DNA from: Natronolimnobius baerhuensis
GTDB lineage: Archaea; Halobacteriota; Halobacteria; Halobacteriales; Natrialbaceae
Reading direction: 5' to 3'
DNA: 64,000 bases
Assembly: GCF_002177135.1 (NCBI RefSeq)
Contig: NZ_MWPH01000002.1
Span: 682,001-746,000, forward strand
Below the pieces are notes generated by a model, which was given only the letters and a program-made list of their open reading frames with translations, had not been told where the DNA came from and did no database searches. The position numbers and the translations under genes were made by a program. The first letter of the stretch is position 1; every line of letters starts with the position of its first letter. Positions 1 through 64,000 of the stretch are shown here, in pieces.

Positions 1-54
1 ACGATGTGGGGGACCGCTGCGAAACAGTTAAGTTGATTGTGGGCTATGATAACA

Positions 55-297
55 ATGAACATGGCTTCCAGTGAACTGTCCGCCGGTACACCGCTAGGTC
101 GCTCGCTGACCGTCGAGCGCGTCGATACAGCACCGACAGCGGCCCCAATCCGTCACGTCGACGAGCTCAACCCCGAGACGTTCGAAGCGTTCTATGAGTT
201 GGTCACAGCGGACGTGCCACTACAAGCGGGTGAGAGTGGCCTCGAGCCAGGCGAAATCATAGTCTTCACCGACTACTTCCGGGTCGAAGCACGCTGA
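55..297 (+). CDS. small haloarchaeal hypothetical protein
   Basis: A reading frame of about 80 residues that I do not recognise. It has no signal peptide, membrane segment or cysteine motif; the C-terminal half is acidic and moderately hydrophobic (TFEAFYELVTADVP, then EPGEIIVFTDYF). In-frame ATGs lie at 46, 55 and 61 and a TTG at 37. I chose 55 arbitrarily, since nothing upstream resembles a Shine-Dalgarno site and haloarchaeal mRNAs are often leaderless. The start of the window limits the view of its upstream context. A gene on codon use and composition; function unknown. Confidence 0.5.
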   Translation: MNMASSELSAGTPLGRSLTVERVDTAPTAAPIRHVDELNPETFEAFYELVTADVPLQAGESGLEPGEIIVFTDYFRVEAR

Positions 298-368
298 GGC
301 GGCGCTGACAGTTCCAGCCAACCGGCAGTATCGAAGCCGTTTTCCCCAGTGCGTTCGTTCCTACGGAC

Positions 369-779
369 ATGAACGGCGGTAGTGACATGACCCTCGCGTT
401 CGAACTCGAGGCACTGAAAGAGGTTGCCTCGCCCGAGAACGTCTTCGAAGACGCCAGAGGCTGGACCGAATACATCGGTGTCGTCTCAGAGAAACCGACC
501 TACGTCGTAACGAATTTCACGCGGAAAAACCGCATCCGACAGGATTTCTTCTCCGGCCCGCGGGGCAAAGCAGAGAGTCTCGAGGGTGTCAAAGACCAGT
601 TCCAGACCGACCGCTACGTCTACGTCGGTGTCACCGACGAGGACGAACAGTTAGCCGAACAGGTCGACTGGGAGTATCTGGACGTCGAAGACGCAGCGGA
701 GGCAGCAGACTGGATTCTGGCTGCAAGTGTTGATGACGGTGAAGACGACGCCGAACCGGTTCGTGACGACTGGCCCTGA
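369..779 (+). CDS. conserved haloarchaeal protein (DUF7124-like)
   Basis: A 136-residue soluble acidic protein. The core has a recognisable haloarchaeal family look: GWTEYIGVVSEKPTYVVTNF followed by RKNRIRQDFFSGPRGKAESL and a C-terminal VYVGVTDEDEQLAEQ stretch. From memory this matches a haloarchaea-only family (DUF7124), which I cannot verify here. No catalytic motif, signal or membrane segment is visible, so no function is offered. The alternative start at 387 would drop six residues; the first ATG is kept because the MNGGSDMTL leader looks like the family's usual beginning. The acidic tail after residue 118 is poorly conserved-looking. Confidence 0.75.
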   Translation: MNGGSDMTLAFELEALKEVASPENVFEDARGWTEYIGVVSEKPTYVVTNFTRKNRIRQDFFSGPRGKAESLEGVKDQFQTDRYVYVGVTDEDEQLAEQVDWEYLDVEDAAEAADWILAASVDDGEDDAEPVRDDWP

Positions 780-892
780 AGACGGATCGTTGTATTGTTT
801 TGCGGCTTGAGACACAACGATAGCAGTCTCAACCTCGTCAGCTGACACGACTCGAGACTGGAATTTATGTGGCTACTCACCAAGTGACAGGT

Positions 893-1789
893 ATGGAAAC
901 ACGTGACCTGGGGCAGACTGGCCACGAGAGTACCGTCGCAACCTTTGGCGCGATTGCTCTCAACTGGCTCGAGCAGGAAGGCGCGGATCAACTCGTCGAA
1001 CTCGCCCTCGAGCGCGGCGTCAACCACTTCGACGTGGCCCCGACCTACGGCGACGCCGAACTCAAACTCGGCCCGAAGCTCCGCCAGCACCGCGAGGAGA
1101 TCTATCTCGGCTGCAAGACCCAAGAACGCGACTACGAGGGCGCGCGCGACAAACTCGAGCGCTCGCTGGATCGCCTCGGCGTCGACCACATCGATCTCTA
1201 CCAGATCCACGGCCTCGAGTATGAGTCCGAACTCGAGGAGATCACGGGCGACGACGGCGCGCTGGCGGCGATTCGGGACGCCCAGGATGAGGGACTGATC
1301 GGCGACATTGGCCTGACGAGCCATGGTGATCCGGGACTGATTCTGGATGCTATCGAGCAAATCGATGATCTGGCGACAGTGATGTTTCCGCTGAATCCCG
1401 TCGTGATGGCGAAAAGCGATGGCGACGGCGACAGCGAATACGACTACGAGGCCGTCCTCGAGCGAGCAAACGAGGAGGGAATCGGCACGCTCGGGATCAA
1501 AGCCTTCGCGAAGGGGTCCTGGCCCTCGACCGACGAACTGCCGGAAGCCGACCGACCATACTGCAACTGGTATCAGCCTGTTGATCGGCCCGACGAGATC
1601 CGCGAGCGCTTCGACTTTGCCGCCTCGCAGGGGCTGACAAGTGTCGTCTCGCCAGGCGACCCGAAACTCGTCGCGATGGTCCTCGATGCCGCCAGTCGAT
1701 ACGACGGTATGGCCGAGGAGACACAGCGGTCGCTGCTCGAGGCGGCGCGCCACGACGAGAGTCCGGTGCCGGAGCAGTTACATCACTAA
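893..1789 (+). CDS. aldo/keto reductase family oxidoreductase
   Basis: A 298-residue NAD(P)H-dependent aldo/keto reductase-type TIM barrel. Family signs: the N-terminal LGQTGHESTVATFGAIAL strand, the catalytic region FDVAPTYGDAELKLG with Asp and Tyr of the tetrad, the L-D-R-L-G-V-D-H-I-D-L-Y-Q-I-H-G stretch carrying the usual His, and IGDIGLTSHG. Length is normal for the single-domain family. The reading frame is open from a GTG at 869, but ATG 893 begins the typical MxTRxLG start. The neighbour downstream starts 16 nt after the stop on the same strand, so co-transcription is possible. The substrate cannot be read from sequence. Confidence 0.9.
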   Translation: METRDLGQTGHESTVATFGAIALNWLEQEGADQLVELALERGVNHFDVAPTYGDAELKLGPKLRQHREEIYLGCKTQERDYEGARDKLERSLDRLGVDHIDLYQIHGLEYESELEEITGDDGALAAIRDAQDEGLIGDIGLTSHGDPGLILDAIEQIDDLATVMFPLNPVVMAKSDGDGDSEYDYEAVLERANEEGIGTLGIKAFAKGSWPSTDELPEADRPYCNWYQPVDRPDEIRERFDFAASQGLTSVVSPGDPKLVAMVLDAASRYDGMAEETQRSLLEAARHDESPVPEQLHH

Positions 1790-1805
1790 CGAACTCGCGG
1801 TTTCG

Positions 1806-2543
1806 ATGGCAATTCCACGAACCGTCACGACCGCACTCGCGGATCGCCCAGTTGCGGGTGCCGTCTGTCTCGAGGCCGGTGCGGGCGTCGGCAACACAAC
1901 CGCCGGACTGCTCGCAGGCGGTGCGAGTCGCGTCTATGCCGTCACCAACGAGCGAAAGCACGCGAAATCCACTCTCGAGCGCGTGCGGGCGAACGCCGAC
2001 TTGAGGACTGATTCGCCGGGGCGAGTCGCCATCCTCGAGGCAGATCTCCGCGACATCCCGCTGCCGGCCGACTCCGTCGAAGTCATCACCGCCCACGGAC
2101 TGTTCAACGTCGTCCCACCGGCGGATCTCGCACCCATCATCACGGAACTGACCCGCGTCGCCGCACCGGGCTGTCACCTCGTCGTCGACGACTACGAGCC
2201 GCTGCCCGACGACGCCGCCGTTGCCGACCTGTTCGCACTCGAGAACGCGGCTGCCGAACTCGCTGACGGCCGTCCGATGCTCTCGTTTTACGCCGCGGCG
2301 ACGTTGCAGCGGTTGTTCGTCGGCGCCGGCTGGGAGTTCGACCGGACGCGGACACTGCTCGAGCCGGTGCCGTGGACCGAGACCCATCTCGAGGCCCACG
2401 CCGAGGTAGTCCACTCGCGGGCGAATCGACTGGACAATGCGCTCGGGGAACGACTGTGCGAGCAAGCGGACGCCCTCGTCGAGACAATCGGGTCCGAATC
2501 GGTCGGCGAGATGTACAGCCTCGCGTTCCGATGGCCCGCGTAG
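1806..2543 (+). CDS. SAM-dependent methyltransferase, class I
   Basis: A 245-residue protein with a Rossmann-type methyltransferase fold. Motif I is CLEAGAGVGNTTAGLLAGGA, with the glycine-rich SAM loop; an acidic end of strand 2 is replaced by NERK; motif II is ILEADLRDIPLPADSVEVIT, then a class-typical ELTRVAAPGCHLVVDDYEP post-motif. The substrate is not apparent: nothing indicates an RNA- or DNA-binding domain. The open frame extends upstream to 1641 inside the aldo/keto reductase gene, but ATG 1806 gives the natural start 16 nt after the preceding stop, suggesting a two-gene unit. Confidence 0.8.
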   Translation: MAIPRTVTTALADRPVAGAVCLEAGAGVGNTTAGLLAGGASRVYAVTNERKHAKSTLERVRANADLRTDSPGRVAILEADLRDIPLPADSVEVITAHGLFNVVPPADLAPIITELTRVAAPGCHLVVDDYEPLPDDAAVADLFALENAAAELADGRPMLSFYAAATLQRLFVGAGWEFDRTRTLLEPVPWTETHLEAHAEVVHSRANRLDNALGERLCEQADALVETIGSESVGEMYSLAFRWPA

Positions 2544-2601
2544 TCTCGAGCGTGCTCACCGAGTCGTCGCCCTTATGCCCAGTCCGGTCCAAGAGCGTCC
2601 A

Positions 2602-3141
2602 ATGGCAGAGCCCCGTGTTCCGGGTTCCGGCACCGAACGGCACCTCGAGTTACCCTGCGGGGAGACCCTCGACCCCCACAGCGTCGACCTCGGGATGTAC
2701 GAATACTCGAGTTGTCCCTGTGGCGAACCCCACGCTGTCGTCACCGACGCACATCCTGCGTCGCGTTTCTTCCCCGAGTCGCTGGTTGCGATCCTCGAGG
2801 AAACAATCGACACCGACGACGACTTCGACCGCTTTGGCACGCCCCACCTCATGGGCGTCGTCTTAGAGGAGTTCCCCGAAAAAGTCGTCACTTACGACGC
2901 CAGCGACGACGGCGCGGTCGGCTACGCCATGCTGTGGGTCACCGATTTCGACTCCCGACGACTCCACGAGATCATCGTCGAACTCGTCGTCGAACTCATG
3001 GAACACGCGATCAGCCACGCCGAGGACGACAGCGCCATCTCGGAGTTCGAAACCCAGATGCTCGAGTTCGATATTGGCGAGTTCGTCGACCAGTACCGCG
3101 CCCAGCGGAACTTCGAGAGTGAACACGACCAGCCGATGTAG
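2602..3141 (+). CDS. haloarchaeal DUF5815-type protein
   Basis: A 179-residue acidic protein with an N-terminal Cys cluster (LPCGE, then CPCGEPHAVVTDAHPPxR-like) that could bind a metal, followed by a helical domain (FGTPHLMGVVLEEFPEKVV, SRRLHEIIVELVVELMEHA). I recognise this as the haloarchaeal family catalogued as DUF5815 from memory; its function is unknown. An alternative in-frame ATG lies at 2575; 2602 is preferred because the family begins M-A-x-P-R-V-P. It follows the methyltransferase gene by 58 nt on the same strand. Confidence 0.8.
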   Translation: MAEPRVPGSGTERHLELPCGETLDPHSVDLGMYEYSSCPCGEPHAVVTDAHPASRFFPESLVAILEETIDTDDDFDRFGTPHLMGVVLEEFPEKVVTYDASDDGAVGYAMLWVTDFDSRRLHEIIVELVVELMEHAISHAEDDSAISEFETQMLEFDIGEFVDQYRAQRNFESEHDQPM

Positions 3142-3371
3142 CGCTCCTGGGAACCGAGACTCTCGCCGAGCGATAATAGACACAAAACAGATACGACAAC
3201 TCGACACCTAGCAGCCCTCTTGCAAAATTACTTGGTTCAATCGCAGACAGTACTCGTCACCACCCACAAATCGATGAGAGTCAAACTCTTCATACAGTCG
3301 CTCTCGAGTCCGATTTCTCGAGCCCAGGCGTGAACCGAGGCCGTTATCCGTCAGTGGTCCTGAGACGGAGT

Positions 3372-3572
3372 GTGACCGCTCCCGACCGCCCACCAGAGAC
3401 CGATCCCAAACTATCTCCTTCTGACACATCAACTGAATTGACGAGTCGCGGCTACCGAATCTCGGTCGACGATGGCCGTGAGTCGTTCTTTGCGATCTAT
3501 CTCGGCGAACCGGACAGCGAAACGGCATGGATCATGTCCGATACAGTCTACTCGCCCGAATCAATGCGATAG
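3372..3572 (+). CDS. small hypothetical protein with WIxSD motif
   Basis: A 66-residue acidic protein from GTG 3372 (or 80 residues from GTG 3330; no ATG is available). The C-terminal half, GYRISVDDGRESFFAIYLGE followed by TAWIMSDTVY, resembles small haloarchaeal proteins that end in a W-I-x-S-D motif. No signal or membrane segment. Function unknown, and the start is uncertain. Confidence 0.5.
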   Translation: MTAPDRPPETDPKLSPSDTSTELTSRGYRISVDDGRESFFAIYLGEPDSETAWIMSDTVYSPESMR

Positions 3573-4032
3573 TCGCTAACTGCGACGAGAAACTCGAGCA
3601 CTCGAGTCCCCATTGTTCGCCGCTCAGTTTTCGCCACCATGCATGACGGTTCGAATTTCGAAACGCCGACACTGTGGGATGCTCCGTCTGCACTGGGATC
3701 CGAACTCGCATGCCGGGTCGTCAGCGGGTACGACGCCGGAGTAGTGGACTTTCCGGTGACTAGACCTCGAGCGACGAATACTGAACCCTGCGTGTCCGTT
3801 TCGACTGACGGTTGCTCCCATGCCACACGCTATGATTCAACCGAATCGTCGGTCACTGTGCTAATTCCCACGAAAATGTCGAGTGCTTTGTCCTGGGAGT
3901 GGAGAATGATAAGAAGTCCACGACGATGGCTCCCTGTCAGCACGGACAGTTCGAATTTCGAAAAGCCATTTCGAGATTCGTACTGTATCGTGGGGCTTAT
4001 TACGATGTGCGAACTTCGGACGTACAAGACCA
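3573..4032. other. intergenic region upstream of carB with a spaced repeat
   Basis: No convincing gene in 460 nt. The stretch holds two identical 15-mers, GTTCGAATTTCGAAA, at 3649-3663 and 3949-3963, exactly 300 nt apart. Each contains the near-palindrome TTCGAA-n-TTCGAA, and the flanking bases are similar (GACGGT... and GGACAGT...). Short frames on both strands covering this stretch have no family resemblance. The second copy ends 70 nt before the carB start and could be an operator or a decayed duplication. Confidence 0.6.
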
Positions 4033-7209
<3,177 letters not shown>

Positions 7210-7432
7210 GTCACAGACGGAGGGGTCCTCGAGTGAGTCGCTGAGTCGACGGGTGTTCTGGTTCAGTCGTGTGTTTTGCTGCGATTTTGTCGAACTGTCG
7301 AAGAGTGCTGACAGCGGCCGGTGATTTCCCGTCAACGCACACTGAGAGCCGACAGTATTCGATTGCCAGTCCAACTTTCAACCGTCCGGACCGCATAGCA
7401 GGAGTCAGCGCACGTGCGCGGAGGCCCATTCA

Positions 7433-8191
7433 ATGACTGAGGAACATGATCACGAGCTGACGACGGAACTGCCGGGCGACGAGATCGCCCCTGATGAACG
7501 AAGTGCCCAGTCCCCACTCGAGGCGATCCAATCGCTCGAGCCAGGCGACATTCCGAGTGGCACGGTCCCGCTTGCAGGCGGCGGGCTCTTGCTTGTCTCT
7601 GCGCTCCGGTCGGTGCTCCGGGGCCAGCTGCGAGCAATTCCGAAAGCAATCGCTGGCGCAGCCCTACTGAAATTCGGTCTGGGTCGGCGTCGCACCGACT
7701 CGAGTGAGGAGGAGACAACGTTCGAGCCAACGTCTATCGAGGGCGTCGAGGGTGGGTCGGACGACAAGGAAACGACAGATGCGGCCCATGCGGCGAATCA
7801 GCCGGAGGCCAGTCGGAAGTCTCTTGATGACGACACTGTCGACTCCAAGGACGATGACTCGAGTGCGGATATCGAGTTCACCGACGACGTCGACGAACCA
7901 CGGACGAAACCGGAAACGGACGCTGATGAGGCTGATCCGCGCCGAAACACGGCTGAGGAGTCCGAGGACGATGAGGCAGTCGAAATCGACGTCTCCGACG
8001 CAGCAATCGCCGAGGAGAACGCCGAAGCCGCGGGGCCGGACCCAGAACAGGCCCAGCCCTCCCAGACCGACAGTATCGAACCGGAGGAAACGCCCGCGGA
8101 GGACGCCTCTCACAAAAAGATCGACCCTGAGGACGACTCGAGTGCTGACGCCTCGGACGACGAGGACGCGGACGAAGACGACGAAACGTAA
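7433..8191 (+). CDS. acidic hypothetical protein with a hydrophobic segment
   Basis: A 252-residue protein of unknown function. Residues 40-90 hold the only ordered-looking part: a glycine-rich hydrophobic stretch (VPLAGGGLLLVSALRSV) and an amphipathic Lys/Arg-containing segment (LRAIPKAIAGAALLKFG), which may sit on or in the membrane. From about residue 90 to the end the chain is almost entirely D, E, S, T and A, as in a disordered, salt-adapted tail. No enzyme motif is visible. It stands alone between carB and a decayed glycosidase. Confidence 0.65.
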   Translation: MTEEHDHELTTELPGDEIAPDERSAQSPLEAIQSLEPGDIPSGTVPLAGGGLLLVSALRSVLRGQLRAIPKAIAGAALLKFGLGRRRTDSSEEETTFEPTSIEGVEGGSDDKETTDAAHAANQPEASRKSLDDDTVDSKDDDSSADIEFTDDVDEPRTKPETDADEADPRRNTAEESEDDEAVEIDVSDAAIAEENAEAAGPDPEQAQPSQTDSIEPEETPAEDASHKKIDPEDDSSADASDDEDADEDDET

Positions 8192-8283
8192 CGTCCTGCT
8201 CATCGTCCCTCTCACCGATCCACTGGCGAACGACTCCCTTTTCAGGCAGCCAAACGGCGAGCAACGTTCCAACCAACACGAGC

Positions 8284-9005
8284 ATGGACCCAGTCACCAC
8301 CAGCCGATACTACGCTCGAGAACTCTTCCGTCGACTCGCTCACGACGTCGATGTTGACGCCACGGCTACGACAAGCACGGCTCGCTCGAGCGGGCAGCGG
8401 CGACGATTCTCTCCGAGCGGGCAGCACACGGCTTCGAGGCGGGCGGGCACTTCGACGGCGTCTGGCCGCGCGATCTCTGTTTTGGCGCACGCGGCATCAT
8501 CGCGGCGGGATACCCTTGCGGAACGCCACCGCGAGCGAGTCGTCGACGAACGAACCGGCCTGGTCACTGGTTCCGGCAGTAGTTGGTGGGATTCGGCCGC
8601 TCGAGCGCGGAAACGTACAACACCGCGATGTTCCTTGCGGCAGTCGAACGACTCGAGGTAGCAGGGGTCGAGACGGCGTTTACGGGCGAGAGAGCGACGA
8701 TTCGGGACGCACTTGACTCACTCTGGAATGGCCAGTACTTCGACGAACATCGCGCATCCGGAACGCTCGCCTGCGACGCGAACGTCGTGGCGCTGTACTT
8801 CGGCCTCGTCAACGATGACCGCGCTGCCTCAATCATCGACGCACTCGCCAGCCTCGAGCGCGTCGAACACGTTTTGGGTCGGTATGGCACCGTTCTCGAG
8901 TGCTATACGCTGGCGGGAGAGCCATACATCACACGTGGCTACGCCAGTGCAGGAAACTTCACCGTCGCGGCCGCACTGTGGACGGAGTATTATAGTCGTA
9001 GGTAG
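8284..9005 (+). pseudogene. decayed glycoside hydrolase ((alpha/alpha)6-barrel type)
   Basis: A broken glycosidase gene. It opens in one frame with MDPVTTSRYYARELFRRLAH, then the recognisable continuation is in another frame from 8367 (YDKHGSLERAAATILSERAA, HFDGVWPRDLCFGARGI). That frame reaches a TAG stop at 8580-8582 and reopens immediately (ETYNTAMFLAAVERL ... YFDEHRASGTLACDANVVALYFGLV ... EPYITRGYASAGNFTVAAALW), ending at 9005. So there is at least one frameshift near 8350-8367, one in-frame stop, and an apparent internal deletion because the segment between the two recognisable parts is far too short. The WPRDLCF-type motif suggests a glucoamylase-like hydrolase; the exact family is uncertain. 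Confidence 0.6.
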
Positions 9006-9075
9006 TAGCAAAAATCTCTGCTATCTTCGACAGAATCGACAACAGTTAACTGCCGCCTTCGCTGAACACGTAATA

Positions 9076-9216
9076 ATGGCACTCGATAGCTGGCACTCGC
9101 CCGTCGCCACCGTGACGGATTGCTGGCGAACGCTTGAGCGAGACTGGCAAAGCGTCCTGATCAGTGCGACGATTGTTGTGCTGGTCAGTGCACTCGAACT
9201 TCCGATTCCGTGGTAA
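9076..9216 (+). CDS. 46-residue single-span membrane peptide, coupled to yeiH-like gene
   Basis: A very small gene beginning MALDSWHSPVATVTDCWRTL, then a basic-acidic hinge and one membrane span (VLISATIVVLVSALELPIPW). Its TAA stop overlaps the ATG of the next gene by one base (TAATG at 9214-9218), the classic arrangement for translational coupling, which argues it is real. It may be an accessory subunit or leader peptide of the transporter. I know of no family name for it. Confidence 0.55.
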   Translation: MALDSWHSPVATVTDCWRTLERDWQSVLISATIVVLVSALELPIPW

Positions 9217-10199
9217 TGGGTGCTCGTCGGCTGCTACCGGGCATTGTGGTCCTCTGTCTTGGCGCACTCCTCGCTCGAGGCTTGGCGCTGTCACTCGGCT
9301 TCAATCATCTCTTGCTCGCCATCGCACTCGGCTTTCTCGCGACGAACACCGTCGGGATTCCGGCCCGACTCGAGGCCGGAATTGCAACCCACAAACTGTG
9401 GCTCGGAGCGGGGATCGTTCTCATGGGGGCGTCAATTTCACTCGAGAGCGTCCTCGAGGCCGGTGGGTACGTACTCTTGGTAGTGGTCGCGGTGACTGCA
9501 ACGACGCTGCTAATCGTCGAATTCCTCGCACGCAACGTCTTCGGGTTAGCAAACCGAATGGGGTCGTTGCTTGCATCCGGTGCGAGTATCTGTGGCGTCT
9601 CGGCAGTCGTCGCCGTTGCCGGAGCGATCCGTGCTCGAGAGGAACAGATCGCGTACGCAGCCGCGACGGTGTTGTTGTTTGATGCGATCACGATAGTGGT
9701 CTATCCGCTCGTCGGTGACCTGCTCGGACTGTCCGGAATGGTGTTTGGCACCTGGGCTGGAGTGAGCATGTTCTCGACGGGACCGGTCGTCGCTGTCGGC
9801 TTTGCTCACTCCGACGTCGCTGGCCAGTGGGCAACGATGACAAAACTCTCGAGAAATGCACTCATTGGCGCTGTTGTCCTCGTGTATGCGAGTTATTACG
9901 CGCGCGGTACTGGCGAGGGTCGGCCATCCGTCAGGACACTCTGGGACGAGTTTCCGAAGTTCGTGCTCGGCTTTCTCGCACTCGCTGTCGTCGCGAGTGC
10001 GGGTGTTCTCTCGTCGGCACAGCTCTCCTCAATCGAAAACGCCTACAACTGGCTGTTCGTCCTCGCGTTTGTGGGACTGGGGACCGAAATTCGGCTCGAG
10101 AATCTCAGACAAACTGGACTCACGCCCGCTATCGTCGTCCTCTGTTCGCTGTTGCTCAGTAGCGCCCTCGCACTTGCACTGTTGCTCGTACTGTTCTGA
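9216..10199 (+). CDS. YeiH/UPF0324-type putative sulfate exporter family transporter
   Basis: A 327-residue polytopic membrane protein with roughly ten hydrophobic spans. Family-typical stretches are NHLLLAIALGFLATNTVGIP, GAGIVLMGASISLESVLEAG, MGSLLASGASICGVSAVVAV and FVGLGTEIRLENLRQTG. The family (UPF0324, often named putative sulfate exporter) has no firmly established substrate. The GASICGVSA loop with its Cys is the family's best marker. ATG 9216 is chosen over GTG 9210 because it overlaps the stop of the upstream small gene, indicating coupled translation. Confidence 0.85.
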   Translation: MGARRLLPGIVVLCLGALLARGLALSLGFNHLLLAIALGFLATNTVGIPARLEAGIATHKLWLGAGIVLMGASISLESVLEAGGYVLLVVVAVTATTLLIVEFLARNVFGLANRMGSLLASGASICGVSAVVAVAGAIRAREEQIAYAAATVLLFDAITIVVYPLVGDLLGLSGMVFGTWAGVSMFSTGPVVAVGFAHSDVAGQWATMTKLSRNALIGAVVLVYASYYARGTGEGRPSVRTLWDEFPKFVLGFLALAVVASAGVLSSAQLSSIENAYNWLFVLAFVGLGTEIRLENLRQTGLTPAIVVLCSLLLSSALALALLLVLF

Positions 10200-10768
10200 G
10201 ATGATCTGTTGAGTCGAGTTGTGAGTCCGGCTACGAGCGATCCTGCACTCAGCCCGACCCGATGGATATCAACATGAGCCCGTCTGCGTCTCCGAGTTAA
10301 AGTGACTGAGTCCCGCGCCTCGAGACCAGATTACGGAAGCCCTTGCGGGAGTCTCACACGCCAGAATATACTTCTGACAACCTCTTTCATCCGAGAGGTG
10401 TTCTGACTGGTTTGTTGTTCGTGTTTCCCGTGCCAAAACTTCCGTCGAAGGACAGAGCAATATTTGCCACCGAGACCGTGATGGGGTGTCCACCCGGAAA
10501 TCGCAGTTCTCGGTGAGAGTTCACGGGAGACCGTACTCGCACATCGACTGGTGGTGAATCCACGCACAGGTCGGTTCCTGCGGGAGCGTCCTGAAACCCT
10601 CATATTTCACGGGTTTTCTAGTATCGTTTCCGTGTGATCGCCGGCAGACAGATACTGCCTGAGGGTCCCATGCATACTGTTGAGAGTTTTGCTGGTTTCA
10701 GGGTGTGTGCCGAAGACTTGCTGGGTGACGAGGGGATACATAGGCTCCGTTACTACGGGGGAACAACT
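10200..10768. other. intergenic region upstream of pstS
   Basis: A 569-nt stretch in which I see no convincing gene. Short frames on both strands (for example 10331-10603 minus) have no resemblance to any family I know. The pst promoter must lie in its right half. I could not identify a clear phosphate-responsive box by eye. Confidence 0.5.
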
Positions 10769-11749
10769 ATGGAACGAACCTATTCGCGACGATCTGCGTT
10801 GCAACTTCTCGGTACTGGGGCGGCAGCCTCGCTTGCTGGCTGTGCGAGTATGCTCGATGGCGGAGACTCAGTCCGAATCTCCGGTGGCGTCGGCCCGCTG
10901 CCGATGGTGGAAGTCTGGGCAGATATGTATGAAGAAGCACACGACGACGTCTCGTTCGACATCTCCGGCGGCGGAACCGGTGTCGGCGTCTCGGATGTCC
11001 GCAACGACCAGGTCGACATCGCGATGATGGGACGCGACCCAGAACCGGACGAAATCGATCAAGGCCTGTTCGCCGTCCCGATGCTCATCGATACCGTCGT
11101 CGGGACGGTCAACGCCGACAACCCCGCGCTTGAGGACCTGCAGGAAAACGGTCTGACTCGCGAGGATATGGAGGCCATCTTCACCGGCGAGGTCACGAAC
11201 TGGGGCGAGGTCGTCGAGACAGACATCGACGAGGATATCATCGTCTACGGTCGCTCTGATGCCTCCGCAGCGTACAAACAGTGGGGAGACTTCCTCGGCG
11301 GCGAAGACGACTACTACACCCAAAGCGACCTCGAGAGCTACTCGGACGGTAACGAGAACGGTGACCAGGGCGTCGCTAACGCCCTCGGACGATCCGAGAA
11401 CGCCATTGCGATGAACAACATCAACTACGTCTACGACCTCGAGACCGGTGAAATCGAGGGCGACATTCGCCCGATTCCGCTCGACAGAGACGGCACCGGA
11501 CTCTCCGAGGACGAAGACTTCTACGAGACGCGCGATGGCATTCTCGCGGCCGTTGAGGACGGGCGCTACCCGATGCCGCCAGCCCGTGAGATGTACCTCG
11601 CTTCGGACGGCCAGTTCGATGAGGTGGCACAGGACTTCGTCGAGTGGGTCCTGACTGAGGGACAGCAACACGTCCGAGAGAACGGCTACGTCCCCCTCGA
11701 GGAGGAGACGCTCGAGGAGGCCCAACAAGACCTCGAAACGGGGCCCTAA
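10769..11749 (+). CDS. pstS: phosphate ABC transporter substrate-binding lipoprotein PstS
   Basis: A 326-residue phosphate-binding protein outside the cell membrane. The start METRxYSRR-like leader carries a twin-arginine at residues 7-8, a hydrophobic stretch and a lipobox SLAGC with Cys25, so it should be Tat-exported and lipid-anchored. The mature part has the PstS hallmarks: the phosphate loop ISGGGTGVGVSDVRNDQVDI, MMGRDPEPDE, VTNWGEV and YGRSDASAAYKQW. Open frame runs upstream to 10634, but only ATG 10769 gives a sensible export signal. It is the first gene of pstSCAB, 8 nt before pstC. Confidence 0.93.
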   Translation: MERTYSRRSALQLLGTGAAASLAGCASMLDGGDSVRISGGVGPLPMVEVWADMYEEAHDDVSFDISGGGTGVGVSDVRNDQVDIAMMGRDPEPDEIDQGLFAVPMLIDTVVGTVNADNPALEDLQENGLTREDMEAIFTGEVTNWGEVVETDIDEDIIVYGRSDASAAYKQWGDFLGGEDDYYTQSDLESYSDGNENGDQGVANALGRSENAIAMNNINYVYDLETGEIEGDIRPIPLDRDGTGLSEDEDFYETRDGILAAVEDGRYPMPPAREMYLASDGQFDEVAQDFVEWVLTEGQQHVRENGYVPLEEETLEEAQQDLETGP

Positions 11750-11757
11750 CCTGAACG

Positions 11758-12699
11758 ATGGAGGGGGCGACGGAATCAGCAGAGTCGGACGATAATCGAG
11801 GCCGGCTGTCACAGCGCCTGCGGCGAGAGCGACTCAGTAGCTACTGGTTCACCGGTGCCGGCTACTTTGCCATTGCACTGTTCGCGCTGATTGTGCTGAC
11901 GCTGATCTACCAGTCACTGCCGCTGCTGTCGGAGTACTCTCTCGTCCAGGTGCTTACGTCCTCGAACTGGGACCCTGCCCGGAACGAGTTCGGCTTCCTG
12001 CCGGCGATTGTCGGGACAATCTACGTGACGATCCTGACGATGCTCATCGGAACGCCAATCGCGATCCTCACGGCGATCTACATCGCTGAGTATGCAGAAG
12101 GGCGGACGAAACGACTCGTCTCGTCGTTCATCGACGTCCTCGCGGCGATCCCGAGTGTCATCTTCGGGCTCGTCGCGCTGATCGTCGTCGTTCCGTTCGT
12201 GGGAAACTACCTCGCGCCGGTGTTTGGCTCGAGTGGAACCGGGACTGGGATTTTCACGGTCAGTCTCGTGATGGGGATCATCGTCACGCCGTTTATGATC
12301 TCGCTGTCGGTCGAGTCCCTCGAGGCACTGCCCGATGAGTTGCGCGAGTCCTCGCTTGGCGTCGGCGCGACGAAGTGGGAGACGATCCGGTTGGTCCTGT
12401 TGCGGGCTGCAGGTCCCGGCATCTTCTCGGCGATTTTGCTCGGGTTCGGCCGCGTCTTCGGCGCGACAATCGTCCCCGCGATGCTCATTGGGGGCCAGAC
12501 CCGACTGCCGGACTCGCTGTTCTCGACGGGACAGACCCTGCCGACGCTCATCGTGAACGACTTCGGCGAACTCATGTCGGTGCCGATCACGCAGTCGGCG
12601 CTGATCTTCGTTGGCCTCATGCTGGTCGTCGTCGTCTGGATCTTCAACTTCAGTGCGATGCTCGTTCGTCGCCGACTCCAGCGGAGGTGGCAGTACTGA
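11758..12699 (+). CDS. pstC: phosphate ABC transporter permease PstC
   Basis: A 313-residue inner-membrane permease. About six hydrophobic spans; the first follows an N-terminal RRERLSSYWFTGAGYFAI segment. Family marks are GTIYVTILTMLIGTPIAILT, IYIAEYAEG, DVLAAIPSVIFGLVAL, and the cytoplasmic EAA loop LPDELRESSLGVGATKWETI that docks on the ATPase. It follows pstS by 8 nt and its TGA overlaps the ATG of pstA by one base. With PstA it forms the phosphate channel. Confidence 0.93.
   Translation: MEGATESAESDDNRGRLSQRLRRERLSSYWFTGAGYFAIALFALIVLTLIYQSLPLLSEYSLVQVLTSSNWDPARNEFGFLPAIVGTIYVTILTMLIGTPIAILTAIYIAEYAEGRTKRLVSSFIDVLAAIPSVIFGLVALIVVVPFVGNYLAPVFGSSGTGTGIFTVSLVMGIIVTPFMISLSVESLEALPDELRESSLGVGATKWETIRLVLLRAAGPGIFSAILLGFGRVFGATIVPAMLIGGQTRLPDSLFSTGQTLPTLIVNDFGELMSVPITQSALIFVGLMLVVVVWIFNFSAMLVRRRLQRRWQY
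12683..12688 (+). promoter_or_regulatory. Shine-Dalgarno site of pstA
   Basis: GGAGGT within the last codons of pstC, 10 nt before ATG 12699, complementary to the archaeal 16S rRNA 3' end. It fixes the pstA start, which overlaps the pstC stop (TGATG). Confidence 0.75.
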
Positions 12700-13559
12700 T
12701 GGATCGATACGCCAAACAGCGGCTGTTCGAGTTGCTCGCCCGCGGTGCGGCCGCACTCGTCGTCGCCGTCATGGTGCTGGTCATCGGCGTGACGCTGTTC
12801 AGAGGCGGGCGCGTCCTGTTAACCGATCCAGCCGTCGCGATCACGCCACCGGGCTCGCGCTACCAGCTCGAGGCCGATGGTGGCTTCCTTCATGCAGTCG
12901 TGGGGAGTCTCTTCATCGTCGGCCCAGCAACGGTCGTCTCGATGGTACTGGCCGTCTCGACAGCAATCTACCTCCAGAGCGACTACTCGAGCGAACGGTT
13001 CTCGGACGCCGTGAACATGTTCCTCAACGTCCTCTGGGCGACACCGCCGATTGTCTACGGTGTGTTCGTCCTGACGATCATTATCGCAATCGGTGCCCGA
13101 ACGAGCATGTTCTTTGGCATCATCGCCATTGCGATCTTCCAGTATCCGATCATGACGCGGTACACCGACGAGGCGTTGCGATCTGCACCCGACGCCGTCA
13201 AAGAGGCCAGCTACGGTCTCGGATCGACGCGACTCGAGACCGCACTGATCACTGTGCGGGCGGCCCTGCCGGGCGTCATCGCTGGCATCATCATGGGCTT
13301 CGCTCGCGGGATCGGCGACGCCGCGACGGTGTTGTTTACCGCCGGCCGAAGTAACACGATGCCCGGCGGCCCCTTCGACGGCTCGACGACGTTGCCGGTG
13401 CTGATCTTCGATAACGCGATGTCGTTCAACGATGAACTTCGGGCCCAGGCGTACGCGGCGTCGTTCCTCCTCATCGTCGCCGTCTTGGGACTGATCGTCG
13501 TCTCGAAGGTACTGTCCGGACGCTACGCACGCTTTGCGCCAGGAGGACGTAACTCATGA
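12699..13559 (+). CDS. pstA: phosphate ABC transporter permease PstA
   Basis: A 286-residue membrane permease, partner of PstC. It begins MDRYAKQRLFELLARGAAAL with the first span right after; further features are AVVGSLFIVGPATVVSMVLAV, STAIYLQSDYS, NVLWATPPIVYGVFVLTI and the EAA loop SAPDAVKEASYGLGSTRLET. The start is set by the Shine-Dalgarno site at 12683 and by a one-base overlap with pstC; the frame is open further upstream inside pstC but that is a shadow. Its stop overlaps the pstB start by four bases (ATGA). Confidence 0.93.
   Translation: MDRYAKQRLFELLARGAAALVVAVMVLVIGVTLFRGGRVLLTDPAVAITPPGSRYQLEADGGFLHAVVGSLFIVGPATVVSMVLAVSTAIYLQSDYSSERFSDAVNMFLNVLWATPPIVYGVFVLTIIIAIGARTSMFFGIIAIAIFQYPIMTRYTDEALRSAPDAVKEASYGLGSTRLETALITVRAALPGVIAGIIMGFARGIGDAATVLFTAGRSNTMPGGPFDGSTTLPVLIFDNAMSFNDELRAQAYAASFLLIVAVLGLIVVSKVLSGRYARFAPGGRNS
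13541..13546 (+). promoter_or_regulatory. Shine-Dalgarno site of pstB
   Basis: AGGAGG inside the 3' end of pstA, 9 nt before ATG 13556. It supports translation of pstB from the ATGA overlap. Confidence 0.75.
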
Positions 13560-14401
13560 CCCAGTCCACCGCACTCAGCACGACCGAACTCGCCGTAACG
13601 TACACCGGGAATCGCGAAGTCGAGGCGCTGAAAGGCGTCTCAGTCGACTTTCCGGAGAACCAGCTGACTACCATTATCGGCCCCTCGGGCTGTGGCAAAT
13701 CGACGCTGTTGAAATCGTTGAACCGCCTTCACGAGATCCAGCCCAACGTCGAGATTACCGGCAGCGTCTCCCTGCAGGGCGAGTCGATCTACAACACCGA
13801 CGATCCGGCACCGGAGATTCGCCGACGGATCGGCTACGTCCCACAGACCCCGACCGCATTGCCGCTGTCGATCTACGAAAACGTCGCCTACGGCGTGAAG
13901 ATCCACGGCGACTACGACGACAAAGACGACCTCGACGACCTTGTCGAGACCTACCTGCGGAAGGTCAACCTCTGGGACGAGGTGCAGGATCGACTCGAAA
14001 TGCCCGGCGCGGAACTCTCGACTGGGCAGATCCAGCGGCTCTGTCTGGCCCGCTCGCTGGCCGTCGAACCCGAGGTCCTGCTGTGTGACGAGGTGACGTC
14101 AGCGCTTGACCCCATCTCCGCCGAGCAAGTCGAGGAAACCCTCGAGGATCTCAAAGCGGAGTACACGATCATCATGGTCACCCACAGCATGGATCAGGCG
14201 AAGCGACTCGCCGACGAGGTCGTCTTCCTCTATCTCGGCGAACTCATCGAAGCCAACGACACGCGGTCGTTCTTCGAGAACCCCGAAAACGACCGCACAC
14301 GAGAGTTCGTCAAGGGACACACGGCGGTCGAATACACCGACTCGAACGAGGGCGACGATACCGACACTGACTCGGGGACCGAGACGATTCCAGCCGAGTG
14401 A
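13556..14401 (+). CDS. pstB: phosphate ABC transporter ATPase PstB
   Basis: A 281-residue cytoplasmic ATPase that powers phosphate import. Walker A is GPSGCGKST (residues 42-50); Q-loop region GYVPQTPTALPLSIYENV; ABC signature LSTGQ (154-158), a variant of the usual LSGGQ; Walker B LLCDEVTSALD (175 on); switch His in MVTHSMDQA. The last 25 residues are an acidic tail. It closes a compact operon with overlapping genes. A phoU gene, which usually follows pstB, is not present here; the next gene is trpB after 144 nt. Confidence 0.95.
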   Translation: MTQSTALSTTELAVTYTGNREVEALKGVSVDFPENQLTTIIGPSGCGKSTLLKSLNRLHEIQPNVEITGSVSLQGESIYNTDDPAPEIRRRIGYVPQTPTALPLSIYENVAYGVKIHGDYDDKDDLDDLVETYLRKVNLWDEVQDRLEMPGAELSTGQIQRLCLARSLAVEPEVLLCDEVTSALDPISAEQVEETLEDLKAEYTIIMVTHSMDQAKRLADEVVFLYLGELIEANDTRSFFENPENDRTREFVKGHTAVEYTDSNEGDDTDTDSGTETIPAE

Positions 14402-14545
14402 ACTCCCCCATCCCACCGCTCGCCTGACGGCTCGCGCTTGAGGGAGACCCTTAGCGCCTCAATTCAGGGAAGACGACGAGACCGCCGACGACAGCGGACC
14501 CTGGCTATAGTATCTTTTACGGTGGTCGGGTACCAGCACAGACGT

Positions 14546-15703
14546 ATGTCCGACAGCAACGGCGACTTTGAGGGCTACGGTGGCCGCTACGTTCCTGAAC
14601 CGCTCGAGGACGCACTCGAGGAACTCGCGACCGCCTACGACGAGGTGGCGACGACCGAGGCCTTTCAGGACGAGTTTCGCGACCTGCTGGCAGAGTTCGC
14701 CGGCCGACAGACACCGCTGTATTACGCGGGCAACCTGAGCGAGCGCTACGGCGCAGACATCTACTTCAAGCGCGAGGACCTGCTCCACGGCGGCGCACAC
14801 AAGATTAACAACGCACTCGGACAGGCGCTGCTCGCCAAACGCGCCGGCCGCGAGCGGCTGATCGCCGAAACCGGTGCCGGCCAGCACGGCACCGCAACCG
14901 CGATGGTCGGCGCACTGCTCGGCCTCGAGACCGAGATCTACATGGGTCGTAAAGACGTCGAGCGCCAGGAGATGAACGCCTTCCGCATGCGACTCATGGG
15001 TGCCGAGGTTAACGAGGTGACGCGGGGCAACGAGGGGCTCGCCGACGCCGTCGACGCCGCCTTGGAGGACTTCGCACAGAACGTCGAAGACACCCATTAT
15101 CTGGTCGGCAGCGTCGTCGGCCCGGACCCGTTCCCGCGGATGGTCCGTGACTTCCAGTCCGTTATCGGCGAGGAAGCCCGCGAGCAGTTCCAGGCCCGAA
15201 CGGGCGGTCTCCCCGACGCCGCAGTCGCCTGCGTCGGCGGCGGCTCGAACGCCATCGGCCTCTTTCACGCCTTCCGCGACGATGACGTTGCCTTCTACGG
15301 CGCGGAGGGCGGCGGCGAAGGCGCGGACTCGAGCAAGCACGCTGCCCCGCTCGCCAAGGGAACTGACGACGTGCTCCACGGCATGAAAACGCGCGTCATC
15401 GACGAGGACGTCGACGTCCACTCCGTCTCCGCCGGACTCGACTACCCCGGCGTCGGCCCCGAACACGCCATGTTCCGCGCCGTCGGTCGCTGTGAGTACA
15501 CCGGCGTCACCGACGAGGAAGCGCTGGCCGCGTTCCGCGAGTTGAGCGAAACGGAGGGGATCATTCCCGCACTCGAGTCGAGCCACGCCGTCGCGCGGGC
15601 GATTCAACTCGCCGAAGACGGCGAACACGACACCATCCTCGTGAATCTCTCCGGGCGTGGCGACAAAGACATGGAAACCGCCGCCGGGAAGTTCGATCTC
15701 TAA
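14546..15703 (+). CDS. trpB: tryptophan synthase beta subunit (stand-alone)
   Basis: A 385-residue PLP enzyme joining indole and serine to make tryptophan. The cofactor lysine is K86 in GGAHKINNA; E108 lies in AETGAGQHGTATA; the phosphate-cradling loop is GGGSNAIG (231-238); the C-terminal NLSGRGDKD binds the pyridine side. Length is normal for TrpB1. ATG 14546 is preferred because MSDSNGDFEGYGGRYVPE is the family start, and an AT-rich TATA-like stretch (CTATAGTATC) lies about 35 nt upstream. No trpA, trpC or other trp gene adjoins it, so it may be a second TrpB or part of a split pathway. Confidence 0.95.
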   Translation: MSDSNGDFEGYGGRYVPEPLEDALEELATAYDEVATTEAFQDEFRDLLAEFAGRQTPLYYAGNLSERYGADIYFKREDLLHGGAHKINNALGQALLAKRAGRERLIAETGAGQHGTATAMVGALLGLETEIYMGRKDVERQEMNAFRMRLMGAEVNEVTRGNEGLADAVDAALEDFAQNVEDTHYLVGSVVGPDPFPRMVRDFQSVIGEEAREQFQARTGGLPDAAVACVGGGSNAIGLFHAFRDDDVAFYGAEGGGEGADSSKHAAPLAKGTDDVLHGMKTRVIDEDVDVHSVSAGLDYPGVGPEHAMFRAVGRCEYTGVTDEEALAAFRELSETEGIIPALESSHAVARAIQLAEDGEHDTILVNLSGRGDKDMETAAGKFDL

Positions 15704-15732
15704 ACGAAAGGCAGCGCGAGTTCCCCGCCCTT

Positions 15733-15776
15733 CCGAAAACCGCAGGTTTTCGGCTTTCGCAAATCTTCGATTTGCG
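15733..15776. repeat. paired hairpins at left end of the IS605-type element
   Basis: Two perfect stem-loops in a row. First: CCGAAAACC (15733-15741), loop GCA, GGTTTTCGG (15745-15753). Second: CGCAAATC (15758-15765), loop TTC, GATTTGCG (15769-15776). They follow the trpB stop by 30 nt and precede the tnpA stop, so they may be transposon-end structures or a terminator. The second closely resembles the hairpin at 32462-32480. Confidence 0.7.
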
Positions 15777-15804
15777 TCAACACCGTGGGCGGGGGTGAAG
15801 CGCG

Positions 15805-16212
15805 TCACTCTGTCGCGTGTTCCGTCTCTTCGATATACCGCTCAACCACTTCCTCCGACACTGCTCCCGTCGTTCCCACGTAGTATCCGACCTTCCAGAA
15901 TCCGCCGCCCCAGAAATACGACTCCCGAATCTCGGGATACCGCTCCAGCAAGTGCTTCCCTGAATACGACTTGAACTGCCGAGCGATGTCAGCCGGACTG
16001 TGCTTCGGGTCACACTGGACGAACAGGTGAACGTGGTCGTCTGCAATCTCCAACGCCAGAATATCGTGACCGAAGTGGTCAGCATTCTTACCAAACAACT
16101 CTCGCACATCGTCTTCCACTACATCAAGAACCGGGTGGCGGTACTTGGGACACCATACGAAGTGATACTTGCAGGAACTAACCGAATGCGCGTGACTGCG
16201 GTACTCCTCCAT
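15805..16212 (-). CDS. tnpA: IS200/IS605-family Y1 transposase TnpA
   Basis: A 135-residue single-strand DNA transposase. The HUH metal-binding motif is H60-V-H62 in DDHVHLFVQ and the nucleophilic tyrosine is probably Y126 in VVERYIEE. Other family marks are KYHFVWCPKYRHPVL near the N terminus and FWKVGYYVGTTG. Length and motifs are complete, so it should be active. It is transcribed away from tnpB. Confidence 0.93.
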   Translation of the reverse strand: MEEYRSHAHSVSSCKYHFVWCPKYRHPVLDVVEDDVRELFGKNADHFGHDILALEIADDHVHLFVQCDPKHSPADIARQFKSYSGKHLLERYPEIRESYFWGGGFWKVGYYVGTTGAVSEEVVERYIEETEHATE

Positions 16213-16256
16213 CCCTAATCCCTACATTTATGATGAGTTAGAACGATTGTCAAAAC

Positions 16257-17561
16257 ATGGGTGAAGAAGCCACGAAGACGATTCAGACGCGCCTTCACAT
16301 AGCGTCTGGTGAGCGGTCGTGGCTTCACGACGCCCGACTCGCCTCACGCGAGATATTCAACGACACCATCCGCCTAAAACAACAAGGGTACACCCGAACC
16401 GAGATACAGAAGGAGGTTGACCGCGACGACTTCTTGCGGAACAACAAGTGTGCGGTCGTCGGCAAAGCCCTCCAAACGTGGGACTCCTACCAATCGCTCA
16501 AAGAGTGGTGGGAGAATCAAGATGACCCTGATGGCGGCAAGCCGACGCCGCCGAGTTCGGACAAAACTGGTGCGTATCCGCTCGTGATGGCGCACACGGA
16601 AGGCTATCGCCTCACCGTAGACGACGACACGAACCGCGTCCAAGTCCGCATCAGTCCCAAACCCTACAAAAAGGTGAAGGGCCATCTGCGCGGTGAACCG
16701 GACGCGATGGACGAACTTCGAGACGCCCTCACGTCGGACGAGGTGGATGTGGGGCAGGCCGAACTCCTGTACCGCGATGGCGTGTACTACCTACACGTCA
16801 CGGTCACACGCGAGTTCGACGTGCCCGAACCCGACACCGCCGACACGTTGGTTGGCGTGGACATCAACGAGCGCAACGTCGCTCTCACCGCCCTCGACCG
16901 CGAGACGATGCGGACGAAGGGCACACTCGTCCTCGACTACGGACGAGTGAAGCAGGAACGTCAACGCTACCACACCATCACCACTCGCTGTCAAGAACAC
17001 GGCAAGACGAGCATTCACCAGAAACTCGGCGATAAGGAAGAACAGTTTACCGAGTGGGTGTTACATCGACTTTCCCGTGCTGTCGTAGAGTTCGCAGCAC
17101 GGTTCTCGAACCCGGTTATCGTGTTCGAGGATATGAGCGGTATCCGCGACGAAATCAAGTACGGGACGTATATGAACCGTCGATTGCACAAACTGCCGTT
17201 CCACAAGTTCGAGAAGTTCGTCTCGTACAAGGCGACGTGGCGGGAGATTCCCACGGACACGGTGGATGCGTACTACAACTCGAAGACGTGTTCGTGCTGT
17301 GGTGAGCGCGGAAGTCGGCAGGGACGGCGGCTCCAGTGTACGAACGACGAGTGTGACGTAGCGCAAGACCACGCCGACCGGAATGCGTCGGTGAACATCG
17401 CGTGGCGCGAGAAGGCGAAACTTGACGGTAATACTACGAATTACCGGACTCACAAAACCCAGCCGCAGGTTCGGTTGGTGCGTCTGTCCGGGTCGGGGCG
17501 TGTAAGCCGCCCAATCTCATCCCGCTCGCTTGCCGAGCAGGGAGTGCTAGCGCACGGCTGA
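16257..17561 (+). CDS. tnpB: TnpB RNA-guided endonuclease-type protein
   Basis: A 434-residue TnpB of the IS605 family, the transposon-encoded ancestor-like relative of Cas12. RuvC residues are all visible: D202 in LVGVDINERN, E291 in IVFEDMSGI and D374 in QDHADRNASVN. The zinc ribbon has C345-x2-C348 and C361-x4-C366. In this family the protein cuts DNA guided by an RNA transcribed from the right end of the element, helping retain the element. The basic last 40 residues overlap the region expected to encode that RNA. No truncation is seen. Confidence 0.93.
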   Translation: MGEEATKTIQTRLHIASGERSWLHDARLASREIFNDTIRLKQQGYTRTEIQKEVDRDDFLRNNKCAVVGKALQTWDSYQSLKEWWENQDDPDGGKPTPPSSDKTGAYPLVMAHTEGYRLTVDDDTNRVQVRISPKPYKKVKGHLRGEPDAMDELRDALTSDEVDVGQAELLYRDGVYYLHVTVTREFDVPEPDTADTLVGVDINERNVALTALDRETMRTKGTLVLDYGRVKQERQRYHTITTRCQEHGKTSIHQKLGDKEEQFTEWVLHRLSRAVVEFAARFSNPVIVFEDMSGIRDEIKYGTYMNRRLHKLPFHKFEKFVSYKATWREIPTDTVDAYYNSKTCSCCGERGSRQGRRLQCTNDECDVAQDHADRNASVNIAWREKAKLDGNTTNYRTHKTQPQVRLVRLSGSGRVSRPISSRSLAEQGVLAHG

Positions 17562-17572
17562 GGGAATTAGAA
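17400..17572 (+). ncRNA. candidate omega/sot RNA at the 3' end of tnpB
   Basis: Inferred from family knowledge: TnpB guide RNAs, and the sense-overlapping transcripts reported from haloarchaeal tnpB genes, come from the 3' end of tnpB and the element's right end. This stretch contains self-complementary segments, for example GCTCGCTTGCCGAGC at 17525-17539. The boundaries are approximate and no transcript is directly visible. Confidence 0.3.
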
Positions 17573-17575
17573 AAG

Positions 17576-17597
17576 CCTCGGGCCACCGCGCCCGAGG
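17576..17597. terminator. hairpin between the IS element and the VOC gene
   Basis: CCTCGGG (17576-17582), an eight-base loop, and CCCGAGG (17591-17597), followed by TTGTTT on the plus strand. It lies 14 nt past tnpB and 38 nt past the minus-strand VOC stop. It could terminate tnpB or, before the insertion, trpB. Moderate confidence because archaeal terminators are mostly U-tracts. Confidence 0.45.
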
Positions 17598-17635
17598 TTG
17601 TTTACACGCCGGCCGAATCGACCGCAAGGTCGTGC

Positions 17636-17986
17636 TCAGTCGTCGACGCTAAAGACCTCAATCGTGTTCCCCTCGGAATCGACGAACTGGAACATGCGAT
17701 AGTCGCCAACCTCGAGGATGTCGTGACCCACGTTCTGTGCGAGCGCCTCGGTCCGCTCGTAGGCAGCGTCGACGTCGTCGACCTCGAAGTTCGGCACGCA
17801 GTTGGTTCCGTACTCGGCGTCTTCACCATCGTATGCCGGGTTGTAGAGGCCGAAATCGGTGCCGTCGAACTCGAACATCGAAAATCGCTCTTCTTCCTGC
17901 ACCGGTTCGGAGTCGAACAGTTCCCGATAGAACTCGAGGGCACGGTCCATGTCTTCGACGGTGACGTACACCGAACTCAACTCCAT
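17636..17986 (-). CDS. VOC/glyoxalase-superfamily protein
   Basis: A 116-residue single-module protein of the vicinal oxygen chelate fold. It begins MELSSVYVTVEDMDRALEFY and ends RMFQFVDSEGNTIEVFSVDD, the paired beta-alpha-beta signatures of the family; a Glu near the C terminus (NTIEVF) is at the usual metal position, while the first position is Y or T, not His, so metal binding is doubtful. An upstream open frame to 18049 is ignored because the family starts at this Met. Substrate unknown. Confidence 0.85.
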   Translation of the reverse strand: MELSSVYVTVEDMDRALEFYRELFDSEPVQEEERFSMFEFDGTDFGLYNPAYDGEDAEYGTNCVPNFEVDDVDAAYERTEALAQNVGHDILEVGDYRMFQFVDSEGNTIEVFSVDD

Positions 17987-18099
17987 TCGGAACGCACCTC
18001 GTGTCGTCTGGTCATCACTCTCTGTGTTCCCCGGGAGGAAAATGAACATTCGCCGTCGAGTGAAACTGATCTATAGAGTGTGCCAAACGCCGAACGCCA

Positions 18100-19161
18100 C
18101 TACAACAGCCCTTGCTCGTCTTGCAACGTTCGATACTGCACCAGATATCGGTCCAGAATCTCCGAGCGGTCGTACTCCGCAAACGTCTCATCGTAGTCCA
18201 GTCGCTCGAGGTCACCGGCCTCGACGATTGCATCCGCGAGTTCTGCCTCGCTCGTCGTTCGAAAGCCGCGATCCAAGCCCTCGACGAGTTCGTGCGCGCT
18301 CGAGTCGACGTGATACTCGACGATACCGACACAGCCTGAGGCCAGCGCCCAGCACATCTCGGTCGGGAACACGCAGTGTTCGGCTGTCTGTGCAAAGACG
18401 TGGGCACCGCGGTAGACCGCGATGCGCTCCTCGCGCGAGCACTCGCCGCGGAAGGTGATGCGATCCCGAATCCGGAGGTCACTCGCGAGTTGTTCGTAGG
18501 CCTCGCGTTCGGGACCATCACCGATCACCGTCGCGGTCCAGTCTTTTCGACGCAGTTCTGCGAGGCCGAGAAACAGGCTCTCGAGGTTTGCGCCCTCATC
18601 GAGCCGGCGGGCGTAGACGACGTCGACCTCCTCGCCGGGGTCAACCGACCGAATCCGCTCGAGATCGATGGGGTTCGGGACAGTCTCAATCGAGTCACCG
18701 CTGAGTCCCTGTTCTCGGATCCAGGTCGCGACGAGTTCCGAGGGAACGTGAAGACGGTCAGCGCGTCCCGCCGCCCAGCGTCGCCAGCGATGCGGGAAAA
18801 CGCCGCCATCGCCGTACCACTCGAGGACCAGCGGTGTGCGAGCGAGCATCGCACCGACTGCCGCGGGAGCGACCTGCCCCGGAGGGGTGGCGGTAACGTG
18901 GATAACGTCTGGCTTTGCTCGAGCGAGTGCAATCGGTAGTCGGAACGCGACGCCGGATCGCGCGTCGGTGCTTTCGGCGATGGCATGGTACGTAATCCCG
19001 TCTTGTTCGAACTGCGGATGGTCGCCACCCCAGTGGGGCGCACAGAAGACGTGGACGTCGTGGCCGGCATCGCGAAGGAGTTCACAGATCGTTCGCAGCC
19101 GGCGGTTCGTCTCGGTATCACGGTGATGGACCGTTTCGAGCGAGACGAACGCAATGTGCAT
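18100..19161 (-). CDS. GT4-type glycosyltransferase
   Basis: A 353-residue GT-B glycosyltransferase of the retaining family 4 kind. The N-terminal domain starts MHIAFVSLETVHHRDTETNR and has the LLRDAGHDVHVFCAPHW strand-turn; the C-terminal domain has VPNPIDLERI, then TATVIGDGPEREAYEQLA and the E-x7-E-like stretch AEHCVFPTEMCWALASGC. It is soluble or peripheral. Start at 19161 is chosen because it gives the family N terminus. It lies downstream of two sequon-rich surface proteins on the same strand, which suggests, but does not show, a role in surface glycosylation. Confidence 0.85.
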   Translation of the reverse strand: MHIAFVSLETVHHRDTETNRRLRTICELLRDAGHDVHVFCAPHWGGDHPQFEQDGITYHAIAESTDARSGVAFRLPIALARAKPDVIHVTATPPGQVAPAAVGAMLARTPLVLEWYGDGGVFPHRWRRWAAGRADRLHVPSELVATWIREQGLSGDSIETVPNPIDLERIRSVDPGEEVDVVYARRLDEGANLESLFLGLAELRRKDWTATVIGDGPEREAYEQLASDLRIRDRITFRGECSREERIAVYRGAHVFAQTAEHCVFPTEMCWALASGCVGIVEYHVDSSAHELVEGLDRGFRTTSEAELADAIVEAGDLERLDYDETFAEYDRSEILDRYLVQYRTLQDEQGLL

Positions 19162-19311
19162 ATACCGCGCCACGCAGGACGAGGATAAAAAATCACTTCT
19201 TTCACGCAACTGGCAAACGCCCGCACAGCGACAACCCGGGAATCACGGCCTCGAGGAATTCACGGCCGGATTCCTGCCCTCTCGCAGCGTACTTACTCGA
19301 GTGATGGTGGA

Positions 19312-20946
19312 TTAGGACTCGGATTTGTCGTCTGTCTCGGTTGTTTCGGACTTCGTGTCGGTCTTGTCCGCTTCATCGTCGCTGTCTTTCGTGTCGCCGT
19401 CTTTCTCGCCTAACTCTGTGGCGTTGTCGTCTCCTTCCTCGTCCGTTGTGTCGTCGTGTTTCTCGTCCTCGTCAGTGACCTTGTCGTCCTTTGTATCAGC
19501 GTCTTTATCGTCCTTCTCGCTGACGTTGTCGTCTACTTTGTCGTCCTTTTTGTCGTCGTATTTGTCGTCCTCGTCACTGACGTTGTCAGCTACCGTGTCG
19601 TCCTTCGCGTCATCGTATTTGTTATCCTCGTCACTGACGTTGTCGTCTACTTTATCGTCTTTTGTGTCGTCGTATTTGTCGTCCTTCTCGCTGACGTTGT
19701 CGTCTACTTTATCGTCTTTTGTGTCATCGTATTTGTCGTCCTTCTCGCTGACATTGTCATCTACTTTATCGTCTTTTGTGTCGTCGTATTTGCCGTCCTT
19801 CTCGCTGACGTTGTCGTCTACTTTATCGTCTTTTGTGTCGTCGTATTTGTCGTCCTTCTCGCTGACGTTGTCATCTACCTTGTCGCCTTTTGTGTCATCG
19901 TATTTGTCGTCGTCCTTCTCGCTGACGTTGTCATCTACCTTGTCGTCGTATTTGTCGTCCTCGTCAGTGACCTTGTCGTCCTTTGTATCGTCGTATTCAT
20001 CGTCCTTCTCGCTGACCTTCTCCTCTACCTCGTCATCCTTTTCATCATCGTATGTATCGTTCTTGTCAGTGTCATTATCGTCTTTCGTGTCGTCGTATTT
20101 GTCATCCGTGTCACTGACCTTGTCATCTACCGTGTCGTCTTTTGTGTCGGTGTACTCGTCATCTTTCTCGAGGTCGTCAACTGTCTCCGTTGGCGCAGTG
20201 GCGTTGACGTCTGCGTCAGCCTTCTCGTCGGTGACCGTCGGTTCGGCATCGTCTTTCTGCGCTTTCTCGTCAGTCTCGAGTGGCTCAGTCTTTTCCTCTG
20301 CAGCAACTGCGACGGTGTCATCCGCTTTCTCAGTGTCTGTGTCAGAGACTGCTGGCTTGTGGTCATCATCAGCCACATCACCCTTGGCAGCGTCGTCCTC
20401 GCACTCGAGCGTTACCTCGCTTTCGTTGAGTGGGACGTCGTAGTCGTACTCATCAGTGGCTGAGAGGGTGTACGTCCCGTCTGCAAGTCCGAGCAGTGAG
20501 ATTGTCTCGGTCGCTTCAATCGATGTCGAGAGCGTGGTGACGGTCTCAGTATCCCCGTCTGCAGTCGTCTCGAGTGCGGTTGCAGTCGAGAACTGCGTCT
20601 GTTGTGTCTGAGTATCGGCGTCATCGTCTCCGAGTGTGGTGATCTGGATCGACGACTGCTCGAGTTCGTCGGTCCAGTTGAGCGCGACGAAGACTGGTTC
20701 GTCATTTGGATTCTCGACAGTGAGGTTGTTCACCTCGTCATCGCAGACAGTAGAGACGAGGAGTTCCTCGTGTTCGTGTTCATTTGCAGCGTCGTGGTCC
20801 GGTCCGGCAGCAACTGCTGCGCCCCCGGCAACCGCGACTGTCATCCCAATGGCGACCGCAACCGCCACGGCAAGTATCAATCCCGTTTTCGCTAACGGTA
20901 CAGCATCGGTACCCCGCGTCGACGTGTGTATTCCCAGGTCTCTCAT
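19312..20946 (-). CDS. exported acidic tandem-repeat protein with one N-glycosylation sequon per repeat
   Basis: A 544-residue protein. Residues 20-48 form one hydrophobic segment (TGLILAVAVAVAIGMTVAVA) that acts as signal or anchor. Residues 50-185 look like a small folded domain with one Cys pair (C68, C182). From about 264 to 515 the chain is a tandem array of about 13 units near 19 residues long, consensus KYDDTKDDKVDDNVSEKDD; eight units carry the N-V-S sequon. The tail is D/E/T/K-rich. No PGF-CTERM anchor. I do not recognise the protein; the design is that of a disordered, probably glycosylated surface stalk. Start ATG 20946 chosen just before the hydrophobic segment. Confidence 0.8.
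   Translation of the reverse strand: MRDLGIHTSTRGTDAVPLAKTGLILAVAVAVAIGMTVAVAGGAAVAAGPDHDAANEHEHEELLVSTVCDDEVNNLTVENPNDEPVFVALNWTDELEQSSIQITTLGDDDADTQTQQTQFSTATALETTADGDTETVTTLSTSIEATETISLLGLADGTYTLSATDEYDYDVPLNESEVTLECEDDAAKGDVADDDHKPAVSDTDTEKADDTVAVAAEEKTEPLETDEKAQKDDAEPTVTDEKADADVNATAPTETVDDLEKDDEYTDTKDDTVDDKVSDTDDKYDDTKDDNDTDKNDTYDDEKDDEVEEKVSEKDDEYDDTKDDKVTDEDDKYDDKVDDNVSEKDDDKYDDTKGDKVDDNVSEKDDKYDDTKDDKVDDNVSEKDGKYDDTKDDKVDDNVSEKDDKYDDTKDDKVDDNVSEKDDKYDDTKDDKVDDNVSDEDNKYDDAKDDTVADNVSDEDDKYDDKKDDKVDDNVSEKDDKDADTKDDKVTDEDEKHDDTTDEEGDDNATELGEKDGDTKDSDDEADKTDTKSETTETDDKSES
19402..20157 (-). repeat. 57-bp in-frame tandem repeat array
   Basis: Roughly 13 head-to-tail units, most 57 bp (19 codons), with 45-bp and 48-bp variants near each end. 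The middle five units are nearly identical at the DNA level, differing by single synonymous or missense changes, which points to recent slippage or unequal exchange. Coding throughout. Confidence 0.9.
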
Positions 20947-21333
20947 GGATAGTAACCGCGACCAGTCGTAAGGCGAAGCCACGTCTTTGTTATGGGTGCC
21001 AGACACAACGCCTGAAAGCGGGTTTTTCACAATTTCAGAGAGAGTTGCATACACTCGAGAACAGAGTCGAACAAATGACAGTTGCAAGCTGAGATTGTCC
21101 AATCTGAAACAGTTACTTCGTCCCACGAGTGGCTGGAAAAGTGCACGACTGCGGTCGGAATGCGCGCTGATATGCTATGAGATACTGCCCGCCCGGTACT
21201 GGATCCCGGTGATCGGAGACTGCAACAATCGATATTGTTCATTACTCAATCAGTATCACGGACGGAATAACACAGGAATCGGAGTCATCGCGACAATACC
21301 GAACTCGACTGGCCCGCCAGTCTCCAACCAGAG
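20947..21333. other. intergenic region between two acidic surface-protein genes
   Basis: 387 nt upstream of the tandem-repeat gene and downstream of the sequon-rich gene. No gene is supported: short frames on both strands lack family resemblance. It probably holds the promoter of the tandem-repeat gene. Confidence 0.5.
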
Positions 21334-22218
21334 TCAATCGTCGCTTTCGTCATTAAAACTGAATATCTCATCGAAGAACGCCCCGACAGGATCGAAGAAA
21401 CCACCATCGTTGTCATCCCCGTCTTCGCTGTCGTCAGCGGTTGTTTCGGCTGGATCTTGCTCGTCTGTTGTTTCACCGTTGATCTCGTCGCTGTCGTCGG
21501 TTGCAACTGTCTCAGCACTGTCAGTCGCGTCACTGTCGGCTTCAGCGCTTTCAGAACTATTTGCCGTCTCATCAGTTGTTGTCTCTTCGTCATCGTCACT
21601 CACTGCCGTTTCAGTATCTGTCTCCGATGACTCAGTCTCAGCCTCGAGTGATGATGCGTTCTCGTCGGTTTCGTTCGACGCTGATGCACTCTCGTTCACT
21701 GCGGCCGTTTCGTTCGCGTCCAGTGTCTCGTTTGCCACAGCGCTCTCGTTCGCGGCCTCGGATGCAGAGCTGTTTGCTGAGGCGGACAAGTTCGATTCGT
21801 TCAGTTCACTCGAGGCGTTATCCTCGAGTGATTCGTTTTCGAGCAGCGACTCGTTCACTGCGACCGATTCGTTCGAGGCGTTGGCAGCGACAGACTCGTT
21901 TTCGAGAACGGTTTCGTTGTCCGCGAGGTCGTCGATGCTCTCGTTTTCGCTCTCATCTACACTTTCGTTATCACTGTCAGTCACGGTATCGTCGGTCTCG
22001 CTTGCGTTATCCGGACCCGACTCGAGGACGGTATCGTTCTCGAGCGTCCCGACCGAGTTACCACTGTCGGCGTCAGCGTCACTATCTGGAGATGGTTCGT
22101 CGGCGACGAATTCAGAGCCGACGACGGCGACGGTTGTTCCAAACGCAACGAGAACAATCAGAATCGTCACGAGAAGAATACCAACCGGATCGCTGTTGCC
22201 GTCGGTTGTCCCACTCAT
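21334..22218 (-). CDS. membrane-anchored acidic protein with 21 N-glycosylation sequons
   Basis: A 294-residue protein. The N terminus MSGTTDGNSDPVGILLVTIL, followed by more hydrophobic residues, resembles the beginning of haloarchaeal pilin-like proteins (SPVIGVILMVAI type) with a possible class III signal; the Gly-Asn-Ser-Asp-Pro-Val context is only approximate. From residue 40 to 240 the chain is almost wholly D, E, N, S, T, A and V and holds 21 N-x-S/T sequons by my count, mostly NES, NAS or NET. The C terminus ends with a short aromatic amphipathic motif (GGFFDPVGAFFDEIFSF). Function unknown; a heavily glycosylated surface filament or stalk is a guess. ATG 22218 is preferred over 22269. 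Confidence 0.75.
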   Translation of the reverse strand: MSGTTDGNSDPVGILLVTILIVLVAFGTTVAVVGSEFVADEPSPDSDADADSGNSVGTLENDTVLESGPDNASETDDTVTDSDNESVDESENESIDDLADNETVLENESVAANASNESVAVNESLLENESLEDNASSELNESNLSASANSSASEAANESAVANETLDANETAAVNESASASNETDENASSLEAETESSETDTETAVSDDDEETTTDETANSSESAEADSDATDSAETVATDDSDEINGETTDEQDPAETTADDSEDGDDNDGGFFDPVGAFFDEIFSFNDESDD

Positions 22219-22533
22219 ATACGGTGGTACCGACCGGTCACGCTTTGTTAAGCGCAGCAATTGGTCCATTCAGCCCAGTAGTCCGCTTTCGTGGCAGTGA
22301 TCATGGTTCCGCTCGTGCTGGCTATTTCGAGCTGTACGGTCGGCCTAGTGCCGAAAATGACACACAGCAGTGGTGTTGGTGCGAGGTGGGTCCAGACAGG
22401 GGAAATCACCGGTTTGGAGGAGGATTTATGGGTGAAACAATCGAGACACTCATATCTGGGACCTGCCGCCGACTGGCTCGAGGATCTCACCGGAACCCAA
22501 ACGACTACCGCCTCGAGTCGAGACAGATCCCGT
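22219..22533. other. divergent intergenic region before the S9 peptidase
   Basis: 315 nt between divergently oriented genes. The peptidase frame stays open through it (to 22291), but the translated extension has no resemblance to an S9 peptidase or a signal peptide. Nothing else is recognised. Confidence 0.5.
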
Positions 22534-24441
22534 ATGAGCTATGACATCGAACGCTATCTCAACATCCGAAGCGCCTACGGCGCGTCGTTCGGTCCCGAGG
22601 GCGAGCGGCTGTCGTTTCTGATGGATACGACCGGCACGGGACAGGTCTGGACGCTTAGGGAGCCACAGTCCTGGCCCGAACAGCGAACGTTCTACGAGGA
22701 GCGAGTCACGTTCGCCTCGTGGTCGCCGGAGCGACCGGAGCTGATTTTCGGGATGGATGAGGGCGGAAACGAGCGGGCGCAACTGTACCGACTCGACGCT
22801 GAAACTGGCGAGATCGAGAATTTGACGGCGATGCCAGACGCGAAACACCGCTGGGGTGGCTGGAGCCACGACGGCGACCGGTTCGCGTTCGCTTCGAACC
22901 GGCGCGACGAGTCCGTCTTCGACATCTACGTCCAGAACCGAGACGAGACGGGAGACGAGGCCGAACTCGTCTACGAGGGCGACGGCTGGCTCTCGCTGTC
23001 GGGCTGGAGTCCCGACGATTCCCGACTGCTCGTCTCGCAAGCGTACTCCAACTTCGATCAGGATCTCTCCGTCCTCGACCTCGAGGCCGACGAGCCAGAC
23101 CTCAAGCATCTCACGCCCCACGAGGGCGACGTGCGCTATCAGAGCGCGAGTTGGGCACCCGACGGCGAGGGGATCTACCTCGTGACCGACGAGGGTGCGG
23201 CGGATACGTTGTATCTGGCGTATCTCGATCTTGAGGACGAATCGAACCGCGAGACGACCGACCTCGAGACCGTCGTTGATGGAGACGGTCGCGAATCGGA
23301 CGATTCTCGACGTCGTCGGGCTTCTCCGAAGTCCGACGGAAGTTGGAACGTCGACGGCATCGCGCTGGACGACGAGACTGGCCGGTTCGTCTACTCGCGT
23401 AACGTCGAGGGCTACACCGATCTGACGGTCGGCGAGTTCGACGCGGACGATCCGACTGCGTTCGAAACGTTCCCCGAACCGGATCTGCCGGGCGGTATCG
23501 CCGGCGGCGTCAGTTTCGACCCGGACGCAGAACGGTTCGCACTCTCGACGAGCGGCGATACGGTCAACACGAACGTCTTCGTCGTCGATGTCGAAACCGG
23601 GGAGAGCGAACGGTGGACGAGCGCGCCCACAGCGGGCATTCCGCGGGAGACGTTCGACGAGTCCGACCTCGTCCACGTCGAGAGTTTCGATGAGTTGGCG
23701 GTGCCCGGTTTCCTCTCCCTCCCGAGCGAGGACGAGATGAGCGAACCGGCGAGCAACGACGGCGCACCCGTCATCGTCGACATCCACGGCGGCCCAGAAA
23801 GCCAGCGCCGACCTTCCTTCTCGAGCGTCAAACAGTACTTCCTCGACCGGGGCTACGCCTACTTCGAGCCGAACGTCCGCGGCTCGGCGGGCTACGGCGC
23901 GGGCTACGCCGCACTCGACGACATCGAAAAGCGGATGGACTCGGTTTCGGATATCGACGCCTGCGTCGAGTGGCTACAGGACCACCCCGAAATCGACCCC
24001 GACCGGATCATCGCCAAGGGCGGCTCCTACGGCGGCTTCATGGTCCTCGCTGCACTGACCGAGTACCCCGACCGCTGGGCGGCCGGCATCGACATCGTCG
24101 GCATCGCGAACTTCGTGACCTTCCTCGAGAACACGGGCGACTGGCGACGGGAGCTACGAGAAGCCGAGTACGGCAGCCTCGCCGAGGACCGCGAGTTCTT
24201 AGAAGAGATTTCGCCGACGAACAACATCGAGCACATCGAGGCCCCGCTGTTTGTCCTCCATGGCGAGAACGACCCGCGGGTTCCGGTCGGCGAGGCCGAA
24301 CAGATCGCCGAAAAGGCCGAACAGCAGGGCGTTCCGGTCCGCAAACTCATCTTCGAGGACGAGGGCCACGGCTTCTCGAAACTCGAGAACCGTATCGAGG
24401 CCTACTCGGAGATTGTCGATTTCCTAGACGAACACGTTTAA
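22534..24441 (+). CDS. S9-family (acylaminoacyl-type) serine peptidase
   Basis: A 635-residue prolyl oligopeptidase-family enzyme, probably cytoplasmic since no signal is seen. The first 390 residues form a beta-propeller of TolB/PD40-like blades (for example FASWSPERPELIFGMDEGGN, WGGWSHDGDRFAFASN). The C-terminal alpha/beta-hydrolase domain carries S498 in GGSYGGFM, D580 in GENDPRVP and H612 in DEGHGF. The oxyanion-side HGGPESQ is present near 425. Such enzymes cut short peptides. ATG 22534 is chosen because MSYDIERYLNIRSAYGASF is the natural family start. Confidence 0.93.
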   Translation: MSYDIERYLNIRSAYGASFGPEGERLSFLMDTTGTGQVWTLREPQSWPEQRTFYEERVTFASWSPERPELIFGMDEGGNERAQLYRLDAETGEIENLTAMPDAKHRWGGWSHDGDRFAFASNRRDESVFDIYVQNRDETGDEAELVYEGDGWLSLSGWSPDDSRLLVSQAYSNFDQDLSVLDLEADEPDLKHLTPHEGDVRYQSASWAPDGEGIYLVTDEGAADTLYLAYLDLEDESNRETTDLETVVDGDGRESDDSRRRRASPKSDGSWNVDGIALDDETGRFVYSRNVEGYTDLTVGEFDADDPTAFETFPEPDLPGGIAGGVSFDPDAERFALSTSGDTVNTNVFVVDVETGESERWTSAPTAGIPRETFDESDLVHVESFDELAVPGFLSLPSEDEMSEPASNDGAPVIVDIHGGPESQRRPSFSSVKQYFLDRGYAYFEPNVRGSAGYGAGYAALDDIEKRMDSVSDIDACVEWLQDHPEIDPDRIIAKGGSYGGFMVLAALTEYPDRWAAGIDIVGIANFVTFLENTGDWRRELREAEYGSLAEDREFLEEISPTNNIEHIEAPLFVLHGENDPRVPVGEAEQIAEKAEQQGVPVRKLIFEDEGHGFSKLENRIEAYSEIVDFLDEHV

Positions 24442-24548
24442 TATAACTCAAATCTATTGTAAACATACTCGGCGAGTGGCTCAACAGAGAATATAGACGG
24501 ACGGCAAATATTCGCCTCGGTGGATCGGTTCGAGTCCGTACTACCACT

Positions 24549-25628
24549 ATGATCGATCTAACACATCCGCTGGCTAGTATCGCAGTCGCGACGGTGATCG
24601 GGTGGCTGATCCTCGTCGTCTTCCTGTGGAGCGTTTACCGATGGCTCGTCGTCTCGGAATCCGATAAGGCGGTCATCAGTGGACGTATCCGCAGCATCTC
24701 AGAGACCGTATCGACTGGGTGTCTGTTCGCGGGAGCGGCGTTCGCTGGGTACGTTTCACTCTCGCTTCCGGACGGACTCGGACACGCCGCAGCGTTCGTT
24801 GGCGGTTTCGCCGTCGCAGGGACAGTCCTTTCCTCGGCCAACCTCGTCGCCCTCTCCGCTCACGGAATACTCGAGTACACGTGGATCGAGCGGCCGCGAG
24901 ACGGGGTGAGAGCGATTATCCTCTCCGGGGCCGGAACATACGGCGGGATGGCAGTAGTCGCCGCGATACTGGTCACCGCTCCGATCGCCATACTCGGGCT
25001 CGTCGCCGTCGGCATACCGACGCACTACGCGCTCGGGCCGTGGTTGATCGAACAGCGCGCAACAGCGAAGCCGGTTCCACAACACCTCGAGCAGCGATGG
25101 CAGCGACTCGCAGTCGATGCCGGCTGCGACGATATTACGTTTCGAATCGTTACTGGGAGTGGCTCGGCGGCCGCCGCAGCGGTCGGCATCGTTCCCGGTC
25201 GACGACTGATCTACGTGACCGAAACTCTCACTCAGAAGGTCCCAGACGACGAACTCGAGACGGTCGTTGGCCACGAACTCGGTCACGTTCGCAACCGACA
25301 TCTCGAGAAAAGAGTGCTCGGTTCGACGATTCTGTGGACCGGTATCGTCGCAGGAATCGTGAGCCTGTTCTCGCCACTTCCCGAAGCGACCTTCTACGTC
25401 CTCGTGGGTGCCATCATTGGATACCTGTTCTACAGAAAACGGCTCGTCCAACACGAATACGAGGCTGATGCAGTCGCTGTGGATCTCACGAGTCCCGACG
25501 CAGTCACACGCGGGCTCGAACGGATTACGGAACTCGAGGGACGACCGCGAGAGACGAGCAGAGAGTACGATTTTCTCACGAGCCATCCGTCGACTGCCCG
25601 GCGAGTCCGCCGCCTCGAGAACGCGTAG
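24549..25628 (+). CDS. M48-family (HtpX/Ste24-type) zinc metalloprotease
   Basis: A 359-residue membrane protease. About four N-terminal hydrophobic spans (residues 8-170) precede the catalytic domain with HELGH (H242, E243, H246); the third zinc ligand should be the Glu in QHEYEADAVAV near 305. A second hydrophobic pair (ILWTGIVAGIVSLFSPL, FYVLVGAIIGYLFY) follows HELGH as in HtpX. The family degrades misfolded membrane proteins or processes prenylated ones. It lies 107 nt after the S9 peptidase on the same strand. Confidence 0.9.
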   Translation: MIDLTHPLASIAVATVIGWLILVVFLWSVYRWLVVSESDKAVISGRIRSISETVSTGCLFAGAAFAGYVSLSLPDGLGHAAAFVGGFAVAGTVLSSANLVALSAHGILEYTWIERPRDGVRAIILSGAGTYGGMAVVAAILVTAPIAILGLVAVGIPTHYALGPWLIEQRATAKPVPQHLEQRWQRLAVDAGCDDITFRIVTGSGSAAAAAVGIVPGRRLIYVTETLTQKVPDDELETVVGHELGHVRNRHLEKRVLGSTILWTGIVAGIVSLFSPLPEATFYVLVGAIIGYLFYRKRLVQHEYEADAVAVDLTSPDAVTRGLERITELEGRPRETSREYDFLTSHPSTARRVRRLENA

Positions 25629-25673
25629 CGCTTCGCGTGACGTTCGCTTGGAGAGCTCGATAACGGTCGCGGT

Positions 25674-26735
25674 TCAGGAGATGACGCCAGTTCTTTTTGC
25701 CACGTCTCGAGCCGCCCGTTCGTTCATGCCGTCGCCGAGAATCGTATAGCGGTCGCGAATCTCGTGGCAGGTCGTCAACGCCTCGATGACGGTCTCGTCG
25801 TCGATGCCGAGTTCGTCGGCCGTCGTCGGCGCGTCGATACTCGAGAGGGCGTCACGAATGTTCGTCCAGAATCCGTGGTCGCCGCCGTGGAGGTACGCTG
25901 TCATGATCGAGCCGACGCCGACCTGGTGGCCGTGCAGCGCCGCGTCGGGTGCAAGCCGGTCGAGTTGGTGCGAAAAGAGGTGTTCGGCTCCGCTGGCCGG
26001 ACGCGAGGAGTCAGCGATGCTCATCGCGACACCGGAGGACATGAGCGCCTTGGTGACGACCCAGGCCGACTCCTCTAAGCCGGGCCGAATGAGATCGGCG
26101 TTATCGACGAGGATTTCGGCAGTCATCTCCGCGAGCGCGGCCGCGTACTCGGAGTACTCGACGTCTTTGAGTCGCTTCGCGAGTCGCCAGTCCATCACCG
26201 CGGTGTAGTTCGAGATGATGTCGGCACAGCCCGCAGTGGTCAGCTCCCATGGCGCTTCGGCGAGGATGCCGGTATCAGCGACGACCGCAAGCGGCGGTTC
26301 CGCGGCGACGCTGTGGCGGGTATCGCCGTCGGGTACCGAGCCGCGATTGCTCACGATGCCGTCGTGGCTGGCCGCCGTCGGCACCGAGAGAAACCCCATC
26401 TCGAGATGGTCGCTAGCCATTTTGGCGATGTCGATAGCTTTGCCGCCGCCGATACCGACCAGATACGAGGCGTCTGCAGCCTCGGCGGTTTCGATGACCT
26501 CTTCGACGGCGTCGAAACTCGCGGTGTCGACCGAAACGATAGCCGGTTCGATGCCGGTTGCCTCAAAATCGGCGGCGATTGGATCGGCAGCGACGCGTTT
26601 TGGCGTCGGACTGGTGACGAACAGCGGCCGCCCCTGGAGATGAAGATCGTCGACGACCTCGACGACCGACGAGCGGACGCCGTGGCCGACGATAACATTT
26701 CGTGGGAGTCGAATCCACGTCGACTTCTCGAACAT
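25674..26735 (-). CDS. egsA: sn-glycerol-1-phosphate dehydrogenase
   Basis: A 353-residue NAD(P)H enzyme that reduces dihydroxyacetone phosphate to sn-glycerol 1-phosphate, the first step of archaeal lipid backbone synthesis. It is an iron-alcohol-dehydrogenase-fold protein: the MFEKSTWIRLPRNVIVGHGV start, the nucleotide loop VGIGGGKAIDIAKMAS, the VPTAASHDGIVSNRGS stretch, and metal ligands expected in GCADIISNYTAV and GAEHLFSHQLD with HGHQVGVG. Start at 26735 is preferred; 26762 adds nine residues and the frame is open far upstream into the neighbour. It follows the permease gene by 56 nt. Confidence 0.93.
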   Translation of the reverse strand: MFEKSTWIRLPRNVIVGHGVRSSVVEVVDDLHLQGRPLFVTSPTPKRVAADPIAADFEATGIEPAIVSVDTASFDAVEEVIETAEAADASYLVGIGGGKAIDIAKMASDHLEMGFLSVPTAASHDGIVSNRGSVPDGDTRHSVAAEPPLAVVADTGILAEAPWELTTAGCADIISNYTAVMDWRLAKRLKDVEYSEYAAALAEMTAEILVDNADLIRPGLEESAWVVTKALMSSGVAMSIADSSRPASGAEHLFSHQLDRLAPDAALHGHQVGVGSIMTAYLHGGDHGFWTNIRDALSSIDAPTTADELGIDDETVIEALTTCHEIRDRYTILGDGMNERAARDVAKRTGVIS

Positions 26736-26791
26736 ATCTACCCAGTCACAGGCATCGACCATACGTGTTGTTCCTCGCGTAGGGGAGCGAG

Positions 26792-28204
26792 TCAGTACAC
26801 CAGGCCAAACAGCGCCAGTTGCAGCGGGAGCAAGAGCACGATTGTCGCGAGCGAGCACAGAACAAGGGCTTTGATCAGTTCGCCGGCGTCGACGACGCCC
26901 TGTGCGAGGATGACGACGAGCACCGCCGACTGATACGGGAAGAAGAACGTGGTCAACGCGATGGCCTCGGTCAGCAACACGGGCTCGAGTGGGAGTCCGG
27001 CGGCCTCGGCGTAGGAGATCAGGATGGGCGTAAAGACGCTGGCGACGGCGAGTCCTTCCATCGAAAAGGCAAGCAGGACGGTACAGACAAAGACGAACGC
27101 AAGCACGATGGGAAGCGGTGCGTCCATCGGCGCGAGCGCCAGCAGCGACTCGGCTGCAGTGTCCGTGAATCCGGTCGCCGCGAGTCCGTCGCCGATTGCG
27201 AACACGGCCGCGATGAAAAACAGGATCGAGAAGTCCGTCTCGGTGCCGACAGTTTCGAAGTCGACGACGCCGATGCCCGGGAGGAACGCGAGCGCGACGA
27301 CGGCAACCGCGCCGACGACTGGATGGAACCCGTGGACGAAATCGGTCGCCCAGACGAGTGCGCCAACGAGCAAGAACGCGCCCATTCGGCGCTCGGCGCT
27401 GCCGGCAGTGTGTGTTCTTCCGTCGAACGCGACGGAATCTCCAGCCGCGTCGCTCGGCGGCCGAAACAGCAAATAAACGATGCCAACGACGAGCAGGACC
27501 CGCGTCAGGCCCATGATCGGATACAGTTGCAACGCCCACTCAGCCCAGCCGATTCGATGGTTCCCGAGTGACTGGCCGAACTCCGCGATGATGATGTTCG
27601 GCAGATCAGCCGTCAAAATTCCGGACGAACCGTAGAACGAGGCAAAGAGCGGACCGAGAAAGATACCGACACGGGCCTCTCGCGAGTCGAATCGGGATCC
27701 GATCTCGAGCAACACGGGGGCGAGAATCAGCACGCGAACGAGCGACGACGGGATAAACAGCGCGAGTGCGTGCGCGCCGAGGGCAAGCCCGAGGAGGAGT
27801 CGGCGATACGCCTGCAGCGGCGACGGCTTGGACGCACTCGAGAGCGTCGCGGCTGCGAGTCGGTGGCCCGCCCAGATCGCCAGCCCGCTTCGTCGCGTGG
27901 CCTCACCCATCAACAGGCCGAAGCCGATGAGCCACGTCGCCGGCTGCTGAAAGCCGGTTAGTGCAGCTGCCGGCGAGAACACGATTGCGAGCAGCCCGAT
28001 GCCGAGGACGCCGGTGTAGGCCGGCGGAATCGGCGTCAGAATCCAGAGTCCGATACAGAACACCGTGATCGCGAGCATCGATGCCGTCTCGAGCGAGCCG
28101 GTCGCCGACTCGAGGGCGAGGCCGGTTACGAGCGCAGTCACCACCGAGAGAGGAAACGCGACGACTGGAGCTTGAATACGCTCGAGGTGTCGTCGGTATC
28201 CCAT
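26792..28204 (-). CDS. SLC13/DASS-like anion permease
   Basis: A 470-residue polytopic membrane transporter of the ion-transporter superfamily, with about twelve hydrophobic spans. It has the two pseudo-repeats expected of the group: GFGLLMGEATRRSGLAIW with LTADLPNIIIAEFGQSLG in the first half and FFIAAVFAIGDGLAATG with FFFPYQSAVLVVILAQG in the second. A helical pair of hairpins with N/S-rich tips binds substrate in characterised members. Dicarboxylate, sulfate or other anions are possible; the sequence does not decide. Start ATG 28204 gives a short basic N terminus before the first span. Confidence 0.8.
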   Translation of the reverse strand: MGYRRHLERIQAPVVAFPLSVVTALVTGLALESATGSLETASMLAITVFCIGLWILTPIPPAYTGVLGIGLLAIVFSPAAALTGFQQPATWLIGFGLLMGEATRRSGLAIWAGHRLAAATLSSASKPSPLQAYRRLLLGLALGAHALALFIPSSLVRVLILAPVLLEIGSRFDSREARVGIFLGPLFASFYGSSGILTADLPNIIIAEFGQSLGNHRIGWAEWALQLYPIMGLTRVLLVVGIVYLLFRPPSDAAGDSVAFDGRTHTAGSAERRMGAFLLVGALVWATDFVHGFHPVVGAVAVVALAFLPGIGVVDFETVGTETDFSILFFIAAVFAIGDGLAATGFTDTAAESLLALAPMDAPLPIVLAFVFVCTVLLAFSMEGLAVASVFTPILISYAEAAGLPLEPVLLTEAIALTTFFFPYQSAVLVVILAQGVVDAGELIKALVLCSLATIVLLLPLQLALFGLVY

Positions 28205-28298
28205 TCGTGTGTCACTCTCGAGTGGATGGGTAAATCGGTCCCGACTCCGACCACAGTGATGTGGCAAAACGGGTATGCGCGACGGAAACCGGGTCTGG

Positions 28299-29762
28299 TC
28301 AGTCCGAGGTGCTCGCAGCGTCCGGGCGGTAGCCCTGACTGATCTTCTTCCACTTGTTCGTTCGGAATCGCCAGTAGTTGATGATCGCTGGAACGGACGT
28401 TTCAGCGACGAACGCGAGGTACAGCCCCCAGTAGCCAAGACTCGTCGTCGCGCCGAGGAACGCAAGCGGGATCGCCACGAAGAACATCCCGATCACCTGA
28501 CTGATGAACGGAATCCGCGTATCGCCACTGGCGTCTAACGGCCCTGCAGCAGCGCCGGAGACGCCCTGGAACAGCGTCGCGAAACAGGCGGCATAGACGA
28601 GGCTTACAGCGATTGGGATCACCGGCCCCGTTGGATCTTCGGCGAACAGCACGACGATCTGTTCGGCGAAGATGGCGATGAGAACCGCAGAGACAGCGTA
28701 CGTTGCAACGGCGAAGCGGATGATATCGCGACCGTAGGCCTCTGCGACACCCTCGTTGTTCTGCCCAAGTGACTGACCGACCAGACTCGAGGAGGCGAGT
28801 CCGAAGCCCCAGCCGGGCGTGTTCATCAGTCCCCAGATGCGCCGGGCAATGATGAACGCGGCGAGTGTCGTCTCGCCGAAGGAGCCAACGACCCAGAGCA
28901 TCGGGAACTCGGCAACGGTCCAAACCAGGTTTCGCGCGCCGATTGGAGTACCGATGCTCACGATGTCGGCGATCATGTCGGAATCGACGTACGTGCCGAA
29001 CGGATCGATCTGGACCGGAAATTCGCCGATTCCGACAACCCGGCCACGGACGATTCCGAGGGCGAACACGGATGCGACGGCGAGGTTCGAGAGGACAGTG
29101 CCGAGCGCCGCGCCAGCGACATCCAGGTTGAGGCCGAAGATGAACACAGCGTTGAGTCCGATGTTCATCACGGCACCGCCGGCACGTACCTGCATCGCCG
29201 TGTAGGCGTCGTCAGCACCGACGAGCGTTCGGCTCCCGACGAGATTCAGCGCCGCGAACGGAATGCCGAGTGAAACGACCTGCAGGTACGTCGCGCCATG
29301 GTTGATCACCTGCGTCTCGTTGGTAAGTAACGAGATGAGTTCAACGGAGTACACCCAGAAAACGGCCGTCACCGGCAGTGTGAGGGCAATAGCGAACAGC
29401 GTGCTCGAGCGAACGGCTCGGCCGAGTTCCTCGTGAGCGCCGGCACCGAAGCGCTGTGAGACGAGGGCGATTGTCCCGCCAGCGACGCCGCCGCCAAGGG
29501 CGAACGCGAGCCCCCAGTAGGGGCCAGCGAGACCGACGCCCGCGATTGCCGATGAGCCGACGGCGACGCCAACCATCGCGACGTCGACGGCGTTTTTCGA
29601 CATTCGTGCGATGCCGGTCACGATGCGGGGCCACGCGAGGTCCGTGGTCTCGATTGCACGGTCGCGGTCGATGAGACCGACCCGTGCGAGTAGGAGTCCG
29701 ATCCAGAGTATTGTCAGTCGAAGGGGGTTTGGATACCGAGACACGTCGAAGTACGCGGGCAC
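28299..29762 (-). CDS. MATE-family multidrug/metabolite exporter
   Basis: A 487-residue membrane exporter with twelve predicted spans in two similar halves, the MATE layout. Family marks: RIVTGIARMSKNAVDVAMVG, ALGGGVAGGTIALVSQRFGA, then in the second half GTPIGARNLVWTVAEFPMLW and GFGLASSSLVGQSLGQNN. It probably exports cationic compounds using a Na+ or H+ gradient. The gene starts at GTG 29762 (the first ATG is much further in). Divergent from the small gene at 29914. Confidence 0.9.
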   Translation of the reverse strand: MPAYFDVSRYPNPLRLTILWIGLLLARVGLIDRDRAIETTDLAWPRIVTGIARMSKNAVDVAMVGVAVGSSAIAGVGLAGPYWGLAFALGGGVAGGTIALVSQRFGAGAHEELGRAVRSSTLFAIALTLPVTAVFWVYSVELISLLTNETQVINHGATYLQVVSLGIPFAALNLVGSRTLVGADDAYTAMQVRAGGAVMNIGLNAVFIFGLNLDVAGAALGTVLSNLAVASVFALGIVRGRVVGIGEFPVQIDPFGTYVDSDMIADIVSIGTPIGARNLVWTVAEFPMLWVVGSFGETTLAAFIIARRIWGLMNTPGWGFGLASSSLVGQSLGQNNEGVAEAYGRDIIRFAVATYAVSAVLIAIFAEQIVVLFAEDPTGPVIPIAVSLVYAACFATLFQGVSGAAAGPLDASGDTRIPFISQVIGMFFVAIPLAFLGATTSLGYWGLYLAFVAETSVPAIINYWRFRTNKWKKISQGYRPDAASTSD

Positions 29763-29913
29763 TTTCGATGCGACAACTATGGGTGTTCGTTACCCGGCAA
29801 GGAATTCCGTTACGTTTCGAAACAGTGCTCGTATTCGCTGGACGAACGTGAACATCTGTCACGACCACGAGTGTCTCATTCAGGAGTACTAGATATATTT
29901 GTCTGCCAGCCAT

Positions 29914-30291
29914 ATGCCAGCACAGATGACCGACCCAACACGCTACGAGGGAGTTGTCGACAACGGAACGCTCTATCTCGTCGAGGACAACCACCAGATC
30001 GAAATCGGACAGATGGATGCTGTTGTCGACCTTATCGGCGGGGAAACCTACACCCTCGAGTACGACGAGAAACAAAGTGCGGCCGCCTGGCTGTCGACGG
30101 ACGACGACAACACGATCACCCTCGATGTCCGCGAAGAATTAGTCGACTGGGTCTACACCGAAGACCTGATTCAAAACATTACGGACACCTCACTCGAGCA
30201 AACCGGCGATAGCGGCCACCCAATTCGAACCGAAGTGTTTGCAGATATGGTCACCTCAATCTGGGACTCGAAAGGCAATCTCGAGGCCTGA
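29914..30291 (+). CDS. small acidic haloarchaeal hypothetical protein
   Basis: A 125-residue soluble acidic protein from ATG 29914 (or 121 residues from 29926). It begins MTDPTRYEGVVDNGTLYLVE with a beta-rich N-terminal half and a helical C-terminal half (LVDWVYTEDLIQNITDTSL). No motif allows a function. A TATA-like ATATATTTG stretch lies just upstream at 29892-29900, so a leaderless transcript starting near the ATG is possible. Confidence 0.6.
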   Translation: MPAQMTDPTRYEGVVDNGTLYLVEDNHQIEIGQMDAVVDLIGGETYTLEYDEKQSAAAWLSTDDDNTITLDVREELVDWVYTEDLIQNITDTSLEQTGDSGHPIRTEVFADMVTSIWDSKGNLEA

Positions 30292-30667
30292 ACGACTGAC
30301 CGGTGGTCTCTACTGGTTTCTACGCCCTACTTATCGAAACCCTGTCACTCGTTTGTCCAGTGCTGTAAAACACCTGACTCGAGACGTACATCTCGAGACG
30401 TCAACCGAGAGTGACGACTGTCATTCAGCCTGTTCTCTTCTGAGAAGAAAATACCAGAACAAAAAGTGATCTCTGGACGAGCCCGTTTCAATACAGGTCA
30501 GTGAAGTAATAGACTCAATTTCGAATTTGGATCCTCGGCAGAGAAAAGAGCCTGCGAACAATTATTGGTCATCTTATTCAACAAACTCAGTTCTTGGGAG
30601 GAATTCAATCAGATACTCGAGTACTCTCTGTTGAATATCTGTGCTATAACGCTACAGTAAGACGTGC
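30292..30667. other. AT-rich convergent intergenic region
   Basis: 376 nt between convergent genes, clearly more AT-rich than its surroundings, especially 30430-30660. No gene, tRNA or clear hairpin array was seen. A short direct echo, CTCGAGACGTACATCTCGAGACGTC, spans 30378-30400 in two halves. The right end flanks the start of the xylose gene cluster and may mark an insertion boundary. Confidence 0.5.
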
Positions 30668-31747
30668 CTAGAGGTCGACGCGTTCGTCGCGGTCGGCTGC
30701 CTCGTGAATCCCCTTGATCGTTCGCAGGTCTGCAAGGCCGTGGCGGCCGTCGGGGAGGATTTCCCCATCGTTCAGCACGCGGTCTGCAAAGTAGTCGAAC
30801 TCTTCGCGCATCTCCTCGACTGCAGTGTACTCGACGTCTTCAATCGTAGTACGGAGACTACCACTCGAGAGGGACAACGTCGCCTCACCGTGGAACGCCG
30901 GCGAGAGTTCGATAGTTCCCTCGGTACCGATGATCTTGAGTTGGGTATCTTTCTGGGCGTGCTGGCTCGTCGTACAGACGAGTGGCAGGTCACCCTCGAG
31001 CGTGAGCGTCACCGTCGCGTACTGGTCCGGCACGTCATCGAACGCCTCGTCCGGCGAGGACATTCGCGCTTCCGCGGCGATTGGGTCGCGCTCGAGGAGG
31101 AAGCGAGCCGTGTTGATCGGGTAGATACCCAGATCCATCACGGAGGTCCCGTAGCCGGTCACATCGCTATCGAGACGCCACTGGTCAGGATCAGGGATCA
31201 TCTCAAGAATCGGCTGGGTGTTGTTGCCGTAGACGTGGGTTGGCTCGCCGATGAAGCCGTCCTCGATGAGTTCCTTTGCGCGCCGGACGGCGGGTTCGGT
31301 GTGCATCCGGTAGGCCGTCATCAGTGGAATGTCGGCGTCTTCGGCCGCCTCGACTAACTGCTCGGCGCGTTCGACAGTCGCCTCGAGTGGCTTCTCACAG
31401 AGGACCGCCTTCTCGAGGTCGGCGGCTGTCTCGACGTAGTCGAGATGGTAGGCGTTTGGCGTGCCGATGTAGACGGCATCGTACTCCTCAACGGCCGCAC
31501 CGTCGTGGAACTCGTCGTAGGTAATTCCAGATTCGACGTTGTTCTCGTCGGCAAGTCGTTCGGCTTTTTCAGTCGAGGAACTGACCAGTACTGTCGTCTC
31601 ACAGTAGTCTGATTGCTCGATTGCAGGAACGACGACGTCCATCGTCCACCAGCCAAGTCCAACCAGCGCGAAGCGAACAGTGCCATCGGTTTCGTCTGTC
31701 TCCCAGTCACGTTCTGTAAACCGCGATATCAGCGGGCGAGTGTCCAT
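30668..31747 (-). CDS. xacA: D-xylose 1-dehydrogenase (Gfo/Idh/MocA family)
   Basis: A 359-residue NADP-type sugar dehydrogenase, first step of the haloarchaeal oxidative pentose pathway (xylose to xylonolactone). It has the Rossmann start FALVGLGWWTMDVVVPAIEQ, the substrate-side CEKPLEA, YRMHTEPAVRRAKELI, and the GTSVMDLGIYPINTARFLLE stretch shared with the Haloferax XacA enzyme. A paralog lies at 39066-40145. A TATA box sits 22-30 nt upstream of ATG 31747, so the message is probably leaderless. Arabinose may also be accepted, as in Haloferax. Confidence 0.85.
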   Translation of the reverse strand: MDTRPLISRFTERDWETDETDGTVRFALVGLGWWTMDVVVPAIEQSDYCETTVLVSSSTEKAERLADENNVESGITYDEFHDGAAVEEYDAVYIGTPNAYHLDYVETAADLEKAVLCEKPLEATVERAEQLVEAAEDADIPLMTAYRMHTEPAVRRAKELIEDGFIGEPTHVYGNNTQPILEMIPDPDQWRLDSDVTGYGTSVMDLGIYPINTARFLLERDPIAAEARMSSPDEAFDDVPDQYATVTLTLEGDLPLVCTTSQHAQKDTQLKIIGTEGTIELSPAFHGEATLSLSSGSLRTTIEDVEYTAVEEMREEFDYFADRVLNDGEILPDGRHGLADLRTIKGIHEAADRDERVDL

Positions 31748-31768
31748 ACGAATGATTACTGAGGGACG

Positions 31769-31777
31769 TAAATAAAA
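31769..31777 (-). promoter_or_regulatory. TATA-like box of xacA
   Basis: TTTTATTTA on the coding strand, 22-30 nt before ATG 31747. This spacing suits a haloarchaeal TATA box with a leaderless or nearly leaderless transcript. Confidence 0.5.
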
Positions 31778-32374
31778 TTGTTCGGTCACCGTCGACGACT
31801 GTCTCGGAGACTGCTCGAAACGCGGTGTCCGTTTGCAACCACTGGACACTGTCCAGTGCAGAACCCAATTTTGTCATAGAGAAAAGGGCTAGTTTAGATA
31901 AGAATCGAATGTCCGCCAAAGCGAGGAGTACCGGCGCGAGGGGGCCGTTCGGCGAAGACAGTTGTACGCGTGTAAAACATCGTGTGGCGATTCAGGTGAA
32001 CGATTCGATTACTTTCACAGGTCTGTGTAGAATGTACCCGTTAGACACTCGAGACACCACATTTTGAGGATCAATACGTGTGATAGAACGACTTTCGAGA
32101 ACGGTCAACAAAACGAACAGCGAGAGATGTAGCAGTACTCCGTTCGTAGTTTGTGATACAGACTGCAATTCTCTATCAGAGAACAAAATTCTGGAAAGTA
32201 GAAGTGGATTTGGTACGTATTTCCGTTCGCTTACTCACGGACTCTCTATCATACGAACTGCTGTCTCGCAGACGAACAGTGGACGTGTTCTCGAGTAGTG
32301 ACCAGAAAACCGCAATAAGAGAGGTTCGATACGGTTAGCGCCGGTAAATAACGCAAATCGCTGATGTTCGAATC
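31778..32374. other. intergenic region between xacA and xacD
   Basis: About 600 nt with no convincing gene in a locus otherwise densely coding. It is more AT-rich than flanking genes. Frames such as 31825-32067 plus and 31992-32186 minus have no family resemblance and atypical composition for this genome. The right-hand part passes into the hairpin array described separately. Confidence 0.55.
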
Positions 32375-32515
32375 CGACGAAGCGTAACAACGTGGAGCTT
32401 CGTCGAACAACACGGAGCAAAGCTCCGTGAGTTTGACGTCGGCTTACGCCTCGTCAAACACCGCGAATCTTCGATTCGCGAGTCCGACGAGACTTCACTA
32501 CGTTACGCCTCGTCG
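32375..32515. repeat. array of five hairpins overlapping the xacD stop codon
   Basis: Five perfect inverted repeats in 141 bp: CGACGAAGC/GCTTCGTCG (32375-32383, 32397-32405); CACGGAGC/GCTCCGTG (32411-32418, 32422-32429); TTTGACG/CGTCAAA (32432-32438, 32452-32458); CGCGAATC/GATTCGCG (32462-32469, 32473-32480); CGACGAG/CTCGTCG (32485-32491, 32509-32515). The last stem contains the final codons and stop of xacD. On the coding strand the gene end TTCGACGAGGCGTAA recurs as TTTGACGAGGCGTAA in the third hairpin, so the array looks like repeated copies of the gene end. Confidence 0.8.
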
Positions 32516-33738
32516 AACAACGTCTCGCCTTCAACCATGTGCTCTTCGACAGCGTCGAAGTCGAGCGTCAGGCCGAGACCTGGTTCTTCGGGCACTTCCA
32601 TGCCACCGTTCTCGATGAGGTTGTCCTCCTCGACGAGGTCTTCCCACCAGCCCAGCTGGTAGCTGTGGTACTCAACAGCGAGCGAGTTCGGAATTGAAAC
32701 AGCGGCCTGTGCGGAGGCCATGGTGCCGATTGGCGAGGAAACGTTGTGCATCGCGACCGGGATGTAGTACAGATCTGCGAGGTTCGCGATCTTGACGGTC
32801 TCGCGCATCCCACCGACGCGGGGCAGGTCGGGCGCGATGATGTCAACGGCCTGGTTCTCGAGCAGGCGGCGCTGACCGTGGGTTCGGTAGACGTTCTCAC
32901 CGGTTGCAATCGGCGTCGTGGTGTGCTGGGTAACCTCCTGCTGGACGTCGTGGTTCTCTGGCGGGACAGGGTCCTCGAGCCACCAGACGTCGTACTCTTC
33001 GAGTGCGTCGGCAAGGCGGTGGGCGCTGCCGGAGCTGAAGGCCCAGTGGCAGTCAAATGCGACGTCGGCGCGGTCGCCGACACGTTCCGTGACTTCCTTG
33101 ACGATCTGGACCTTGTGGTCGATCTCGGGGCCGCGGAGGTGGCGGTTTGCGCGGTCTTTCTCGTGGCCCGATGGGACGTCGAGGTCGAACTTGATGGCGT
33201 CGTAGCCGAGGTCTTCGACGACGCGTTCACCTTCGTCGGCACAGGCGGTTGGGTTGGCTTCGTCTTCGGTGTGCAGGTCACAGTAGATCCGGGCCTCGTC
33301 GCGGTACTTGCCACCAAGGAGCTGGTAGGCAGGCACGTCGAGGATCTTTCCGGCGATGTCGTGAAGCGCAATCTCGATGCCCGAAATTGCGGAGATCGTC
33401 TTGCCCGAAATGGAGCCTTCACCGGACATCTTCTGGATCATGTGCTCGTAGAGCCGGTCGATGTCAAGTGGGTTTTCGCCAATGATGAATGGCGCCATCC
33501 GCTGCATGATTGCGTCGTCACCGCCGCCCCAGTAACACTCACCGTTGCCGACGATACCGGCGTCGGTGTAGACGCGCACGAGGATCCACGGGTAGTTCCC
33601 GTCGACCATCGTCGTCTGGACATCCGTGATTTTGACGTCGCGTGGCCCTCGGTCGGCGGTGAGGTCCATCGACTCCCCGGAGAGGTCCCGCATCGTATAC
33701 TCTGCGTTCGGATCGTGAAGTTTCCGATAGTTCGGCAT
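32503..33738 (-). CDS. xacD: D-xylonate dehydratase (enolase superfamily)
   Basis: A 411-residue mandelate racemase/enolase-type enzyme that dehydrates xylonate (and arabinoate in Haloferax) to the 2-keto-3-deoxy acid. The barrel carries the usual pieces: an N-terminal capping domain (KITDVQTTMVDGNYPWILVR), YDAIKFDLDVP for the K-x-D region, VAFDCHWAF with the first metal Asp, WWLEDPVPPEN with the Glu, IATGENV with the second Glu, and VAMHNVSSPIGT with the catalytic His. ATG 33738 (MPNYRKLHDPNAEYTMRDL) is preferred; ATG 33780 and 33822 are upstream alternatives. Its 3' end lies in a hairpin array. Confidence 0.88.
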   Translation of the reverse strand: MPNYRKLHDPNAEYTMRDLSGESMDLTADRGPRDVKITDVQTTMVDGNYPWILVRVYTDAGIVGNGECYWGGGDDAIMQRMAPFIIGENPLDIDRLYEHMIQKMSGEGSISGKTISAISGIEIALHDIAGKILDVPAYQLLGGKYRDEARIYCDLHTEDEANPTACADEGERVVEDLGYDAIKFDLDVPSGHEKDRANRHLRGPEIDHKVQIVKEVTERVGDRADVAFDCHWAFSSGSAHRLADALEEYDVWWLEDPVPPENHDVQQEVTQHTTTPIATGENVYRTHGQRRLLENQAVDIIAPDLPRVGGMRETVKIANLADLYYIPVAMHNVSSPIGTMASAQAAVSIPNSLAVEYHSYQLGWWEDLVEEDNLIENGGMEVPEEPGLGLTLDFDAVEEHMVEGETLFDEA

Positions 33739-33908
33739 ACGGTACATGCAATGTCCGTCAGGGTATATCACGTTTGGCATGTACGCCGGACAGGTGTCAC
33801 CAGTATAATACGTTAGCGCCACTGTGCGATACGTTCAATTCGACAGCCAACCGGAACACCACTCGAGTTAAAAAATGCGAACAGCGAGATCGAAACGCCG
33901 AGAACGCC

Positions 33909-35357
33909 TTAGAAGCTGTCGTAGACGGTCTTTTCGATGGTGTAGAAGTCGATGCCTGCGTCGCCCTGCTCGCGCCAGGTCTCACTCGAGGACTGTTTGA
34001 AGCCACCGAATGGGACGTGGAGTTCGAGGCCGGTCGTCTTGTCGTTGACCTTCGCAACGCCGGATTCGACTTCGTCAACGAAGCGCTCTGCTTCCGTGTG
34101 GTCGTCGGTCACGATACTTGCCGACAGGCCGTAATCGATGTCGTTGGCCGCCTCGAGACCGCTCTCGAAGTCCTCGACTTCGATAACTGCGAGGACCGGA
34201 CCGAAGACTTCCTCCTGGGCGATGCGGAAGTCGTTATCGACATCGCTGAAGACAGTCGGCTCGACGTAGTAGCCCTCACCGAATCGGTCGCCTTCTGGCT
34301 CGTTGCCGCCGGTTGCGAGCGTTGCGCCTTCGTTTTCAGCAACCTCGATGTAATCGAGGGTGCCCTCGAGTTCGCTCTCGGTGACCTGTGGACCCATGTC
34401 GTACTCGTCGCCGGGGCCAATCTCGATGGATTCGGCCTGTGCGACGACAGCGTCGACAAACTCGTCGTAGACATCGGTGTGGACGATTGCGCGTGAGCAA
34501 GCGGTACAGGCCTGGCCGGTGACGCCGAATGCGCCGTTGGCGACAATTTCTGCGGCTTCCTCGACATCCGCGCTGTCGGTGACGACCGTTGGGTTCTTGC
34601 CACCGAGTTCGGTCTGGACGCGCTTGCCGTCGTTGGTGGCCTGATCGTAGACCATGTGACCGACTTCGCCGGAGCCGGTAAAGGAGACAGCGTCGACGTC
34701 CTCGTGGTTGATGATTGCGTCACCGACGGTGCTGCCGGGACCGGTGACGACGTTTGCGACGCCGTCTGGGAGACCGGCTTCGTCGAGCGCATCGAAGATC
34801 TCGAGGGCGACACCGGGTGCGACCGATGCCGGGTTGAGGACGAGCGTGTTACCCGTCGCGAGTGCGGGTGCGATCTTCCAGGCAGGGATTGCGATTGGGT
34901 AGTTCCACGGCGTAATCAGTGCGGCAACGCCGACTGGCTCATCTTTGATATAGAGGTTCGTGCGCGGGCCGCTTGCGCTTTTGACCGAGCCACCGAGATC
35001 ACGCGTCTTCTCGGCGTAGTAGTAGAAAATATCGATTGCACGCTGGACCTCGCCACCGGCTTCAGCGTGAGTCTTCCCCTCTTCACGCGTCAGCAGGTCC
35101 GTGAGTTCCTCCTTGCGGTCGGCGAGGATCGTTGCCGTCTCGCGCAGGATGGCACCGCGCTGTGGGGCTGGCGTTTCTGCCCACTCGTCTTCGGCCGCTG
35201 CGGCCGCCTCAACGGCGGCGTTTGCGTCCTCGACACCAGATTCCTGATATTCGGCAACCGTCTCGGACGGTGCTGCTGGGTCCGTCGTCTCGAGCGTGTC
35301 GCCTGTTTCTGCGTCCGTCCAACTGCCGTCGATGTAGTTTTGGTAGCGTTCTGTCAC
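33909..35357 (-). CDS. xacF: 2-oxoglutarate semialdehyde dehydrogenase
   Basis: A 482-residue NAD(P)+ aldehyde dehydrogenase, last step of the oxidative pentose pathway, yielding 2-oxoglutarate. Motifs: the oxyanion Asn in LITPWNYPIAIPAWKIAPAL, the general base in QTELGGKNPTVV, and the nucleophile in FGVTGQACTACSR; the C-terminal VPFGGFKQSS is typical of KGSADH-type enzymes. The start is taken at GTG 35357 (VTERYQNYIDGSWTDAETGD), where the family begins; ATG 35429 would add an atypical 24-residue extension. Divergent from xacE with about 130-160 nt between them. Confidence 0.9.
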   Translation of the reverse strand: MTERYQNYIDGSWTDAETGDTLETTDPAAPSETVAEYQESGVEDANAAVEAAAAAEDEWAETPAPQRGAILRETATILADRKEELTDLLTREEGKTHAEAGGEVQRAIDIFYYYAEKTRDLGGSVKSASGPRTNLYIKDEPVGVAALITPWNYPIAIPAWKIAPALATGNTLVLNPASVAPGVALEIFDALDEAGLPDGVANVVTGPGSTVGDAIINHEDVDAVSFTGSGEVGHMVYDQATNDGKRVQTELGGKNPTVVTDSADVEEAAEIVANGAFGVTGQACTACSRAIVHTDVYDEFVDAVVAQAESIEIGPGDEYDMGPQVTESELEGTLDYIEVAENEGATLATGGNEPEGDRFGEGYYVEPTVFSDVDNDFRIAQEEVFGPVLAVIEVEDFESGLEAANDIDYGLSASIVTDDHTEAERFVDEVESGVAKVNDKTTGLELHVPFGGFKQSSSETWREQGDAGIDFYTIEKTVYDSF

Positions 35358-35516
35358 ATGTGTAGCATCGCTATCCAGATATACGATTCTTGTGGTCTTG
35401 TTCGCTGGCTCGAGCATCGAAACTCTCACATCCGTTCGGTACAGCGTCGCCGGTTTGCTGGTACACTACTGACGAGCACCAGAGCTAATATGAACGAGCA
35501 GAATAGTAGTACCGAC

Positions 35517-36386
35517 ATGCGTTATTACCAGTTACGTGAGGATGGGACGCCTCGCCTCGCAGTGCAGACTGCTGATGGATTGTTTGATCTGACCGCCGCA
35601 AAGGATCGTCTCCAGACGCTCGAGGATCTCTTCTGTGCAGCCGACATCACTGACCGATCAATCGATGACGTTACTGATGACCTCCTCGAGGATGCAGTGC
35701 CACTCGACGCTGAGGTAGCCGACGGCGACGCGCTGGCTGCACCCGTCTCGAGTGAGATCTGGGCGGCTGGCGTCACCTACCGCATTAGTGAAGAAGCCCG
35801 TCAGGCCGAAAGCGATACGCCGGACATGTACATTGATGTCTACGAAAGTGATCGTCCGGAAGTCTTCTTCAAAGCCACGCCGGAGCGAACCGTCGACCCC
35901 GAGGAGCCGGTCGGTATTCGAGCCGATTCCGAATGGGACGTTCCAGAGCCGGAACTTGGCGTCGTCCTCTCGGATGGCGACATCGTCGGCTACACCGTCG
36001 GGAACGACATGAGTAGCCGCTCGATTGAAGGAGAAAATCCACTGTATCTCCCACAGGCGAAAGTCTACGACAAGTGTTGTTCGATTGGACCGTGTGTCCG
36101 TTCGGCCGATTCCATCGAGGATCCACACGACCTCGAGATGTGGATGACAATCAGTCGCGACGGCGAGGTCCTGTACGACGACGCGACAAACACGGGCAAG
36201 ATGGTCCGATCCGTCGAGGAACTCGTCGACTGCTATACGGCACACAACGCCGTTCCCGACGTCGCCGTCCTGCTCACCGGGACCTCACTCGTCCCCGACG
36301 AGTCATTTACACTCGAGGAAGGCGACGAAATCGAAATCGGACTCGAGGGAATTGGGACGCTCTCAAACACCGTCGTCGAAGTATAA
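35517..36386 (+). CDS. xacE: 2-keto-3-deoxyxylonate dehydratase (FAH-family)
   Basis: A 289-residue fumarylacetoacetate hydrolase-fold enzyme that converts 2-keto-3-deoxyxylonate to 2-oxoglutarate semialdehyde. The metal site is visible as D/E residues in VPEPELGVVLSDGDIVGYTV, preceded by WAAGVTYRISEEARQAE with the catalytic-lid His replaced by this family's usual sequence. PQAKVYDKCCSIGP and GTSLVPDESFTLEEGD complete the FAH signature. ATG 35517 (MRYYQLRE) is preferred; 35490 adds nine residues. It is divergent from xacF, so the 130-bp gap probably carries a shared control region. Confidence 0.88.
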   Translation: MRYYQLREDGTPRLAVQTADGLFDLTAAKDRLQTLEDLFCAADITDRSIDDVTDDLLEDAVPLDAEVADGDALAAPVSSEIWAAGVTYRISEEARQAESDTPDMYIDVYESDRPEVFFKATPERTVDPEEPVGIRADSEWDVPEPELGVVLSDGDIVGYTVGNDMSSRSIEGENPLYLPQAKVYDKCCSIGPCVRSADSIEDPHDLEMWMTISRDGEVLYDDATNTGKMVRSVEELVDCYTAHNAVPDVAVLLTGTSLVPDESFTLEEGDEIEIGLEGIGTLSNTVVEV

Positions 36387-36744
36387 CGAACGACTGAGTG
36401 TGGGTGGGTCGTTTACGTACGCTGACTGTCTCCTGTTTTGAAAGCGGTCACTATGCGACCGGTTGTCGACTCGAGTGACTCGTCTCACCAGTGAGGACTG
36501 TCGAAGCGGGAAACGGAAGGAATGAGCAGATCGAGGTCGCTACTGCAGCGTCGGAAACCGACGCAGAGGCCCCTCCGTTGTGGGGTCGTCGGGCTAGTCT
36601 CCCAGCAAACAGCGTCTCCGACGTGGTCTGATGTGGGATAGACTCTCTATGGTTGACGACTGAGACGACCCATTTGAGCCGAGCGGCCCCCAACTCATTA
36701 ATGGCACCGTTGCGGTATCATTTGCCAGTGATATTGACGCATAA
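36387..36744. other. intergenic region left of the 147-bp hairpin element
   Basis: No convincing gene in 358 nt (the gene-free gap continues to 37008). A short minus-strand frame at 36451-36693 has no family resemblance. The convergent stops of xacE and the binding-protein gene flank the gap, so terminators would be expected here. Confidence 0.5.
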
Positions 36745-36891
36745 TATGGTAGCCACTGAAAGTCAGTGCACACCTGATCGCCAGAGGGTGCGCGGCTCGG
36801 AGCGAAGTGAGAGCCGCGGCGAAGCGAACGGGCATCCGTGCCCGTGAGCAGATCGGCGATCAGTGTGTGAATCGTTTCAGTTGTTACTATA
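36745..36891. repeat. MITE-like inverted-repeat element, copy 1 (147 bp)
   Basis: Begins TATGGTAGCCACTGA (36745-36759) and ends TCAGTTGTTACTATA (36877-36891), an imperfect terminal inverted repeat. Inside is a long stem, CACACCTGATCGCC (36769-36782) against GGCGATCAGTGTGTG (36855-36869). The 72-nt loop has two more hairpins: CGCGGCTC/GAGCCGCG (36791-36798, 36811-36818) and ACGGGCA/TGCCCGT (36828-36834, 36839-36845). A second, shorter copy is at 60514-60597. Confidence 0.85.
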
Positions 36892-37008
36892 GCTGTCCGT
36901 CCACGGCTACGGGCGATGCTGTGGCTGGTTGGTCATGAAAAACAGGGCGACACGAAAAATGGGTCGGATTCGGCCGCCACTGAGTTACCTATGATCGCGT
37001 CGGCGCGA

Positions 37009-38835
37009 TTACTCTGCCTGCAGTCCGTTCTGGAGCAGGTAGTGAGCGATACGGTTCGAGGTCAGCCAGTCGTCGGTCTCGAGGTCGAAGTCCCATTCGG
37101 CAGCGTTGACGAAGTAGTGTTCACTCCATGGGAAGACCGTCGCACCGGGAAGGAGCTGGTTGTGGACCCATGCGAGGTTCGTCGAGTGATCCATGAGTTC
37201 CTCCTCGCTCTGTGCGGTTGCCATGGCCTCGAGTTCCTCTTCGATATCGAACGTGACCATGTCACCCTCAGGGTCACCGACTTCAGGCACTTCGACTTGC
37301 TCGTCGACGATACCTGTTCGCTCAGTGAACAGCCCACGGTCTGGGTTGTGGAACTCCTCTTCGAGGTCGGAGTATGGGTGGTAGTCACGTGCCATCCCGT
37401 AGTTCAGGTGGACGGTCAGGTCGTAGTCGAGGTTGGCGTCGGTTTCGGCTTCCCACGTTGCGAATTCCTCAACGTAGTAGTCCATGTCGATACCGAACTC
37501 GGCGAGGTTGTTGGACATAATCTCCGAGTGGGTTTCGAACCAGTCGCCAACTGGGAAGTTAAGTGTCCACGTGTCACCGTCGGGGGTCAACCACTCACCA
37601 TCGTCCTGCTCGAAGCCGACCTCTTCGAGCAGTTCTGCGGCTCTGTCGGTGTCTTCTGGCGCGTAGTTTGGCATTGCGTCGAGGACGTCCCCGTGGACGA
37701 AGTTCTCGACGTAGCCGTAGTCGATACCGGTCGAGTACTCGTCGACTGGGGTACCGGGTGCGGCGACCTCGACGACGTTCTCCAAGTCGATGGCGTAGGT
37801 GATTGCCTGACGCACTTCGGGGTACTCACGGATGTACTCGTCTTCGACGCCGAAAATGATCGCGAACGACTGACCGGAGAACGACACCGGCGGCTCGTCG
37901 TAGATGTCAGGCAGGTCTTCGATGGTTGGGTCGTTGTGGACCCAGTCGACCTCCCCAGCCTGTGCCCCTTCCTCGTCGGTGTAGACACCGTAGCGGCAGT
38001 AGAACTCCCAATCCTGTGCGATTGGGTGCTCTGGGTTTGGAACCTGGTCGGCGTACTGTTCGTTGGCCTCGACGAACACGAACGGCCCCGAGTACAGTTT
38101 CTCGTCCCAGCTTGGCTCGAAGCCGAGCACGTCCTGGCGGACGCTCTGCATCTCGTCTTCGTCCTCGGCGTCTTCGAACGCTTCGATGTACTGGCCGAAT
38201 TGGGCATCGCTAACCTGCAGGATCGTCTCTGCCCAGTTGTTCATCCACAGCTCGTCCTCGAGGTCACTGTACTCGTCTTCAGGTTCGATGACGAGCGTGT
38301 AGTCGTCCTCGGCGTAGATGCCTTCGTCGGGGTCGACGAAGTTCTGCATTCCCATGCCCATGTAGGCGGCGAGACGCATCTCGGTCTCGAAGTCGTGTGC
38401 CGTGATGTCGCTGCCGTCAGACCAGCCGTAGTCCTCGCTAATGTAGATCGTTGTGGTCAGATCGTCGTCGATCTCCCAGTCGTCGGCCACGCGGGGAACG
38501 AACTCGCCAATTGACGTGTTGTAGACGGCGAGGTACTCGTTGGTGAACTCCTGACCACCGTCGCCCGAGTCCCATGCGGGAGTGTACGGGTTGAACAGGT
38601 AGTCGTCGTTGTACGGGTTAACGTCGCCCGCGGGGACAGCCTGATCGTACTCGTCTTCGTAGTTTTCGTTGTAGTCGACCTCAACGGTGTCGAGGTCGTG
38701 TTCCTCGATGAGGTCGCTCGCGCTATCGTCGTCGCCACCGAAACAGCCTGCGAGGGCTGCGGCACCAGTGGCACCCGAGAGGGCTAACAGTTTTCTGCGG
38801 GACAGAGATTCCTTGCGGTGATTGTTTGCTGGCAT
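37009..38835 (-). CDS. ABC transporter solute-binding lipoprotein, Opp/Dpp (family 5) type
   Basis: A 608-residue extracellular binding protein. The N terminus has a twin-arginine (RRKLLALSGATGAAALAGC) and lipobox Cys31, so it is Tat-exported and lipid-anchored. The mature part is of SBP family 5, larger than sugar-specific family 1 proteins: VPAGDVNPYNDDYLFNPYTP, VADDWEIDDDLTTTIYISED, DGSDITAHDFETEMRLAAYM, REYPEVRQAITYAIDLENVV. Such proteins bind peptides or, in several archaea and Thermotogales, oligosaccharides. Its place between xylose genes and xylanases suggests xylo-oligosaccharide binding. The matching ATPases begin at 40506; no permease gene is visible. Confidence 0.88.
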   Translation of the reverse strand: MPANNHRKESLSRRKLLALSGATGAAALAGCFGGDDDSASDLIEEHDLDTVEVDYNENYEDEYDQAVPAGDVNPYNDDYLFNPYTPAWDSGDGGQEFTNEYLAVYNTSIGEFVPRVADDWEIDDDLTTTIYISEDYGWSDGSDITAHDFETEMRLAAYMGMGMQNFVDPDEGIYAEDDYTLVIEPEDEYSDLEDELWMNNWAETILQVSDAQFGQYIEAFEDAEDEDEMQSVRQDVLGFEPSWDEKLYSGPFVFVEANEQYADQVPNPEHPIAQDWEFYCRYGVYTDEEGAQAGEVDWVHNDPTIEDLPDIYDEPPVSFSGQSFAIIFGVEDEYIREYPEVRQAITYAIDLENVVEVAAPGTPVDEYSTGIDYGYVENFVHGDVLDAMPNYAPEDTDRAAELLEEVGFEQDDGEWLTPDGDTWTLNFPVGDWFETHSEIMSNNLAEFGIDMDYYVEEFATWEAETDANLDYDLTVHLNYGMARDYHPYSDLEEEFHNPDRGLFTERTGIVDEQVEVPEVGDPEGDMVTFDIEEELEAMATAQSEEELMDHSTNLAWVHNQLLPGATVFPWSEHYFVNAAEWDFDLETDDWLTSNRIAHYLLQNGLQAE

Positions 38836-39065
38836 CGGACTAATATGTAGTATTATGCATTATAAATGTTCCGGGAATCGATTCGACCGGCAGCCAAGAC
38901 GGAACTCGAGCCATCGGACGCGCTATGCAGCATATCATGTGTCACGACAACATGGTACTAACCTGAAGGGTATATCTTTTTCGGTTTATACGGTCTGCTG
39001 TCAATCAATTCTGTAACACCTTCAGGGCAGTTGTCTGTTCATCTGTTGGTGGAACGCACCACTGG

Positions 39066-40145
39066 TTAGAGCGTAATCGTCTCCCCACGCTCGGCGGCGT
39101 CGTAGACCGCTTCGATCACTTGCATGTCGACGTAGCCGTGTTCCGGCGTTGCCGCAGGCTCCCGCCCATCGAGAACACAATCAGCGAAGTAATCGAACTC
39201 CTCTTCCATCTGATCGACTTGCGGGGTATCGATGTCGACCGTCGTGTTCGCACGCGTCAACTGCAGGCTACTCTCGGAGTGGAACGCTGGCTCGATAGTA
39301 ATCCTCCCTTCCGTGCCGACAATCCGCAGAAAGCTATCGAGTTGGGAGTGCTGGCTCGCCGTACAACTGACACAGACCCCACCCTCGAGTGTGATGGTGA
39401 ACGCAGCGACCTCGTCGGGGACATCCTCGAAGTATTCGTGACTCGAGTCCATCATCGCCTGGACGGCGACCGGCTCGCGCTCGAGGATAAAGCGGGTCGT
39501 GTTGAGCGGGTAGATGCCGAGATCGGTGACGCTGGTGCCACGGCCGGCCATCTCCGGGTCCAGTCGCCACTGGTTTTCGCCCCAGCCGACGATTGATTGG
39601 GACATGTTCCCGTGGACATGGACTGGCTCGCCGATTGCGCCCTCACGAACGAGTTCGCGCGCGCGCTGGACGACGGGTTCAGTGTGCATTCGGTAGGCGA
39701 TCATCGCGGGGGCTTCGAGGTCAGCACAGTCCTCGACAATTGATTCGGCAGCCTCGAGCGTGGCCTCCATCGGTTTCTCACAGAGGATTGCCTTCTCGTG
39801 GGCAACGGCGCTTTCGACGAACGTCTGATGGCGCGCGTTGGGCGTACAAATGTAGACAGCGTCGTACGCGTCGGTTGCGACACCGTCTTGGAGTTCGTCG
39901 TACGTGAGTCCGTGCTCGAGTGTGTCGTGGTCGTCGACGAATTGCTCAGCCTTCTCTTTCGAACTGCTTGCAGCGACGGTTGCTTTGCAGAACGTCGAGT
40001 TGTTGATGGCTGGAATCGCCTTATCGGCCGTCCACCACCCAAGACCGATCAGTGCAAATCGGACGGGGCCGTCCTCGTCGTCCGATACCTGCCACTCTCT
40101 ATCTGTAAACGAGTCTAGATACGTCTGGAACGCGTTCGGCTCCAT
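39066..40145 (-). CDS. xacA: XacA-like sugar dehydrogenase, second copy
   Basis: A 359-residue Gfo/Idh/MocA protein of the same length as the gene at 30668 and alike along its whole course: VRFALIGLGWWTADKAIPAI, AILCEKPMEATLEAAESIVE, AYRMHTEPVVQRARELVREG, GTSVTDLGIYPLNTTRFILE. Both resemble Haloferax XacA; which of the two is the main xylose dehydrogenase cannot be told. A likely TATA box (TTTATTATT, 40167-40176 on the coding strand) lies about 25 nt upstream of ATG 40145. Divergent from the ATPase gene pair. Confidence 0.85.
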   Translation of the reverse strand: MEPNAFQTYLDSFTDREWQVSDDEDGPVRFALIGLGWWTADKAIPAINNSTFCKATVAASSSKEKAEQFVDDHDTLEHGLTYDELQDGVATDAYDAVYICTPNARHQTFVESAVAHEKAILCEKPMEATLEAAESIVEDCADLEAPAMIAYRMHTEPVVQRARELVREGAIGEPVHVHGNMSQSIVGWGENQWRLDPEMAGRGTSVTDLGIYPLNTTRFILEREPVAVQAMMDSSHEYFEDVPDEVAAFTITLEGGVCVSCTASQHSQLDSFLRIVGTEGRITIEPAFHSESSLQLTRANTTVDIDTPQVDQMEEEFDYFADCVLDGREPAATPEHGYVDMQVIEAVYDAAERGETITL

Positions 40146-40505
40146 GCGTCTTGGTTTACAATATGGAATAATAAATCGGTGCGGTTATGTGCGTCCCACA
40201 CCCTCACCCGATAATGCGTGCCGCAAACGCAGACGTTCGCCCGCACACGCGCGGCGCGATGAGATCGGTTTGGAATGCACCGTCCAGTCGTCCCTGCTCA
40301 ACGGGCTGTTATCCGCCAGTTTCGGCCCAGCCACGACCGATCTGTGGGGGCACCGGTACACCGGTCCAATAGCCCCTATCAGGGGATGGAATGATATATA
40401 TGAGAAAAGCCCGAACGTGATACCCAATGACATGTGCCAGTACTGCGTGGTATCTTACCATGTATGACGACAGAGTGACTATTTCAGACGGAGGTGACGT
40501 GACCA
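40146..40505. other. divergent control region between xacA paralog and ATPase genes
   Basis: 360 nt. Left end: TATA-like TTTATTATT (minus strand) for the dehydrogenase. Right half: AT-rich GATATATATGAG around 40391-40402 and the Shine-Dalgarno site at 40490 for the plus-strand ATPase operon. No gene is supported between them. Confidence 0.55.
40490..40497 (+). promoter_or_regulatory. strong Shine-Dalgarno site of the first ATPase gene
   Basis: GGAGGTGA, a full match to the complement of the archaeal 16S 3' end, 8 nt before ATG 40506. It fixes that start and marks this operon as leadered, unlike many neighbours. Confidence 0.8.
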
Positions 40506-41570
40506 ATGTCAAGTGAACGACTTGAAGCGATAGACTCGGGAGCGCGAGGAGCGGGGGACCCAGTAATTACGGTTCGAGAAGCCAATGTCCGATTCGACAT
40601 GGACAAGGGGACATCGAGAGTCCTCAACGACGTCAACATGGACATCCAGCGCGGCGAGACGCTTGGTGTCGTCGGAGAAAGTGGCTCCGGCAAATCCATG
40701 TTCGCCGACGCCTTGCTCGATGCCGTCGTCGATCCCGGTATCCTGACCGGCGAAATCATTTACCACCCGGAAAACCGGGAACCAATCGACCTGCTCAACC
40801 TTGCCCCCTGGGAACTGCGTGAGGTCCGCTGGGAAGACATCTCGATGGTGTTCCAGGGCGCAATGAGCGCGTTCAACCCGACGATGTCCATCGGCGAGCA
40901 CTTCGAAGAAACCCTCGAGGCCCACGGCTGGGAGATCGAACCCGGCCTCGAGCGTGCAAAAGAACTCTTCGAAGACCTGCACCTCGAACCCGAGCGCATG
41001 CTTTCGTCGTTCCCACACGAACTCTCGGGTGGGCAGAAACAGCGCTGTCTGATCGCGCTGAGTCTGATTCTCGAACCAGAAGTCCTCGTGATGGACGAGC
41101 CAACGGCCGCACTCGATCTGTTGATGCAGCGGTCGATTCTCAATCTGCTCTATGACATCAAGGACAAGTACGATCTCACGCTCGTGTTCATCAGTCACGA
41201 TCTGCCGATTGTCTCCGGCTTCGCCGACCGACTGGCTGTCCTCTATGCGTTCGAGTTCGTCGAAATCGGGGAAGCAAACGATATCCTCGGGAACGCAGCA
41301 CACCCTTACACACGGGCACTGCTGAAATCCACGCCGAACCTCGAGATCCCCCTCGATGAGATGCAGCCAATCGAGGGAGAAAGTCCTGACCCGGTCAGTC
41401 ATCCGGAAGGCTGTTCGTACCACCCACGCTGTCCGCTCGGTGACGAACGCTGTGAAGTCGACGATCCGGAGTTCCGCCCAGTCAACGACAAACACGACGT
41501 TCGCTGTCACTACTGGGAGCGAGCGGACGAAGCGGTCCCACTCGCATTTGGCGGTGATTCAGATGAGTAA
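40506..41570 (+). CDS. Opp/Dpp-type ABC transporter ATPase (OppD-like)
   Basis: A 354-residue cytoplasmic ATPase of the peptide/oligosaccharide importer class. Walker A GESGSGKS (57-64), Q-loop WEDISMVFQGAMSAFNPTMS, signature LSGGQKQRC, Walker B VLVMDEPTAALD, switch His in VFISHDLPI. The C-terminal oligo/HPY domain is present, with NAAHPYTRALL and the Cys-rich YHPRCPLGDERCE that binds an iron-sulfur cluster in some relatives. Its stop overlaps the next ATPase gene by eight bases. Context suggests it powers uptake of xylan fragments caught by the lipoprotein at 37009-38835. Confidence 0.92.
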   Translation: MSSERLEAIDSGARGAGDPVITVREANVRFDMDKGTSRVLNDVNMDIQRGETLGVVGESGSGKSMFADALLDAVVDPGILTGEIIYHPENREPIDLLNLAPWELREVRWEDISMVFQGAMSAFNPTMSIGEHFEETLEAHGWEIEPGLERAKELFEDLHLEPERMLSSFPHELSGGQKQRCLIALSLILEPEVLVMDEPTAALDLLMQRSILNLLYDIKDKYDLTLVFISHDLPIVSGFADRLAVLYAFEFVEIGEANDILGNAAHPYTRALLKSTPNLEIPLDEMQPIEGESPDPVSHPEGCSYHPRCPLGDERCEVDDPEFRPVNDKHDVRCHYWERADEAVPLAFGGDSDE

Positions 41571-42735
41571 CAGTAACACCAACAGCAACGACCCTGTCGT
41601 CTCGGTTCGCGACCTGAAAGTTCACTTCGAAGATACGTCGATGCTCAACGCGATGGCCCCCGAGTGGGTCAGCGACAAACTCGGCCTCGAGAAAGACCCA
41701 ACCGTTCGGGCTGTCGACGACATCAACCTCGACCTCGGCGAAAACGACGTACTCGCACTGGTCGGCGAAAGTGGCAGTGGGAAAACCACGCTCGGCAAAG
41801 CGATGGTTGGGCTGACCCGCCCATCCCACGGCAGCGTCAAATACCGCGGCCACGATATCTGGGAGGTCCGCGACGGTGACGACGACGGCACCACCTTCGA
41901 AGAGATTCGTCGCTCGCTGCAGATTATCCATCAGGACCCCGGTGCTGCACTCAACCCGTACCGATCCGTCCTCGAGAACCTCGAGGTCCCACTCAAGCGC
42001 TGGCATCCCGACCTCAACTTCGCAGAGCGTCGAGGCCGTATCCACCAGATGCTCGAGCGAACAGGGATCAGCCCGCCAGAAGACTACTCGAACCGCTACG
42101 TTCACCAGCTATCCGGTGGCGAACAACAGCGGGTCGCACTGATTCGATCACTGCTCGTCGAACCGGAAGTCATCCTCGCAGACGAGGCCGTCTCCGCACT
42201 CGACGTCTCGCTGCGAATCGGTGTCATGGATCTCTTCCTCGAGATGCAGGATCTGTTCGACACCTCGTTTATCTTCATCAGCCACGACCTCGCGAACGCA
42301 CGCTATCTCGCGGGCAAGTCGGGCGGAAAGATTGGTGTGATGTATCTCGGCGAACTCGTCGAGATTGGCACCGCAGAGGAGATTATCCAGAACCCGCAAC
42401 ACCCCTACACCAAGGTTCTCCAGTGGGCAACGCCGGAACTCGATCCGGAACGGGCCGAAGAGTCCATGCGTGAATCACCACCGGTTCGCAAAATCGACAT
42501 TCCGGACGCGACCAACCCACCGTCTGGCTGCCGCTTCCACACGCGCTGTCCCGAAGCACGTGAAGCGTGCAAACAGGAAACCCCCGATCTCTACGAGAGC
42601 GGCGGCGACCAGCACCACCAGACGAAGTGTTTCCGCGAAATCGACGACCACGAGTACTGGCAAAGCGAGGAACTCACGGACGACGGAATCGACGATACGC
42701 CGGCATCAGACCAGACTGACGAAGCGTCGTCGTAA
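41563..42735 (+). CDS. Opp/Dpp-type ABC transporter ATPase (OppF-like)
   Basis: A 390-residue partner ATPase. Walker A GESGSGKTT, Q-loop SLQIIHQDPGAALNPYRSVL, signature LSGGEQQRV, Walker B VILADEAVSALD, switch His in IFISHDLANARYL. The C-terminal domain keeps QHPYTKVL and FHTRCPEAREACK. It is translated from ATG 41563 after GGTGAT (41553-41558), overlapping the first ATPase gene. The last 40 residues are an acidic tail. No permease gene follows, unlike in typical Opp operons. Confidence 0.92.
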   Translation: MSNSNTNSNDPVVSVRDLKVHFEDTSMLNAMAPEWVSDKLGLEKDPTVRAVDDINLDLGENDVLALVGESGSGKTTLGKAMVGLTRPSHGSVKYRGHDIWEVRDGDDDGTTFEEIRRSLQIIHQDPGAALNPYRSVLENLEVPLKRWHPDLNFAERRGRIHQMLERTGISPPEDYSNRYVHQLSGGEQQRVALIRSLLVEPEVILADEAVSALDVSLRIGVMDLFLEMQDLFDTSFIFISHDLANARYLAGKSGGKIGVMYLGELVEIGTAEEIIQNPQHPYTKVLQWATPELDPERAEESMRESPPVRKIDIPDATNPPSGCRFHTRCPEAREACKQETPDLYESGGDQHHQTKCFREIDDHEYWQSEELTDDGIDDTPASDQTDEASS

Positions 42736-42791
42736 TCCGATTCGAAGACAGAGTTTTTGTTGCGGTCGTACTCCGTGCGCTTGACTGTCAC

Positions 42792-43013
42792 TTAGAACGG
42801 TTTCCAGCCGGAATACAGCACAATTGCCGTTGAGATGAGCGTAAACACAAGAATAATTGCAGTCACCTGACTGATAACGTACGATGCCGTGCCGGGCTCG
42901 AGGTGGAGAAATGCCCAGCCAAGCACCAGCAACATCGTGGCCGAGAGTGTAAACATCCAGATCCAGATCTGTTGTCCGAAACTGGAGGGTTGGTTTGCTG
43001 AAGGATTCGGCAT
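42792..43013 (-). CDS. small two-span membrane protein
   Basis: 73 residues; two hydrophobic spans (IWMFTLSATMLLVLGWAFL and YVISQVTAIILVFTLISTAIV) joined by a short acidic loop, with a basic-aromatic end (YSGWKPF). Composition and codon use fit a real gene. Unknown function. The stop faces the stop of the ATPase operon with a 56-nt gap. Confidence 0.6.
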   Translation of the reverse strand: MPNPSANQPSSFGQQIWIWMFTLSATMLLVLGWAFLHLEPGTASYVISQVTAIILVFTLISTAIVLYSGWKPF

Positions 43014-43176
43014 TCGTAGCGATGACTACTCGCTCGACATAAATAAACATCTGGGAGTGGCTCAACAGCCATGAACGTGGCAGAATGCACGACGACAGCG
43101 ACTTCCAGACGGCCGACCAGTTTCCAGCCGTGGAAGACCGCATGATTGATATGGTGTGGTATCCTCTAGTATAAGT

Positions 43177-43425
43177 ATGATAGACGTTTACATGGAGCGG
43201 TTCGAGCATCCGTACTTGTTCGCACTCATTCCAGCTGCAGGCGTCTTTTTCGCCGCAGCAGTTGGAGCCACTGCGATTGGAACAGACTTCGTCGCTGGCT
43301 TCCTGAGTTTGTACGCCTCAGTCATGTTGGTCCTGTGTGCGCTTGGCTATGGGACAATCGCGCTATTTTCGTTCAGCACGAAGTACCTCCGTCGATGGCG
43401 GATCCAGCGGTCTGACTTCGAGTAA
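43177..43425 (+). CDS. small two-span membrane protein
   Basis: 82 residues from ATG 43177 (MIDVYMERFEHPYLF); two hydrophobic spans (LFALIPAAGVFFAAAVGATA and SLYASVMLVLCALGYGTIAL) and a basic C terminus (KYLRRWRIQRSDFE), predicting an inside C terminus. Unknown function. Divergent from the small membrane gene at 42792-43013; a GTATAAGTA stretch lies directly before the start. Confidence 0.6.
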   Translation: MIDVYMERFEHPYLFALIPAAGVFFAAAVGATAIGTDFVAGFLSLYASVMLVLCALGYGTIALFSFSTKYLRRWRIQRSDFE

Positions 43426-43551
43426 CGCACTCTCAACTTTTTCGACGCACACCATCACTCGAGCAGTTACGACTGTCCTCGAGTACCGCACCCGTCGCTC
43501 ATCTCCCTGCGCTCGCACCATAAAAACGAGTGACTGCAGCGGCGTGCCTTT

Positions 43552-45630
43552 TCACTCCGACGTCGGCACGCGCCCGTGTGCGTCCGGAATCTCAGATTTT
43601 TCGTAGAAGTACACACACAGCGTCTCACACCAGCGTTCTGCCTGGAAAACGTGTTCGTCAAAGCGCTGGGCGACGTGACGGTACCGTCGATCATCGACGA
43701 TGCCCTCGAGAGATTCCCATGTCGCTCGCATCTCGCGGACAGCGTTGACACCAGCATGGCAGTTGTCGTACAGTGTCTGGACGACGGTCCGGCCATCCTC
43801 GAGTTCGTGGTCCCACTCGAGATGGTGGAAGAACAGGAGGAGTTCTTTTGGACAGCTCTCTACGTCGTCGTAGCGTTCCGTGATCGGATCGCGGTACTGG
43901 GCGGCGTAGCCGCTGCCCTCAGAAGTGCGGTCGACGCCGATGCCATCTTCGGTCGCACCGATGTACTCCGGCCACTCCCACGGCGCGGGGTCATAGTGGT
44001 TCTCGAGGGCTTCCTCGCCGTTGTACATCATGTGCATCAGGCCGATGCCGCCGGTGTGGTAGTCGATGCAGGCCTGCCAGGAGTCATGCAGGATTTCGCT
44101 GACGGCGTCGACGACGCCGTCGTCGTGACCGAACGTCTGGCGGACCCACTCGTCAGTGATGTCCTCGGTCTCGAGGTCGGGGTTCCAGCAGAGTCGGCCA
44201 AAGCCATAGAGATTCGACTGCAGCAGGTAGTTGCCAGTCCAACTTGGATCTTCGCCGACGATACCGACGCCGGCGATGCCCTGACCGTCTCGCTCCGCGA
44301 GGACGTCCTTGACTGGCGTTCCTTCCCCGTCGGCGTAGGTATCGAACTCGAGGGCTTCTTTCCACATCGGAACGTGGTAGGTTGGGTGGACGCCCTGGCC
44401 GGTGTACTCGCCGGTGATCTGGAGTTCACAGCCCAGATCGGTCTCGGGCATCGCACCGAACAGCGTCGAGACGGGCTCGCGCTGCTGGAAGTCGATGGGA
44501 CCGTTTTTGATCTGGACGGTGACCTTCTCGTGGAACTCGCCGTCAATATGTTCGAAGGCTTCGTAGGCCTGGACGGCGCGGTCGTCGTGTTCGGAGTAGA
44601 CGAACGCGCGCCACCAGACGCGGCCGCTGTGGCCTTCGAAGGCCTCGCCGAGAACGTTCGCGCCTTCCGCGTGCGAGCGGTCGTAATCGTAGGGGCCGGG
44701 CTGGCCTTCAGAGTCAGCTTTGACGAGGAAGCCGCCGAAATCGGGGATAATCTCGTAGATCTCGTCGACTTTGTCCTGCCACCACTGCTGCACCTCGGGG
44801 TCGTGCGGGTCGGCCGTCTCGAGGTCGCCCAGTCGGATCGGCGCGGCGTAGTTGACCGAAAGGTAGATCTGGATACCGTAGCGCCGGAAGACGGAGGCAA
44901 GGGACTCGAGTTTCTCGAGGTTCTCCCGTTCTAAGAGCTGCCAGCCGGCGCGTTCGGCGACGGCGTCGTTGGCGGTTGGGCGGTCAGGAATGCCGGTGTT
45001 GACGTTGTTCGGGACGACGCCGTTGATGCCGACGGAGGAGAGCAGGCGCGCGTAGTCGAAGTAGCGCTGGCGGGTGTCGGGCAGGCGCTCCCAGTCGAAA
45101 ATCGATTGGCCGGCGTAGCCGCGTTCGACGGAGCGACGGAACGGATTGTCCCAGTGGTTGATGATCCGGGAGTTGTTCGCCGGTTCGGAGACGATATCGA
45201 GGTCGTCGATTGGCTCACCGAGTGCAACGCGTCGCAGCAGGTCGAAGGTCCCGTAGACGAGACCCGCATCGTTCGGGGCCGTAATGACGGTACACTCCTG
45301 TCCCTCCCACTCGACGGTCCGGATGACGTAGCTGTCATCCTCGAGCGCCCAGACTTCGTCCGGGTCGATAGTCTGGTGAATCGGGCGCATCTCCTCGGGA
45401 TGGCCGATAACGAGGAAGTTCTCGACTGATCGTGGGGGATGCTGCCAGAAGTGAGGCTCGTCGCCGAGCATGCCCTCGAGACCGAGTTGGAGTTCGGCGC
45501 GAACGGCACCGAGTTCGGGTGCGCCTTCGGAGACGTAGGCGTGTGACAGTCGCTCGCGATACGCAGCCAGATCTGCGTCGTCGACGGGCTCGTACTGGAG
45601 CCAGCAGTCGTCGTATGTGGTGTCGAACAT
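43552..45630 (-). CDS. alpha-glucuronidase, GH67
   Basis: A 692-residue inverting hydrolase that removes (4-O-methyl)glucuronate from the non-reducing end of xylo-oligosaccharides. Catalytic acid E308 in FLVKADSEGQPGP; the paired base residues are D380 in QIKNGPIDFQ and E408 in LQITGEYTGQ. An N-terminal beta domain, the barrel and a C-terminal helical domain (HMMYNGEEALENHYDPAPWE) are all there, with normal family length (about 680-700). No signal peptide, so it acts inside on imported fragments. ATG 45630 (MFDTTYDDCWLQY) is preferred; 45642 is in frame four codons upstream. Confidence 0.95.
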   Translation of the reverse strand: MFDTTYDDCWLQYEPVDDADLAAYRERLSHAYVSEGAPELGAVRAELQLGLEGMLGDEPHFWQHPPRSVENFLVIGHPEEMRPIHQTIDPDEVWALEDDSYVIRTVEWEGQECTVITAPNDAGLVYGTFDLLRRVALGEPIDDLDIVSEPANNSRIINHWDNPFRRSVERGYAGQSIFDWERLPDTRQRYFDYARLLSSVGINGVVPNNVNTGIPDRPTANDAVAERAGWQLLERENLEKLESLASVFRRYGIQIYLSVNYAAPIRLGDLETADPHDPEVQQWWQDKVDEIYEIIPDFGGFLVKADSEGQPGPYDYDRSHAEGANVLGEAFEGHSGRVWWRAFVYSEHDDRAVQAYEAFEHIDGEFHEKVTVQIKNGPIDFQQREPVSTLFGAMPETDLGCELQITGEYTGQGVHPTYHVPMWKEALEFDTYADGEGTPVKDVLAERDGQGIAGVGIVGEDPSWTGNYLLQSNLYGFGRLCWNPDLETEDITDEWVRQTFGHDDGVVDAVSEILHDSWQACIDYHTGGIGLMHMMYNGEEALENHYDPAPWEWPEYIGATEDGIGVDRTSEGSGYAAQYRDPITERYDDVESCPKELLLFFHHLEWDHELEDGRTVVQTLYDNCHAGVNAVREMRATWESLEGIVDDRRYRHVAQRFDEHVFQAERWCETLCVYFYEKSEIPDAHGRVPTSE

Positions 45631-45816
45631 TCGTCTCGACATGAAGTGTGAGTGCGGTAAAAACGTTCCTTGTTCCGGGATAAGCTACCGATTTGATGAT
45701 ATGTCTGCCGGCTACCCTCGAGAGTGACACGGAACTGAAGTACGATTGATTACTACCGGGGGGAATTACATAGATGATAATTATTATATTGCGGTAGTCA
45801 CTAGGTTGCAAGTAGC

Positions 45817-47496
45817 ATGCCCACTAATGAGGCAGATGAGAGCGACGCCGACGGACCACTCGAGATTCGACGACGACCTGTATTAGGGTCAGTTGGTGCC
45901 GCAGGGGTTGCCAGTGCACTCGGACTGAGTGTTGGGACGGGGAACGTTCTCGCAGCAACACAGGACGGCGACTGGGAAGCCGCAGCCGAGGAACGGATCG
46001 AGGAACACCGCACAGCCGACCTCGAGGTGACGGTGACAGACGCCGATGGGGCCGAACTGGACGGTGCCGAAGTCAACGTAGAAATGCAAGAGCACGCGTA
46101 CGACTTCGGGACGATGATCCACGCGGAGTTCCTGACCGAGGGCACCGAGTGGGGTGGGCCGATGACGGCTCCCGACGGCAGCGAGTACGGCGAGGACGAT
46201 CAGGAGCAGTACGCCGAGACCGTCGAGGACCTGTTCAACATGGTCGTCCTCGAGAACCTCCACAAGTGGGGCCAGTGGGAGGATAACCAGGAAATTGCGG
46301 ACAACGCCGTCGACTGGGCGGTCGACCGGGAGATGGACATTCGCGGCCACGTTGGCTTATGGGGAAATATCGATGCGCACGCGATCCCAGCGGATGTCGT
46401 CGAAGCGATGGGCGTCGAGTGGGAGGCCGGCGGCGCGGAAAACCCCGAGCACGATCCCGAGTACATCGTCGAGCGCTCGATGGACCACATCGAGGACATC
46501 ATCTCCCATTACGGCGACGACATCACGGAGTGGGAAATCAAAAACGAGGTCCTCCACGAACCAGAGATGATTCGGGCTGTCGAAGGCGATGGCGTTGACG
46601 ACGAGTCCGTCGATCACCTCGAGGCCGAGATTCTCGGTGACTGGTACGAGAAAGGCCAGGAAGTTGCCGACGAGTACGACGTCGATATTGCGGTCAACGA
46701 CTACAACACGCTCGAGGGGGGCTATCAGGACGAACAGGACGAGTACGAGCGCCAGATCGACTATCTGGTCAACGAGCGCGACATTGATCTCGACGGCATC
46801 GGCTTCCAGACCCACTTCGCCGCCGGCGAGACGCTCGAGCCAGACGAGATTATAGACAACCTCGAGCAGTTCGAAGACTACGGTGCAGGCTTCCGTGCGA
46901 CGGAGTTCGACACGTTCCAGGAGTGGGACGAAGAGTGGGAGGGACCCGAAGAGCAGGGCGAGTACCTCCACACGTTCCTGAAGACGTGGTTCAGCCATCC
47001 AAACACCGACTCGTTCCTCATCTGGGGGCACTGGGACGGTGTTCACTGGGGCCCGGACATGGGCTTCGATCCAGACGGCGTGCTGTTCGACCACGACTGG
47101 AACCCCAAGCCAGCCTACGACTACTACACTGACCTCGTCTTCGATGACTGGTGGACCGAGGAAGTCGGCGAAACCGACGGCGGAACGTATGCAACAACCG
47201 GGTTCAAAGGCGAGTACGAGATTACCGCGAGTTACGACGGCGCGGAAGCGACGACGACCGCGACGCTGTCGGATGGCGGCGACACAGTTGAACTCGAGAT
47301 CGATGCAGACGGCGACGGCTCGGAGCCGGCTGACGACTCGGTCGACGAACCGGGCGACAGTGACGACGACACGGGTGCGAGCGACGCGGATGACGACGGC
47401 GACGGCATTCCCGGACTGGGTGTCGTCTCCTCGCTGGCTGCGCTGTCCGGACTCGCTGGCTACGCACTATCCCGTAGCGCTGACGACGAGTCCTAA
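45817..47496 (+). CDS. GH10 endo-xylanase, Tat-exported and C-terminally anchored, KNEV variant
   Basis: 559 residues. Tat-type leader (EIRRRPVLGSVGAAGVASAL) ends near residue 48. GH10 barrel spans about 55-440; the N-terminal strand is the RTADLEVTVTDADG ... HAYDFGT type. The acid/base is E244 in WEIKNEVLHE, unlike the usual WDVVNEA; the nucleophile is E363 in RATEFDTF. A small beta domain follows (GEYEITASYDGAEATTTATL), then a D/E/S linker and a CTERM-like anchor PGLGVVSSLAALSGLAGYAL with R-S after it. PGL replaces the standard PGF. Probably tethered to the cell surface. It heads a same-strand pair with the next xylanase, 62 nt apart. Confidence 0.9.
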   Translation: MPTNEADESDADGPLEIRRRPVLGSVGAAGVASALGLSVGTGNVLAATQDGDWEAAAEERIEEHRTADLEVTVTDADGAELDGAEVNVEMQEHAYDFGTMIHAEFLTEGTEWGGPMTAPDGSEYGEDDQEQYAETVEDLFNMVVLENLHKWGQWEDNQEIADNAVDWAVDREMDIRGHVGLWGNIDAHAIPADVVEAMGVEWEAGGAENPEHDPEYIVERSMDHIEDIISHYGDDITEWEIKNEVLHEPEMIRAVEGDGVDDESVDHLEAEILGDWYEKGQEVADEYDVDIAVNDYNTLEGGYQDEQDEYERQIDYLVNERDIDLDGIGFQTHFAAGETLEPDEIIDNLEQFEDYGAGFRATEFDTFQEWDEEWEGPEEQGEYLHTFLKTWFSHPNTDSFLIWGHWDGVHWGPDMGFDPDGVLFDHDWNPKPAYDYYTDLVFDDWWTEEVGETDGGTYATTGFKGEYEITASYDGAEATTTATLSDGGDTVELEIDADGDGSEPADDSVDEPGDSDDDTGASDADDDGDGIPGLGVVSSLAALSGLAGYALSRSADDES

Positions 47497-47558
47497 CGTC
47501 AAACTATCATAAACAGATAGAAACGTTATAGGGGACAGAACCGAGACGACCCAGTAGT

Positions 47559-49067
47559 ATGGGTGACGAAACTACAGCGGGCGATTCTTCCCGGCGAGGC
47601 ACCATGCTCCGTCGGCCGTTTCTCAGCGCAGTTGGGGCGTGTAGCGGGCTCGGTATCGCCAGCGCACTTGGACTCTCGAGTGTCGACTCCGTGCGCGCAA
47701 CACAGGACGACGAGGAAACGGACTGGGAAGCCGCGGCTGACGAGCGCATCGAAGAACACCGAACCGCCGACCTCGAGGTACGAGTTGTCGACCGGAACGG
47801 CGACCCAATCGATGGGGCAGACGTCGACGTCACGATGACCGAACACGACTACGGCTTCGGGACCGCCGTCAACGCGGGGACGCTCATCGAAGAGAGCGAA
47901 CCGGGCGATGAGTACCGCGAGCATATCCCCGAGTTGTTCAACAAGGCCGTCATGGAAAACCAGCACAAGTGGCGGTTTTTTGAGGACGACCCTGATCTGG
48001 CCGACGAGGCAACCGAGTGGGTCCTCGACCAGGATCTCGAACTACGCGGACACGCCTGTCTGTGGGCGAGCGTCGACTCGGCCGCGGTGCCGGAAGACGT
48101 GGTCTCGGCAATGGGCCGCGAGTGGGACGACGGCGGTGTGACTGATCCTGAGGAGGATCCAGAGCACGTCTTAGAGCGGGCGACCGAGCACATCGAGACG
48201 ATCATGGAACACTATGGCGACGACATCACCGAGTGGGACGTGGTCAACGAAGCCGTCAACGAACCGGGATTCATCCGGACGATTGATGACGTCACCAGAG
48301 GGTTCGAAGGGCCGACGCTCGCAGAGTGGTACCAACTCGCCGACGACATCGGCTCCGAACACGGTGTTGGGATCGACGTCAACGACTACAACGTCCTTGT
48401 CGGCCCCAACACCGGCACGCGCCAGTTCTATCAGGACCAGATCGAGTTCCTGCTCGAGGAGGATGTCGACCTCGATGGGGTCGGCCTGCAATGTCACTTC
48501 AGCCGCGGAAACACGCTCGAGCCGGACCAGGTGATGGACGGCCTCGATCTGTACGCTGACTACGATGCGGACATCCGAATTACGGAGTTCGACACCGAAG
48601 GCGGCTCGTGGGACGACGAGGAGAAAGGCGAGTATCTCCATATGTTCCTCAAAACCGTCTTCAGCCACCCCGCGACGACCGACTTCGTCATGTGGGGCTT
48701 CTGGGATGGCCGCCACTGGTACGACGACGCGCCCCTGTTCTACGAGGACTGGGAGCCAAAACCCGGCTACGAGTACTACACGAATCTCGTCTTCGACGAA
48801 TGGTGGACCGACGAAGACGGCCAGACCGACAGCGGTGTCTACGAAACCCAGGCGTTCCACGGCGAGTACGAACTCACCGCGAGTTACGAAGGAGAAGACG
48901 CATCGACGACCGCCACAATCACCGACGATGACACCATCGAACTCGAGTTAGATAACGAAGCGGGCGAAGACAGCATTCCCGGCTTCGGCGTCAGTGCCGC
49001 ACTCGCCGGCCTCGCTGGGCTTGCAGGCTACGCGTGGCTTCGTGATGGCGACGCAGAAACAGCGTAA
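47559..49067 (+). CDS. GH10 endo-xylanase, Tat-exported with PGF-CTERM anchor
   Basis: 502 residues. Leader with arginines at 18-19 (MLRRPFLSAVGACSGLGIAS). GH10 barrel about 60-425 with canonical acid/base E231 (TEWDVVNEAVNEP) and nucleophile E343 (RITEFDTE). A short beta domain (GEYELTASYEGEDASTTATI) precedes the C-terminal anchor IPGFGVSAALAGLAGLAGYA followed by a W-L-R basic stop, a good PGF-CTERM signal for lipid attachment after cleavage. Second gene of the xylanase pair; likely co-transcribed with the upstream gene. Confidence 0.93.
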   Translation: MGDETTAGDSSRRGTMLRRPFLSAVGACSGLGIASALGLSSVDSVRATQDDEETDWEAAADERIEEHRTADLEVRVVDRNGDPIDGADVDVTMTEHDYGFGTAVNAGTLIEESEPGDEYREHIPELFNKAVMENQHKWRFFEDDPDLADEATEWVLDQDLELRGHACLWASVDSAAVPEDVVSAMGREWDDGGVTDPEEDPEHVLERATEHIETIMEHYGDDITEWDVVNEAVNEPGFIRTIDDVTRGFEGPTLAEWYQLADDIGSEHGVGIDVNDYNVLVGPNTGTRQFYQDQIEFLLEEDVDLDGVGLQCHFSRGNTLEPDQVMDGLDLYADYDADIRITEFDTEGGSWDDEEKGEYLHMFLKTVFSHPATTDFVMWGFWDGRHWYDDAPLFYEDWEPKPGYEYYTNLVFDEWWTDEDGQTDSGVYETQAFHGEYELTASYEGEDASTTATITDDDTIELELDNEAGEDSIPGFGVSAALAGLAGLAGYAWLRDGDAETA

Positions 49068-49145
49068 GCAGCATACCGAACTGCTGACTCACTTTTTGGT
49101 TTCGACACAGCGCTCCACTCCGCAAACCGGCTGTTACCGGCGGCG

Positions 49146-50120
49146 TTAGTACTCCTCGAGTCCCTCTTTCACGGCATCGTAGGCTGGCTTCTCGCCGTAG
49201 CGACCATCGAACAGCAGTGGGTCGCCAGTGTAGCGCTGGCCGAAGTCCTTGAAGCCACGGATCCATGAACTGCCGTCGTGGACACCCCACGTGACGAGAT
49301 TGTCACAGCCAACGTCGAGACAGGTCTCGACGACGTCGCGGTAGTATTCGGCTTGTTCCTCGAGTGGGTTTTCGGGTTCCTCGCCGTCGTGGAAGGCAAC
49401 GTCCATCTCGGTGATGTGAACCTCGAGACCGAGATCCTGGAAGCGCTGGATGTTCTCCGCGATGGATTCTGGATCGGGCCAGTCGCCCAGTGCGTGGAGT
49501 TGGAGACCAACACCGTCGATTGGGACGTCATCCTCGAGCAGTCCCTCGACGAGGTCGTAGATTGCGTCGGATTTCTCGTTGATCTCGTCTGCGCCGTAGT
49601 CGTTGTAGAAGAGGTCTGCATCGGTAACCTCGTCTGCCCAGCGGAACGCGTCGGCGATGTAGTCCTCGCCGAGGCCGTCAGACCAGACAGTGCGACGCAT
49701 CGAGCCGTCATCGTCGACGGCCTCGTTGACGACATCCCAGGCGTCGATTTTCGCGCGGTAACGCCCGGCGACGGTATGGATGTGATCGCGAAGGAACGTT
49801 CGAAGCTGTTCGTCGGTGTAGTCCCACGCCTGGAACCACTCGGGTTTCTGGTTGTGCCAGACGAGCGTGTGCCCGCGGACGTACATGTCGTTCTCGACAC
49901 CGAAATTGACGATTGCGTCGGCGTTCTTGAAGTCGTAGGTATGTCGCGACGGGCGCAGTCGCGTCATCTTCAGGGCATTTTCGGGCGTTACGGCGTTGAA
50001 ATTCTCTGCGACGGTCTTCCAGTAACTCGGGTCGACGCGGAGCGCGTTGGGGTCGAGCGCCGCACCGATGGTGAACTCCTGTGCATCAGCAGCGTCACGA
50101 AGCGTTGCCTGCTCTGACAT
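49146..50120 (-). CDS. GH10 beta-xylanase, intracellular
   Basis: 324 residues with no signal or anchor, so cytoplasmic. This is the most canonical GH10 here: VTPENALKMTRLRPSR, VRGHTLVWHNQKPEWF, acid/base E133 in AWDVVNEAVDD, nucleophile E238 in VHITEMDVAFHD, and VTWGVHDGSSWI. Single-domain length is normal. It would shorten imported xylo-oligosaccharides together with GH67 and GH3. ATG 50120 (MSEQATLRDAADAQEF) is chosen; the upstream open frame to 50348 is not xylanase-like. Convergent with the preceding xylanase pair. Confidence 0.95.
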   Translation of the reverse strand: MSEQATLRDAADAQEFTIGAALDPNALRVDPSYWKTVAENFNAVTPENALKMTRLRPSRHTYDFKNADAIVNFGVENDMYVRGHTLVWHNQKPEWFQAWDYTDEQLRTFLRDHIHTVAGRYRAKIDAWDVVNEAVDDDGSMRRTVWSDGLGEDYIADAFRWADEVTDADLFYNDYGADEINEKSDAIYDLVEGLLEDDVPIDGVGLQLHALGDWPDPESIAENIQRFQDLGLEVHITEMDVAFHDGEEPENPLEEQAEYYRDVVETCLDVGCDNLVTWGVHDGSSWIRGFKDFGQRYTGDPLLFDGRYGEKPAYDAVKEGLEEY

Positions 50121-50220
50121 TGTGCGCACAGAGGGAACGGAGCACATAAAACGTAGGGATCCCGGCAGGGGCCACCCAACAGGCACAAGGGTTGTATAGC
50201 TGCTTTTCAAATGACGAGCC

Positions 50221-50463
50221 ATGAGCACGACAACAACACAGAAAAAACTCGCTCGCGGGGCAATGCTAATTTCGGTGATTATCGGCATTGCCGGATTTAT
50301 GTATTTCACCACGCGCGGCGAGATGATAACCGGCCTCGTCGTCGGCATGTTGTTCGGTGGGGTCGGCTACTGGGAGTACAAACGACGCATTCGCGACCTC
50401 GAGCAGGCTGAGATAGGCGGGAACGGGAGAGACCCCTTCGAGGAGCGAGAGCGCCGACGGTGA
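50221..50463 (+). CDS. small two-span membrane protein
   Basis: 80 residues; hydrophobic hairpin (AMLISVIIGIAGFMYF, MITGLVVGMLFGGVGYWEY) and a highly charged C terminus (KRRIRDLEQAEIGG then EERERRR). Unknown function. It ends 78 nt before uxaC on the same strand and could be co-transcribed with it. Confidence 0.65.
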   Translation: MSTTTTQKKLARGAMLISVIIGIAGFMYFTTRGEMITGLVVGMLFGGVGYWEYKRRIRDLEQAEIGGNGRDPFEERERRR

Positions 50464-50541
50464 GTGGCCAACGCGCCATCGTCACCCCTCGAACACGCCG
50501 ATCCGCAGGATTATAGTCGCTTCCCGGCGAACCGATGGCGT

Positions 50542-51906
50542 ATGAGTTTCCTCGACGACGACTATCTCCTCGAGACCGATGCCGCACGCGAGTTGTACGC
50601 TACAATCGAAGACCGACCTATTGTCGACCCACACACCCATGCCGACGTCGCCGAAATCGTCGACAACGACGGCTGGGACGACATCTGGGAGGTCGAAGCC
50701 GCTACGGACCACTACGTCTGGGCGCTGATGCGCAACTGCGGCATCGACGAGGAACTGATCACCGGCGACGCCTCGAATCGTGAAAAGTGGGATGCACTCG
50801 CCGAGGTCTTCCCGCAGTTTGCGGGCAACCCGACCTACGAGTGGGTTCACCTCGATCTGAAGCGCCGATTCGGCATCGACGAACAGATCTCCGCCGAGAC
50901 GGCCGACGACATCTGGACAGAGACGAAAGCCCAACTCGAGACCGACGACATGCGTCCCCAGGAACTCCTTGCGAAGATGGACGTCGAGGTCGTCGGCAGC
51001 ACCGACGATCCGACGGACGACCTCGCGTACCACGAACGCGCCGCCGATGAACTCGAGGGCATCGACCTCGTCCCGACCTGGCGCGCCGACCGCGCCGTCA
51101 AAATCGACCAGCCCGAATGGACCGACTTCGTCGCCGAACTCGAGGACGCAACCGAGATCAGCACCGACGACTTCGATGGCTTTCTGGCCGCACTCGAGGC
51201 CTCCCACGATTACTTCGACGCCCGTGGCTGTCGGGCCTGTGATCTGGGCCTCGAACAGCCCGTTTCGCGCCCCGTCAGCGACGAACGCGCACGCGAAGTC
51301 TATCAGCAAGCACTGGCGGGCGGCTCGCTCTCCGAACGCGAAGTCGGCGACTTCATGGCCTATATTACGGCGTTCGTCGGCGAGCTAAACGCCGAGAAAG
51401 GCTGGGTCACCCAGTTGCACATCGGCCCCGTCAGAAACTATCGCGACTCGCTGTTCGAACAACTCGGCCCCGCGGCCGGTGGCGACATCTCGACGCAGGA
51501 CGTCGATATCGTCAAACCGCTCGAGCACTTCGTCAATCGCTTCGACGACGAGATGGACATCATCCTCTATACCATCGACCCAACGCACTACCCGTCGATG
51601 GCAACCATGGCGCGGGTGTTCCCGAACGTCACCATCGGCCCCGCCTGGTGGTTCAACGACAGCCCGTTCGGCATGGAACAGCAACTCGAGTACGTCGGCA
51701 CGGTCGAATTGCTCTCCCAGCACGCCGGGATGGTCAGCGACTCGCGGAAACTCCTCTCCTATGGCTCGCGATTCGAGATGTTCCGCCGAACGCTTGCAAA
51801 CGTCGTCGGGAAACAGGTCGAGCGCGGACAGGTGCCGATGGACGTCGCACAAGATCTGGTTGAACGACTGGCCTACGACCGACCCAACGAACTGTACGGA
51901 TTCTAG
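50542..51906 (+). CDS. uxaC: uronate (glucuronate) isomerase
   Basis: A 454-residue amidohydrolase-fold enzyme that converts D-glucuronate to D-fructuronate. The metal site motif is D-P-H-T-H (H31, H33) in RPIVDPHTHADVAEI; later family marks are VGSTDDPTDDLAYHE, GWVTQLHIGPVRNYR, TIDPTHYPSMATMARVFPN and GPAWWFNDSPFGM, ending LVSDSRKLLSYGSRFEMFRR-like. Length is normal for the family (about 460-470). ATG 50542 is preferred over the GTG at 50464. It would process glucuronate released by the GH67 enzyme. Confidence 0.95.
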   Translation: MSFLDDDYLLETDAARELYATIEDRPIVDPHTHADVAEIVDNDGWDDIWEVEAATDHYVWALMRNCGIDEELITGDASNREKWDALAEVFPQFAGNPTYEWVHLDLKRRFGIDEQISAETADDIWTETKAQLETDDMRPQELLAKMDVEVVGSTDDPTDDLAYHERAADELEGIDLVPTWRADRAVKIDQPEWTDFVAELEDATEISTDDFDGFLAALEASHDYFDARGCRACDLGLEQPVSRPVSDERAREVYQQALAGGSLSEREVGDFMAYITAFVGELNAEKGWVTQLHIGPVRNYRDSLFEQLGPAAGGDISTQDVDIVKPLEHFVNRFDDEMDIILYTIDPTHYPSMATMARVFPNVTIGPAWWFNDSPFGMEQQLEYVGTVELLSQHAGMVSDSRKLLSYGSRFEMFRRTLANVVGKQVERGQVPMDVAQDLVERLAYDRPNELYGF

Positions 51907-51983
51907 ATACCCACTGCGACGTACTGTTATAGGGATGATGCGTCGCCGGTAGTGCTTTCGTTCTCCCCGGCAAGATACCTCGC

Positions 51984-53090
51984 ATGACGAGAGTTGGACT
52001 CATTGGCGCAGGCGGAATATTGAGTATGCACCTGCCGGCGTATCGTGCCTATTCCGACCGAATCGAACTGGCTGCAGTCTGTGACGCCGACGAGACGCGA
52101 GCGAACGAGGTCGCAGAGGAGTTCGACGTCGATATCTGGACGGATTTCGAGAGCATGGTCGCCGAAGCCGACATCGACGCGGTCGATATCACACTGCCGC
52201 ATCACCTCCACTATCCCGCCGCGAAGGCCGCACTCGAGGCCGGAAAACACGTCCTGGTCGAGAAGCCGTTTACGACCTCGGTCGCCGACGCCCGCGAATT
52301 GGTCTCGCTCGCAGCGGACCGGCAACTGACGCTGATGGTCGGCCAGATGCAGCGGTTTCACCCCGCCTATCGCGAACTGAAACACCGACTCGAGGACGGC
52401 GACCTCGGCCAAATTCACCACGCGCGGGTTGACGCCGTCGCGAATCAAGGCGATATGTACGGCCCGTCGCACTGGCTATACGACGGGAAGAAAGCGGGCG
52501 GCGGGGCCGTCATCGGCTACGCGATCCACAAACTCGACTTGCTTCGATACCTGCTGGGGGATATCGACCGGGCGATTTCCTGGCAGCAAACAGTCGACGA
52601 CCGCTACGACGACGCGGAGGATTTCTCGGTTGGCCTCCTTTCGTTCGAGGAAGGGACAGTCGCCGACTTCTTCACGACCACCTCGGCGGCCGCGACGCCG
52701 TACAACGAGATGCTCTGGCTCTACGGCGCGTCCGGTACCGTTCACTCGCTCCCGCTCGAGGGCGGCCAAGAGGAAGGCTACGTCGGCACGCCACCGCCGA
52801 AACAGAGCGTCGACGCCGGCGATGGATTGCGAAAGCAGTTCCAGGATATCGATCCGGACGAGGTCGACTTACCGACTGGGAACGCGTTCACCAACGAGAT
52901 ACTACACTTCGCCGACTGCATCGAGGCGGGCGAAGAACCGATCTCGAGCGGGCGGGATAACCTCGGGACTATTGCGACGGTTGCGGCGATCTACCGCAGC
53001 GCACAACGGGACGGCGAAGCGGTTCGGACAGAAGACGTACTGGCTGTGCCTACCCCAGACACTGACTCTAACTCGGAGGCGAGGTGGTGA
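51984..53090 (+). CDS. Gfo/Idh/MocA oxidoreductase next to uxaC
   Basis: A 368-residue NAD(P)-dependent dehydrogenase. Rossmann start TRVGLIGAGGILSMHLPAYR; DAVDITLPHHLHYPAAKAAL; VEKPFTTS; and the C-terminal domain with GGGAVIGYAIHKLDLLRYLL. It is not a close XacA relative. Lying 77 nt after uxaC, it may reduce fructuronate to mannonate, replacing UxuB, but that is inference. Its 3' end nearly abuts the next gene (stop at 53090, ATG 53093), implying one transcript. Confidence 0.85.
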   Translation: MTRVGLIGAGGILSMHLPAYRAYSDRIELAAVCDADETRANEVAEEFDVDIWTDFESMVAEADIDAVDITLPHHLHYPAAKAALEAGKHVLVEKPFTTSVADARELVSLAADRQLTLMVGQMQRFHPAYRELKHRLEDGDLGQIHHARVDAVANQGDMYGPSHWLYDGKKAGGGAVIGYAIHKLDLLRYLLGDIDRAISWQQTVDDRYDDAEDFSVGLLSFEEGTVADFFTTTSAAATPYNEMLWLYGASGTVHSLPLEGGQEEGYVGTPPPKQSVDAGDGLRKQFQDIDPDEVDLPTGNAFTNEILHFADCIEAGEEPISSGRDNLGTIATVAAIYRSAQRDGEAVRTEDVLAVPTPDTDSNSEARW

Positions 53091-53092
53091 CC

Positions 53093-54019
53093 ATGCCGGA
53101 CCTCACCGCTGAACAGGTCGATGGAACCGTTTCGATCCGCCTCGAGGACGACGTGCTCGCGCGTTACAACGCGGATACGGACGCGAGCAAGCCGGGATTC
53201 GACGTCCTCGCAGTCCCACCCGGCGTCGACGGCGCGGGTGGACAGAACCTCATCGTCTCGGCCCCGCATGATCACTCCTGGCATCTGGGGACCTTCTTCT
53301 GTCAGAAATTGGTTGATGGGATCAACTGCTGGGAGTCTGAAGCAATAGCCGGCGGGTCCGGCGACCAACTCTACGGCTACGCTGCACACGAACACGCACG
53401 TGTTCGCGAGGACGACGACCGTGTCACCATCGACCAGACCGCCACCTGGACCAGTTCCACCGGTAAGGAACTGCTCGCGGACGACCGCGAAATCACAGTC
53501 CACGCGCCAGCTGACGCCACCGCCGAACATGCAGGCTATCTCCTCACCTGGGAGCAGTCGCTGACCGCACTCGAGGAGACGCGACACCTCTCGAGCGAGA
53601 CGATTCATGGCCACTACAGCGGCCTGAGCACGCGATTCGCACGCAGCCTCACTGACGGACGCGTGCTTCTGCCCGGCGGGACCGACCCGGGAACGACGAC
53701 ACCGCCACGAGACGTGAGCGGACCGTCTGGCCACTGGTGTGACTACTCAGGGCCGCTCGATGGCAAACGCGGGCCGGGTTCGCCCTGGACAGCCGGGATC
53801 ACGACGTTCGACCATCCAGACAACGAGCCCCACCCGCCGCGGTGGTTCATCATGACCGAACCGTTCGGCTTCGTCGCCGCGAATCCGACGTGGAAACGCG
53901 TCGAGGTGCTCGAGGCCGATGAGACACGAACCTGGCGCTGGGGACTGTGGGTCCACGCGGGAACGCCGGGAGAGTCACAGATCGACGAGCAGTATCAGCG
54001 GTTTTTGGCTCTCGAGTAG
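53093..54019 (+). CDS. PmoA-like (DUF6807) beta-sandwich protein
   Basis: 308 residues. Resembles the family annotated PmoA, which has nothing firmly to do with methane oxidation in most genomes and is often found in sugar-catabolic clusters: SAPHDHSWHLGTFFCQKLVD with paired His near residue 60, WTAGITTFDHPDNEPHPPRW, FIMTEPFGFVAANPTW. The His/Asp-rich surface may bind a sugar or metal. No signal peptide. It follows the Gfo/Idh gene by two bases. A role as a mutarotase-like or binding partner is only a guess. Confidence 0.75.
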   Translation: MPDLTAEQVDGTVSIRLEDDVLARYNADTDASKPGFDVLAVPPGVDGAGGQNLIVSAPHDHSWHLGTFFCQKLVDGINCWESEAIAGGSGDQLYGYAAHEHARVREDDDRVTIDQTATWTSSTGKELLADDREITVHAPADATAEHAGYLLTWEQSLTALEETRHLSSETIHGHYSGLSTRFARSLTDGRVLLPGGTDPGTTTPPRDVSGPSGHWCDYSGPLDGKRGPGSPWTAGITTFDHPDNEPHPPRWFIMTEPFGFVAANPTWKRVEVLEADETRTWRWGLWVHAGTPGESQIDEQYQRFLALE

Positions 54020-54098
54020 CAGTTCAAATCCGGCTCGTAACTCGCTCGAGCACACGACAAAAAAGCGGTACCGTGATGCCAACAGTCAGCGAACTGCG

Positions 54099-55793
54099 CT
54101 ACACTTCTTCCCAGGGCCCCCACTGGTTCGTGCCGGGTTCTTGATTCTGGGTCCACCACTGTGCTTCCCAGTTGGTGCCGTCCCAGCTTACGCGGTCGCC
54201 TTCGGTGTAGACCTCGTCTGCGTCCCACTCGGGGTAGTCTCCGTCGCCGTTGTCGTCGTCGCCGTTGTCGCCATTATCACCGTTCCCAGGGTCTTCGTCG
54301 CCGTTCCCGTCGCCCTCGACGGTAATTTCGACCGTCCTCGTCCCGTCAGCGTCGGTGACCGAAACCGTCTCCGTTGTCGACTCTGCGTCGGTCGAAACCG
54401 TGATTTCGTGCTCGCCGAGGAACGCCGTCGTCTCGTAGACGCCGTCGTCGCTCGTTCCGGACTCGTCGGTCCACCACTCGTCGAAGACGAGGTCGGTGTA
54501 GGCATCGTAGCCGGGCTTTTCGTTCCAGTCTTCGTCGAACAACGGTGCGTCGGCGTCCGAGCCGTCGTACTCCGGCCCCCAGTGGACGCCATCCCAGTGG
54601 CCCCATACGAGGAACGCGTCCGTGTTGGGGTGGCTGAACCACGTCTTCATGAAGTCATAGAGGTACTCGCCCTGCTCATCGGGTGAGGACCAGTTGCCTT
54701 GGAACGTGTCAAACTCGCTTGCACGGAAGCCTGCGCCGTAGCCTTCGAACTGCTCGAGGCCGTCCAGAATCGCGTCCGGCTCGAGGGTTTCGTTGGCGGC
54801 AAAGTGACACTGGAAGCCGATGCCGTCCAGGTCGATCCCGCGGTCGTTGACCAGATAGTCGATCTGGCGTTCGTAGTCGTCTCGCGTGTCCTGGTACGGA
54901 CCGACGAGCGTGTTGAAGTCGTTGACCGCGATATCGACGCCGTACTGATTGGCGACGTCTTCAGCATGTTCGTACCAGTCGCCAAGAATCTCGGCCTCGA
55001 CGGGATCTGCGTTTTCGCCCTCGACGGCTTCAATCATCGCCGTCTCATGGATAACTTCGTTTTTGACTTCCCACTCGGCTACGTCGTCGCCGTAGTGGCT
55101 GATGATCTCCTCGATGTGATCCATCGCTTCGGAGACGACGTACTCCGGATCGTAGTCCGGTTCACCAGCCTCGTCCCAGTCGCTGGCCCACGGATCGCCC
55201 ATCGCCTCGACGACTCGAGGCGGGACGGCGTGGCCGTCGATATTGCCCCACAGTGCGACGTGGCCACGGACATCCATATCGCGCTCAACCGCCCAGTCGA
55301 CCGCCGCGTCGGCGATATCGATGTTGTCCTCCCAGAGGTTCCACTTGTGGAGGTTCTCGAGGACGACCATGTTGAACAAGTCCTCGACGGTCTCTTCGTA
55401 CTCAACTTGGTCCTCGGGCGTATGCATTTCCTCGCCCCACTCGGCCTGATCGATGAGGAACTCCGCGTGGATCATCGTCCCGAAACTGTACTCGTGGGCT
55501 TGCTGTGTGACCTCGACAGTCGCCCCATCGACCGGCGAACCGTCCGGATTGACGACATCAACCTCGAGATCGCCCGCTCGATACTCCTCGATTCGGTCGT
55601 CGGCTTCGTCTTCCCAGTTCGCCTGCTGTGCGCCCACTGTCCCGGGGACGCCGGCACCGACGCCTAACCCACCGAGCAGTCCCGCAATACCGACCGACCG
55701 CAGGTAGTCTCGTCGTTCGAGTCGCCCGATACTGTCCGCAGTGGATTGATTGTCGCTCGAGTCGCCTCGCCGATTGGTATCGTCATCGGTCAT
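54099..55793 (-). CDS. secreted GH10 xylanase with C-terminal CBM5/12-like module, KNEV variant
   Basis: 564 residues. Tat-type leader (ERRDYLRSVGIAGLLGGLGV). GH10 barrel about 60-440, acid/base E246 in WEVKNEVIHE and nucleophile E360 in RASEFDTF, matching the 45817 gene rather than the canonical sequence. Then a small beta domain (GEHEITVSTDAESTTETVSV), a G/N/D linker, and residues 518-564 with EWDADEVYTEGDRVSWDG and NWEAQWWTQNQEPG, the aromatic pattern of carbohydrate-binding family 5/12. No PGF anchor, so probably freely secreted. ATG 55793 chosen; an ATG eight codons upstream gives an unlikely tryptophan-rich start. Confidence 0.92.
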   Translation of the reverse strand: MTDDDTNRRGDSSDNQSTADSIGRLERRDYLRSVGIAGLLGGLGVGAGVPGTVGAQQANWEDEADDRIEEYRAGDLEVDVVNPDGSPVDGATVEVTQQAHEYSFGTMIHAEFLIDQAEWGEEMHTPEDQVEYEETVEDLFNMVVLENLHKWNLWEDNIDIADAAVDWAVERDMDVRGHVALWGNIDGHAVPPRVVEAMGDPWASDWDEAGEPDYDPEYVVSEAMDHIEEIISHYGDDVAEWEVKNEVIHETAMIEAVEGENADPVEAEILGDWYEHAEDVANQYGVDIAVNDFNTLVGPYQDTRDDYERQIDYLVNDRGIDLDGIGFQCHFAANETLEPDAILDGLEQFEGYGAGFRASEFDTFQGNWSSPDEQGEYLYDFMKTWFSHPNTDAFLVWGHWDGVHWGPEYDGSDADAPLFDEDWNEKPGYDAYTDLVFDEWWTDESGTSDDGVYETTAFLGEHEITVSTDAESTTETVSVTDADGTRTVEITVEGDGNGDEDPGNGDNGDNGDDDNGDGDYPEWDADEVYTEGDRVSWDGTNWEAQWWTQNQEPGTNQWGPWEEV

Positions 55794-55822
55794 TGGTATG
55801 CCCCACCACCACACGCATCGTC

Positions 55823-55849
55823 AATTATAATAAATGTTATTTAGGTCAG
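55823..55849 (-). promoter_or_regulatory. AT-rich promoter of the CBM5-bearing xylanase
   Basis: Plus-strand AATTATAATAAATGTT (55823-55838) recurs as AATTATAATACATGTT before the GH11 gene at 62001. Overlapping it, AATGTTATTTAGGTCAG (55833-55849) recurs as AATGTTAAATAGGTCTG at 60345-60361. On the coding strand it contains TTTATTATAA, a good TATA box 31-42 nt before ATG 55793. Confidence 0.5.
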
Positions 55850-55933
55850 ATTATGCTATCTTGTTGAATAATATTTTCCGAAAACAGTCCCGGTATTTAT
55901 CGCCGAAAGCAATCAAGAACGCGGGAGACGGCG

Positions 55934-58900
55934 CTACAGTCGGTCGGTACCGACGATAAGATTGCCGTCCTCGGTTCGCCCGGTCAGCAGTGCACTGTCC
56001 TCGAGTCCGCTGTCAGAACCGTCGAAGTGAACCATCTGTGAGCGGTTGCCGCGTCCGTTGCTGTTTCCGGGTCCGTTACCGTTTCCGCGTCCGTTGCCGT
56101 TTCCGCGCCCATTGCCGTTTCCACGTCCATTGCCGCCACCACCTGGCAGATGCACGACATCGCTGCCGTCGCCTGCGGCGACCAGGTCTGGATCGCCAAA
56201 GCGAACCGTCTCGTAGTCAACATCGGCAGGGTCGAATTCGTCGCCGCCATGGAGATGGACCGGCACACGTCCGTTGCCCTGTCCCGAGCCGCGAACGTCG
56301 ATATCGACGAGGATAATCTCGAGGGATTCATCGGTTGGCTCCTCGAGCGAGAGCGACGTTGCGATTTCGTTGTCGCCGACATCGACGGTCAGATCGTACT
56401 CGCCGAGGAACGCGGTCACGTCGAACGCGCCGTCGGCGTCCGTTTCGCCCGTTTCGTCGGTCCACCACTCCTCGAAGACGAGGCCGGTGTAGACGTCGTG
56501 GGTCGGCTTTGGATTCCAGTCGGCGTCGAACAGCGGCGCGTCGTCCTCCCAGTGTTCGTCGTCCCAGAGACCCCACATGACGAAATCCTCCATGTCCGGA
56601 TGGCTGTAGACCGTCTTGAGGAACCAGTGGAAGAAGTCGGCTTTGTCCTCCTCGAGCCAGTTCGGATCTGCCATATCGAACTCGGTGATCCGCAGAGCCG
56701 CCCCGTCGCCGGCCTCGGCGTAGCGGTCGAGCGTCTCCATGATCTCACCGGGCGTGAGTTGCTCGCTGCGGCTGAAGTGACTCTGCAGGCCGATCCCGCC
56801 GAGGTCGACGCCGTCAGCGTCTGCGAGGAACTCGATCTGGCGCTCGTAGTCGTCGCGCGTCCCCTCGTAGGGACCAGCGAGTACGTTGTAGTCGTTGACG
56901 TCGAGTGCAACTCCCTCGGGCGCAACGTCGGTTGCCGTCTCGTACCACTCCTCGAGTATCGGCGCTTCGACGGGGTCGACGTCCTCGCCGTCGATGAGTT
57001 CTTTCATCTCGGGTTCGTGGATGGCCTCGTTGACCACGTCCCAGTGTTCCATATCGTCGCCGTAGTGCTCGATGATCGTCTCGATGTGCTCGAGCGTGCG
57101 CTGTTCGACGTGGGCGGCGTCGCCCTCGTCCATCGCGTCTTCGACGTCTTCCGGGATCGCGTAGGCGTCGCGATTGGCCCACAGACAGGCGTGACCGCGA
57201 ATATCGAGGTCCTGCTCGAGGACCCACTCAGTCGCCGCATCTGCGGTCTCCTGATTCTCCTCGAAGAAACGCCACTTGTGGTGGTTCTCGAGGACGGTCG
57301 TGTTGAACAGATCCGGAATGACCTCCCGGTACTGCTCGCCGTCGGCGTCATCGGTCTGGAGCCGATTTGCGTCGACGGCAGTCCCGAACGTGAACTCGTG
57401 GTCTTGCATCTCGAGGTCGACGGCGGCGTCGACAGCGTCCCCATTTGTGTCGGTGACCGAGACAGTGAGATCCGCAGTTCGGTGCTCCTGAATCCGCGCG
57501 TCTGCGTCGTCTTCCCAGCCGTCCTCGAGGTCGATCTCTTCGTCCCACGATGGAAGTTCGTTCGGGTCTGCGCCGTTCGCGAAGTCAAGCAGTGCAAGAC
57601 CGCCGATATCGACTGTCTGGCCTTCGACACCAAGCCAGAACTCGGTCCACCACTCGCCTGCATCCCCGCCACTCTGGAAGCCGATTGGGAAGAAATACCG
57701 CTCCCACTCCTGGCCGGCCGAAATGCCGCCGTTCAAGACGTAATTAGCCGATTCATTGTCTGCGTCGGTCGATTTATACGTGATATCTGCGGTCGAGCCA
57801 CCTGTTCCTGGGTTGCGGATGTATGCGACGCCGAGTAACGTATCGCCGGCTGAGACACCACGGTCCTCGACGGTCGCCTGAAAGTTGATTCCCCACGGAT
57901 CCAGCGACCCGTCCTCGAGTTCGCCGACCGAAACGCGGGTCGCTTCGGAAAACGGCACGTCCTCGTCCGCTACTGCGAGAGATTCGCGTTCGCCGAGTTC
58001 TTCATTTGCCCCGGCGAGATCGTAGGCACTGAACGTCTCGGCTTCGTTTTCTGCATAGACGAAGTGTCCAGGGGCGATCTCGAGTTCCGAGAGTTCATCG
58101 ACCAGTCCGGCGTAGTATTCGTCATCTGGGTCAGGCCACTCGTCGTAGACGACTTCCTCGCCCTCGTCTTCGTCGCCGCCGTCGTAGTCGTCGCCGATTG
58201 CGCCGCTTGGCAGTTCGCTCACATCGATATCTTGTCCGAAGTCGAACAGTGCGAGACCACCGACGTCGACCGTCTGAACGTCGAAGCCGAGGTGAACCTC
58301 GATTGTCCACTCGAAGTCGCTGCCCTCGGCTGCAGCGTCGAACTCGATGGGGAAGAAGTATCGCTGCCACTGGGCTGGTGGCTCCTGATGATCGTCACTG
58401 ACGACCGAATTCCACGCATCGGACTGGTCGTTAGACGCGACGTACTGCGCCGTGGCGTCGCCGTCGGGCGCTCGAAGGTACGCAACACCGAGCATAACGT
58501 CGCCTGCCTCGACCGAACGGTACGGATCGCTGGCCCAGTCGGCTGTTCGCAACTGGACGTCCCAGTTCTCATCGGGTTCCTCGGTGATCTCGAACCGAGT
58601 CGCGTCCGAGAATGGGACTCCGTCACCGGTGACAGTGAGGGGGTCAGCGGATCCGAAGCCTTCAGTTCCGGCCCAGAACTGGTCGGCAGTTGCCGATTCG
58701 CTGTTCCCGAAAACGAACTCAGCTGGCGGCAACCCCATTGCCGACAGGTCCTCGACGAGTAACTGATAGTACTCATCGCCGGGTTCGGGCCATTCTGACT
58801 CATCATCGGCACCAACGCGGCCAGCCAGCCCAGCCGTTACCCCGAACGCTCCAATTGTGCCCAGGAGCGGACGCCGACGAATCGAGCCGTCGGATTCTGA

Positions 58901-58939
58901 TTCCCTACTTCCATCGTCGTTCGTGATAGTACGACGCAT
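55934..58939 (-). CDS. multimodular secreted GH10 xylanase (1001 residues)
   Basis: Tat leader (IRRRPLLGTIGAFGVTAGLA). Two related beta-sandwich modules follow, about 50-248 and 266-465, each running from a DEYY-x-LVxxLS start to a VDxGGLAL-x-DF end; they are probably carbohydrate-binding. GH10 occupies about 475-830 with canonical acid/base E638 (WDVVNEAIHEP) and nucleophile E753 (RITEFDMA). The C terminus (880-1000) resembles a module of surface proteins (IDV...GRVPV...FDPADVDYETVRFG... LTGRTEDGNLIVGTD), here interrupted by a Gly-Asn-Arg repeat (935-965). No membrane anchor. ATG 58939 is chosen for the Tat leader. Confidence 0.9.
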   Translation of the reverse strand: MRRTITNDDGSRESESDGSIRRRPLLGTIGAFGVTAGLAGRVGADDESEWPEPGDEYYQLLVEDLSAMGLPPAEFVFGNSESATADQFWAGTEGFGSADPLTVTGDGVPFSDATRFEITEEPDENWDVQLRTADWASDPYRSVEAGDVMLGVAYLRAPDGDATAQYVASNDQSDAWNSVVSDDHQEPPAQWQRYFFPIEFDAAAEGSDFEWTIEVHLGFDVQTVDVGGLALFDFGQDIDVSELPSGAIGDDYDGGDEDEGEEVVYDEWPDPDDEYYAGLVDELSELEIAPGHFVYAENEAETFSAYDLAGANEELGERESLAVADEDVPFSEATRVSVGELEDGSLDPWGINFQATVEDRGVSAGDTLLGVAYIRNPGTGGSTADITYKSTDADNESANYVLNGGISAGQEWERYFFPIGFQSGGDAGEWWTEFWLGVEGQTVDIGGLALLDFANGADPNELPSWDEEIDLEDGWEDDADARIQEHRTADLTVSVTDTNGDAVDAAVDLEMQDHEFTFGTAVDANRLQTDDADGEQYREVIPDLFNTTVLENHHKWRFFEENQETADAATEWVLEQDLDIRGHACLWANRDAYAIPEDVEDAMDEGDAAHVEQRTLEHIETIIEHYGDDMEHWDVVNEAIHEPEMKELIDGEDVDPVEAPILEEWYETATDVAPEGVALDVNDYNVLAGPYEGTRDDYERQIEFLADADGVDLGGIGLQSHFSRSEQLTPGEIMETLDRYAEAGDGAALRITEFDMADPNWLEEDKADFFHWFLKTVYSHPDMEDFVMWGLWDDEHWEDDAPLFDADWNPKPTHDVYTGLVFEEWWTDETGETDADGAFDVTAFLGEYDLTVDVGDNEIATSLSLEEPTDESLEIILVDIDVRGSGQGNGRVPVHLHGGDEFDPADVDYETVRFGDPDLVAAGDGSDVVHLPGGGGNGRGNGNGRGNGNGRGNGNGPGNSNGRGNRSQMVHFDGSDSGLEDSALLTGRTEDGNLIVGTDRL

Positions 58940-59177
58940 ACTCGCACCCAAAACAACTATGGGTAAAAGATTTTCTATCGTACGAAAATATGATCCCATT
59001 ATCTATTCCATTCACGAGTAAATTTCTGATGTATTTCCAATAGTGAATATGGCCACATAGAAGCGAAACGAACTCGTGCTCACAGACTGCGGTCTGAGTG
59101 GTACGATGGCGTCTCAGGCTTCTACCGATGGTAAAAATCGCTGTCCGTATATCGATCCGCTGACTCCGGCGCTACTG

Positions 59178-60221
59178 TTACTTCGAAGCGTCGTCGGTTC
59201 CGCGAGTTGACTTCGTCAGCAAGCGACCGGCAACAGCACCGAGGCCAACTATCGTCGCGCCGATACCAAAGCCGGGAACACTGTCACTTCCGGACGAATC
59301 ATCGTCCTGTCCGTCCGCTTCGGATTGGTCAGTCTCGTCGTCCTGATCGTCTGCGTCGGACTGGTCGTCCTCCTCGTCCTGGTCCACAGACTCATCCGTA
59401 CTCTCTCCATCGTCGTCCGTGCCGTCCTCACTGTCTCCCGCAATATCATTGACGGGACCCGATGGCAACTCGTCGGTGTCGACGTCCTGGCCGAAATGCA
59501 ACAGGGCAATCCCACCGACGTCGATGGTCTGGACGTCAAAGCCGAAGTGGAACTGTGCCGACCACTCGTATGCGTCGCCGTCGGCCGCTTCTTCGAACTC
59601 GATTGGGAAATAGTACCGTCCCCACTCGTCAGTGACCGTCTGCAGATCGTCACTGACAACCGAGTTCCACTGGCCGGACTCCGTGTTCTCGACGACGAAC
59701 TGAACCTCGCCCTGGCCCTCGGGTGCACGAAGGTATGCAACACCAAGCGCGACATCGCCAGCGTCAACCGAGCGGTACGGTTCGCTGGCCCACTCAGCCG
59801 TTCGATACTGGACGTCCCAGTTGCTCGGGGGATCAATAGTGACCTCGAATCGATTCGCGTTCGAGAACGCAACGTCGTCGTCGCTTACGTCGAGGCTCTC
59901 GAACGATCCGTAGTCTCCAGCCTCGCCCCAGAACTCGTCGTTCGTCCCAGATTCGGTGTTGTCGAAGACGAACTCCGCCGATGGGAGTCCCATCTCAGAG
60001 AGGTCCTCGACAAGCCCCTCGTAGTACGCATCGCCGGGTTCGGACGCTGGTTCTTCCGCGTTCTCTTCGTCCGTTTCTTCTGCATCCTCCTCTTCGGCAC
60101 TCACGTGGCCGATAGCTGCTGTCGTCAGTCCAGCCACACCGACTGTCTGCAGTACCGAGCGGCGATGAATCGTCACAGCACCTGTTTCCCCACTGCCACC
60201 GTCCACCTGTTTTTCAACCAT
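59178..60221 (-). CDS. surface-anchored stand-alone copy of the xylanase N-terminal module
   Basis: 347 residues. Leader with R-R (IHRRSVLQTVGVAGLTTAAI), a single beta-sandwich module from about 62 to 270, an acidic D/S/E/Q linker, and a PGF-CTERM anchor (VPGFGIGATIVGLGAVAG, then basic residues). The module matches the first module of the adjacent 1001-residue xylanase throughout: GLPSAEFVFDNTES, NWDVQYRTAEWASEPYRSVD, LGVAYLRAPEG, WNSVVSDDLQ, RYYFPIEF, FGFDVQTIDVGGIALLHFGQ. No catalytic domain. Likely a substrate-binding surface protein that holds xylan at the cell. Confidence 0.85.
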   Translation of the reverse strand: MVEKQVDGGSGETGAVTIHRRSVLQTVGVAGLTTAAIGHVSAEEEDAEETDEENAEEPASEPGDAYYEGLVEDLSEMGLPSAEFVFDNTESGTNDEFWGEAGDYGSFESLDVSDDDVAFSNANRFEVTIDPPSNWDVQYRTAEWASEPYRSVDAGDVALGVAYLRAPEGQGEVQFVVENTESGQWNSVVSDDLQTVTDEWGRYYFPIEFEEAADGDAYEWSAQFHFGFDVQTIDVGGIALLHFGQDVDTDELPSGPVNDIAGDSEDGTDDDGESTDESVDQDEEDDQSDADDQDDETDQSEADGQDDDSSGSDSVPGFGIGATIVGLGAVAGRLLTKSTRGTDDASK

Positions 60222-60513
60222 ATGAATATCATCATCTTCTGATACTAAAACAGTTCCGGCCAGGCCTGCCGAATTCGGCCGCGACTACGCCTCTACTAGG
60301 TAACTGGTACCAAACTACACTCGTCTCGAGACCAAGAAATTAATAATGTTAAATAGGTCTGTCACTGTTCGCCGTCGGACAGTTCGCCAGCACGTCGTTC
60401 ACAGCCATCTCGAGGCGGGGTTCGACAGCGAGGACCCGCAACGATCCAGTTGCGATAGGGACGACAGAAACAAATCATGCACTGATCGCGATATGATCCT
60501 GCGATCAGGTGCG
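60222..60513. other. upstream region of the surface-anchored binding protein
   Basis: No gene seen (the gene-free gap runs to 60634). AT-rich at 60335-60355 with the motif AATGTTAAATAGGTCTG. At 60480-60511 a hairpin CACTGATCGC/GCGATCAGGTG lies immediately left of the 84-bp element; its TGATCGC stem is the same as in the copy at 36745-36891, so it may be a fragment of a third copy. Confidence 0.55.
60345..60361 (-). promoter_or_regulatory. motif shared with the CBM5-bearing xylanase promoter
   Basis: AATGTTAAATAGGTCTG, 14 of 17 bases identical to 55833-55849. Here it lies 124 nt upstream of ATG 60221, too far for a leaderless start, so it may be a regulator site or the transcript has a leader. 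Confidence 0.35.
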
Positions 60514-60597
60514 TATAGTAGCCACTGACAGTCAGTGCACACCCAATCGCATGACGGCTATGCGATTGGTGTGTAAACAGTTTCAGTTGTTACTATA
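60514..60597. repeat. MITE-like inverted-repeat element, copy 2 (84 bp)
   Basis: Begins TATAGTAGCCACTGA (60514-60528) and ends TCAGTTGTTACTATA (60583-60597), 13 of 15 positions complementary. Stem CACACCCAATCGCAT (60538-60552) against ATGCGATTGGTGTG (60560-60573), loop GACGGCT. Compared with copy 1, the outer arms match almost exactly but the inner stem differs by paired changes that keep pairing (TG/CA in copy 1, CA/TG here). Confidence 0.85.
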
Positions 60598-60634
60598 GTG
60601 ACGTCGAGAGCGATGCTCCCTGCTCGAGTCCTGC

Positions 60635-61861
60635 TTAGACGCTGTCGAACGTCCAGAGTTGGTTATTGTCGCCGTGCCACTCGTACTGCTGAACGTTCGC
60701 GCCGTCATCGGTCGAGGAACTTTCGACCTCGAGGGCCTTCTCGGTGTGAACCGGCTGGATGTGGTACTGGCCGCTGCCCTGATCGTTCAGGTAGAAGCGC
60801 TGGTTGTCGCCACCGTGGTCTGCGTACTGCTGGACGTTTGCGCCGTCTGACTCGCCGCCAACATCGAGGACGTTGCCGCTGTTGACGTTCTCGATGCGAT
60901 ACGCACCGCCGCCGGTGTCCTCGACGTGCCACTGCTGATTGTCGCCGCCCCAGTACTCATACTGCTGGATGTTCGCGCCGTTGTCGGTGGACTGTCCGGA
61001 GACGTCGAGGCCCTTGCCGCTGTTTGCGTTCTGGATGCTGTAGGTGCCATCGGCGAGGTCTCCAGAGGAACCGCCGGAGCCACCGTCATCGCCGCCTGAT
61101 CCGCCATCATCGCCGCCACCACCGCCACCACCGCCACCGCCGCCGCTGGTTTCGCTGAACGAAACAGAGGCACTGTTGGACCCCTGGTAGTCCCAGGCTT
61201 CGACAGCCATAATCTGGTAGTCGTGATTGCCCAACTCGAGGCCGTGGCTTTCCCAGGCATCGAAGTGGTTGCCAATGTTGACGGTGCCGCTGGTGCGGGA
61301 GTTCTGGCGGATGCTCCAGTACTGGGTGAACGTCGCCGTGCCTTCGATAGAGGGCTCCTCGATGCGTTCGGACGTCGCGATGTCGTACGTGCCGCCGTCG
61401 CTCTGGTGGGTACCATGTTCCTCGTCGCCGGGTCGATAGGTCCCGTAGTTTTCGATGATGTAGTACTCCACGAGCGGATCCGTCGTCCACCCGTAGATGC
61501 AGAGATAGGAGTTTTCGGACGGATTGTGCGTCGCGTCGTATTCGATTGTCCGGCTTGCACCGGGATCCCAGCCCATCCCGACGACGAAGTTGCCGGTGTT
61601 TTGCCAGTCAACGCTGTAACTGCCGCCGTCCTCGAGGGTCATCGAGACCGTATCGTCGGTGTCGGTCCAGAATGAGACGAACGAGCCGTCGTAGCTGGTC
61701 TGTTGGTTCTCGGTGAGCGTTTCCTGAGCGGCAGCTGAGGTCGCCATGGCCCCAATTCCGAGACCAGTCACCGCGGTTGCGCCCGCCGCTTTCATATACT
61801 CACGCCGGTCGATCAGTTCATCTGTCGGTGCAGTCGTGCTGTCTGTCTCGTCGTTTGTCAT
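60635..61861 (-). CDS. secreted GH11 xylanase with ricin-type (CBM13) lectin domain
   Basis: 408 residues. Tat-type leader (IDRREYMKAAGATAVTGLGI). The GH11 jelly roll (about 50-238) has nucleophile E132 in DPLVEYYIIENYG and acid/base E221 in IMAVEAWDYQG, with FTQYWSIRQNSRTSGTVNIG between them. A Gly/Asp linker (238-272) leads to a ricin-type lectin domain with three repeats ending DNQQW, DNQRF and NNQLW, the Q-x-W signature of CBM13. No anchor. ATG 61861 (MTNDETDSTTAP) is chosen for the leader. GH11 enzymes are uncommon in archaea. Confidence 0.93.
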   Translation of the reverse strand: MTNDETDSTTAPTDELIDRREYMKAAGATAVTGLGIGAMATSAAAQETLTENQQTSYDGSFVSFWTDTDDTVSMTLEDGGSYSVDWQNTGNFVVGMGWDPGASRTIEYDATHNPSENSYLCIYGWTTDPLVEYYIIENYGTYRPGDEEHGTHQSDGGTYDIATSERIEEPSIEGTATFTQYWSIRQNSRTSGTVNIGNHFDAWESHGLELGNHDYQIMAVEAWDYQGSNSASVSFSETSGGGGGGGGGGGDDGGSGGDDGGSGGSSGDLADGTYSIQNANSGKGLDVSGQSTDNGANIQQYEYWGGDNQQWHVEDTGGGAYRIENVNSGNVLDVGGESDGANVQQYADHGGDNQRFYLNDQGSGQYHIQPVHTEKALEVESSSTDDGANVQQYEWHGDNNQLWTFDSV

Positions 61862-62000
61862 TGTTCTCGTGGTCGTGTCGCCGTGTTCGTTCAATTCGGT
61901 ACAGCATGGGTGGCACTCCCAACCGATTGGTATGGGTAACCACCGCACTAGAATGACCAACGGCAATTAATGATAAACTTTTCTGAACGTTACTTACTAT

Positions 62001-62016
62001 AATTATAATACATGTT
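62001..62016 (-). promoter_or_regulatory. AT-rich motif upstream of the GH11 gene
   Basis: AATTATAATACATGTT, differing in one base from 55823-55838. It lies 140 nt upstream of ATG 61861. It may be a TATA region with a leadered message or a regulator site. Confidence 0.4.
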
Positions 62017-62139
62017 TTGTCATAACATCAACTAGGGACGGTGAGACGAGAATCGGGGTAGTCGACTGGCAACCCACGCTAACGTGCTATCAGAACACTC
62101 GAGACGCCCAGTCGAAAAAACAAACCGCAGTTGGCTGCG

Positions 62140-64000
62140 TTACTCTGCGTCGACTGCCGAGTCCGTATAGTACGTTCGGGCAGTCTTTGGCACGGTCTTC
62201 GTGTCCGTGACCTCGAGGTCCTCGGTCGCCTCGATATCTGTCGCGGAGCTTCCGACGCGAATCTCGTATGGGCCTTCCTCAACAGTGAGGTTCATATCGA
62301 GATCGTGGAACGCGAGTTGGGTCGTGTTGAACTCGAAGGTGACGCGTTTGGATTCGCCAGCCTCGAGATCGACGCGTTCGAAGCCGAGCAGTTCCTGCAC
62401 CGGACGGGCCTGACTCGGGTTCGCCGCGTGCGTGTAGAGTTGGACGATCTCGGTCCCGGCGCGGTCGCCGGTGTTCGTGACCGTGACGCTCGCAGTAACC
62501 GACTCGAGTGGGGTAGTGCTGTCTGCCGACAGCGACAGGTCGCCGTACTCGAACTCGGTGTAGCTCAGCCCGTGGCCGAACGGATACACCGGGTTGCTGT
62601 CGGTGTAGACGTAGTCTTTGTTCGCCGTGTTTGCCTTCCGGTTGTAGTAGACCGGGAGCTGGCCGACCGATTTCGGCAGCGAGACAGGCAGTTTTCCTGC
62701 AGGGTTGTACTCGCCGAACAGCGTCTCGGCAATTGCTGGTCCACCCTCGTCGCCCGGCAGCCAGGCGTAGAGAATCGCCGGGGCGTCCTCAGCGATGTCC
62801 TCGATTGCGTGTGGTCTCCCACTGACAACGACGACGACGACCGGCGTGTCCGTCTCGAGCAATTCGGTAACGAGATCCTCCTGAACGCCAGGAAGCCCGA
62901 GATGGGTCATGTCACAGCCTTCGCCGCTGGTTGGGACGCTTGGTTTCTCTTCTTTGTCGGCATCGACGTCCGAGAAGTCGACCGCGGAGCGAGCGCCGAC
63001 GAACGCCAGCGCGACATCAGCATCTTCGGCTGCGTCGGTTGCGGCACTGATCTCGTCCGTCGATGGCCCGGAGATCGTACAGCCCTGCTCGTAGGTCACG
63101 TCAAGCCCGTCTCGGTCCTCGAGTGCGGAAAGTGGCGTGATGGCGTCGGCTTCGTACTCCTCTTCGGGGTAGTGAGCCGCGTAGGCGTAGTCACCCATGA
63201 GCTCTTTCGGATCGTCTGCCTTGGGGCCGACAACGGCGACGGAATCGACATCGAGTGGCAGCAATTCCTCGTCGTTTTTGAGCAGCGTCATGGACTGACG
63301 GGCTGCTTCTCGAGTCACGTCGCGGGCCTCGTCGGTGTGGAATGCGTCCGGGGCCGCGTCGGGGTCGACTCGCTCGTCGTCGAAGACACCTTTGCGGAAC
63401 TTCTCGCGGAGGACACGACGGACTGCCTCGTTGAGCGTCGATTCCGAAAGGTCACCGTCTTCGACGGCGCTGACGAGGTGTTCGCCGTAGTACTCGGTGT
63501 AAGGCAGTTCGACGTCGAGACCGGCCTCAATCGAGGCGACGGCACCTTCCTGTTTCGTGTTGATGGTGCCGTGTTCGGTCTCCAAGTGACGAACGCTGTA
63601 GTAGTCCGAAACAACCGTGCCGTCGAAGCCGAACTCACCACGCAGCAGGTCGGTCAGGAGCCACTCATTGGTCACACACGGAATGCCGTCGATGTCGTGG
63701 TAGGCGTTCATCACCGACTCGGCGTTCGCCTCGCTGATGACGGCCTCGTAGGGGAACAGGTGCGTCTCACGGAGTTCCCGCATGCCGACGTTGAACGAGG
63801 AGCGGTTCTTCCCACCGTCAGTCGCGCCGTGGCCGACGAAGTGTTTGAGCGTCGCAGAGATGCCGTCCGCACGACCGTCGCCCTGCAATCCATCCACGTA
63901 CGCGCGTGCCATCTCGGCGACCATGTACGGATCCTCACCGAAGGTTTCCTCGACGCGACCCCATCGAAGGTCTCGAGCAACGTCGAGCACCGGCGACAGC
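62140..64000 (-). CDS. GH3 beta-xylosidase/beta-glucosidase, N terminus beyond the window
   Basis: At least 616 residues; the frame is open to the right edge, so the beginning is missing. The GH3 barrel part has DLRWGRVEETFGEDPYM, GISATLKHFVGHG, and the nucleophile Asp in GTVVSDYYSVRH. The (alpha/beta)6 sandwich follows (AARQSMTLLKNDEELLPL, VVGPKADDPKEL, TSGEGCDMTHLGLPGVQ), and the C-terminal fibronectin-like domain starts near FGHGLSYTEFEYGD. No signal can be judged. In this setting it most likely releases xylose from xylo-oligosaccharides, though beta-glucosidase activity is equally common in the family. Confidence 0.93.
   Translation of the reverse strand, partial: LSPVLDVARDLRWGRVEETFGEDPYMVAEMARAYVDGLQGDGRADGISATLKHFVGHGATDGGKNRSSFNVGMRELRETHLFPYEAVISEANAESVMNAYHDIDGIPCVTNEWLLTDLLRGEFGFDGTVVSDYYSVRHLETEHGTINTKQEGAVASIEAGLDVELPYTEYYGEHLVSAVEDGDLSESTLNEAVRRVLREKFRKGVFDDERVDPDAAPDAFHTDEARDVTREAARQSMTLLKNDEELLPLDVDSVAVVGPKADDPKELMGDYAYAAHYPEEEYEADAITPLSALEDRDGLDVTYEQGCTISGPSTDEISAATDAAEDADVALAFVGARSAVDFSDVDADKEEKPSVPTSGEGCDMTHLGLPGVQEDLVTELLETDTPVVVVVVSGRPHAIEDIAEDAPAILYAWLPGDEGGPAIAETLFGEYNPAGKLPVSLPKSVGQLPVYYNRKANTANKDYVYTDSNPVYPFGHGLSYTEFEYGDLSLSADSTTPLESVTASVTVTNTGDRAGTEIVQLYTHAANPSQARPVQELLGFERVDLEAGESKRVTFEFNTTQLAFHDLDMNLTVEEGPYEIRVGSSATDIEATEDLEVTDTKTVPKTARTYYTDSAVDAE

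Follow-up and report, generated by a model that had tools for sequence, protein, structure and literature searches.

The window (i.e., the whole stretch of 64,000 nucleotides from Natronolimnobius baerhuensis that was analyzed) carries a gene for a 347-aa protein (P0001) among genes for xylan degradation. The features of this region are listed below, with the basis of each assignment in parentheses.

43552-45642, minus strand: GH67 alpha-glucuronidase (locus annotation)
45817-47496, plus strand: GH10 (locus annotation)
47559-49067, plus strand: GH10 (locus annotation)
49146-50348, minus strand: GH10 (locus annotation)
50542-51906, plus strand: glucuronate isomerase UxaC (locus annotation)
54099-55793, minus strand: GH10 xylanase with CBM5/12 and a Tat signal (Pfam)
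55934-58939, minus strand: secreted GH10 xylanase of 1001 aa with a Tat signal and no anchor (Pfam, homology)
about 56498-57403, minus strand: GH10 domain of the 1001-aa xylanase (Pfam)
57548-58132, minus strand: module 2 of the 1001-aa xylanase (homology)
58202-58786, minus strand: module 1 of the 1001-aa xylanase (homology)
59178-60221, minus strand: free-standing module protein P0001, 347 aa (intact ORF in one frame with an ATG start)
59178-59288, minus strand: PGF-CTERM-like tripartite tail, residues 312-347 (TIGR04126; ArtA in the genome)
59283-59456, minus strand: acidic linker (stalk), residues about 256-313 (read from the sequence)
59457-60041, minus strand: CBM85-type module, residues 61-255 (homology, AlphaFold2, Foldseek, PMC10963439, PMC4302574)
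60096-60221, minus strand: Tat signal peptide, residues 1-42, with RR at 20-21 (read from the sequence)
60635-61861, minus strand: adjacent GH11 xylanase with a ricin-B lectin domain and a Tat signal (Pfam)
62140-63999, minus strand: GH3 glycosidase of the same xylan locus, partial at the window end (ORF and locus annotation)

The GH67, five GH10, GH11, GH3, and UxaC genes are a glucuronoxylan set, and the same locus also encodes a solute-binding protein and sugar-acid genes. A DUF6807 protein is encoded at window positions 53093 to 54019, with a GFO/IDH/MocA-like oxidoreductase on one side and the xylanases on the other. An Rfam scan of the 54- to 64-kb interval yielded no element, and a sigma-70 promoter scan, which does not cover archaeal promoters, yielded nothing. 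None of the plasmid records searched carries a free-standing module gene.

The organization of the 347-aa protein agrees with a preliminary description of the sequence, which had proposed Tat export, an acidic stalk, and a PGF-CTERM anchor. The Tat motif HRRSVLQTVGVAG was read at residues 19 to 31; by eye, a cleavage-like site of the AxA-like kind (VSA followed by E) lies near residue 42, and a Cys or lipobox is absent. The linker is rich in Asp, Glu, Ser, and Gln. The tail consists of PGFG, a hydrophobic helix, and a basic end, with SVPGFGIGATIVGLGAVAGRLLTKSTRG as the C terminus; it scored 20.5 bits against the NCBIfam PGF_CTERM model (TIGR04126), which is under the cutoff of 24.5, and its motif order is right by eye. 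The genome encodes ArtA (TIGR04125; 330 bits against a cutoff of 75). The archaeosortase ArtA gene (G000:C2:680989-681834) is situated 167 bases to the left of window position 1. Pfam gave no match in the 347-aa protein; cohesin and dockerin domains are therefore absent from it, which weakens the earlier likening of the protein to scaffolds.

Residues 61 to 255 match both modules of the adjacent 1001-aa xylanase (module 1, 62% identity, E = 7e-78; module 2, 40% identity, E = 3e-28), the two matches lying in one frame. The order and spacing of blocks that had been noted in common with module 1, and more remotely with module 2, are thus borne out. The 3.9-Mb genome contains three copies of the module (i.e., the free-standing one and the two in the adjacent xylanase). 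As judged from the sequences, the likeness to the neighbor's modules is far beyond chance, and it extends to many more genomes.

No model in Pfam or NCBIfam names the module family, a single-sequence search of the PDB with the module returned nothing useful, and a profile search of the PDB with one alignment (A1) gave zero matches. The name comes from a published annotation. In Natronoglomus mannanivorans, MCU4972_2297 is listed as "GH10/2 x CBM85" (1,035 aa) and MCU4972_2295 as GH11 (428 aa) (PMC10963439). At locus L019 (N. mannanivorans AArc-m2/3/4), a GH10 protein of exactly 1,035 aa adjoins a GH11 protein of exactly 428 aa, so the two modules of this xylanase must be what the published CBM85 annotations refer to; the window module is 61% and 43% identical to them. 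On the strength of that annotation and these sequence identities, the window module is a member of the already named family CBM85, contrary to the preliminary description, which knew of no named CBM family for it. AMOR_GH10A is the founder of CBM85 (Fredriksen et al. 2019, as cited in PMC7527525), and the tabulated ligands of the family are cellulose, glucuronoxylan, beta-1,3-1,4-glucan, and glucomannan (PMC11122601).

AlphaFold2, run on the window module with 76 family modules, predicted a beta-sandwich (pLDDT, 89.2; pTM, 0.87), as had been expected of a single module of this type. The best Foldseek match was the CBM4 of CelK (E = 6e-8), followed by the CBM4-2 of the Rhodothermus marinus GH10 xylanase with xylotetraose (2y6k; E = 2e-7); the top group also contains the CBM22 of P. 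barcinonensis Xyn10C. The top matches are thus CBM4 and CBM22 modules (E = 6e-8 to 1e-5), a carbohydrate-binding type of fold and no other, with moderate TM-scores (query-normalized, about 0.55). The top four of the five matches in a PDB profile search were R. marinus CBM4-2 or its variants; the best E value, 0.025, is weak alone and agrees with the predicted fold. In the profile alignment, the conserved W/Y column 75 of the family (Trp135 in the window protein) is opposite position 69 of CBM4-2, a Trp in the wild-type module that lies in the cleft segment N-P-W-D-I-E (PMC4302574, Table 1). The matching window segment is S-N-W-D-V-Q. Across the family, 64 of the 74 archaeal and 24 of the 31 bacterial modules have W or Y in column 75. 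Pfam CBM_4_9 had zero matches to the window protein and 15 family modules. A CBM4/22-type beta-sandwich that this model misses suggests that the module is a relative within the superfamily and not a member of CBM_4_9.

Relatives were found in a scan of genome contigs with an alignment as the query, while a single-sequence query found none; domain orders were called with a module-family HMM and a GH10 HMM, both made in the present analysis. Of the genomes searched, the module occurs in 10 of 125 from the archaeal family of the source organism, in 25 of 392 from its order, and in 35 of 289 from Verrucomicrobiota, where the homologues are weaker but clear and precede GH10. In nearly every case in the order, the layout is a Tat signal, one to five modules, and then GH10. 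L074:11138-16411 is a 1,757-aa haloarchaeal GH10 protein in which five CBM85-type modules stand in tandem and the C terminus resembles an anchor tail. In L107 and L118 (within L095-L123, the Verrucomicrobiota set), the module is followed by CBM_4_9, and GH10 was not found. A protein from another family of the order (G249; L088:8698-10794) combines GH43, a CBM85-type module, and a near-threshold type I dockerin, so the module is not restricted to GH10.

Free-standing copies also occur in other genomes. Three Halosimplex species have an intact lone module with a lipobox-bearing Tat signal (e.g., RRALLGSLGIAGVAGC) and a Thr/Pro-rich stalk (L073:7447-8394, L074:6234-7160, and L030:4787-5755), and each directly precedes a separate Tat-lipoprotein GH10. 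L030 is from H. carlsbadense; the other two (G346 and G407, respectively) are placed in the genus by their clustering with named Halosimplex sequences in the tree. The frames from these two genomes had been candidates for copies with the same anchor as the window protein and were rejected as such, being truly separate proteins but lipoproteins. Another candidate, in G336 (L075:8862-10943), was rejected as a free-standing anchored copy; it is a module-GH10 gene that an in-frame stop divides in two, i.e., a pseudogene or a sequencing error. The copy in N. mannanivorans (G007; L018:8923-10181) has the linker and a PGF-CTERM-like tail and lacks the Tat signal. Its homology ends at a hairpin sequence, at the contig end, that is present seven times in that genome and is probably an IS200/IS605-type end. 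The free-standing gene is absent from G008 and from the single congener compared. Together with the signal loss in G007, these absences suggest that the window protein is dispensable or recent in its family.

In the tree, the Halosimplex copies are placed away from the window copy, and they carry other anchors. The module has therefore probably been detached and fixed to the membrane on at least two occasions, each time by a different anchor. Among the comparative findings, this recurrence hints most strongly that tethering a module is of use in itself. More tentatively, haloarchaea may have repeatedly detached CBM85 from GH10, using a PGF-CTERM/ArtA anchor in Natrialbaceae and a Tat lipobox in Halosimplex, to form a surface glycan-capture layer analogous to bacterial surface glycan-binding proteins (SGBPs) and lacking a TonB-dependent porter; we regard this broader idea as possible and somewhat doubtful.

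As for the window copy, the two-module xylanases of G007 and G008 consist of a Tat signal, module 1, module 2, GH10, an acidic linker, and a PGF-CTERM-like tail, unlike the window xylanase, which has no anchor. Removal of module 2 and GH10 from such an anchored xylanase gives the layout of the window protein. The most likely origin would be duplication of an anchored two-module GH10 xylanase, with module 2 and the catalytic domain lost afterward. In the tree, the window copy is sister to all module-1 sequences (window, G007, and G008) plus the G007 free-standing copy (support, 85/90). The AU test rejected neither a pairing with the neighbor's module 1 (P = 0.064) nor one with the G007 free-standing copy (P = 0.118). 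A recent copy of the neighbor's module 1 is not favored, given the branching outside the module-1 clade and despite that P value.

We consider it likely that the 347-aa protein is a cell-surface glycan-binding protein with one CBM85-type module for xylan or beta-glucan, serving the glucuronoxylan locus. The sub-cutoff tail, the weak likeness to CBM4-2, the moderate TM-scores, and the patchy occurrence of the free-standing gene are points against it. The same deletion that would explain the origin of the protein could also have reduced an anchored GH10 xylanase to a nonfunctional or decaying leftover, i.e., module 1 and the anchor without a role of their own, since the G007 and G008 enzymes minus their middle give exactly the window protein. 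The signal-less G007 copy beside the sevenfold IS-like end and the lack of a free-standing copy in the congener fit such decay. We nevertheless find a remnant unlikely: the window copy has an unbroken frame from its Tat signal through its tail; at 62 to 65% identity to its kin, it retains Trp135 and almost every family-conserved residue; and intact free-standing forms are kept in the three Halosimplex species. Its position outside the module-1 clade also argues against a remnant, because the frame has then probably stayed open over a long divergence.

Two other roles at the surface were weighed. The solute-binding protein and sugar-acid genes of the locus, the single-chain clefts of CBM4/CBM22-type modules, and the xylotetraose in 2y6k would suit a receptor or sensor that passes soluble xylo-oligosaccharides to ABC importers instead of binding polymeric or insoluble substrate; this is improbable in our judgment, as the same type of module sits on endo-xylanases that degrade polymers and the protein has no contact-partner or signaling domain. 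The protein might also be an assembly or retention factor that holds the secreted xylanase on the cell in a scaffold-like manner through homotypic module contact. The neighboring xylanase, with its two related modules, is anchorless, unlike its anchored relatives in G007 and G008, so something else may hold it. However, Pfam found cohesin or dockerin in neither protein, and homotypic contacts are not known for CBM4/22/85-like modules; we give this idea very little credence. For the preferred reading, a surface glycan binder, we infer that the role of surface receptor proposed in the preliminary description is the best available one.

Such a binder would be exported folded via Tat, and its signal peptide would be cleaved. 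ArtA would recognize the PGF-CTERM tail, remove it, and join the new C terminus to a membrane lipid, and the acidic linker would lift the beta-sandwich through the S-layer. Chains of xylan or a related beta-glucan would then be bound in the cleft of the module, which would keep insoluble xylan or released chains near the cell. The anchorless neighbors (i.e., the two-module GH10, the GH10-CBM5, and the GH11-ricin B proteins) would cut the held xylan at the cell, and the products would reach the solute-binding proteins, GH67, GH3, and glucuronate isomerase of the cell.

The attack of archaea, and notably of haloarchaea, on insoluble polysaccharides has been called almost unknown (PMC10267330). 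With a proposed surface protein that is short, has one module, and carries a clear prediction of binding, the capture of substrate at the archaeal surface can be tested directly. Dozens of haloarchaeal and verrucomicrobial genomes encode the module, yet neither Pfam nor NCBIfam has a model for its family. The CBM85 module lies N-terminal to GH10 in N. mannanivorans MCU4972_2297, the L019 xylanase, as do nearly all homologues at the family level, whereas the window module stands alone beside a GH10 gene and has a Tat signal and a putative C-terminal anchor of its own; the CBM85 literature cited here mentions GH10 association only. The tethered stand-alone form of the module appears to be new, while the module family itself is known. 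CBM4 and CBM22 modules (R. marinus Xyn10A CBM4-2 and the tandem CBM22 of P. barcinonensis Xyn10C) share with it the fold, a tandem N-terminal place before GH10, and an NxWD(V/I)-like motif with the cleft Trp. They differ in that the CBM_4_9 model misses the window module and the sequence likeness reaches only E = 0.025. Clefts of the CBM4/CBM22 type bind single chains.

Other enzyme-free binders are known. The secreted free-standing CBM proteins of N. mannanivorans (CBM6 MCU4972_2727 and CBM3 2732, listed as extracellular in PMC10963439, Table 1) are also haloarchaeal and Tat exported, with no annotated catalytic domain, but belong to other CBM families, and that paper does not discuss an anchor for them. 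For bacteria, Firmicutes proteins with CBMs that are bound to the S-layer or surface, tapirins among them, have been mentioned (PMC10267330). These resemble the window protein in noncatalytic surface adhesion to plant polysaccharide. Their modules and anchors are unrelated to those of the window protein. The SGBP, SusE, and SusD proteins of Bacteroidetes are likewise enzyme-free, surface-held glycan binders encoded beside glycan-degrading enzymes, and SGBP-B chains of Bacteroides thetaiotaomicron (7kwc) are among the weaker Foldseek matches. They have an N-terminal lipid and a TonB-dependent transporter partner, whereas the window protein is archaeal and has a single module and a putative C-terminal anchor. 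SusD is the alpha-helical partner of a TonB-dependent transporter. The counterpart to SusD suggested in the preliminary description is therefore a weak one, since AlphaFold2 predicts a beta-sandwich, in an archaeon, and not an alpha-helical TPR fold. An SGBP/SusE-like or tapirin-like protein would be the closer functional analogy.
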